From NCBI RefSeq assembly GCF_900167415.1, contig NZ_FUWU01000038.1, forward strand, positions 1 through 32,735: DNA of 32,735 nucleotides, read 5' to 3'. The stretch is from Fibrobacter intestinalis (GTDB lineage Bacteria > Fibrobacterota > Fibrobacteria > Fibrobacterales > Fibrobacteraceae). The notes under the pieces are model-generated. The model did not search any database and was not told where the DNA came from. It saw only the letters and a program-made list of their open reading frames with translations. This document shows positions 1 through 32,735 of this stretch, piece after piece. Both the position numbers and the translations under genes were made by a program. Position 1 is the stretch's first letter. Each line of letters starts with the position of its first letter.

Positions 1-205
1 TTTTCCCGACTCGGAGCCGCCGCCGAGCAAAAAAGGGGACAGGTTGGAACATGTCCTGGCAGGGAAATCCGCTTGCCGGGGTTAGGATTCCTACGCCCAG
101 AGTTGATTTCAGTCAAATCCGGGCCGGTTCTGCAAAGATTTTCACGTCTTTTGTATTGCAATCTTTACAAATCCGAGTTATATTTTGCTTATCGTTGGCG
201 GAAAC

Positions 206-231
206 TTTCGCAGAAGCGCACTTCTGCGAAA
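206..231 (-). terminator. Perfect hairpin just 3' of the recombinase gene
   Basis: Two perfect 11-base arms (TTTCGCAGAAG and CTTCTGCGAAA) flank a 4-base loop, starting two bases beyond the recombinase stop codon on the minus strand. The position suits a transcript end, but no clear T-tract follows. It could instead be a recombinase-related site. The rest of bases 1-205 shows no gene I can support. Confidence 0.4.
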
Positions 232-232
232 T

Positions 233-1276
233 TCACCGTTGGGCCGGCTTGCGCCCGGAACCTCCCGATTTTCCAAAATTTTCGTTCCAATAATCACTAT
301 TTCTTTGCGGAGCAGGATCTTGCGCCCACTTCGGGTTCTTCACGAACTCCCAGAACGCTTCCTGCACGCGCCGCTTGCTCTCAAATGTCGGGTGCACGTA
401 AAGGTCAAGAGTCGTATGGGTGCTGGCGTGACCGAGAAGCACCGAGAGCGTTTTCAGGTCCTTGTTAGAAGTCAGCGCATGGGTAGCGAAGCTGTGCCGC
501 AGGGTGTGGATGTGGGCATCCACTTCAATTCCCGCCGCCTTCAAAAACTTCTTGAAATGGTTCTGCAAAGTCCGCTGGTCGTGCTTCACCAAAAAACTGT
601 CCGGCGGATTTTCCCTCGCCGTCTTTTTCAGCCATTGGAGCAGATTTTCCGGGATGGGGATTTCCCGATGGCCGCTTTCGCTTTTCGGTGGGCAGAGTTT
701 GCGGACGGTCTTCGGAGACTTGGCGATTTCGTCCGCTCCTTTTGCTGCTCCTTCACTTCCATTCGGCAGCCGTTCCAGCGTCCCGTGAATTTTGATAGTA
801 TTTCGTACAAAGTCAAAATCCGAAAATTTCAGGGCGCAAGCTTCCCCCAGGCGCATCCCGGTGAATGCAATCAGCAAGAGGCTCCGGGCCGAATTTTCCA
901 GTTTCGGATTTTCGTTCTTTTCCGGCGCATCAACCAGCGCGACAAGTTCCTCTGGCGAGAGGGGAACCGCCTCCCCTTTTCGTGTCGCCCCAGCGTGGGG
1001 AAAGTCCAGCGCGCCAAAATTCTCCGGCGAAAGCGACGCTTTCAAAATCTGCTGCAACGTCGCCAGCACGAAACGCCGCGTTGGAATTGCCAAATGTTCG
1101 AGAGTGCTTTCCGCAAAATCCCGCACACTTGCCGAATCAAAACCGACCAGCTCCACTTCGCCAAAATACGGCAGCAGATACTTTTGCAAAATATTTGCGT
1201 ATTTCGCCCGGGAGCTCTCGCTCCAGCCCAAGCACTTCTTTTCAAACCACCTTTTCGCCGCTTCCTTGAACCGCAT
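233..1276 (-). CDS. Tyrosine recombinase/integrase (XerC/D-like, phage-integrase family)
   Basis: Site-specific recombinase of about 347 residues that would cut and rejoin DNA through a phosphotyrosine. All catalytic residues can be seen: Arg142 in TGMRLGEACAL, Lys198 in PPKSESG, His257 and Arg260 in HTLRHSFATH, His283 in LLGHAS and the nucleophile Tyr293 in LDLYVH. The N-terminal part (about 1-100) fits a SAM-like core-binding domain. The frame is open up to 1360, but the ATG at 1276 has AAAGGAGA four bases upstream, so I prefer that start; the longer form would add 28 residues. A tail of about 35 residues after the catalytic domain is rich in Pro, Asn and Gly. The gene stands alone beside a repeat-rich gene-free stretch, which suggests a mobile island or its remnant. 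No attachment site or tRNA target was found. Family is certain; target site is unknown. Confidence 0.9.
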   Translation of the reverse strand: MRFKEAAKRWFEKKCLGWSESSRAKYANILQKYLLPYFGEVELVGFDSASVRDFAESTLEHLAIPTRRFVLATLQQILKASLSPENFGALDFPHAGATRKGEAVPLSPEELVALVDAPEKNENPKLENSARSLLLIAFTGMRLGEACALKFSDFDFVRNTIKIHGTLERLPNGSEGAAKGADEIAKSPKTVRKLCPPKSESGHREIPIPENLLQWLKKTARENPPDSFLVKHDQRTLQNHFKKFLKAAGIEVDAHIHTLRHSFATHALTSNKDLKTLSVLLGHASTHTTLDLYVHPTFESKRRVQEAFWEFVKNPKWAQDPAPQRNSDYWNENFGKSGGSGRKPAQR

Positions 1277-1403
1277 CGCGTCTCCTTTGTTCCATGACGG
1301 TGCAAAGTTTGCAAAAAAAGACGTACTCTGGCGACTTGCTGTCTGGCGTTTTTCCGTCATTGCGAACCCGCCAAGGAGAAAATCTGCCTCATTTGAAAGC
1401 GAC

Positions 1404-1483
1404 CGTCATTGCGAACCCGAAGGGTGAAGCAATCCTTTCACGCAGCCAAGATTGCCACGCCGCTATCGCGCCTCGCAATGACG
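1404..1483. repeat. A-type palindromic repeat, copy 1
   Basis: Begins CGTCATTGCGAACCC and ends CCTCGCAATGACG, so the termini are inverted copies of each other. The inner part GAAGCAATCC ... GATTGCCACG also pairs partly. The element could fold into one long imperfect hairpin, like REP or small MITE elements. It is directly followed by B-element copy 1, making an A-B composite. Confidence 0.75.
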
Positions 1484-1497
1484 GGATGCCAACAAGG

Positions 1498-1606
1498 ATT
1501 GCTTCGGCTTTGCATCCCTGAAACTTGGAATCTTCGATTCCGTAGTTGAAGTATCCCTGGAAGGGACAATTCGCCTAAGGGATGCAGAGCTTCCAAGGCT
1601 CATGGG
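1498..1606. repeat. B-type multi-hairpin repeat, copy 1 (diverged)
   Basis: A roughly 107-bp element with consecutive small hairpins: GGAATC-TTC-GATTCC, then TCCCT..AGGGA. It matches the copies at 2129 and 4569 but differs in the last third, where it reads AAGGGATGCAGAGC instead of AAGGGAACAAGTTCCC. Confidence 0.75.
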
Positions 1607-1685
1607 TCGCATTGTTCCTCGCTGGGACGGATTGTGTACAGGATAGCCTGCTCGCTTGCGTTCCTTGTGCAGGCTGTTGTTTTTA

Positions 1686-1761
1686 CGTCATTGCGAACCC
1701 CCAGAGGGGTGAAGCAATCCTTTCACGCAGACAAGATTGCCACGCCTTGCTCGCAATGACG
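1686..1761. repeat. A-type palindromic repeat, copy 2
   Basis: Same termini as copy 1 (CGTCATTGCGAACCC ... TCGCAATGACG), with a shorter middle. It stands alone with no B element attached. Confidence 0.75.
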
Positions 1762-1876
1762 GGTGGGTCGCAGGGATTGCTTCGCTATTGTGCCTGGCGT
1801 TTTTCCATTTGCCCACAACCCCGCTGACAATTTTTGGGCGTTTTTCCGGTTGCCCATGAACCCGCTGGGGATTTTA

Positions 1877-2114
1877 CGTCATTGCGAACCCGAAGGGGTT
1901 ATACGACACTTGTCAATTTATTGACTTAGTGGAGTTATCCTCTATGTGGATATACGACACTTGGTAACTTTGTTACCTTAGTGGAGTTATACTCTATGTG
2001 GATATACGACACTTGGTAACTTTGTTACCTTAGTGGAGTTATACTCGAAGTGTAGAAGCAATCCTTTTTTTTGCAGATAGGATTGCCACGGCGTTATCGC
2101 GCCTCGCAATGACG
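1877..2114. repeat. A-type palindromic repeat, copy 3, interrupted
   Basis: The left end (CGTCATTGCGAACCCGAAGG) and right end (GAAGCAATCC ... CGCAATGACG) match copies 1 and 2. About 147 bp are interposed, made of three 51-52 bp palindromic units (1901-2045). The normal 76-80 bp element is therefore split by a nested array. B-element copy 2 follows at 2129. Confidence 0.75.
1901..2045. repeat. Three tandem 51-52 bp palindromic units
   Basis: Units start at 1901, 1952 and 2004. Each reads ATACGACACTT, an inverted repeat, TTAGTGGAGTTAT, then a CTCTATGTGGAT spacer that is missing after the last unit. The inverted repeat is GTCAAT-TT-ATTGAC in unit 1 and GGTAAC-TTT-GTTACC in units 2 and 3. The arm sequence changes but pairing is kept. 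CACT and AGTG outside the arms can extend the stem. Function is unknown. Confidence 0.85.
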
Positions 2115-2128
2115 AGGTGCCAGCAAGA

Positions 2129-2235
2129 ATTGCCGCGGCTTTGCATCCCTGAAACTTGGAATCTTCGATTCCGTAGTTGAAGTATCCCTGAAAGGGACAA
2201 TTCGTCTAAGGGAACAAGTTCCCAAGACTCATGGG
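2129..2235 (+). repeat. B-type multi-hairpin repeat, copy 2 (left inverted partner)
   Basis: A 107-bp element with hairpins GGAATC-TTC-GATTCC, TCCCT-GAA-AGGGA and GGGAAC-AA-GTTCCC. By eye it is identical to the reverse complement of 4569-4675, so the two form a long inverted repeat flanking the glycosyltransferase/lpxA pair. Confidence 0.85.
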
Positions 2236-2263
2236 CGAAGGCGAGCACCTCGCGACCCGCGGG

Positions 2264-2447
2264 AAAATTCACCTTGTGAAAAGAAGTTCTTGTTTTGCAG
2301 AAGAGTTCACCTTATGAAGAGCCATTCCACTTTAAAAGGGAGTTCCCCTTGTGAAAGAAAATTCTCTGTCTGAACAAGAGTTCCCCTTGTGAAAGAAAAT
2401 TCTCCGTCTGAAAAAAAGTTCTCCTTGCAAAAGAAAATCCCCCGCTA
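2264..2447. repeat. Array of about 19-bp TTC..GAA mini-hairpins, locus 1
   Basis: Degenerate tandem units such as AGTTCCCCTTGTGAAAGAA and AATTCTCTGTCTGAACAAG, each about 19 bases with a TTCnC..GTGAA core able to form a tiny hairpin. Units alternate AGTTC and AATTC starts. The array lies just beyond the 3' end of the glycosyltransferase gene. A related array is at 15787. Confidence 0.7.
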
Positions 2448-2511
2448 GAATAAATGACCCACATTCGTCAAGGCGAAAAACGCAAAGCGGCAGGAAGCCA
2501 CTTCTCCCAGC

Positions 2512-3621
2512 TCATTTCCAGCGGAAAACCTTGAAAATGCCGAGCGGAACGGCAACCGTAATGATGGGAATTTGCAGCAGTTCCGTAATGGGAATGGCAA
2601 AGAGAAGTCTGGTTTCGCGAAGCCGAATCGCTCCAATGGACAAAAAAAGCACATCGATGGCGACTTTGCTCGCAAAAGGAATGAAAAACCAGGCCCAGGG
2701 GAAATCGAGAAACAGGGCGAGCCACGGAGAAATAAAAAGCCACACGTAGAAAGTGTAAATCAGAGTCAGGAAAAACGTGTAGAGGTGATTGCTGTAGCTG
2801 GTACCGTTGCTGGACCAGCGAGCGCGTTGATTCAAAAGCCCTTTAAAAGAATCGACGGGCGCGGTTTCTACGACGGCGTTTTCATCTAGGTTGTAGCAAA
2901 AACCGACATTCGGTTCCTGAATCATTTTGTGCACAAGCATGTCGTCGTCGCCCGAAGAAAGGTGCACCAGGTCGCCGAATCCGCCGACTTTAAAAAAGAG
3001 TTCTTTTTTGTAGGCGAGAGCTGCCGCGCTGGCGACCATCGGGATCCCCATGCTGAATCCCGCCGCTTCAATGGACGTGTAGCCGAGGGTTTCGAGTTTT
3101 TGAAAAGCGTGGACAATGCTCGGCGAACCCGAATTCTTTTTGGGACCTTGCACAATGGCGATATTTCCGCGGAAACGGCTCGCCATCGAGCGAATCCAAC
3201 CTCGGGGCGGAATGCAGTCGGCGTCCATCGTCATTAAAATTTCGTGTTTCGCCGTTTTAAATCCCGTTTCCAAAGCCCGCTTTTTGGGGCTTTCCAAAAA
3301 GGGCGCGTCCATAGGAATATGCACAACGGAAAATCTCGGGTGCCCGGCGGCAAATTCTTCCAAAATTTGAGCGGTTCTGTCTGTAGAGCGATCGTTTACG
3401 CAGATGACTTCCCATTCTCCGCTGTAATCCTGAGCGTCCAAAGCCTCCAAAGTCCGTCGGGCGTGTTCTTCTTCATTGCGAAGGGGGACTATAACCGAGA
3501 CGCTCCAGAGTTTTTCCGGCTGCCCGCCATTCTTTTTTGCCCGCAGAAGCCCTATGGACAAAAACAGGAATAAGGACACGTAGAGCGCGGAAAGAACGCT
3601 GATGATACAGAGGCTGAGCAT
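2512..3621 (-). CDS. Membrane-bound family 2 glycosyltransferase
   Basis: Inverting GT2 enzyme of 369 residues that probably transfers a sugar from a nucleotide-sugar to an envelope lipid or glycan. Domains: an N-terminal membrane helix (about 2-26), then the GT-A core starting at SVIVPLRNEEE (about 42-52), ICVNDRSTDRT (73-83), the DAD metal/nucleotide motif (133-135) in TMDADC, GDDD (224-227) holding the likely base, and QRARW (265-269). C-terminal membrane helices follow from about 280 onward. This is the architecture of processive or ceramide-glucosyltransferase-like GT2 proteins. The ATG at 3621 is chosen; the frame extends three codons upstream from a TTG at 3630. No Shine-Dalgarno sequence precedes it. 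It is divergent from lpxA across 34 bp, and that neighbour suggests an envelope (LPS or glycolipid) role. The acceptor is unknown. Confidence 0.88.
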   Translation of the reverse strand: MLSLCIISVLSALYVSLFLFLSIGLLRAKKNGGQPEKLWSVSVIVPLRNEEEHARRTLEALDAQDYSGEWEVICVNDRSTDRTAQILEEFAAGHPRFSVVHIPMDAPFLESPKKRALETGFKTAKHEILMTMDADCIPPRGWIRSMASRFRGNIAIVQGPKKNSGSPSIVHAFQKLETLGYTSIEAAGFSMGIPMVASAAALAYKKELFFKVGGFGDLVHLSSGDDDMLVHKMIQEPNVGFCYNLDENAVVETAPVDSFKGLLNQRARWSSNGTSYSNHLYTFFLTLIYTFYVWLFISPWLALFLDFPWAWFFIPFASKVAIDVLFLSIGAIRLRETRLLFAIPITELLQIPIITVAVPLGIFKVFRWK

Positions 3622-3655
3622 AACGCGCAAAATATATTTATTATTATGCCGAATT
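3622..3655. promoter_or_regulatory. Compact divergent promoter with palindromic -10 box
   Basis: The 34 bp between the two divergent start codons contain the perfect palindrome AAATATATTT (3630-3639). It reads TATATT on the plus strand at 3633-3638 and on the minus strand at 3636-3631. Using the usual 7-base offset, transcripts would begin only about 3 bases (glycosyltransferase) and about 10 bases (lpxA) before the ATG. Neither gene has a ribosome-binding sequence. The -35 regions would lie inside the opposite gene or its start. Confidence 0.5.
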
Positions 3656-4414
3656 ATGATCCATCCTTCCGCCTATGTGAGCCAGAACGCCAAAGTTGCA
3701 GACAGCGCCTGCATCGGGCCTTGGTGCATTGTGGAAGATTTTGCGGAAATCGGAGAAAATGTGGTTTTGGAATCGCGGGTCCATGTTTTGCCCTTTGTGA
3801 AAATTGGAGCGGAAACGCGGATTTTTGACGGGGCGAGCCTCGGCAACGTGCCACAGGATCTCAAGTTTGCGGGGGAACGGACTTTTTTGGAAATCGGCGA
3901 GCGTTGCGTTATTCGGGAATACGCGACTTTGCACCGGGGCACGGCGGAAACGGGAAAAACCGTTGTGGGGGATGAATCGCTGGTGATGGCGTACGTCCAT
4001 GTCGCCCATGATTGCCAAATCGGAAAAGGCGTGGTCATATCGAATCGGGTACAGCTTGCCGGGCACGTTCAAATTGGGGATTATGCCAATTTGGGCGGAA
4101 CCGCCGGCGTTTCGCAGAATTGCCGGATCGGGGCTTATAGTTTTGTCGGGGCGGCGCTGAAGGTGGACAAAGATGTGCCGCCTTATGTGAAGGCTCTGGG
4201 AAATCCGCTGCGCTTTGCCGGTGTGAATCTCCACGCCCTTCGGCGTTTTCCGGAACGTTTTTCGGCATCGCGGATGGTGGAAATCGAAAAGCTCTACCGG
4301 GACTTTTTTCACTCCCGCAGTCCGGTCGAAGAAAAAGCAAAAGAAATGGTGAAATGTCAAGATTCTACCATTCGGGATTTTTTTCTTGTCGAAAATCGCC
4401 CATTGATCCGCTAG
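3656..4414 (+). CDS. lpxA: Acyl-[ACP]-UDP-N-acetylglucosamine O-acyltransferase (LpxA)
   Basis: First enzyme of lipid A synthesis: moves a 3-hydroxyacyl chain from ACP to the 3-OH of UDP-GlcNAc in the cytoplasm. The 252 residues are close to E. coli LpxA (262). The N-terminal two thirds is a left-handed beta-helix of hexapeptide repeats (IHPSAYV, ACIGPWC, AEIGENV, VKIGAET and so on). GNVPQDLKFAGE (63-74) matches the family substrate loop, and HVAHDC (115-120) places His118 at the catalytic histidine (His125 in E. coli). A C-terminal helical region starts near 190. The frame extends upstream to 3602, but only the ATG at 3656 begins at the family-typical IHPSA, so I choose it despite lacking a Shine-Dalgarno sequence. 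It is not next to lpxD, fabZ or lpxB here. Nothing in the sequence suggests loss of function. Confidence 0.93.
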   Translation: MIHPSAYVSQNAKVADSACIGPWCIVEDFAEIGENVVLESRVHVLPFVKIGAETRIFDGASLGNVPQDLKFAGERTFLEIGERCVIREYATLHRGTAETGKTVVGDESLVMAYVHVAHDCQIGKGVVISNRVQLAGHVQIGDYANLGGTAGVSQNCRIGAYSFVGAALKVDKDVPPYVKALGNPLRFAGVNLHALRRFPERFSASRMVEIEKLYRDFFHSRSPVEEKAKEMVKCQDSTIRDFFLVENRPLIR

Positions 4415-4522
4415 CTCTGTGGTTTAGTGATTAGTTGTCAGTTATCAGTTGTTGGAGTTCATAGGAAATTGCAATCGAAGCAATCTCTCCGAAAGGGAGC
4501 GTCATTGCGAGGAGCAAAGCGA

Positions 4523-4561
4523 CCCATGAGTCTTGGGAACTTGTTCCCTTAGACGAATTGT
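4523..4561 (-). repeat. Partial B-type repeat
   Basis: Repeats the first roughly 39 bases of the adjacent full copy at 4569 (CCCATGAGTCTTGGGAAC and onward) in the same orientation. It looks like a truncated tandem duplication. Confidence 0.75.
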
Positions 4562-4568
4562 GCAAAGC

Positions 4569-4675
4569 CCCATGAGTCTTGGGAACTTGTTCCCTTAGAC
4601 GAATTGTCCCTTTCAGGGATACTTCAACTACGGAATCGAAGATTCCAAGTTTCAGGGATGCAAAGCCGCGGCAAT
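4569..4675 (-). repeat. B-type multi-hairpin repeat, copy 3 (right inverted partner)
   Basis: Reverse complement of 2129-2235 over 107 bp with no difference seen by eye. It contains the same three hairpins. With its partner it brackets the glycosyltransferase/lpxA pair. Confidence 0.85.
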
Positions 4676-4806
4676 CTTTTTTACGGAAAAGATAGCTTCG
4701 TCATTCTCTTTATTCATTCCTCGCCATGACGCACTTTTGAAGCGTCTTCGTTGTCATTGCTCTCCAATTTGAAGAATTCTCGTTGTCGCTTTAGAGGGCC
4801 GCCTAA

Positions 4807-4832
4807 AAGGAAAAAGCGGCAAATTGCCGCTT
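4807..4832 (-). terminator. Rho-independent terminator of the GH5 lipoprotein gene
   Basis: On the minus strand, AAGCGGCAA and TTGCCGCTT (9 bp, one-base centre, so the inner pairs open as a loop) are followed by TTTTTCCTTTT. It lies 22 bases beyond the stop of the gene at 4855. Confidence 0.8.
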
Positions 4833-4854
4833 CTTCTGAAATTTTTAGATGGCT

Positions 4855-6054
4855 TTAATTTTGAAAGAAAGCCTCTAATGCTCCGGGATACCAAGAGTTG
4901 TTTGAACGGTCGTAAGCTTCAAAACCGCCGACTTTGGTGAATCCCCAGAATGTCCAGCTGATGTCGAATTTTTCGGCGGCGGCAATCGTTTTTTTATTCC
5001 AGAGAGCCCAGTATTTATCGCTCGGACCATCCGTTCCACAGCTGCTGCGGGACCCTGCCGCCACCCCGAATTCCCCCATATTGAGCGGAACATGGCCTCC
5101 ATTTACATCCGGGTAAAGTCTTCTGGCGAGGGTTACATAGCTGGCTATATCGGTTTGCGCCGAATTGATGTATGAATCATCTCCGACGCATTTATAGCCG
5201 TGGCCTTCATGACTAAAGGTGTAGGGTTCGTAATAATGTCCCGAATAGATGATGTTGCCGTCTTGGGGGAGTTTCAGGGCGCCCAGATCGGCGAATTTTG
5301 CCGCATGATAGGATTCGAACATGATTGTCTTTCCCGGAGCGGCGGCGCGGATGATGCTGTAGGCACTGAGCATCACGTCGTTCAACACGTCCGCATTTTT
5401 AATAGTCGGTTCGTTCAGGATTTCCAGAACGAGCATGGAATCGGGAAACGCGTTCAGCACCGTGGCGACTTGCGCCCAAATGGCCAAAAAGTGAGCTTTT
5501 TCGGCTTCGTAGGCGGCGGAATTGGCTTCGGGATTGTCCGTATAATTATTGGCCGCATCCATCAGTTCGTAATACCAGTGAAAATCGACAATGACTGCCA
5601 GCCCTGCCTGGATGGCCAGTTGCACATCTTCGACGACACCGGCAAGGCGGTCGGGGTTGACCTCGTGGGTGACGGGGTTGGAATTGTGCTGCCAGCGCAC
5701 CGGAATCCGCACGGAATTGAATCCCGCATTTTTGATGATTTGGAAATCCTCGTCCTGAATGGGATTGTTCCATCCGCCGTCCAGATAATCATTATAGCCG
5801 TAATTATAAGGATCGGCGGGAAAGTGGCAATCTTTATCCTTGCATACACTATAAGATTGCGAATCCCAGGCATTTCCCAGGTTCATTCCCCTGCCGAGCC
5901 GAGCGTTCATGGCTCTCCCTTGGGAATAGTCGATGGGAATGGCTACTTCTGTATCGGAAGTGGAACTGGAAGATTCCGCTTTGGTCATGCCGCCGTCGTC
6001 GGAACAACCGGTCATGAGGATGGCGAAGAGAAGTGCCGAGAAGAGAATTTTCAT
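4855..6054 (-). CDS. GH5 endoglucanase-like lipoprotein
   Basis: Retaining glycoside hydrolase family 5 enzyme, 399 residues, expected to cut beta-1,4-glucan internally at the cell surface. The signal peptide ends in LMTGC with lipidated Cys17, followed by an acidic/Ser-rich linker (18-45). The catalytic barrel starts at RGMNLGNAWD (55-64), then FNSVRIPVRW (112-121), VDFHWYY (156-162), acid/base Glu215 in LNEP, HYYEPY (273-278), nucleophile Glu328 in MGEFG, and a final SWTFWGF motif. All hallmark residues are present. AAGGAG precedes the ATG by six bases. There is no C-terminal T9SS tail, so lipidation is the likely anchor. It is divergently placed from the barrel operon at 6285 across 230 bp, and a shared regulatory region is possible. 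Exact substrate (cellulose, beta-glucan, mannan) cannot be told from sequence. Confidence 0.9.
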   Translation of the reverse strand: MKILFSALLFAILMTGCSDDGGMTKAESSSSTSDTEVAIPIDYSQGRAMNARLGRGMNLGNAWDSQSYSVCKDKDCHFPADPYNYGYNDYLDGGWNNPIQDEDFQIIKNAGFNSVRIPVRWQHNSNPVTHEVNPDRLAGVVEDVQLAIQAGLAVIVDFHWYYELMDAANNYTDNPEANSAAYEAEKAHFLAIWAQVATVLNAFPDSMLVLEILNEPTIKNADVLNDVMLSAYSIIRAAAPGKTIMFESYHAAKFADLGALKLPQDGNIIYSGHYYEPYTFSHEGHGYKCVGDDSYINSAQTDIASYVTLARRLYPDVNGGHVPLNMGEFGVAAGSRSSCGTDGPSDKYWALWNKKTIAAAEKFDISWTFWGFTKVGGFEAYDRSNNSWYPGALEAFFQN

Positions 6055-6220
6055 GAAAACTCCTTAAAACCGTTTTTCCCAAAATAGATTATTTGCGAAA
6101 GGGGACGTTTTTTATCGCCAAAAAAAGATGTTTTCAATAGAAAACGGCGAAATTGGTGTGATTTACAAAAAAATAGGGTCCAAATGCAAGACTGAAAGCG
6201 TTTTTTTGCAAAAAAGCGAA

Positions 6221-6248
6221 TTTGAAATGGGGAAAATCTATTTATATT
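6221..6248 (+). promoter_or_regulatory. Candidate promoter of the outer-membrane operon
   Basis: TTTGAA (6221-6226), 16-bp spacer, TATATT (6243-6248), about 36 bp before the ATG at 6285. This is the only good box of the type in the 230-bp divergent gap. The phrase TTTGAAATGGGGA recurs before the TATATT box of the Bat operon (25143). Confidence 0.5.
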
Positions 6249-6284
6249 GTTGCTTACTGGATTTTTGGAGAATGTGAAAAAAAT

Positions 6285-7019
6285 ATGAATGCTACGCAAA
6301 AACCCATTTGGAAGTGCTTGTTGGCAACGCTTCTTTTGGTTTCAATCGCTTCTGCCGGTTTTGAAGATTATCGAGACCGGGATCAGTCACGCTTTATCAT
6401 GAAACCCGCAAAACCGTTCCGCCCCGATAAGGATGTCGTATCGGTAGTGATGCGCGAAGCCATTCCGCGTGGCGGTGGATATACCTACCAGTATCCGCGA
6501 GAAAACCCCGAACCGGTCATGACGGATAAATATGCGAAAGAAGGCGCGCTTTCCATGGAAATCGAGCTTATCGCGAGCGATTATTCCGGCGTGGCCATTT
6601 GTATTGCCGGTTCCGTGGATCTCACTCCGTATTTGGAAGAGGGCGTTTTGGAATTTTGGATTAAGGGCGAAAAGGGCGGCGAAAACGCTTTGTTCGTGCT
6701 GGTGGACGATGGCGTGAAAAGCGGTGGCGAATCGCTTCAGGTCAAGCTCCGTTCCAAAAGCCTTGGCGAAATTACGACGGAATGGACGCATTTCAGCATT
6801 CCGTTGAAACTTTTCGGAATGACGGGTCTGTATTGGGATGCGAAAAACACCCGTGACGTTATGCTTCCCTTTGCGTGGGACAAGTTCAAGGGATTCCGCT
6901 TGGAAGTCCGTAAGGATGAAAACGAATCCTTCAAGGTGTGGATTGATGATATTGTAATCAAGAAACACGGCAAGCCTTATGAAGGCCCGGCCAACTATCC
7001 TTTCCGCAATGCGATTTAA
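6285..7019 (+). CDS. Secreted carbohydrate-binding-like beta-sandwich protein
   Basis: 244 residues, first gene of the six-gene operon. The signal peptide (about 1-24) probably ends at ASA before GFEDY. The mature protein resembles CBM11/CIA30-type galactose-binding-like domains in pattern: an alternating strand core, LEFWIKGEKGG, a WTHFSIPLKLFG strand (the W..v.IPL.F pattern typical of these folds), a following WDK..GFRLEV segment and a terminal FKVWIDDIVI strand. No catalytic motif is seen. The frame is open upstream to 6222, but the ATG at 6285 directly begins the signal peptide and has GGAG 14 bases upstream. The next gene starts 9 bp after its stop. Likely role: glycan binding in the periplasm or at the outer membrane. 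That is an inference from fold-like pattern only; a structural role for the neighbouring barrels is also possible. Confidence 0.75.
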   Translation: MNATQKPIWKCLLATLLLVSIASAGFEDYRDRDQSRFIMKPAKPFRPDKDVVSVVMREAIPRGGGYTYQYPRENPEPVMTDKYAKEGALSMEIELIASDYSGVAICIAGSVDLTPYLEEGVLEFWIKGEKGGENALFVLVDDGVKSGGESLQVKLRSKSLGEITTEWTHFSIPLKLFGMTGLYWDAKNTRDVMLPFAWDKFKGFRLEVRKDENESFKVWIDDIVIKKHGKPYEGPANYPFRNAI

Positions 7020-7028
7020 GAGGGCTTT

Positions 7029-9254
7029 ATGCGTAAACTAGTTTCTTCTTTTCTTATCGCTTCTTGCGCAGCTTCGGTTTGGGCTACACCAACCCAGTTG
7101 CAGTTGGACTCGATTCACGCCTCTTTGGATACGCTTTCTAGCAATATGGAATCCACTCTGCTGGGCAAGGACGATCTTCCGGTCGCTGTTTCCGGTTTTA
7201 TGGCGTTCCGCGTCAAGAATTTCCATTATTCCAATACGTCTCCGGCGTTTGCTAGCGACAAGGCCCGTATGGCGGTGGACGCTATTTTTAAGGCGAATAT
7301 CGTCGCCATGCCGAATTCGTACATGACTTTATGGACGAATTTTGCGTTCCCGTTCGACCTTTCCGGCACGTTCGGTAACAAGTATGCGACGCAGCCGACG
7401 GGCGTTCCGACTTATGACGAACGCGTTCTGTACGATCATTCCACGGACTATTATTCTTCGACTATCGATGAAGAGTTCAATGTCGGAGCCGATATTCGGG
7501 CGGGTGTCTTCGGGGCTTATATTACCGCCGGCGGTGTGATTTGGATGAACTCCTCTCCGCTGACCATTTGGGAACGTGAAACCGCTCCCCGTTTTGCCTG
7601 GCAATACGAACTTTTCGAGGACGAAAAGACGGTCAGCACTTACTACAAGGAAAAGGTTTTCAAACCGGTGAAAGAAGGCGGTCGTGCGTTCTGGACGAAC
7701 CGTTCTTTTGGTGGCGTTTTTGCGAATGTCTATCAGCTGCCGTATAATATGAAAGCGCAATTGCTGGTCTCTCAGCCGATGGATGCGGATATGGGAACTC
7801 GCGATGGCCTTCGTCTTTATGCCGGTCAGCCGGGCGAACTGGAAACCTACGGTTTGCACGATATGCGCGGCTCCATTTACCACGCCCGTATTGCCAAGGA
7901 AAAAATTCTGGACAATTTGACGGTTGGTGCGAACTATATCGGGGTTGTTTTTGACAAGGGCATCATTTACGAAGACGAATTCCGGGGCCAGTGGATTACT
8001 GCGGGTTATGATCCGATGCTTTTGAATACCCACGTGGCTTCTATCGATGTGAAGGGAAACATCACTCCGAAGCTCTACTTGATGGCGGATATCGCTTTGA
8101 GCATGACGGATTCCATCAATTTCTATGAGTCGGAAGAGGCTGCCTATGGATATGCCGAAGACGCTTACAATTCCGCGATGGCGACTCCGCAAGTGGGCGT
8201 GTATATCAAGGCGCAAAGCAAATACATTGACGGTTGGCCCATTACGGTGGAAGGCATTTATTTGCCGAAAGATTTCTATTCCCCGTATTCTTTGAGCAAT
8301 CCTTCCCGCTTTACCAGCTGGCGTAAGGATGAAGCCTACCTGAACGGAGGTTCTCTCCGCTATACGCCGAATATGATGGGCTTGAACTTCAAGCTGGAAC
8401 CGACTTTCAACCGCGGCTATTTTGATTTGCAATACGGTCAGCACCGCCAGGTGGAAGAAGGCAACGATGTGATTGTTTTCAACTATCGCTTGAACGGTCG
8501 CAACATGTGGGAAAGCACCAATTCTTGGACCAAGCACAAACCGATTTTCTGGGCGGACTCGGGAAATGCGGATCCGAAAGCGAGTGGTTATGTTGCCCGT
8601 ACAGGCATTTTGGAGCCTGGCATCGGCATTAAGCTTCGCCGTCAGCGCGGTGGACTTTATGGTGGAACTTGGGAAATGTGGGAATCCTTCACCGCGTATG
8701 AAAACGTGCAGCAAATTGCCAAGGGAGAGGTTCCGAGCCATGCCAAATGGTATTCTTTCCTTTCCTTTATGGGTGGCTATGACATTGGGCATTGGTTCGG
8801 CACGGATCGCAATATCATGATGACGGGTTATGCGGCACTTTCCGGAGTCTCTACAACGATCGCTCCGATTGCCTACAGCGAAGACCAGACTGATATGCTC
8901 CTTTGGAGCTTCTTCGGGCAGTTTGAACCCGCTATTGCTGTAACGCCGAAATTCCACATGGTCGGTCTTCTCGGTATTGAAATGTTCCGTTCCAAGAACG
9001 CCTTTACCAGCTATAGCGTATCGAATGGCCTTGCCAAGACTTCTTCCCTGTATGGAGAAGTTAATTCTTCTTATTATTCCTATGCTCCAATAAATTATTT
9101 GGAAACTGCCATCGGAATTGGTTTCGATTGGGACTTTGCAGATAGAGCCGGTCTGCACGTCCGTTATAAGTGGATGACCCATTCGGATGAAGTCCTCTCT
9201 GTGAACGATTGGCATATGCATTATATTTCGGCGGAAACCAAGGTCTGGTTCTAA
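7029..9254 (+). CDS. Large outer-membrane beta-barrel protein, barrel 1 of 3
   Basis: 741 residues, family not recognised by name. The signal peptide (about 1-19, ending VWA before TPTQ) is followed by a short heptad-like helix (TQLQLDSIHASLDTLSSNME) and then a long body of alternating aromatic/hydrophobic strands with polar loops. The protein ends YISAETKVWF, a C-terminal Phe strand typical of BAM-inserted barrels. No TonB box or plug domain is visible. SSPLTIWERE (about 175-184) weakly parallels a motif shared by barrels 2 and 3. The ATG at 7029 follows AAGAGGG. It is co-transcribed with the genes on both sides (gaps of 9 and 17 bp). Likely a porin-like channel or surface scaffold for a glycan system; transport substrate unknown. 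Confidence 0.78.
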   Translation: MRKLVSSFLIASCAASVWATPTQLQLDSIHASLDTLSSNMESTLLGKDDLPVAVSGFMAFRVKNFHYSNTSPAFASDKARMAVDAIFKANIVAMPNSYMTLWTNFAFPFDLSGTFGNKYATQPTGVPTYDERVLYDHSTDYYSSTIDEEFNVGADIRAGVFGAYITAGGVIWMNSSPLTIWERETAPRFAWQYELFEDEKTVSTYYKEKVFKPVKEGGRAFWTNRSFGGVFANVYQLPYNMKAQLLVSQPMDADMGTRDGLRLYAGQPGELETYGLHDMRGSIYHARIAKEKILDNLTVGANYIGVVFDKGIIYEDEFRGQWITAGYDPMLLNTHVASIDVKGNITPKLYLMADIALSMTDSINFYESEEAAYGYAEDAYNSAMATPQVGVYIKAQSKYIDGWPITVEGIYLPKDFYSPYSLSNPSRFTSWRKDEAYLNGGSLRYTPNMMGLNFKLEPTFNRGYFDLQYGQHRQVEEGNDVIVFNYRLNGRNMWESTNSWTKHKPIFWADSGNADPKASGYVARTGILEPGIGIKLRRQRGGLYGGTWEMWESFTAYENVQQIAKGEVPSHAKWYSFLSFMGGYDIGHWFGTDRNIMMTGYAALSGVSTTIAPIAYSEDQTDMLLWSFFGQFEPAIAVTPKFHMVGLLGIEMFRSKNAFTSYSVSNGLAKTSSLYGEVNSSYYSYAPINYLETAIGIGFDWDFADRAGLHVRYKWMTHSDEVLSVNDWHMHYISAETKVWF

Positions 9255-9271
9255 AGGAGAGAGCGTAAACA

Positions 9272-11482
9272 ATGAAAAAGAATATGAAAAAGTTTTTGAT
9301 CGCTTTCCTTGCTGCTGCCGTAACAGTCCCCGCTGCAACAGAATGGCAAACTCAAGAAAGGCTGGACGCTAAAGTAGATTCCATTCAGGCGAAACGTGGA
9401 GTCGTTATCGGCGGGAAAATTCGCGCGGCAGCTCAAGCTTCGTATTTTGACACCGATCAGGATCCGACCGGAAAGAATAAAATGCCGGAAACGGAGCGAA
9501 ATGAAATGGCGAATGCCGACATCGATTTCCATTTTCGTCCGTATGAATTTGTTCGGGCTAATGTGATGTTCCGAATGGGCGCGGGAATGCAGGAGTATTT
9601 CTCGTCCGCCTCCAAAACCCTTTCCGTCGGCTGGATAAACGTCGAAGGGAATATTGGAAATAATTTCTATTGGGTCGTCGGTGATTTCAGGCAGCAATAC
9701 AGCCCGCTGACTCTCTATTCTCCGGATGTGGAAATTCTTTACGAGCCGACCATTTTCGCTCGTAAACGTCACATGGCGGAGTCGCAGGAACTTCTTGAAG
9801 GCAATCAGCGCAATTTGCAGGGTGCCAACGTGCAATTCCGCGAGTATTTTGGAAAATCTCTTGGGGAATTCCGTGCCGAAGCGATGGTTGCCCGTATCAA
9901 TAGAACTTCGGTCTTGGATCTTTCTGGTGCCGAAGGCAATATCTTGCCGAACGATTCCGTTGCCGGAGCGAGTCAGGCTGCCAATATGGATAAATGGGTG
10001 GTCGCCGGGAATTTGGAATTGTTGCCGATGGACAAAAATCTGTATATTGGCGTGACTCCGATGTACATCTTCGATAATGAAGATTCCTATTCCTACACCT
10101 ATCGTCATCAAAATCTGTTTGTTGGCGATCCTTATGAATTGCAGCCGATTAACCCCTTTGATATAGATCCGCAGAAAACATTGATTGTCAGTGGTCGTGT
10201 CGGCGGCGATATCGCCGGTTTCTTGGGCAACAAAAACCTGATTCTCGACCTGGTTGCCGAATACGCCTATTCTTCGGACGATGTTTACAATCATTCGCAG
10301 ATTCCTGTTGTCGATGAACTGGGAAATCCGGTGATGAATTCGGAAACAGGTGAATTGGTGATGCAGGACGTTGCATCAAAGAAAACTTTGGACGGTTCCG
10401 CCCTTTTGGTAAACTTGAATGTGGGCTATAAGATGGATGCCGACTGGAGCCTTGTTCTTGGCGTGGACGTTGTCCGCAATGACAGCAACTGGTTCAACAA
10501 TTTGGCGCAGTCTCCGAAATTCTTTGCCCGCCGCATTCTGAATTCGGATGTGGATGGCAATTCGATTAAATATGGCGTCAATTCGCCTCTTTATTCCACC
10601 TTTGACGCTCTTTATAATTATTCCCCTAAGTTCTCTCCTGTGGCAAGCTCTTTGCGGACGGATGACTCTGGTTTGAAAGATGGACAAATGGACAGTTACA
10701 ATATCGCTCCGTTCAATAAGAGTTCTTGGAAATCCAATGTCTATACGCGGGCGCAGTTGGCTTTGCTCGAAGACATGAGCGATCCGGCTTTGCAGCTTTC
10801 GTTGCCAAACGGTCTTGCCACTTCTAACCGGATGGGTGGTCGCGGCAATCTGGTATTTGACTTGAAGGATTTTGCGGAAGCGCAGGTTCTCGGCAGCTAC
10901 TTTACACAGGTGTCTCCGCTGATTGGCTATAAGGAAGCGACCTATTTGGAATTTGGCGGCGGGGCCAAGGTCGATGTGTTCAAGATTCTCGGATTCCAAA
11001 AGCCGCTTGAACTTTCGGGTTCCTATAAACATTCCGAACGCAAAATCGATACGGACAACTGGGCGTCTTTGGGTTTGGTGGATGGAACCGCGGAACTCAA
11101 GAGCGATTTCATTAACGCCGGATTGTATGTACAATATCTGCCGCGACTCGGATTTACCGCTGGATTCCAGTATGTCAAAACGGAATACAATACTTACGAA
11201 GGCTTGCATAGTGGATTGGTTGCGCCTTTGATGAGCGGCAAGCAAATGCAATGGATGGTCGGGCTCGACTATTCTCTAGCCAAGAATGCTTGGCTCTCCA
11301 TCAATTACGGAATGATTTCGGTTTCGAACGAATACAACACGGCTGCCGTGGTAGCTTCCGGCTCTGCTGACGAAGCTTTCAACTTGCCTTCTTACTACGA
11401 TGTTTCGACGGATGCAAAGGGAAAGTTCAAACATGAATTTAGCCAATCGATCATCGAAGCTTCCATTAATGTGGAATTTTAG
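9272..11482 (+). CDS. Large outer-membrane beta-barrel protein, barrel 2 of 3
   Basis: 736 residues. Signal peptide of about 22 residues (MKKNMKKFLIAFLAAAVTVP), then a short helix with RLDAKVDSIQAK and a strand-rich body ending EASINVEF with the C-terminal Phe. Clearly paralogous to barrel 3: YSPLTLYSPDVEILYEP aligns with YTPYTLWTPQPNFLQEP, LPNGLATSNRMGG with LPYGIATPDRKG, and LSGSYKHSER with IQGSYAHSEE, all in the same order. No TonB box, plug or enzyme motif seen. AAAGGAGAG precedes the ATG at 9272; an in-frame ATG four codons later is also possible. The operon position suggests that the three barrels form a set, either as separate channels or as a hetero-oligomer. Function is inferred only. 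Confidence 0.78.
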   Translation: MKKNMKKFLIAFLAAAVTVPAATEWQTQERLDAKVDSIQAKRGVVIGGKIRAAAQASYFDTDQDPTGKNKMPETERNEMANADIDFHFRPYEFVRANVMFRMGAGMQEYFSSASKTLSVGWINVEGNIGNNFYWVVGDFRQQYSPLTLYSPDVEILYEPTIFARKRHMAESQELLEGNQRNLQGANVQFREYFGKSLGEFRAEAMVARINRTSVLDLSGAEGNILPNDSVAGASQAANMDKWVVAGNLELLPMDKNLYIGVTPMYIFDNEDSYSYTYRHQNLFVGDPYELQPINPFDIDPQKTLIVSGRVGGDIAGFLGNKNLILDLVAEYAYSSDDVYNHSQIPVVDELGNPVMNSETGELVMQDVASKKTLDGSALLVNLNVGYKMDADWSLVLGVDVVRNDSNWFNNLAQSPKFFARRILNSDVDGNSIKYGVNSPLYSTFDALYNYSPKFSPVASSLRTDDSGLKDGQMDSYNIAPFNKSSWKSNVYTRAQLALLEDMSDPALQLSLPNGLATSNRMGGRGNLVFDLKDFAEAQVLGSYFTQVSPLIGYKEATYLEFGGGAKVDVFKILGFQKPLELSGSYKHSERKIDTDNWASLGLVDGTAELKSDFINAGLYVQYLPRLGFTAGFQYVKTEYNTYEGLHSGLVAPLMSGKQMQWMVGLDYSLAKNAWLSINYGMISVSNEYNTAAVVASGSADEAFNLPSYYDVSTDAKGKFKHEFSQSIIEASINVEF

Positions 11483-11498
11483 TGGGAGGGACTAACGA

Positions 11499-13646
11499 AT
11501 GAAAAACTTGAATATGAAAAACTTGCTCAGCTTCTCTTCGGTGTTGTTCCTTTCTGCAACGGCGGTTTTTGCACAGCCCGAACAGAATGAGACTGCACAA
11601 CAGTCGGTGGCGAATCAGCAAAAGTCCCTGCTCGAAAAATTGGACTCGCTGAATGACGCCGTTCTCGGATTGCGGGTAAATGGATCGGTCAAAGCGGGAG
11701 TCTTGACCTCCATGGCGAAATCCGACCAGTTTAGCGACAATTCCCCGACGCAGGAAACGCAGGCTTACACCACAGCGAATCTGGTCTTTACCGCAAGACC
11801 GAGTTCCGAAACCGAGGCCAGGGTGGAACTTCGCTTGCATAAGGATTGGCAGAGCGCTTACGAAGAAAACAACAATCCGGTTATTGGGCATTGGTTCTCG
11901 TACGATGGCTTGATTCTGAATAAGCACGTTTCGTTCAATTTAGGCTATATGCGAGTCGGTTATACGCCTTACACGTTGTGGACTCCGCAACCGAACTTTT
12001 TGCAGGAACCGGAAATTTTTGCAGAGGAACGTGCCGAAGCAATGGCTGATCGTAACTTGGACACGACGAATAATCGTCTGCTTCATGGTTTGAATGTTGT
12101 TTATAACAGCGGCAATCTCGGCGTTATAGATAATATTCAAGCGCAGGTGACCGGAGCGCGTTTGCGCAACATCGCCAAGAAAAACGACGAGTCTTTCTTT
12201 GATTTCGATTGGGCTGATCGTTATCTGTTAGGTGCACGGGCTGGTGTAGATGCTTACGGTGCCCATATCGGTGCGAACTATGTTTGGGTTTTTGACCGCG
12301 AACTCAGTTTTTTGGCTCACGACTTGGACTTGGAGGATTCGCTTGCCTTGGATGAAAATCAGGTATTTTCCGGCGAAATCGGCTTTGATTCCCAGAAATT
12401 GCTTCCGGATCTTCCCGTTGTATTTGGCGTCACTGCGGAATTTGCCATGTCCTGGTGGAATGCGGATCTGTACTATTCGGGAAAGAAAACTTCAGAAGAG
12501 TATTCGTTGAAAAAGGGAACTGTTCCGAATGAGGATGGAGGACTGGATTCCATTGCTTATGTGACGGTAATAACTTCGACAAACAATGAAACCTTTAAGG
12601 AGGATTTTGCTGACGATAACGGGACAAGCTTCTACATTGCGCCGTATGTGAAGACGTCTTTCGCCGATTTTAATTTGGAATTGCGTGGACGTTATTTGCA
12701 GAATGATGAAAAGTTCTGGTCAGAATTGGCTTCTGCCCCGGCTTATCGTGGGAATGCGGTGATTTTGAATGCGAACGGTCTCTATTCGGATTCCGTCTAT
12801 GCGGCTTTGGTGTCCGCATTCGGTATGTCGAGTCTGGAAAATCTCTACTTCCGAGTGTATAATTCGAATCCTTATAATGCTTCGAATATTCAGTCTGCGT
12901 CAACGGCGAATGTCCTTTCGTCCGGCGCATCGGAATCCAGTTTGATGTATTCCCGCCTATATAATAACTACAAGAACGTACATGTTTACCGCAATGGCTA
13001 CAATGCCAATACCGTTAAACGCTTGGACTTGAACGATGCCCTGTTTCTGATGGACGGATCGCTGGATATGGCTCTTCCGTATGGTATTGCTACGCCGGAT
13101 CGCAAGGGATTTGATGTCGCTTTTGATGGTGACTGGAATGCGGCGATTCATTTGAATGTGCGTTTTTCGCAGTATAATCAGGATGCCATTGACAACAAAT
13201 ACACGCAGTTTGGTGTGGGTGCCGGCGTTCGTTTGGACAAGGTGCTGCAAGAATTTGGCGTAGATGTTGATCGCATTTTGATTCAAGGCTCCTATGCCCA
13301 CTCCGAAGAAGATCATTACTTTGAACGCAAATCCGACCGTATTATGGCTGGCGTTTCTGCGGAAATTTGGGGACCGATCGGCTTCCAGGCTGGTTTTGAA
13401 CAGTTCAAAATGGAATACGGAATTGCTCTGCCTGTGGCGACAGCCGCTTCCATCAATAAAGTCGAAGAAATGCTTTTCCGTGTTGGTCCGCGAATCAAGA
13501 TAGCTCCGGCTTCCTATTTGTCTGTTCAGTATGGACTCTTGACCGACAAGGTTTCGTTCATCCGCTCTGATGAAACAGGAGTGGTAAATGATGAACTTTC
13601 TATTGACAAAAACGTGATTATGGCAGATGTAACGGTAGCGTTCTAA
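11499..13646 (+). CDS. Large outer-membrane beta-barrel protein, barrel 3 of 3
   Basis: 715 residues. Signal peptide of about 25 residues ending VFA before QPEQ, then a Gln/Glu-rich helix with LLEKLDSLNDAVLG and a strand-rich body ending MADVTVAF. Shares ordered motifs with barrel 2 (TPYTLW, EPEIFAEE, LPYGIATPDR, GSYAHSEE, and YLSVQYGL against WLSINYGM), so the two arose by duplication and then diverged strongly. The N-terminal region RVNGSVKAGV resembles the first strands of barrel 2 (VIGGKIRAAA). GGGAGGG lies before the ATG at 11499, 16 bp after the stop of barrel 2. An extracellular loop near 500-510 is Asn/Tyr-rich (YNNYKNVHVYRNGYN). No recognised family name. Confidence 0.78.
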   Translation: MKNLNMKNLLSFSSVLFLSATAVFAQPEQNETAQQSVANQQKSLLEKLDSLNDAVLGLRVNGSVKAGVLTSMAKSDQFSDNSPTQETQAYTTANLVFTARPSSETEARVELRLHKDWQSAYEENNNPVIGHWFSYDGLILNKHVSFNLGYMRVGYTPYTLWTPQPNFLQEPEIFAEERAEAMADRNLDTTNNRLLHGLNVVYNSGNLGVIDNIQAQVTGARLRNIAKKNDESFFDFDWADRYLLGARAGVDAYGAHIGANYVWVFDRELSFLAHDLDLEDSLALDENQVFSGEIGFDSQKLLPDLPVVFGVTAEFAMSWWNADLYYSGKKTSEEYSLKKGTVPNEDGGLDSIAYVTVITSTNNETFKEDFADDNGTSFYIAPYVKTSFADFNLELRGRYLQNDEKFWSELASAPAYRGNAVILNANGLYSDSVYAALVSAFGMSSLENLYFRVYNSNPYNASNIQSASTANVLSSGASESSLMYSRLYNNYKNVHVYRNGYNANTVKRLDLNDALFLMDGSLDMALPYGIATPDRKGFDVAFDGDWNAAIHLNVRFSQYNQDAIDNKYTQFGVGAGVRLDKVLQEFGVDVDRILIQGSYAHSEEDHYFERKSDRIMAGVSAEIWGPIGFQAGFEQFKMEYGIALPVATAASINKVEEMLFRVGPRIKIAPASYLSVQYGLLTDKVSFIRSDETGVVNDELSIDKNVIMADVTVAF

Positions 13647-13657
13647 GAGGTGCGACT

Positions 13658-14533
13658 ATGATGAATAAAACTCTTAATCTTTTTATGGCATTGAGTGCTG
13701 TGGCTATCACGGCTTGCTCCTCGATGGATGTTTCTTCATCGGAAGCTTTGGAAGGAAACTACCCGAAAGATTTTACTGTAGAAGCTTATCTCTCGGTTCA
13801 TCCTGAATTGGCCGGTTTGCAAATTCAGGATCTTATCAAAGCTCACAATGATTCGCTGATGCTGGAAAGCGAAGCGATTGCTGCGGATACTGCCGCATTT
13901 TTTGCGGACACGGCTTCTTTGCACCAGATTTATGTGAATCCATATTTTGCCGGTTATAGCGAAGAGCTTTGGGTGGAAGACTGGACTCCAAACGTTATCA
14001 GCGAAACGGTCTGTGGCCTGGATACCACTTATGTGACTGTTAAGCCCGACACATTGAAAGCGTTAAAAGTCTGGCTTGGCGAAATCACCTATGATGCCGC
14101 TGGAAAAATTATCAGGGTTGAAGGTTTTTCGGATTCTCTCAAAACGGAGCCGGTTGCTTTTGACATTGACGGCGTACTTAATACAATTGTAAATCGCTCG
14201 CCAAGTAACACGGGAACAGTCGTGGATTCAACGGATTGCAAAGTTGTAGAGACCAGAACCGAGGGAGAAATTCCAAAGGACAAGAGGAGACGCCTGGTGA
14301 ACTTCAACTTCAACGACAATCTGCTGGATTTGGTCGAACTGGAATCGCTTTTGCAGAACGATTTGAATATGGACGTGATTGCTCTTCAATTTATCATGTA
14401 TGGTCAGTCTCATGGCTGGGCGTATCGAATCTGTACAGATGAAGAAAAGAATAATCCCGTGCAGACGGAAACATATCCGGCTGTTAAACTTTATTGCGAT
14501 GATGACGGTATCATCCGCGAAATTGCGGAGTGA
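13658..14533 (+). CDS. Operon lipoprotein of unknown function
   Basis: 291 residues, not recognised. The signal peptide ends in ITAC with the lipidated Cys20, followed by Ser/Asp residues. The mature part has an Ala/Asp-rich helix (about 65-90, AIAADTAAFFADTASL), a central mixed alpha/beta region and four later Cys residues that could pair. No enzyme motif is visible. It starts 11 bp after barrel 3 and ends 8 bp before the GH18-like gene, so it belongs to the operon. It may be an accessory lipoprotein docking on the barrels, as lipoproteins often do with outer-membrane transporters (inference from context). Confidence 0.75.
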   Translation: MMNKTLNLFMALSAVAITACSSMDVSSSEALEGNYPKDFTVEAYLSVHPELAGLQIQDLIKAHNDSLMLESEAIAADTAAFFADTASLHQIYVNPYFAGYSEELWVEDWTPNVISETVCGLDTTYVTVKPDTLKALKVWLGEITYDAAGKIIRVEGFSDSLKTEPVAFDIDGVLNTIVNRSPSNTGTVVDSTDCKVVETRTEGEIPKDKRRRLVNFNFNDNLLDLVELESLLQNDLNMDVIALQFIMYGQSHGWAYRICTDEEKNNPVQTETYPAVKLYCDDDGIIREIAE

Positions 14534-14541
14534 GGATTCTT

Positions 14542-15594
14542 ATGAACTTGAAATTGATCGCTCTTTCTTTTGCCTTGGGCATGACGACGATTGCCAATGC
14601 CGCTGCTGACAAGGTAGTGGGATATTTCCCGTATTGGAGCCAGTATTCCCAGTTTGCTCCGAAAGATATTCGCTATAACATGGTGACGCATATTCATTAT
14701 GTGTCGCTTTCTCCCGCATCTGACGGTTCTCTCGCCTTTGCGGATGAAAACGATGTGGAAAATTTTAAGGAATTGGCGAAGCTTTCTAGCGAAAACAACG
14801 TGAAGTTGATCGTCTCGGTTGGCGGAATGGAGCAAGAGGCTACTTTGGCGGAAATCGCTGCCTCTGACGAATTGCGTTCAACTTTTGTAAGCAATCTCTC
14901 TTCTTGGCTCGCCGAAAATAATGCGGCGGGGCTGGAATTGGATTGGCAGAATCTAACCACAGAAAATGCGGAAAATTTTGCTAAGATGGTTGCCGCATTA
15001 AAAGAAGGTCTTGGCGACAAGATTGTGTCGGTGACGGCTTACCTTCCCGCTGTTGAAGCCTATTCTGCAGAAGCTTTAAATCAAGCTGATTATGTAACGG
15101 TTTTTGTTCCGGATCAGATGACCGAAGAGGTTTCTGAGCTTAAACCGAATCAGAGCACTGCCGTTTTTGAAGAAGCGATGAATGCTTTGACTTCCAAGGG
15201 CGTAGATAAAGACAAGCTTGTTCCTGTTGTGCTTTTTTACGGCAAGAGCTTTGCTGGAGCCAAGGGCTTGGGCGATGCGCAGTCGGGAATTGGCAGCGGA
15301 AACGAAGGCTTGATTTCTTATAAGGAATTAATGACTAAGTTCGATTCGCCGGATTACAAGGTTTCTTTTGATGAAGCGACCAAGTCGGAAGTGGCTGTGA
15401 GCGATATGGAGTCCATTGTATTCATGGGAATCCCTTCGGTGAAAGCTCTTTCGGAAGTTGTCAAGAACAGTGGTTATGCGGGAGTCGCTGCTTATGATCT
15501 TTCGCAGGACCATCATGAACCGCTGGTTTCGTTGTTGGTGACGATCGGGCTGGAACTTCGTCCGGATGTGAATTACAAGTCGAAAAAGAAATAA
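14542..15594 (+). CDS. GH18-fold protein with lost catalytic residues (probable lectin)
   Basis: 350 residues. Signal peptide of about 20-21 residues, then a TIM-barrel of glycoside hydrolase family 18 type: KVVGYFPYWSQY at the start, THIHYVSLS (49-57), and SVGG (92-95), the usual SxGG strand. The catalytic strand, normally DGxDxDxE, reads AGLELDWQ (129-136), so the proton-donor Glu is Gln136, the first Asp is Ala129 and the second is Glu132. The conserved MxYD tyrosine site reads VPD (189-191), and the late Trp strand reads VAAYDLS. Hydrolysis is therefore very unlikely; glycan or protein binding, as in chitinase-like lectins, is the better guess. The ATG at 14542 has GAGGA five bases upstream. 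Last gene of the operon; a terminator follows. The family also includes active chitinases and ENGases, but this copy lacks their chemistry. Confidence 0.82.
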   Translation: MNLKLIALSFALGMTTIANAAADKVVGYFPYWSQYSQFAPKDIRYNMVTHIHYVSLSPASDGSLAFADENDVENFKELAKLSSENNVKLIVSVGGMEQEATLAEIAASDELRSTFVSNLSSWLAENNAAGLELDWQNLTTENAENFAKMVAALKEGLGDKIVSVTAYLPAVEAYSAEALNQADYVTVFVPDQMTEEVSELKPNQSTAVFEEAMNALTSKGVDKDKLVPVVLFYGKSFAGAKGLGDAQSGIGSGNEGLISYKELMTKFDSPDYKVSFDEATKSEVAVSDMESIVFMGIPSVKALSEVVKNSGYAGVAAYDLSQDHHEPLVSLLVTIGLELRPDVNYKSKKK

Positions 15595-15612
15595 TTTTGA
15601 ACAGAATTTTCC

Positions 15613-15640
15613 AAAACGCTGCGGAGTCGCAGCGTTTTTT
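15613..15640 (+). terminator. Strong terminator of the outer-membrane operon
   Basis: AAAACGCTGCG, loop GAGT, CGCAGCGTTTTTT: an 11-bp stem with a run of T, 18 bases after the stop of the GH18-like gene. Confidence 0.92.
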
Positions 15641-16528
15641 GTATGGGACTTATATGAAAAATTCCACCCGATTTGCTTGTAATCACTAAAGATTTTCGCA
15701 TTGCCAAAGGAGGGGATAGGGTGAAGGGAAAAGGGGGCGTTTTGCATTTTCTTCAAAGCGGTGAAGCATCTCGTTGTTGGCGAGAAAAGTTCATCTTTTG
15801 AAAAAAATTCACCACTTTGAAAAATTCACGTTGTGAAGAGCTTCTCCATTTTGAAAAGAAGTTCCCTTGTGAAATGCCTCGTTTGAAAAAAAGTTCGCTC
15901 TTGCGAAAAAGATGTTCACACTTTTGGAAAATTTTTCATTGAGAGTATTTGATGGAGGATTGTATATAATTTCTTTTTGGATCTCAATTCCCGTTTTGTG
16001 TTGGATAATCGTTAAATTCAGGGAAAACGTCATCCCGCCGTTTTTCATCTTCTCTTATAAAAATATAGTTCAAGTTTTTAAGTGCAAAGCACGGCTTACG
16101 GAACGTCCCGAGTTTCTAGAAAAGGGTACTTCGACTGGTTCAGCAACCGATGAATGCAAGATTTTGTGAGGAATGAACGCTGCGGAAGAAGTCGTCCTTA
16201 TCGTGTTCATCGGGAGGAACTCTTGATGCGACGAAGTGCTGCACAATATTGTCCAGAAAATAAATTTCCCTCAAAAAATGATGTTCGCGCAAAAAAGTAT
16301 TGCCGCCCGCAGCAGCGGGCAAGATGTTGTACCCATCTGGTTGGAGCAGGAAAGGTGGCGGGCTTTGCCACTCTGTTCTTCCCCCTTTCCCGTGAAAGGA
16401 CACCGTACGAAAGAGCGCATTTTTGTTTGTGAACGCTGCACTCCCTACCCGCAGGAAAACTTCTTTTCCGAAATAGAAATGCTCGTGAGAAATTCTTGTT
16501 TCAAAAAAAACTCCTGTTCTGATGGCAT
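15641..16528. other. Gene-free stretch between convergent operons
   Basis: About 890 bp without a gene I can support. It contains the second TTC..GAA mini-hairpin array (15787-15930), an AT-rich part (15930-16090), a perfect hairpin GCCCGC-AGCA-GCGGGC (16305-16320), and a segment near 16100-16250 with a CTTCGACTGGTTCAG phrase that resembles common dispersed repeats. Short frames here have no signal, motif or good ribosome-binding site. Confidence 0.55.
15787..15930. repeat. Array of TTC..GAA mini-hairpins, locus 2
   Basis: Degenerate units such as AATTCACGTTGTGAAG and AAGTTCCCTTGTGAAA repeat about every 16-22 bases. They share the TTC(A)C..GTGAA core with the array at 2264. Less regular than locus 1. 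Confidence 0.6.
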
Positions 16529-16552
16529 AAAAAAGTCCGCGAAAGCGGACTT
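16529..16552 (-). terminator. Terminator of the GH8-GH5 operon
   Basis: On the minus strand AAGTCCGC, loop TTTC, GCGGACTT followed by more T. It starts 20 bases beyond the stop of the GH5 gene at 16572. Confidence 0.9.
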
Positions 16553-16571
16553 GGGGGAATACTGTATAATA

Positions 16572-18767
16572 TTAGTGTTTATTCCAATGGAAAGACGCCT
16601 GCTTGGAGCCTTGGCGAACGCGAAGAATGTAAGAACCCGTCGGAATGTTTTGCAAAGAAATCAGGTGGGTTCCGGCGGAAAGGTTCTGTTTTTGCTTGGA
16701 AAGTACTTTCCCTGCCGACGTATAAATTGCCCAGTTTACCCATCCGGATTGAGGGATTTGCAAAAGCAGACTGCCGTGTTGAATCTCGGTGCGGAACGGT
16801 GCGATTTTTGCAGAAGCAATAATGGGTGTAGCGTAGTATTCTTCTTTATTTTCTGCGGAAGCCAAAGCGCTGTCGCCGATGATCACCGTAATGCTTTTTT
16901 GGAATGCTTCCCAGTTTTCCGTTTCCGGAGCTGACGCGGTAATGCGGACTATTGCGTTGCTTGTTCCCGCTTGGATTTGTGTTGCCAACTTGGTTAGGTA
17001 AGGCGTTGATTCTTTATCGTTGTAGGTATAGCTGGTAGCGGTTCCTCCATTTAATGTGGTGTCGGGGAGTGCGTTTGCTTCGCTGAGTTCGCCAAGAGTG
17101 AGCGTGCGGTTTTTGAATTTCGAATGAAGACGCTGTTGTCCTTTTGCAAAAATAACCGTGATGGTATCATTTAAAGCGCGATATCCAGTGACTGCCGGGG
17201 CGGACACGACAATTTTTCCTTCGCCATAGGATCCTGTGAATTGAAGCATGGGCAGCGAGACTCCGTATGTTGCACCATAACAATAGTTTTTATTGTTGCA
17301 GATTCCCATTTTGACCGAGAAAAGGTCCGGGGACAAAGATTGGAAGGACATCTTCCCTCCCTCTACGGTGGTCGATTTTTTTGCTAGAAGGGTTTCAAAA
17401 TCGCTGCTGCCCGTGTAATTTCTCATTTCGTGGCCTTGAGAGCAGTTTCCCCCATAGCGGCAGGTAAAATCCGTGATTTCAGAGGTTTGCTTGGGTTCCT
17501 CTTCGACAACGATGACGGATTCGGAACCGTCATTTCCGGTAAGAATGGCAAAGCCTGCACCAACGATGGATGCCGTGGAACCAGATACGGAAACGGCTTC
17601 GGTATTGCTGGACGTGTAAGAGCAGCCTGCTGTTAAATCCACAGAACCGGCGGTTTCGCTGACGGTCTTGCTTTTGAAGTGGCAGGAGCCGGATTTGCCT
17701 GCGACAAGGGAGTCCGCCCAGGGGCGAATGTGTTTTTGAAGATAGTTTTTGACGATGGTTCCAGAGGCGGTGTAGCTTGCATTATTCAATGCCTCTTGGG
17801 TAGTCAAGTTTTCGGAACCGTCAAAAATGGCGGAGCCCTCTTCAGAATTATCGACAGTGCTTCGGTATTGGCGCAGGCTCCAATTGCAGTTGCTGATATT
17901 GTTCTGATCCATGAACGTGAGCCATTCATTTGTGGCACTTTCGTTGGCTGTCCCTTTTCCGTCGGCGCTAGTTGTACCCCATTCCGAAATGAATACGGCA
18001 TTTCCGCTGTTCATGGCGGCGGAGGCTCTAGTTCCGTAAGTGCTGACGCTGTGCGTACCAGCATAAAAATGAAGAACGTAGGCGATATTTGTTCCGCTGA
18101 CCCCGCCGTATGAAGAAAGCTGCGACCAGCTCGGCGTTCCGACAAGAATTAAATTTTGTGTGAATTGGCGGATTTTAGGAACAATGGTATTTGCGTAATT
18201 GGAAATTACCGACCAGCTTTGATTCACGGGTTCATTGAAAATTTCGAAAATCACGTTGGGTACATCGGCGTATTTCTGTGCCACCTTTGTAAAGAATTCT
18301 TCCGCTAGGGACTGTTCTTCGTTCGCGCGGTGGCTGTGCCAGTCGATGATAATATAAATGTCGTTTTTGATGGCGGCTTCCACCATCTGTTCCAGCAATG
18401 CCAAATTGCTGCTGGGATTGCCTTTATAGGAGTAGTTTTCGTCCAAAGGGTCGCTCTCATCCGCTTTGTAATGTTCGATGCCCATGGCAAAACGGAACAC
18501 GTCAATTCCCAGATTTTTAGCCGCCCAGGAAATGACCTCGGGATTGTAGTATTGTGAGCCGGTGGCGTCCGACCAGAAAAGGCTTACGCCGCGCAAAACT
18601 ACTTGTTTGTTGTTTTTTAGGCTGATGATTTTGCTGCCGCTAGTGCCAAGGGCTCCATAATTTTGGACGGGACCTACGCGAATCGGTTTGGCAGAGCTGA
18701 CGTCGGCAAAAGCTGTTGCAGAAAACGCCAACACGCTTGCGCAAAGAAACTTGGTGAATGTTTTCAT
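16572..18767 (-). CDS. GH5 (subfamily 2-like) endoglucanase with Ig-like repeats and T9SS tail
   Basis: 731 residues. Signal peptide 1-21 (ends AFA before DVSS). The GH5 domain spans about 30-345: RGVSLFWSD (59-67), DWHSHRANEEQ (142-152), acid/base Glu179 in FNEP, VLHFYAGTHS (231-240) and nucleophile Glu262 in ISEWGTT. This pattern fits GH5_2 endoglucanases of the Bacillus/Erwinia type. A bacterial Ig-like segment follows (SSNTEAVSVSGSTASIVGAG), then further beta-rich repeats (about 430-650) of unclear family. The C-terminal 60 residues (WAIYTSAGKVLSKQ ... GSYILRVRQGSK) match a type A T9SS sorting domain, so export through the type IX system to the surface is likely. AGGAGA precedes the ATG. 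The upstream GH8 gene ends 37 bp away, so the two are probably one transcript. Substrate: soluble or amorphous cellulose/beta-glucan. Confidence 0.92.
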   Translation of the reverse strand: MKTFTKFLCASVLAFSATAFADVSSAKPIRVGPVQNYGALGTSGSKIISLKNNKQVVLRGVSLFWSDATGSQYYNPEVISWAAKNLGIDVFRFAMGIEHYKADESDPLDENYSYKGNPSSNLALLEQMVEAAIKNDIYIIIDWHSHRANEEQSLAEEFFTKVAQKYADVPNVIFEIFNEPVNQSWSVISNYANTIVPKIRQFTQNLILVGTPSWSQLSSYGGVSGTNIAYVLHFYAGTHSVSTYGTRASAAMNSGNAVFISEWGTTSADGKGTANESATNEWLTFMDQNNISNCNWSLRQYRSTVDNSEEGSAIFDGSENLTTQEALNNASYTASGTIVKNYLQKHIRPWADSLVAGKSGSCHFKSKTVSETAGSVDLTAGCSYTSSNTEAVSVSGSTASIVGAGFAILTGNDGSESVIVVEEEPKQTSEITDFTCRYGGNCSQGHEMRNYTGSSDFETLLAKKSTTVEGGKMSFQSLSPDLFSVKMGICNNKNYCYGATYGVSLPMLQFTGSYGEGKIVVSAPAVTGYRALNDTITVIFAKGQQRLHSKFKNRTLTLGELSEANALPDTTLNGGTATSYTYNDKESTPYLTKLATQIQAGTSNAIVRITASAPETENWEAFQKSITVIIGDSALASAENKEEYYATPIIASAKIAPFRTEIQHGSLLLQIPQSGWVNWAIYTSAGKVLSKQKQNLSAGTHLISLQNIPTGSYILRVRQGSKQASFHWNKH

Positions 18768-18804
18768 AAAATTCTCCTAAAAAAGGACCCAATCCCGAGA
18801 AAGT

Positions 18805-21006
18805 TTATTTTTGAATTTTCAAGAACTGCAATGTTTTTGCCGTTGAAAGACGCAAAACGTAAAGCCCACGGGCTGGTGCCAGTTCGTCCAGGGCGATTTC
18901 GCCCGAACCATTCAGCATCCTGGTGGAAAGAAGCGTCCCGTTCAGGTTGTAAACGCTGAGTTTGGCGTTGTTCCCGACGGCGTTGAAATGGACGATGTTG
19001 CCGCTCTGACGGAGCAAAGCCTTGGTTAGTGCTTCCGTTTTGGGAATGGCATTTTGCCCGCTCAATGCTTTGACAACATTTCCGTTGCGATCCTGCAAAG
19101 CGATTTCGGCCAAGTCAAAAGAGGCATAGCCCGCTTTTTGCATTTTTACGTCGAATTTGACTCCGCGGACTGCTTTAAGAACATCGCTGGCGCTGATGAC
19201 TCCATTCAGATTTGTCCATGCAGGGTAGGTGAGAGTGTTGAAATCGTTGTTTGCATTAGCGGTGATATCAATATCGATAGTTCTCCATTCGTCGTCCGTC
19301 GGTTGCAGGAAGTAGCCGGGTTCGCCACCTTCTTTGTCCTGATTCAGGGTTTCCTGGTCTAGAAGGGCGAAACGTATAACCCCTTTGCTACGGTAGGTAA
19401 TGCGGACGTTGGCAAGGTCGCTCAAATCGTGGTAGGACTGCTCAGAATCAAAGGAGCAGGCGATTCCGGCAAATGGGTATTTCAAATTAGGATCGGTGCT
19501 GTAGGTGGGTTCCGGGGCGATGAACATTTCCATTGAAGCGATGTTTTTTCCGTCAGTCTGCTGGAAAATGCCCGAACTTCCCGAATCGGGGAACATTTTG
19601 GTTACGCCGAGGTCATCGGAATAGACTCCCCAGTGGGCAAGACCGGAAATGGTGGGCTGGAGAGCTGTGTCCTGCAAAACGCCGATGGGCTGTTTGGGGG
19701 TCTGCACATTGGCCGGATTCGGAACAAAGTCCGTGTAGTTGGTCATGTTGTAGAAATTGGGCATATTGCCGGTGAGCAGAAGCATATACAGAACATTCAA
19801 GGTCGATGCAAAATATTCTTCGCCGACTTTAGCGCGGAGGGAATCCTTGCCTTTGGTATTAGTGAGGGTATAGTAAAGGCCTTCTAAATACGATTTGGGA
19901 TCGTCTGCGGAAAGCATAGAAAGACCTAGGCCTCCGGTAAAATCAGAGGAAACATAGACGTCGTTGTCCGAAGAGCCGTCCACATTGTACCCCGGCAGGA
20001 TCATGCCGGCGTAACCATAGGAAGCGGAATCCAGCCACGGAACGATTTTATCGTTGGATGTTTTGGCTTTCGAAATGCCATACCAGGCGTAGCCCCATGC
20101 CATGCGCCATGGCGTACGGGTCGCATCGTTGTAAAATCCGAGATAGCCGCTGGTGACCGATGCGTTTGTTTCGGTAGGCTGGTGAGTGTTCCAGTCGCAC
20201 CAGTCGGGCATGAGTCCCGTTTTGGCATTTTGGCAAAGCTGTACTTCGCTTGTGGCCTTGTCCACTGCGGTTTGCCAAAAGGCATCGTTGGTAATTTCGT
20301 AAAAGAGCTGGAATGCGGCGACGGCAGCGTAGCTGGGATTAAAGGCGTCGTTCCAGTTGCTGCCCGGACGGATGGAAGCGTCGCTATTCATATCGTTGCT
20401 TTTGATCCAGGCGATAAGCTGTTTGGCTTCGTTGAGGTAGGTGGGGTTGTTCCACTGTTTGGATGCCATCACCAGGGCGACCGCTGCGTCAAATTCGGCA
20501 TCGCTTGCTGTACCGGAACCGATGCTTCCGTCATAATTGTCCACCTGCCATTCCATGCCTTGACCGCTCCAGCTGCTGCAACCGTTGCCGTTCAGACCTT
20601 TGCCGTAGCACTTCCAGTATTTCCATAGCTTGTCGAATTCCGACTGGTGATCTTCATTTGTAGAGGACATATAGACCATCAGGAGCATTCCGTAGGCGAT
20701 GCCTTCCGAAACGGAAAGTTCGGCATGGGAGTTCGGGCTGATGATTCGCGCTGTTCCCGAGGGCATTGCTTTATTGGCGTTTTCGGATGCGCCACCGTAT
20801 TTGGCGTAAAATGTTCCCGCTTCGGTGTACCACGCCTTTTTCCAAACATTGAAATGGCTTTTGATAGAGTCCGTTACGGCAGATTGAAACGTGTTGCCAT
20901 AGGGATAAGCCTTATTTTGCGGAAAGGGATATTGGGGGGCGGCGTTTGCCACGGAAAACGCAGCAAGGCCAAGAAACAATAGAAAGGATTTCGATAAATT
21001 TTTCAT
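18805..21006 (-). CDS. GH8 endoglucanase with T9SS tail
   Basis: 733 residues. Signal peptide of about 22 residues ending NAA/APQYPFPQ. The inverting GH8 domain (about 24-420) shows the acid Glu101 in SVSEGIAYGM, the family signature ASDAEFDAAVAL around Asp169, and NDATRTPWRMAW, where Asp294 sits at the position of the GH8a base. A roughly 190-residue beta-rich region follows (about 450-650), resembling a carbohydrate-binding galactose-like domain (Y.DLSDLANVRITYRSKG, WRTIDIDITANAN, FDLAEIAL). The C-terminal part (LSVYNLNGTLLSTRM ... GLYVLRLS) is a T9SS-type sorting domain. A weak GGGAA precedes the ATG at 21006. First gene of the GH8-GH5 pair. Expected role: surface endoglucanase on cellulose or mixed-linkage glucan; xylan is the main alternative in this family. 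Confidence 0.92.
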   Translation of the reverse strand: MKNLSKSFLLFLGLAAFSVANAAPQYPFPQNKAYPYGNTFQSAVTDSIKSHFNVWKKAWYTEAGTFYAKYGGASENANKAMPSGTARIISPNSHAELSVSEGIAYGMLLMVYMSSTNEDHQSEFDKLWKYWKCYGKGLNGNGCSSWSGQGMEWQVDNYDGSIGSGTASDAEFDAAVALVMASKQWNNPTYLNEAKQLIAWIKSNDMNSDASIRPGSNWNDAFNPSYAAVAAFQLFYEITNDAFWQTAVDKATSEVQLCQNAKTGLMPDWCDWNTHQPTETNASVTSGYLGFYNDATRTPWRMAWGYAWYGISKAKTSNDKIVPWLDSASYGYAGMILPGYNVDGSSDNDVYVSSDFTGGLGLSMLSADDPKSYLEGLYYTLTNTKGKDSLRAKVGEEYFASTLNVLYMLLLTGNMPNFYNMTNYTDFVPNPANVQTPKQPIGVLQDTALQPTISGLAHWGVYSDDLGVTKMFPDSGSSGIFQQTDGKNIASMEMFIAPEPTYSTDPNLKYPFAGIACSFDSEQSYHDLSDLANVRITYRSKGVIRFALLDQETLNQDKEGGEPGYFLQPTDDEWRTIDIDITANANNDFNTLTYPAWTNLNGVISASDVLKAVRGVKFDVKMQKAGYASFDLAEIALQDRNGNVVKALSGQNAIPKTEALTKALLRQSGNIVHFNAVGNNAKLSVYNLNGTLLSTRMLNGSGEIALDELAPARGLYVLRLSTAKTLQFLKIQK

Positions 21007-21089
21007 ATATTCCCAAAAATAAGCGATAAATTTTGAACGGGGAGCTTTTTTCGTGTATAAAATTATTAAAGAATGCGTTGTGTAATCTG

Positions 21090-21118
21090 GATAAAATTCT
21101 AAAAGTGTTTTGCGTCAA
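21090..21118 (-). promoter_or_regulatory. Weak candidate promoter of the GH8-GH5 operon
   Basis: On the minus strand TTGACG (21118-21113), 17-bp spacer, TTTATC (21095-21090), about 84 bases before the ATG. The -35 is good, the -10 poor. Another AT-rich box nearer the gene (around 21051-21066, TTTTATAC) is an alternative. Confidence 0.3.
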
Positions 21119-21227
21119 TTTTGAAAAGTAAAAAAGAATTAACAATGAAAAACGTCTTGATGGTGGGGTCTTTTGAAAAAAAAAGTTAGCGTAGGAAAAA
21201 ATCTCTTTCTTTTTTGTGGAAAAAAGA

Positions 21228-21233
21228 TATATT
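21228..21233 (+). promoter_or_regulatory. -10-like box before the small T9SS cargo gene
   Basis: TATATT, about 52 bases before the ATG at 21286. No convincing -35. The box matches those before the operons at 6285 and 25174. Confidence 0.45.
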
Positions 21234-21285
21234 AAATGGCAAACCGTCCTTATTGGACATTCACATTAACAAGAGAGAGAAAACT

Positions 21286-22194
21286 ATGAACAAGAAAATC
21301 TTTGCTGCAACCGCCGTTCTTGCCGCAGTGGCCATGTCTTTCGGCTTGGAAACCTGGGTAGGTGCCAATAGCGAATACCGTATCGAAACGGGTTTTGACG
21401 ATGGCACGGACACATACGGCTATTGGTATGATTATAACGATGCCAACGATGGCGGTTCTTCCACCATTACATGGCCTGTTGAGAAGGGCAATGAATATGA
21501 CGACAATGCGCTGGACCCGATTATTGATTACTGTAGCGGCCTTTGCGCAACCGTGTCTCTGGGTGCTGGCTTTGACTACCCGTTCGTGGGTGTCGGCTTC
21601 AACGTTTCCGGCGGCGACCAAAAGGGTGAGGATGTTTCTAGCTGGGGTGGTATTTGCATTGGTTACAAATCCACGGGCATTGCTCCGGCACTCGAAATCT
21701 CTCCGGAAGACGAAGGCACTGTGACTGAATACAATAACTACAAGGCTGCGTTGAAAATTGCAGCGACTCCAACGGTTGCAAACCTCGCTTGGAGCGACTT
21801 TAAGCAGGAAGCCGGTTGGGGCAAGAAAGTCAATCAGTCTGAAGTTCTTGCGAAGACCGCTGCTGTCAAGTTCAAGATGGCCGGCAAGGCTGGTGCTACC
21901 ACCGAATTTAACATCACGACTATCGGTGAATACGGCAAGTGCGATGGCTCTGCTATCCAGTCTGTAAAGGCTGCTTCTGCTTTGAAAGCTTCTGTTGTTG
22001 GTCGCACCCTTTCCCTCTCCGGTGTCAAGGCTGGTGCAACGGTTGAAATTCTCAACCTCCAGGGTCAGGTGATGCTGAAGAGCGTTCTCAACTCTGCCAA
22101 CGCTTCCCTGTATCTCGCCAACATGGATGCCGGTATCTACATGGTTCGTGTTGCTGGTCAGGCAAACCTCAGCCAGAAGATCGTTCTCAAGTAA
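21286..22194 (+). CDS. Secreted CBM-like protein with T9SS tail
   Basis: 302 residues, no catalytic motif recognised. Signal peptide of about 20 residues (MNKKIFAATAVLAAVAMSFG). The main domain (about 22-225) is beta-rich with Trp, Tyr and Gly (ETWVGANSEYRIETGFDDG, YGYWYDYNDAND, VGFNVSGGD, SWGGICIGYKS, LAWSDFKQE). This looks like a CBM11/CIA30-type galactose-binding fold found in Fibrobacter secreted proteins. The C-terminal 75 residues (ALKASVVGRTLSLSGV ... AGIYMVRVAGQ) form a T9SS-type sorting domain. The ATG at 21286 follows GAGAGAG and starts the signal peptide; the frame is open upstream to 21214. It has its own -10 box and strong terminator. Codons are noticeably uniform (many AAC, AAG, GGT, CTC), which hints at high expression. 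Likely a surface glycan-binding protein. Confidence 0.8.
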   Translation: MNKKIFAATAVLAAVAMSFGLETWVGANSEYRIETGFDDGTDTYGYWYDYNDANDGGSSTITWPVEKGNEYDDNALDPIIDYCSGLCATVSLGAGFDYPFVGVGFNVSGGDQKGEDVSSWGGICIGYKSTGIAPALEISPEDEGTVTEYNNYKAALKIAATPTVANLAWSDFKQEAGWGKKVNQSEVLAKTAAVKFKMAGKAGATTEFNITTIGEYGKCDGSAIQSVKAASALKASVVGRTLSLSGVKAGATVEILNLQGQVMLKSVLNSANASLYLANMDAGIYMVRVAGQANLSQKIVLK

Positions 22195-22218
22195 TTGAGT
22201 CCAAATTTTGGAAAATGG

Positions 22219-22253
22219 AATGGAATCTGTGATACAGATTCCATTCTTTTTTT
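22219..22253 (+). terminator. Terminator after the CBM-like gene
   Basis: AATGGAATCTG, loop TGATA, CAGATTCCATT, C and seven T: a perfect 11-bp stem with T-tract. Confidence 0.93.
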
Positions 22254-22266
22254 GTAAGTGAAAATT

Positions 22267-22298
22267 TTGCTTTCTTTTTTAGGCGTGCTGTATATATT
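22267..22298 (+). promoter_or_regulatory. Candidate promoter of the GH8 lipoprotein gene
   Basis: TTGCTT (22267-22272), 18-bp spacer, TATATATT (22291-22298), about 50 bases before the ATG at 22349 and just after the previous terminator. Confidence 0.55.
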
Positions 22299-22348
22299 TA
22301 GGGTGTTCTAAAATCGTATTTTGCGATGCGAAAATTTGTGGAGATCCT

Positions 22349-23710
22349 ATGAAGTTTAAGTTTCCGATTTGTTCTTTAGCGTTGTGCGCTTTGTTTGGTT
22401 TGAGCGCATGTTCAGACAGCAGCTCGTCGTCGGGGGATGATTCTAATTCGAGTTCGTCGGTTTCGATTGTTGTGCCGGGTAGTTCTTCCGGTGGGGCGCA
22501 GTCGGAGGTCGGCAGGCTCCCTGCTACGGCAAACGCCCAGTATCCGGACGCGTTGTATCCTGTGTGGAAAGATTTCCATTACATAACATTGGAAGACGAA
22601 GCGACCAGATATCCGAATTGGGGAGCTGAATTTGGTGAAATCTTTGCCCCGTATATTGCTCAGGGTTTGTCTGCTGGTCGCGTTATCTGGTCCACTTCCA
22701 CCAACAACAACTGCTGGATTGATGAAGCAAGTGGTTCGCCGATGTATAAACGTGGCTGTACGGTATCGGAAGGTATTGGATATGGTATGCTGATTACCTT
22801 GTTTGCCGGTGACTGGGACGCTTTCAATCGTCTTTGGATTTACAGCAAGGCGTATCGCAATACACCTTATGCTGGAGGAAACGGCTTGATGCCTTGGCTC
22901 ACCGCTTCGTTTTCCTGGACTATTCCTGATGACGCCAGCGCAACCGATGCCGATTTGGACATCGCTACCTCCTTGATCGTCGCCTATTATATGACGGGAA
23001 ATTCGGCGTATTTGGAAGACGCTTTGACTTTGGTCGCCGCCCTTTGGGAACACGAAATCAACAAATCCAATCTGTTGATTTATTCGGGTGACACGCCTAT
23101 GTGGACCGGAAGCGATCCGGTTTATAACTTGAGCTACTTCTCTCCGGTTGCACTGCGCCTGTTTGCCATGGTGGACCCCAATCACGATTGGACGGGTGTA
23201 CTGAATGCCGAATATGCGTATATGCAGCAGGTTCAAAAGGCGGGAACTGGCGTTTTCCCGGATTGGAGCAATGGTGCTGGAGTGGCGGTGAATCCGAACA
23301 ACAACTCGGCGGACAAGACCTATTGGACCTTTAACAAGGAATCGGTGCGCATTCCGTGGCGTCTCGCTTGGGATTACTACTGGTTCCAGGATGATCGTGC
23401 GGCACAGGTGTTGAACACCTTGAACTCTTTCATTTCTGCCAAGTCGGGTGGCGATCCGGTGAATCTTCCGGCGACCAACTTTACTTGGAATGAATCGGCC
23501 GGACCGGATATTGTGAATTCGAAACTTTCGCTGCACTGGAAAGGTGCTTGGTGTCTAACAGCCATGGCGGGAGCCGACAGCTGGATGGATGCCTGTGCGG
23601 CGGACTTCAATGCCCAAATAATGGAAACGTCGGCTTCAAGCTATTTCATCAATATTCTGCATATCATGATGAGTCAGCTGATGAACGGAAAATATGTCAA
23701 GCCGTTCTAG
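22349..23710 (+). CDS. GH8 endoglucanase-like lipoprotein
   Basis: 453 residues. The signal peptide ends LSAC with lipidated Cys21; a Ser/Asp-rich linker (22-50) follows, then a GH8 catalytic domain to the end. The acid Glu141 lies in TVSEGIGYGM and the GH8 signature ASATDADLDIATSLIVA covers Asp200 and Asp202. At the site aligned by eye with the GH8a base Asp, this protein has Glu331 (NKESVRIPWRLAWDY), while the neighbouring GH8 at 18805 has Asp. This may mark a different GH8 subgroup or altered activity. GGAG lies seven bases before the ATG at 22349. There is no T9SS tail, so it is probably membrane-anchored, unlike the other GH8. Substrate is likely beta-1,4-glucan or xylan. Own promoter and terminator. 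Confidence 0.9.
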   Translation: MKFKFPICSLALCALFGLSACSDSSSSSGDDSNSSSSVSIVVPGSSSGGAQSEVGRLPATANAQYPDALYPVWKDFHYITLEDEATRYPNWGAEFGEIFAPYIAQGLSAGRVIWSTSTNNNCWIDEASGSPMYKRGCTVSEGIGYGMLITLFAGDWDAFNRLWIYSKAYRNTPYAGGNGLMPWLTASFSWTIPDDASATDADLDIATSLIVAYYMTGNSAYLEDALTLVAALWEHEINKSNLLIYSGDTPMWTGSDPVYNLSYFSPVALRLFAMVDPNHDWTGVLNAEYAYMQQVQKAGTGVFPDWSNGAGVAVNPNNNSADKTYWTFNKESVRIPWRLAWDYYWFQDDRAAQVLNTLNSFISAKSGGDPVNLPATNFTWNESAGPDIVNSKLSLHWKGAWCLTAMAGADSWMDACAADFNAQIMETSASSYFINILHIMMSQLMNGKYVKPF

Positions 23711-23735
23711 TACGATTTGAATTTTCGTTGTGAAA

Positions 23736-23764
23736 GCGTCCGGTTATATGCCGGGCGTTTTTTT
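23736..23764 (+). terminator. Terminator after the GH8 lipoprotein gene
   Basis: CGTCCGG, loop TTATATG, CCGGGCG (one G-T pair) followed by seven T, about 25 bases after the stop. Confidence 0.85.
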
Positions 23765-23829
23765 GTGCTTGGATGGAATAAGCGCTCTCTAAAAATTCAT
23801 TTTCAAAAAAATCGCTTGCGTGAGAGCGG

Positions 23830-23988
23830 TTGGTTAAAGCGCTTAATGAGCTTGCCAAACTAGTTGAAGCACAGTCAGGAGAACGGCCTTCCTTAATTCT
23901 TGCCAACGCAAAAACTTTTTACGAAAAAAGGTTTCCACAAAAGCTTCTCTCGAGCGTTGTACAAGATGGAGGCTTAAAAATTTCATCT
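23830..23988 (+). pseudogene. Possible remnant reading frame upstream of the Rpn gene
   Basis: In frame with the Rpn gene, and starting just after a stop codon, this stretch encodes about 50 residues that look protein-like (ALNELAKLVEAQSG, ILANAKTFYEKRFPQKLLSS). It lacks a good start or ribosome-binding site and runs into the strong Shine-Dalgarno of the next gene. It could be the 3' end of a lost gene. I do not recognise the family. Confidence 0.25.
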
Positions 23989-24003
23989 TCAAGGAGGAAA
24001 CCT

Positions 24004-24978
24004 ATGAAAGAAAATTCCCAAAATGTCGCCCCGCACGATTCCTTTTTCCGCTCGGTTTTCAAGAAGCCTGAGCACGCCGCCGAGCTACTGCGCTTTGCTG
24101 CCCGAAAAAACGAGAGCCTTGCCGAGTTCCTGAAGACCGTGGACCTCTCGACCCTCACTGAGATTTCCGAGTCCTTCAGCGACACGGAGAGCTTTGGTTA
24201 CGCGGACTTGGCGTTTACCGTCAGGATTGCAAACCACGGAACTGCGCCCAATTTACAATCAACGGACTTGCTGGTGGGCATCCTCGAAGAGCACAAGTCC
24301 GCGAAGGATCCGACCGTCGTCAAGCAGCTCATAAACTACTGGTTCCACATCATGGTCAAGAACCAGAAGAACGTCCCGACCGTCGCTATTGTCTTTTACA
24401 ACGGCAAGGATCGCTGGAAGCTGGACGCGAAGACCATATTCCCGCAGTATCCGACGTATTACCACAAAATCGGTCTGCCTTTTGTCTTTGAACTCGTGGA
24501 TCTCGGGGACGCTCTAGATGCGGAATCCATCAAAAATCTTTCGGCGAAGATGACCCTCGCTCTGCTGGCGATGAACTATGCGTTCCACGGGGAAAATAAG
24601 GGAGTGCACCTGCGGGGAGCTGTTAAGCAACTGGCCGCCATGCCCAAAGACGAGGCGGGTCGCTTTCTCGACGAAACGTTTCTATATTTGAAACGCTGGT
24701 TGAACAGCACGCAGAAGGAGGAACTTCGCATGGATTTCATTACCGCGTCGGAAGCCTACGGCTACGAGACGATCGCCGAAGCCGAAGAGAAGGAACTCGC
24801 CGCCAAGTACGAGGAAGGTCTCGGAATCGGCATGGAAAGGGGACGGGAAGAAGGAATTGAAATTGGAGATTTGAATGCGCGCAGGGAAATCGCGAAAGCG
24901 CTTAAGAGCAGTGGAATTTCCGCGGAAATCATCGCCGATGCCTCTGGTCTCTCCGAGGAAGAGATTCAGAAACTGTAA
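24004..24978 (+). CDS. Rpn-family nuclease / PD-(D/E)XK transposase-like protein
   Basis: 324 residues of the Rpn/YhgA-like family (recombination-promoting nuclease, putative transposase). The N-terminal HDSFFRSVFKKPEHAAELLRF is the family opening. PD-(D/E)XK active-site residues are seen as Asp68 (YADLAF) and Glu96-x-Lys98 (LEEHKS), then an INYWFHIM helix and VAIVFYNGK strand. The C-terminal part is charged and helical (MERGREEGIEIGDLNARREI ...) with a LKSSGISAEIIADASGLS ending typical of the family. The ATG at 24004 has AAGGAGG seven bases upstream, so the longer frame back to 23830 is not needed. Family members cut DNA and promote RecA-independent recombination in E. coli; they often occur in many copies. 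Its GC-rich third positions differ slightly from the adjacent GH8 gene. Stands alone. Confidence 0.9.
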   Translation: MKENSQNVAPHDSFFRSVFKKPEHAAELLRFAARKNESLAEFLKTVDLSTLTEISESFSDTESFGYADLAFTVRIANHGTAPNLQSTDLLVGILEEHKSAKDPTVVKQLINYWFHIMVKNQKNVPTVAIVFYNGKDRWKLDAKTIFPQYPTYYHKIGLPFVFELVDLGDALDAESIKNLSAKMTLALLAMNYAFHGENKGVHLRGAVKQLAAMPKDEAGRFLDETFLYLKRWLNSTQKEELRMDFITASEAYGYETIAEAEEKELAAKYEEGLGIGMERGREEGIEIGDLNARREIAKALKSSGISAEIIADASGLSEEEIQKL

Positions 24979-25159
24979 TCCATTTGGCTTTTGAAAGAGC
25001 CATGGTGTCTATCCGTTTTTGCTTTCTTTTCACCTTTTATCGCTAGCCGCTTTGTGGTATTCTGATGGCGTAGGAATTCCTTGTTGCTAATCGCTCCCTA
25101 AAGTAGTGCTTTTTACTTTTCCATGAACTTTTTGTGACTGTTTTTGAAATGGGGATTTT

Positions 25160-25165
25160 TATATT
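25160..25165 (+). promoter_or_regulatory. -10-like box of the Bat operon
   Basis: TATATT only 8 bases before the ATG at 25174. With normal spacing the transcript would start 1-2 bases before the start codon, giving a leaderless mRNA. No ribosome-binding sequence is present. The -35 is unclear. Confidence 0.45.
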
Positions 25166-25173
25166 CTTTTTCG

Positions 25174-26007
25174 ATGATGACGGATTCTTTGCAAAATAGT
25201 ATGATTGCAGATTCTGCGGCGGTGGACGCTGTCGTGGAACCCGTGAAAATGGATTTGTCCGTTCGCACGGATTCGCTCCCGCAAACGATTTTGAAGGGCG
25301 ATACTTTTGAATTTAAGGTCGATATTTCCTGGCAGGCTCCGGCGGGGCAGAGTGCCGTTTTGATTCTTCCGGCGAGTTCGGCGAATGCCAAGGGAATTAC
25401 TCAGCTGGGCGTTCGCGAGGAACATTTTCGCAAAGTTCTTGGAGACAAGTCCGTTTCTCATACGCGGTTTATTTGGACGCTTTCTGCGGACGATACGGGC
25501 ACGGTTTCGATTCCGGCACTGCGTTTCCAGATTCCGTCGGCGAATGGACCTTTTGAATTGGAATCCGAAAGCGTGATGTTTCACATTGGCGAGCCCGCAC
25601 ATGTGGGTGCTTATGCTGCTTTGGGCGGGGGAATTTTCGTTTTGCTCTCGGTTTTTGTGGCGTTGCTATGGCGGCGAAAAAATCGTTTGTCGGCGAAAGC
25701 AAAACAGGAAAAGCGAGATGAAGATGCTTTGGCGGAGCAATTTTTGCTGCTGAAAAAACGGGTCGCCAAGGCGGATAGCCGGATGTGGTTGCTCGATTTG
25801 GAAAAAATTTGTAAATCATGGGCTATGCGGCGTTTTGGAAACGACAATCTGGAGGATCTGGCGAAGAACGGGCTTTTGGACGGCTGGCAACCCTTGCTGG
25901 ATGAATTTGCGCATGCTCGTTATGGCGGCGGAGAACGAGATGCTTTCCAAAATAAGGAGTCGTGGAAAACGGCGTCGAAACTTTTAAATATTCAAGAAGA
26001 CGAATGA
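25174..26007 (+). CDS. BatD-like membrane protein lacking a visible signal peptide
   Basis: 277 residues. A beta-rich domain (about 25-140, DLSVRTDSLPQTILKGDTFEF ... FELESESVMFHIGE) resembles the extracytoplasmic Ig-like domain of BatD proteins. One membrane helix (about 145-166, YAALGGGIFVLLSVFVALLW) is followed by a basic stop and a cytoplasmic helical domain (LLDLEKICKSWAMRRFG ...). Related proteins carry an N-terminal signal peptide, but here the N-terminus (MMTDSLQNSMIADSAA) is hydrophilic; the frame extends to a TTG at 25144 that adds only a short semi-hydrophobic stretch. It is the first gene of the operon, with moxR starting 7 bp after its stop. Likely partner of the MoxR/vWA proteins. 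Same domain order as the gene at 27890, with little sequence identity. Confidence 0.65.
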   Translation: MMTDSLQNSMIADSAAVDAVVEPVKMDLSVRTDSLPQTILKGDTFEFKVDISWQAPAGQSAVLILPASSANAKGITQLGVREEHFRKVLGDKSVSHTRFIWTLSADDTGTVSIPALRFQIPSANGPFELESESVMFHIGEPAHVGAYAALGGGIFVLLSVFVALLWRRKNRLSAKAKQEKRDEDALAEQFLLLKKRVAKADSRMWLLDLEKICKSWAMRRFGNDNLEDLAKNGLLDGWQPLLDEFAHARYGGGERDAFQNKESWKTASKLLNIQEDE

Positions 26008-26014
26008 GGACAAT

Positions 26015-27001
26015 ATGACAAACGTTCAGGAACTTTCTGAAAAAATTAAGGACCGCGGACATTTTTGCGTGGATCTTTTACGCGAAGTGGAAGGAACTGT
26101 CATCGGGCAAAAGGATATGGTGAAGAGCATTCTCACCGGGATTCTTGCCGATGGGCATATTTTGCTGGAAGGCTTGCCGGGACTTGCGAAAACGACTGCC
26201 GTTCAGGCTTTTGCGAATGCGGTTTCGCTGGATTTTAAACGCATCCAGTTTACCCCGGATTTGCTTCCGGCGGATTTGCTTGGAACGACGATTTACAATG
26301 CCAAAGAGTCCCGTTTTGAAACTCGCAAGGGTCCGCTTTTTACCAATCTGGTTTTGGCGGATGAAATCAACCGTGCTCCGTCGAAGGTGCAGAGCGCGCT
26401 TTTGGAAGCGATGCAGGAACGGATGATTACGATTGGCGATGAAACGTATAAGTTGGACGAACCTTTCTTGGTTTTGGCAACGCAGAACCCGATTGAACAG
26501 GAAGGAACTTATCCTTTGCCCGAAGCGCAGGTGGATCGCTTTCTGCTCAAGGTAAAGGTCGGCTACCCGGGCAAAGACGATGAAATGAAAATTTTGGAAG
26601 CGGTCAGCGGTTCGGGATTGAAAATGCCACAGGCCGTGGCGAACAAACAGGATATTTTGAATGCTCGTGAGCTGGTCAAGGAAATTTATGTGGATGAACG
26701 GATTCGCGAGTATATTGTGAATCTGGTTCTTTCGACCCGCGATCCGGGTAGCATTAAAAAAGCCGAACTGGCGAACTTTATTTCGGTGGGGGCTTCTCCC
26801 CGCGCTTCCATTGGCCTTGCAAAAGCGGCGAAAGCCCATGCGTTCATCGAAGGGCGCGGCTATGTGACTCCAGAAGACGTAAAGGCGGTTGCCATGGAAG
26901 TTCTCCGTCATCGCATTATTTTGAGCTACGAAGCGGAAGCAGAAGAAGTTTCTGCGGAACTGGTCGTACAAAAAATTCTGGATTCGGTCGAAGTGCCTTA
27001 A
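26015..27001 (+). CDS. moxR: MoxR-family AAA+ ATPase
   Basis: 328 residues. MoxR proteins are ATP-driven chaperones that work with vWA-domain partners to mature or insert protein complexes. Walker A is GLPGLAKT (53-60), Walker B is LVLADEINR (112-120), and sensor 1 lies in LATQNPIEQEGTYPLPEAQ, a MoxR hallmark. The C-terminal lid contains VGASPRASIGL. The length is normal for the family. GAGGA precedes the ATG at 26015. The DUF58 gene starts one base after its stop, so translation is probably coupled. The order moxR-DUF58-batA-batB is the standard Bat (Bacteroides aerotolerance) arrangement. Confidence 0.95.
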   Translation: MTNVQELSEKIKDRGHFCVDLLREVEGTVIGQKDMVKSILTGILADGHILLEGLPGLAKTTAVQAFANAVSLDFKRIQFTPDLLPADLLGTTIYNAKESRFETRKGPLFTNLVLADEINRAPSKVQSALLEAMQERMITIGDETYKLDEPFLVLATQNPIEQEGTYPLPEAQVDRFLLKVKVGYPGKDDEMKILEAVSGSGLKMPQAVANKQDILNARELVKEIYVDERIREYIVNLVLSTRDPGSIKKAELANFISVGASPRASIGLAKAAKAHAFIEGRGYVTPEDVKAVAMEVLRHRIILSYEAEAEEVSAELVVQKILDSVEVP

Positions 27002-27002
27002 T

Positions 27003-27890
27003 ATGCTGTCCAAGGATGTTTTCAAAACGGTAAAACGCATCGAGTTGTCGGTGCGTGGCCCGCTGGATGCCATGATGGCGGGTGCTTACCACAGCTCGTT
27101 CAAGGGCAATGGCGTTGAGTTCAGCGAAGTCCGCGAATATGTTCCCGGAGACGATGTGCGCTCCATCGATTGGAATGTGACCGCCCGCATGGGAACTCCC
27201 TACATCAAGAAATTTGTGGAAGAGCGCGAATTGACGCTGATGCTGATGGTCGATGCCAGTTCGAGTTCGGAATTCGGTTCGGGCAAGGAGATGAAGGGCG
27301 AAGCGATGGCGGCGATTACCGCACTGCTTTCTTTTGCCGCTGTCCGCAACAACGACAAGGTCGGGCTTTTGATTTTTACGGATCAGGTGGAACTTTTTAT
27401 TCCGCCGGCGAAAGGCAAAAAACACGTTCTGCGTCTGGTTCGGGAAATCCTCTATTTTAAGCCGGAACATCATGGAACGAATTTGCAGCAGGCGCTCGAA
27501 TATGTGGGCGGAGTTTTGAACCGTCGGGCGATGGTTGTCGTGATGTCGGATTTTATGGACGCCGGTTTTGAAACGGCTTTTAAAATTCTTGGAAAGCGTC
27601 ACGATATGCTGGCCGTTTCGGTGATGGATCCTAGGGAATCGGAGCTTCCTCCGGTGGGTCTTGTGGAGTTTGAAGATCCGGAAACAGGAGAAACGATGCT
27701 TGTCGATACGGGGGATGCCGCTTTCCGTGAAGCTTTTGCGTACGAGGCGAAGAAAGCGCAAAAGGCGACGAAAAATTTGTTTCAGAAGATGAACGTGAAT
27801 TATGTGCAATGTCTGGTTCATGACGAGTTTCGGGATACGGTGGCTCCGCTCGTGGAACATTTCAGAATGCAGCAGAGGCGTCGAAGTTGA
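27003..27890 (+). CDS. DUF58 vWA-like protein
   Basis: 295 residues, soluble. The DUF58 signature REYVPGDDVRSIDWNVTARMG spans residues 44-64 and is followed by a von Willebrand A-like fold with an intact metal-site motif DASSS (Asp84, Ser86, Ser88). DUF58 proteins are usual partners of MoxR ATPases. The ATG is one base after the moxR stop, and its own TGA overlaps the next ATG by one base (TGATG), indicating tight translational coupling. Cytoplasmic, with no signal or membrane helix. Confidence 0.93.
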   Translation: MLSKDVFKTVKRIELSVRGPLDAMMAGAYHSSFKGNGVEFSEVREYVPGDDVRSIDWNVTARMGTPYIKKFVEERELTLMLMVDASSSSEFGSGKEMKGEAMAAITALLSFAAVRNNDKVGLLIFTDQVELFIPPAKGKKHVLRLVREILYFKPEHHGTNLQQALEYVGGVLNRRAMVVVMSDFMDAGFETAFKILGKRHDMLAVSVMDPRESELPPVGLVEFEDPETGETMLVDTGDAAFREAFAYEAKKAQKATKNLFQKMNVNYVQCLVHDEFRDTVAPLVEHFRMQQRRRS

Positions 27891-28855
27891 TGAGGTTCGG
27901 ATTTAGAAAAATGGGAAAATTCTGGAAAGTGCCTTTGATGGCGTGCGCATTAGTCGTGCCGTCGCTGGCGATGGATGTGTCTGTCCGGTCGGCGACGACC
28001 GCTTCGCAGATTTTTGTAGGAGACCGGTTTGATTACGAAATCTATGTGACCGCTCCGGAAAGCGCACAGGTGGATTTGCCTAGCTTTGTCGGTAATTTGG
28101 GCAGCTTTGAAGTGAAGGACATGCAGCACAAAGAACTGCTCGCCGAAGGAAAGAAAAAGAGTTTTGTTTGGCGAGCGACGCTGAACACTTTTGTCGCTGG
28201 GGATTTTTTGATTGCGCCGCAGGAAGCGCGTGCGATTGTGGGTGCGGATACGGTGATTGTCCGGACGGATCCGGTGGCGGTCAAGGTGGTGACTCGTACG
28301 AATGGTTCCGAAGAGGACATTCTCGATGTGGAAGGGCCGTTGAAAGATTCCCGTTTGCCGACGTGGTTGCGTGTGTTTTTGGTTATCGTTTTGGCGGGCT
28401 TGCTCGTGTTGATCGGCTGGTTTTTGCACAAGAAGTTCCGCAGGGAAAAAGAAAAGCCACGGCTTCCGCCTTACGAAGAAGCGATTCAGGCTCTTCGGGA
28501 ATTGCAAGACAGGCAGTTGCTGGCCTTGGGAGATCAGGCGGGATTTTATACGTCGCTGAGTTTTATCGTGCGCCGTTATGTGGAACGCCGTTTCTTGGGA
28601 GAATCCCCGTCGGAAGGAATCTTGGACGCGACTCTTTTGCAGTTGAAGTCCCGCATTTCTCAGATTTCCGGCTTGCAGGAAGCCTATAAGCAATCTTTGG
28701 TGGAATTGGAAAAGGAAACGTATCCGGTGAAATTCGCTAAAATGAAAATCGGCGACGACCGCGGTGTTTTCTGGAACGATTGGGCTTCCCGTTTGTTGGA
28801 AGACACCAAGCCCGCTCCCGAAGAAAAGAAGGAGAAGGCAAATGGATCTCGCTAA
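27890..28855 (+). CDS. DUF4381/BatD-like membrane protein
   Basis: 321 residues. Signal peptide about 1-28 (ends PSLAM before DVSV), an extracytoplasmic beta domain (about 29-140, SQIFVGDRFDYEIYVTAPES ...), a membrane helix (about 162-182, VFLVIVLAGLLVLIGWFL), then a cytoplasmic helical domain with YEEAIQALRELQD, SFIVRRYVERRF and FWNDWASRLL, typical of DUF4381 proteins found beside DUF58 and batA. Starts at the ATG overlapping the DUF58 stop; the batA start lies 14 bases before its own stop. It has the same domain plan as the first gene of the operon but does possess a signal peptide. Confidence 0.85.
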   Translation: MRFGFRKMGKFWKVPLMACALVVPSLAMDVSVRSATTASQIFVGDRFDYEIYVTAPESAQVDLPSFVGNLGSFEVKDMQHKELLAEGKKKSFVWRATLNTFVAGDFLIAPQEARAIVGADTVIVRTDPVAVKVVTRTNGSEEDILDVEGPLKDSRLPTWLRVFLVIVLAGLLVLIGWFLHKKFRREKEKPRLPPYEEAIQALRELQDRQLLALGDQAGFYTSLSFIVRRYVERRFLGESPSEGILDATLLQLKSRISQISGLQEAYKQSLVELEKETYPVKFAKMKIGDDRGVFWNDWASRLLEDTKPAPEEKKEKANGSR

Positions 28856-29936
28856 TTTGCATTTTCAAAATCCGGAAGCTTTTTTCTTGCTGCTGTTTGT
28901 GCCGATTCTGGTGGCGGACTGGTGGTGGCATTCCCGAAAGCGGAAAAGTACCATCAAATTCCCGGCGTTGGCTTTGGCGAAAAAAGCGGCGAAAGGTTCG
29001 CATGCGAAAGCCCGCTATATTGTTCCGGCCTTGCGACTGGCGGCCCTCTGCTGTTTTATTGTGGCTCTGGCTCGTCCGCAAAACGCAACGGAAGTGGAAT
29101 ACACTTCGACAGATGGTGTTGATATTATGCTCGCGCTGGACGTGTCCGGATCCATGGGAACTCTGGATATGCTCACCCGCATGGATCAGGCGAAACTCGG
29201 CGTCATGAATGCGGAAAAAGTTTTGAAGAGCGGGCGTTTCTGGGATTATTCGCGCTTGGGATACGCCAAGAAGGTCATCGCGGAATTTATTCAGAAACGG
29301 GAAAGCGATCGCATCGGGCTTTCGGCTTTTGCGGGAAATTCCTACACGTTGGTTCCTTTGACTTTGGATTACGGCGCTTTGCTGGAAATTTTGGCGAGCG
29401 TAGATGATTCTACCGCTTCGGGAAATGGCACGGCGATTGGCGACGGCCTGATGACTTCGCTCGCGCGACTGGAAAAATCCGACGCGAAATCCAAAGTCGT
29501 CGTTCTTTTGACGGATGGCAACGACAATGCAAGTCTGGTTCCGCCGTTGCATGCCGCCGAAGTTGCCAAGGCTTTGGGCGTCAAGGTTTACACGATTGGC
29601 GTCGGAAAAAAATCGGGAACGTTTTTGGCTTTTCAAAGAAACCCTTGGACCGGGGATATTTCGTGGGCGGAAGAGCCGATTCCTCCTGAAAACGGGCTGG
29701 ATGAAAGAACGCTGAAAGAGATTGCGGCAAGTACGGGCGGGCGTTTTTACCGGGCGGAAAGCAAAGAGGATTTGGAAAAAATCTATTCGGAAATTGACCA
29801 GTTGGAAAAAACGGAAATACAGACGATTGCGTATGCGCGGTATTCCGAAAAATTTTATCCCTGGCTCTTTGCCGGTGCGCTTTTGATCTTGCTGGAACTG
29901 GTGCTTTCGAATACGCGATTTGTGAGGATTCCATGA
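28842..29936 (+). CDS. batA: BatA: membrane-anchored vWA protein
   Basis: 364 residues. Helix 1 (about 13-30) and helix 2 (about 58-77, ending ALARPQ) form the usual N-terminal hairpin anchor, then a vWA domain with the metal site DVSGSMG (Asp100, Ser102, Ser104), and SGNGTAIGDGL supplying the Thr. A final helix (about 340-358) precedes the C-terminus. ALARPQ and LVPLTLDYGALL are typical of BatA/BatB. AAGGAGAAGG precedes the ATG at 28842, which lies within the end of the previous gene. An insertion (MLTRMDQAKLGVMNAEKVLKSG region) follows the metal motif. Its TGA overlaps the batB ATG (ATGA). Presumed to work with MoxR in envelope protein assembly or stress tolerance. Confidence 0.92.
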   Translation: MDLANLHFQNPEAFFLLLFVPILVADWWWHSRKRKSTIKFPALALAKKAAKGSHAKARYIVPALRLAALCCFIVALARPQNATEVEYTSTDGVDIMLALDVSGSMGTLDMLTRMDQAKLGVMNAEKVLKSGRFWDYSRLGYAKKVIAEFIQKRESDRIGLSAFAGNSYTLVPLTLDYGALLEILASVDDSTASGNGTAIGDGLMTSLARLEKSDAKSKVVVLLTDGNDNASLVPPLHAAEVAKALGVKVYTIGVGKKSGTFLAFQRNPWTGDISWAEEPIPPENGLDERTLKEIAASTGGRFYRAESKEDLEKIYSEIDQLEKTEIQTIAYARYSEKFYPWLFAGALLILLELVLSNTRFVRIP

Positions 29937-30961
29937 GATTTGCCGAGCCGAATTTTTTGTGGTGCCTGTTTACGTTGCCGCTCTTTTTGCTGCTGTTTGT
30001 CTATGCGTATCATCGGCGGAAAAAACTGGCATCCCGATTTGCTTCTATTTCGATGCTTCCGAAAATTGCCGTGTCGCTTTCGCCGTGGCGCCGGATTGCG
30101 AAAACGAGCCTGCTGCTTTTGGGAATCGCCTTTTTGATTATTGCGCTGGCCCGCCCGCAGTGGGGACGGCAAATGGAGCATATTGAACGCAAAGGTCTGG
30201 ATATCGTTTTGCTTCAGGATGTTTCGTTGTCGATGCTTGCCGAAGACGTAAAACCGAACCGCCTGATTCGTTCCCGTCATGAAATTTCGGCGTTTTTGGA
30301 TACGCTTTCCGGCGATAGAATCGGCTTGGTTGCTTTTTCGGGCGAGGCGCAGACGCTGGTGCCGCTGACTTTAGATTATGGAACGGTTCAGCTGATTCTT
30401 CGGGATTTGGAACCGGGATGGCTTTTGCCGGGAACGGATTTGGCTGCGGCGATAGATAAGGGCTTGCAGATGTTCCAGCGATCCAAGGTGCCGTCCAAGT
30501 ACGCGGTGATGGTTTTGATGAGCGATGGCGAAGAGCAGGATGCGAAGGCTGTGGAAAAAGCGAAAGAAGCTGCGGAAGCGGGGATTCGGATTTACACGGT
30601 CGGCATTGGGTCTAAAGAAGGCGTGCCTATTCCGGAACCGACGAAAAACGGTGATGTCGCTTACCACAAGGACCGTTTTGGAAATATCGTGACGACCCGG
30701 CTGGAAGAGCGGACGCTCTCGGAAGTGGCAAGCATTACAGGGGCGCGCTATTTTTACGCCAGTCCGGGGGAATTTCAGTTGCAGAAAGTGCTTTCGGAAA
30801 TTGAAAGCATGGAAAAACGGGACACTTCTTCGGATCAGATGGAAAATTACCAGGATCGGTATCAGATTTTCTTGGCGATGGCGGCGCTGCTTTTTTTGGC
30901 GGAAGCTTTGCTTTCGGAACGAGGAAAGAAACGGAAACAGCTTGCGGGGCGTTTCAGCTAA
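29933..30961 (+). CDS. batB: BatB: membrane-anchored vWA protein
   Basis: 342 residues, paralogue of BatA with the same plan: N-terminal helix (8-26), second helix (about 57-75, ALARPQWG), vWA domain with DVSLSM (Asp96, Ser98, Ser100) and the BatB phrase MLAEDVKPNRL, then LVPLTLDYGTV, PGTDLAAAI, and a C-terminal helix (about 310-325). Starts with ATGA overlapping the batA stop. The metal-binding residues are intact. The following TPR gene starts 16 bp later. Confidence 0.93.
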   Translation: MRFAEPNFLWCLFTLPLFLLLFVYAYHRRKKLASRFASISMLPKIAVSLSPWRRIAKTSLLLLGIAFLIIALARPQWGRQMEHIERKGLDIVLLQDVSLSMLAEDVKPNRLIRSRHEISAFLDTLSGDRIGLVAFSGEAQTLVPLTLDYGTVQLILRDLEPGWLLPGTDLAAAIDKGLQMFQRSKVPSKYAVMVLMSDGEEQDAKAVEKAKEAAEAGIRIYTVGIGSKEGVPIPEPTKNGDVAYHKDRFGNIVTTRLEERTLSEVASITGARYFYASPGEFQLQKVLSEIESMEKRDTSSDQMENYQDRYQIFLAMAALLFLAEALLSERGKKRKQLAGRFS

Positions 30962-30977
30962 TAGGGATTTTGTATAA

Positions 30978-31706
30978 ATGAAAAAATGGCTTTTGATATT
31001 TTGGGTGGCCGCTGCGGCTTATGCCCGTCCTATCAATGACGGAAACCGATTGTTTGCGGACGGGGATTTTCAAGGTGCTTTGGAAAAATACGAAGAGGCT
31101 CGTCAGAGCGAACCGTCGAATCCGATTCTTTTTTACAATATGGGAACCTGCCTGTATAAGCTCGGCGATTACGAGAAAGCGCAAAAAGAATTGGAAAGCG
31201 CTACGCGAATGCCCGATTCTTCGCTCTCGTCCAAGGCGGCGTTTAATCTGGCGAATACTTTTTACCGGATGGGCGAAAAATCCAGCGAGCCTTCGGAGCG
31301 GATTGCCAAGTGGCGCGAAGCCGTCGGGTATTTGAAGAAAGCGATCGATTTGAATCCGGATTTTGAAAATGCGAAACGCAATGTGGAAATTGTGCAACGC
31401 AAGTTGAAAGAAGAAATCGACAAGCAAAAAGAGCAGAACCAGCAGAATCCCAATAACGATCAGGAGCAGCCCGAACTTTCGGAAAATGCGAAACAGATTT
31501 TGGCTAGGGCTTTACAGATGTGCAAGAACGAGCAATGGACGCCGGCAAAAGAATTGCTGGAAAATACGATGGCAAGCGATTCGACGGCTTCTAGCTTTAG
31601 CTCTTACATTCAGCGGATAGAAGATGTGATAGATATTAAGGCGGGGCGAAAACCCAAGAGCAAAATCGACCAGTCCAATGCAGATAATGATTTGGGGGTG
31701 ATTTGA
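30978..31706 (+). CDS. batC: BatC-like TPR protein
   Basis: 242 residues. Signal peptide of about 16 residues (ends YAR), then tetratricopeptide repeats: GNRLFADGDFQGALEKYEEA, ILFYNMGTCLYKLGDYEKA, KAAFNLANTFYRMG and YLKKAIDLNPDFENAKRNVE. A Gln/Asn-rich stretch (QKEQNQQNPNNDQEQ) links to a helical C-terminal region. BatC proteins are periplasmic TPR adaptors in Bat operons. The C-terminal motif usual for BatC is instead found in the next gene, so the function may be shared between the two. Overlaps the next ATG by one base. Weak ribosome-binding site (TAGGGA). Confidence 0.8.
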   Translation: MKKWLLIFWVAAAAYARPINDGNRLFADGDFQGALEKYEEARQSEPSNPILFYNMGTCLYKLGDYEKAQKELESATRMPDSSLSSKAAFNLANTFYRMGEKSSEPSERIAKWREAVGYLKKAIDLNPDFENAKRNVEIVQRKLKEEIDKQKEQNQQNPNNDQEQPELSENAKQILARALQMCKNEQWTPAKELLENTMASDSTASSFSSYIQRIEDVIDIKAGRKPKSKIDQSNADNDLGVI

Positions 31707-32350
31707 TGGTTGGCGGAAATTTAAAAGCGACTCGAATTGTATTGGTTCTGGCGGCTGTTGCTTGTGCGGCGAATGCCCCGAAATCCGCTGCCGAGTATTA
31801 TTCGGATGCAGCGTACCAGTATATTGAAAACCGTTTGCCGACGGCGGCGATTACCTGCAAAGAGGGATTGTCGTATTATCCGGACGACGTCAAATTGCAA
31901 ATGCTGGCGGACAGGATTGACGAGTCCAAGGATGAACAGAAAAATCAGAACAAGCAGAATAATCCTCAAAACGAAAACAATTCCGACAAGAATCAGGACC
32001 AGAACTCGGAAAATTCCAATTCGGACAACCAGCAACAAAACGACAATTCGGAGCCGGGATCTTCGGATAGTTCCAGCAGCGATTCTCAATCGGATAGAAA
32101 TGACGGCGGCTCCAGCGGTTCAAATGGAAACTCCAGCGATTCCAATCAGGGCTCGGGCGAGGGCAATTCCAGTTCGCCGGATGAAAGTTCCAGCGATTCT
32201 CGGGAAAGCGACGAACGGCCCGCAGGAACGCCTGCGCAAATGAGCCCGCAGGAAGCTTCGCAGCTGTTGAAGGACTTTGATGAGGAACATGGCGAGCGGA
32301 AACCTTGGAAACCAGCCCGAGGCGTCGCTAGACCGGAAAAGGACTGGTAG
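31706..32350 (+). CDS. Bat-operon protein with Ser/Asn/Asp/Gln-rich linker
   Basis: 214 residues. Signal peptide of about 22-24 residues, then a short TPR-like region (AEYYSDAAYQYIENRLPTAA ... EGLSYYPDDVKLQMLADRI). A roughly 110-residue low-complexity linker of Asn, Gln, Ser, Asp and Gly follows (about 75-180). The C-terminus MSPQEASQLLKDFDEEHGER resembles the short terminal motif of BatC proteins (an LTxxEAExLL-like helix). Starts at the ATG overlapping the TPR gene stop (TGATG); GGGGGTGA serves as ribosome-binding site. Last gene of the operon in this window. Its batC-like ends suggest a split or duplicated BatC (inference). Confidence 0.75.
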   Translation: MVGGNLKATRIVLVLAAVACAANAPKSAAEYYSDAAYQYIENRLPTAAITCKEGLSYYPDDVKLQMLADRIDESKDEQKNQNKQNNPQNENNSDKNQDQNSENSNSDNQQQNDNSEPGSSDSSSSDSQSDRNDGGSSGSNGNSSDSNQGSGEGNSSSPDESSSDSRESDERPAGTPAQMSPQEASQLLKDFDEEHGERKPWKPARGVARPEKDW

Positions 32351-32536
32351 CATTTGGAGGGGGATTTTAATCCTCCAGCAAAAGTTCACCATCAAATTTT
32401 TCAAAACGCGAATTTCTTTTTTGCAGGGGGATTTTTTTCGCAGACTGCGAGGTGCTTTGCCTACCTAGTCGTCCCTTAAATCCCGCCCAGCCCGCATAAC
32501 TATTGGGAAAAACTGATTTCTACCCTGTGAAAATAT

Positions 32537-32580
32537 TGCAAGGTTTTCTAAAATATGACTGAAAACCTTGCATTTTTTTC
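32537..32580 (+). terminator. Hairpin with T-tract ahead of the transposase gene
   Basis: TGCAAGGTTTTC and GAAAACCTTGCA (12 bp, perfect) with a 12-base loop, then a run of seven T, ending right at the transposase ATG. It may stop read-through transcription into the IS, or hide the start region. It may also end the Bat operon. Bases 32351-32536 show nothing else clear; the IS left end is presumably within them. Confidence 0.65.
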
Positions 32581-32735
32581 ATGTACAGACCGCCAAAATC
32601 CCACGCCCAGACAAGCCTTTTCTGCTCCCTTGAGGAACAGTTGAACCACAAGCACCCCCTCTACGTTCTCGCGAACAAGATTGACTGGAACAAGTTCGAG
32701 ACCGAGTTTTCCAAATTGTTCGACGAAAAGATGGG
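32581..32735 (+). CDS. IS5-family-type transposase, 5' part only (cut by window edge)
   Basis: The first 51 codons of a gene that continues past the window. The frame reads MYRPPKSHAQTSLFCSLEEQ, then LYVLANKIDWNKFETEF. The LANKIDWxxFExxF phrase is the N-terminal (DUF772) opening of IS5/IS1182-type transposases. No catalytic residues are in view. Start chosen at the only ATG; no strong ribosome-binding site, and a terminator-like hairpin directly precedes it. Marks an insertion sequence downstream of the Bat operon. Confidence 0.75.
   Translation, partial: MYRPPKSHAQTSLFCSLEEQLNHKHPLYVLANKIDWNKFETEFSKLFDEKM

Follow-up and report, generated by a model that had tools for sequence, protein, structure and literature searches.

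A conserved six-gene operon of Fibrobacter encoding predicted plugless outer-membrane barrels and putative glycan-binding proteins: a candidate apparatus for uptake of beta-glucan oligosaccharides

Introduction

How do cellodextrins cross the outer membrane of Fibrobacter? The mechanism has been stated to be unknown (PMC6851124; here and below, statements on Fibrobacter succinogenes S85 are those of the main texts of the papers cited). A locus in Fibrobacter intestinalis raises the question anew. It lies on one contig of a 3.29-Mb genome, and this contig, 32,735 nucleotides long, is the stretch of DNA that we analyzed (the window). A first-pass annotation of the window had proposed that six genes set among cellulase genes encode a distinct and undescribed outer-membrane complex for binding or importing oligosaccharides, other than the SusC/SusD systems of Bacteroidota. 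Here we examine what the proteins are, how widely the operon is conserved, which genes accompany it in relatives, and which function best fits these observations.

Organization of the operon

Six open reading frames on the plus strand span positions 6285 to 15594 in the order CBM30 protein, barrels B1, B2, and B3, lipoprotein LP, and GH18-fold protein (Table 1). The intergenic gaps are 9, 17, 16, 11, and 8 nt; thus, the ORF coordinates bear out the tight spacing (8 to 17) noted in the first-pass annotation. The strong terminator that it placed behind the last gene is also confirmed by the stability and z-score of the hairpin, whereas the single promoter is not supported: the candidate box agrees with the consensus at 9 of 12 positions, and similar sites are about equally common in shuffled sequence. 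For the GH18-fold gene, the ATG at 14542 is a more likely start than the GTG at 14530. Sec-type signal peptides are seen in five of the six proteins and a lipobox (TAC/SS) in the product of the fifth gene, LP, in agreement with the earlier claim that all six carry export signals.

Table 1. Features of the operon and its immediate surroundings in the window
Feature	Position	Strand	Evidence
CBM30 protein, 244 aa, Sec signal peptide	6285..7019	+	Pfam CBM30 1.7e-17
Barrel B1, 741 aa, predicted plugless outer-membrane beta-barrel	7029..9254	+	AlphaFold, fold matches
Barrel B2, 736 aa, ~22 predicted strands, plugless	9272..11482	+	AlphaFold, fold matches
Barrel B3, 715 aa, B2 paralog	11499..13646	+	Full-length BLASTP to B2
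Lipoprotein LP, 291 aa, no Pfam family	13658..14533	+	Lipobox in translation
GH18-fold putative pseudoenzyme, Sec signal peptide	14542..15594	+	Pfam GH18 1.3e-37, motif AGLELDWQ
Intrinsic terminator hairpin with T tail	15614..15640 (about)	+	-18.7 kcal/mol, z = -3.0
Promoter-like box TTGAAA-17-TATTGT	6222..6250	+	Not above chance
GH5 cellulase, divergent lipoprotein-like gene, outside operon	4855..6054	-	Pfam Cellulase 2.2e-33

The operon is flanked by two GH5 and two GH8 genes, as identified with Pfam. A link to glycan uptake had been argued from these flanks; this part of the argument is not upheld, and the flanking genes differ from genome to genome among relatives. Weak matches to Por_Secre_tail (type IX secretion sorting) were seen in the GH5 protein encoded at 16572-18767 (minus strand) and in an unknown protein encoded at 21214-22194 (plus strand). 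A phage-type integrase gene (233-1360, minus strand) and a gene for a YhgA-like putative transposase (PF04754; 23830-24978, plus strand) lie near the cellulase genes, and a MoxR-DUF58-VWA-TPR operon of the Bat aerotolerance type (25144-32350, plus strand) has no relation to the six-gene operon.

The CBM30 protein, the GH18-fold protein, and the lipoprotein

The first protein, initially described only as CBM-like, belongs to the CBM30 family (PF21582; 64.3 bits, cut-off 27). The last protein has a GH18 fold (130.6 bits, cut-off 29.6), in which AGLELDWQ replaces DGxDxDxE; judged by its sequence it is catalytically dead, as the first-pass annotation had recognized. The catalytic glutamate (the acid/base of DxxDxDxE) is absent from all 81 copies of this protein in Fibrobacteraceae, mostly with glutamine in its place. 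The same combination of a GH18 fold with a lost catalytic glutamate is found in the chitinase-like lectins (CHI3L1/YKL-40), which are among the PDB relatives of the protein; these lectins are animal proteins, whereas the operon protein is bacterial and has an S85 counterpart for which cellulose binding is reported (see below).

The genes syntenic with LP in relatives are lipoprotein-like too. Genes at this position (loci L032-L146) encode fast-diverging proteins of ~208 to 404 aa, and their place between B3 and the GH18 gene is fixed.

The barrel proteins

B2 and B3 are full-length paralogs (BLASTP, 9e-29). No link between B1 and B3 was detected by BLASTP; comparison of the B1 profile with that of B2/B3 gave a match with 95% probability (E 3e-8, 601 columns), and an SPLTxW-type motif is common to all three proteins. 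By profile similarity, B1 is distantly related to B2 and B3. AlphaFold models, run with 40 relatives, predict ~22 long strands behind a short N-terminal helix in B2 (pLDDT 78, pTM 0.78) and a similar layout, with weaker confidence, in B1 (pLDDT 69, pTM 0.73). The first strand starts at residue ~43-52 in both models, which leaves no room for a plug domain, and the Pfam Plug model has no match in B1-B3 or in 37 relatives. Elsewhere in the phylum the model does find plugs, in 166 of 168 Fibrobacterota genomes.

Outer-membrane barrels usually have a C-terminal phenylalanine, and the translations of B1, B2, and B3 all end in this residue. Together with the closed barrel of the models, the signal peptides, and fold matches with Z scores of 12-17, this makes the class of B1 and B2 clear: they are modeled as outer-membrane barrels, as had been proposed from the sequence. 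No specific family is singled out, as Foldseek and VIA-align place usher, AlgE, Occ, chitoporin, and TonB receptors at similar scores. When the B1 profile and the B2/B3 profile were searched against PDB sequences, no match up to E = 1 was returned; B1-B3 and LP have no Pfam match above the curated cut-off, and PHROGs returned nothing for them. We also considered the PopA superfamily (16-strand barrel, radial oligomer, loop 8; PMC12228718) and set it aside: the predicted strand number of B1 and B2 is higher, and its members FSU_2404 and FSU_0230 (PMC12228718) are other Fibrobacter genes, not the operon barrels.

Conservation in Fibrobacterota

A scan of named genomes yielded 77 best loci, ahead of 48 weaker candidates, and all of them belong to Fibrobacterota (Fibrobacter, Fibrimonas-type termite bacteria, and others). 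As labeled by phmmer on simple ORFs, the six-gene order is present in 65 of these 77 loci, in keeping with the expectation of a conserved arrangement; most of the remaining 12 are truncated by contig ends, and a few have broken or unlabeled genes. Of 168 Fibrobacterota genomes, 145 have B1, usually as a single copy, and it is present in 31 of 41 genera. It occurs in 145 of the 152 genomes that have a Cel51A/CBM30 protein and in none of the 16 that do not (Fisher p ~3e-17, with kinship ignored; the genomes are mostly MAGs and mutually related, so the counts are not independent).

Given that the fold matches are generic outer-membrane barrels from many families, B1-B3 might be general porins that occur in sugar operons by chance, without any particular connection to glucans. 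The fixed, phylum-wide linkage with a CBM30 protein and the joint absence of the two argue against this, and we consider it very improbable.

Comparison with known systems

In the SusC/SusD loci of Bacteroidota, too, a single operon encodes a barrel of the outer membrane together with glycoside hydrolases and surface proteins that bind glycans, and the inferred task is the same. Binding proteins and hydrolases of this kind are found here as well: the CBM30 protein, the GH18 fold, and, in relatives, a Cel51A-type protein. However, the Fibrobacter barrels are unrelated to SusC in sequence and, as the first-pass annotation had concluded, plug and SusD are both missing: SusD_RagB has no match in the source genome and is present in only 9 of 168 Fibrobacterota genomes. 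Thus, the operon is not a SusC/SusD system. Loci linked to B1-B2 further differ in carrying ABC importers and phosphorylases.

The nearest described analog, compared by description, is the "atypical PUL" chu_1276-1280 of Cytophaga hutchinsonii, which encodes two outer-membrane proteins, CBM11-like cellulose-binding proteins, and an endoglucanase and is required for cellulose use (PMC12016534). It belongs to another phylum, and its barrel has been likened to TonB-dependent transporters (PMC12016534). Sugar-specific porins (chitoporin, maltoporin, and the Occ family) are likewise barrels without a plug that take oligosaccharides or small substrates, but they have 16-18 strands versus the ~22 predicted in B2, and no sequence similarity to the operon barrels was seen.

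Gene neighborhoods outside Fibrobacteraceae

The other families of the phylum show the gene order B1-B2-X. The third protein, X, is ~640 or ~1050 aa long and combines CBM30 with CBM11; its long form also has a GH51-type catalytic part. In all 32 loci left uncut by contig ends, X comes immediately after B2, and several X proteins have lipobox-like cysteines at their N-termini. In families f6 and f8 (L061, L062, L049, L157), X is only ~640 aa long and consists of CBM30 and CBM11, with no GH51 part. In S85, Cel51A (endoglucanase F, Fisuc_3111/FSU_0382) is described as CBM30, CBM30, CBM11, GH51 (PMC6851124), the same architecture as that of X. Unlike X, Cel51A is encoded away from the barrels in Fibrobacteraceae; the source genome has, on another contig, a 1066-aa protein that is 47% identical to an X.

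ABC importer genes are present in 30 of 36 loci (counts for these loci were made by hand from the neighbor table), mostly of the SBP5-OppBCDF type and, in a subset, SBP1 with MalF/MalG-like permeases. GH94 phosphorylases occur in at least 7 of the 36 loci, and alpha-glucan phosphorylase in others. Since two unrelated importer types stand beside the same barrels, a role in sugar uptake is better argued than by either type alone. The proposed link to glycan uptake is therefore upheld by the neighbors in relatives, namely the Cel51A-type protein, the ABC importers, and GH94, rather than by the GH5 and GH8 flanks. The CUT1-type importer (SBP1, MalF/MalG-like) replaces the Opp type in five loci of one family (L046, L047, L070, L071, L160), where the MalG-like protein is unusually long (~630 aa).

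Orthologs of SBP5-OppBCDF (SBP 56% identical, contig C87) and a GH94 gene (contig C53) are found elsewhere in the source genome. That importer and GH94 are unlinked to the operon in Fibrobacteraceae counts against a role in import; the linkage may be ancestral and have been lost when the operon was split in this family, or it may have arisen in the other families.

The constant neighbor of B1-B2, a CBM-bearing protein of surface type, could also mean that the barrels serve as a scaffold or in adhesion, where they would anchor, display, or export Cel51A, the CBM30 protein, and the pseudo-GH18, while oligosaccharides take another route. The cellulose binding reported for the S85 GH18 counterpart would suit such a role, as would the requirement for adhesion in growth of S85 on cellulose (PMC6204037). 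However, the same loci also hold phosphorylase genes and importers of two unrelated types, which point to uptake, and we regard a scaffold as an unlikely explanation.

A chitin-type relative of the operon

In another family, three loci (L042, L045, and L048; G158:C100, G156:C105, and G159:C65) carry B1-B2-B3, with CBM30 ahead of B1 wherever the contig reaches that far. Two of the loci continue directly with GH20 and two GH18 genes and have another GH18 gene close by; in the third, GH18 genes are located downstream. The catalytic glutamate is kept in all eight GH18 proteins of these chitin-type loci. Two of the genomes, G158 and G156, hold both operon types, the chitin-type and the Cel51A-linked one. 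In the B1 tree (midpoint root, some long branches), Fibrobacteraceae group with the chitin-type loci and a related order-level lineage, apart from all Cel51A-linked B1, with support of 100/100. The tree and the composition of these loci thus point to the Fibrobacteraceae operon as sister to the chitin-type operon. Because the operon has this relationship and its GH18 protein has lost the glutamate, the latter is best read as a pseudoenzyme retained for binding.

Counterparts in F. succinogenes S85

Only one S85 protein, Fisuc_1525/FSU_2007, is listed with CBM30 as its sole module, and the GH18 protein "CBP-9," reported as cellulose-binding, is Fisuc_1530/FSU_2012 (PMC3079729, PMC4619616, PMC6851124). 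The two are five locus tags apart, and a GH5 gene lies at FSU_2005. On the basis of this spacing, the CBM30-only and GH18 proteins, and the nearby GH5, the present six genes match Fisuc_1525-1530 (FSU_2007-2012), a match by description and order, not by sequence. In the main texts of the literature on these tags, the set is not treated as an operon, nor are the barrels treated as a system; Fisuc_1525 and Fisuc_1530 are already known there, as separate proteins only. What had been called undescribed is therefore so for the operon and the barrels, within this literature, and not for the counterparts of its first and last proteins.

Fisuc_1525, Fisuc_3111 (Cel51A), and Fisuc_1230 (SBP5) were detected in the S85 envelope on every substrate (PMC4619616), and Fisuc_1530, Fisuc_3111, and Fisuc_2900 (cellodextrin phosphorylase) are described as high, stable CAZy genes (PMC6204037). 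Several of the reported observations count against a role in import. Expression of Fisuc_1530 is constitutive (PMC6204037); the amount of FSU_2012 in the envelope drops slightly on cellulose (-1.30 fold; PMC6851124), which speaks against strong induction by cellulose; and the medium is about six times richer in Fisuc_1530 protein than the outer membrane.

Proposed function

We favor, with modest confidence, the view that the operon encodes a SusC/SusD-independent outer-membrane apparatus for capture and import of beta-glucan oligosaccharides; we infer import, its direction and energy source, and a complex of the six proteins. The CBM30 protein and the pseudo-GH18 would be binding modules that grip glucan chains at the cell surface, LP may be a small outer-membrane adaptor, and B1, B2, and B3 would form the channel or channels that pass oligosaccharides to the periplasm. 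The SBP5-OppBCDF importer and GH94, encoded elsewhere in the genome, would complete uptake and phosphorolysis. With plugless barrels, diffusion towards high-affinity binding proteins would be the simplest idea for how transport is driven. The initial idea of a distinct outer-membrane complex is thus strengthened but not proven.

Cellodextrins might instead enter through a TonB-dependent receptor (Raut et al., FSU_2400-2403), and the operon might serve another polymer or peptidoglycan turnover. One plug protein in the source genome and the increase of TonB/ExbBD proteins on cellulose in S85 (PMC6851124) leave room for a TonB route and count against import by the operon barrels, and kinship with the chitin-type operon would suit another polymer. 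However, Raut et al. found no matching receptor (PMC6851124). Their proposal that FSU_2012 is a chitinase tied to peptidoglycan (PMC6851124) is disfavored by the loss of the catalytic residue in Fibrobacteraceae GH18, and another polymer fits poorly both with a GH18 protein that is dead in every copy and with a counterpart reported to bind cellulose. All in all, we find a TonB route improbable.

Returning to capture and import by the operon, a broader reading is possible, and we offer it tentatively: B1-B2, with B3 in some lineages, may constitute a phylum-wide, plugless multi-barrel gate for beta-linked oligosaccharides that exists in cellulose and chitin versions. Fibrobacteraceae would then apply the chitin-type version to cellulose, and its chitinase would now serve as a binding module.

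Conclusions

Fibrobacter is a leading rumen cellulose digester, and the operon supplies named gene candidates for the step at which cellodextrins would cross its outer membrane. These candidates are common to most of a phylum in which nearly all genomes are without SusD. The operon also yields a cellulose-linked putative pseudo-chitinase and barrel families that have neither a Pfam family of their own nor a sequence relative in the PDB.
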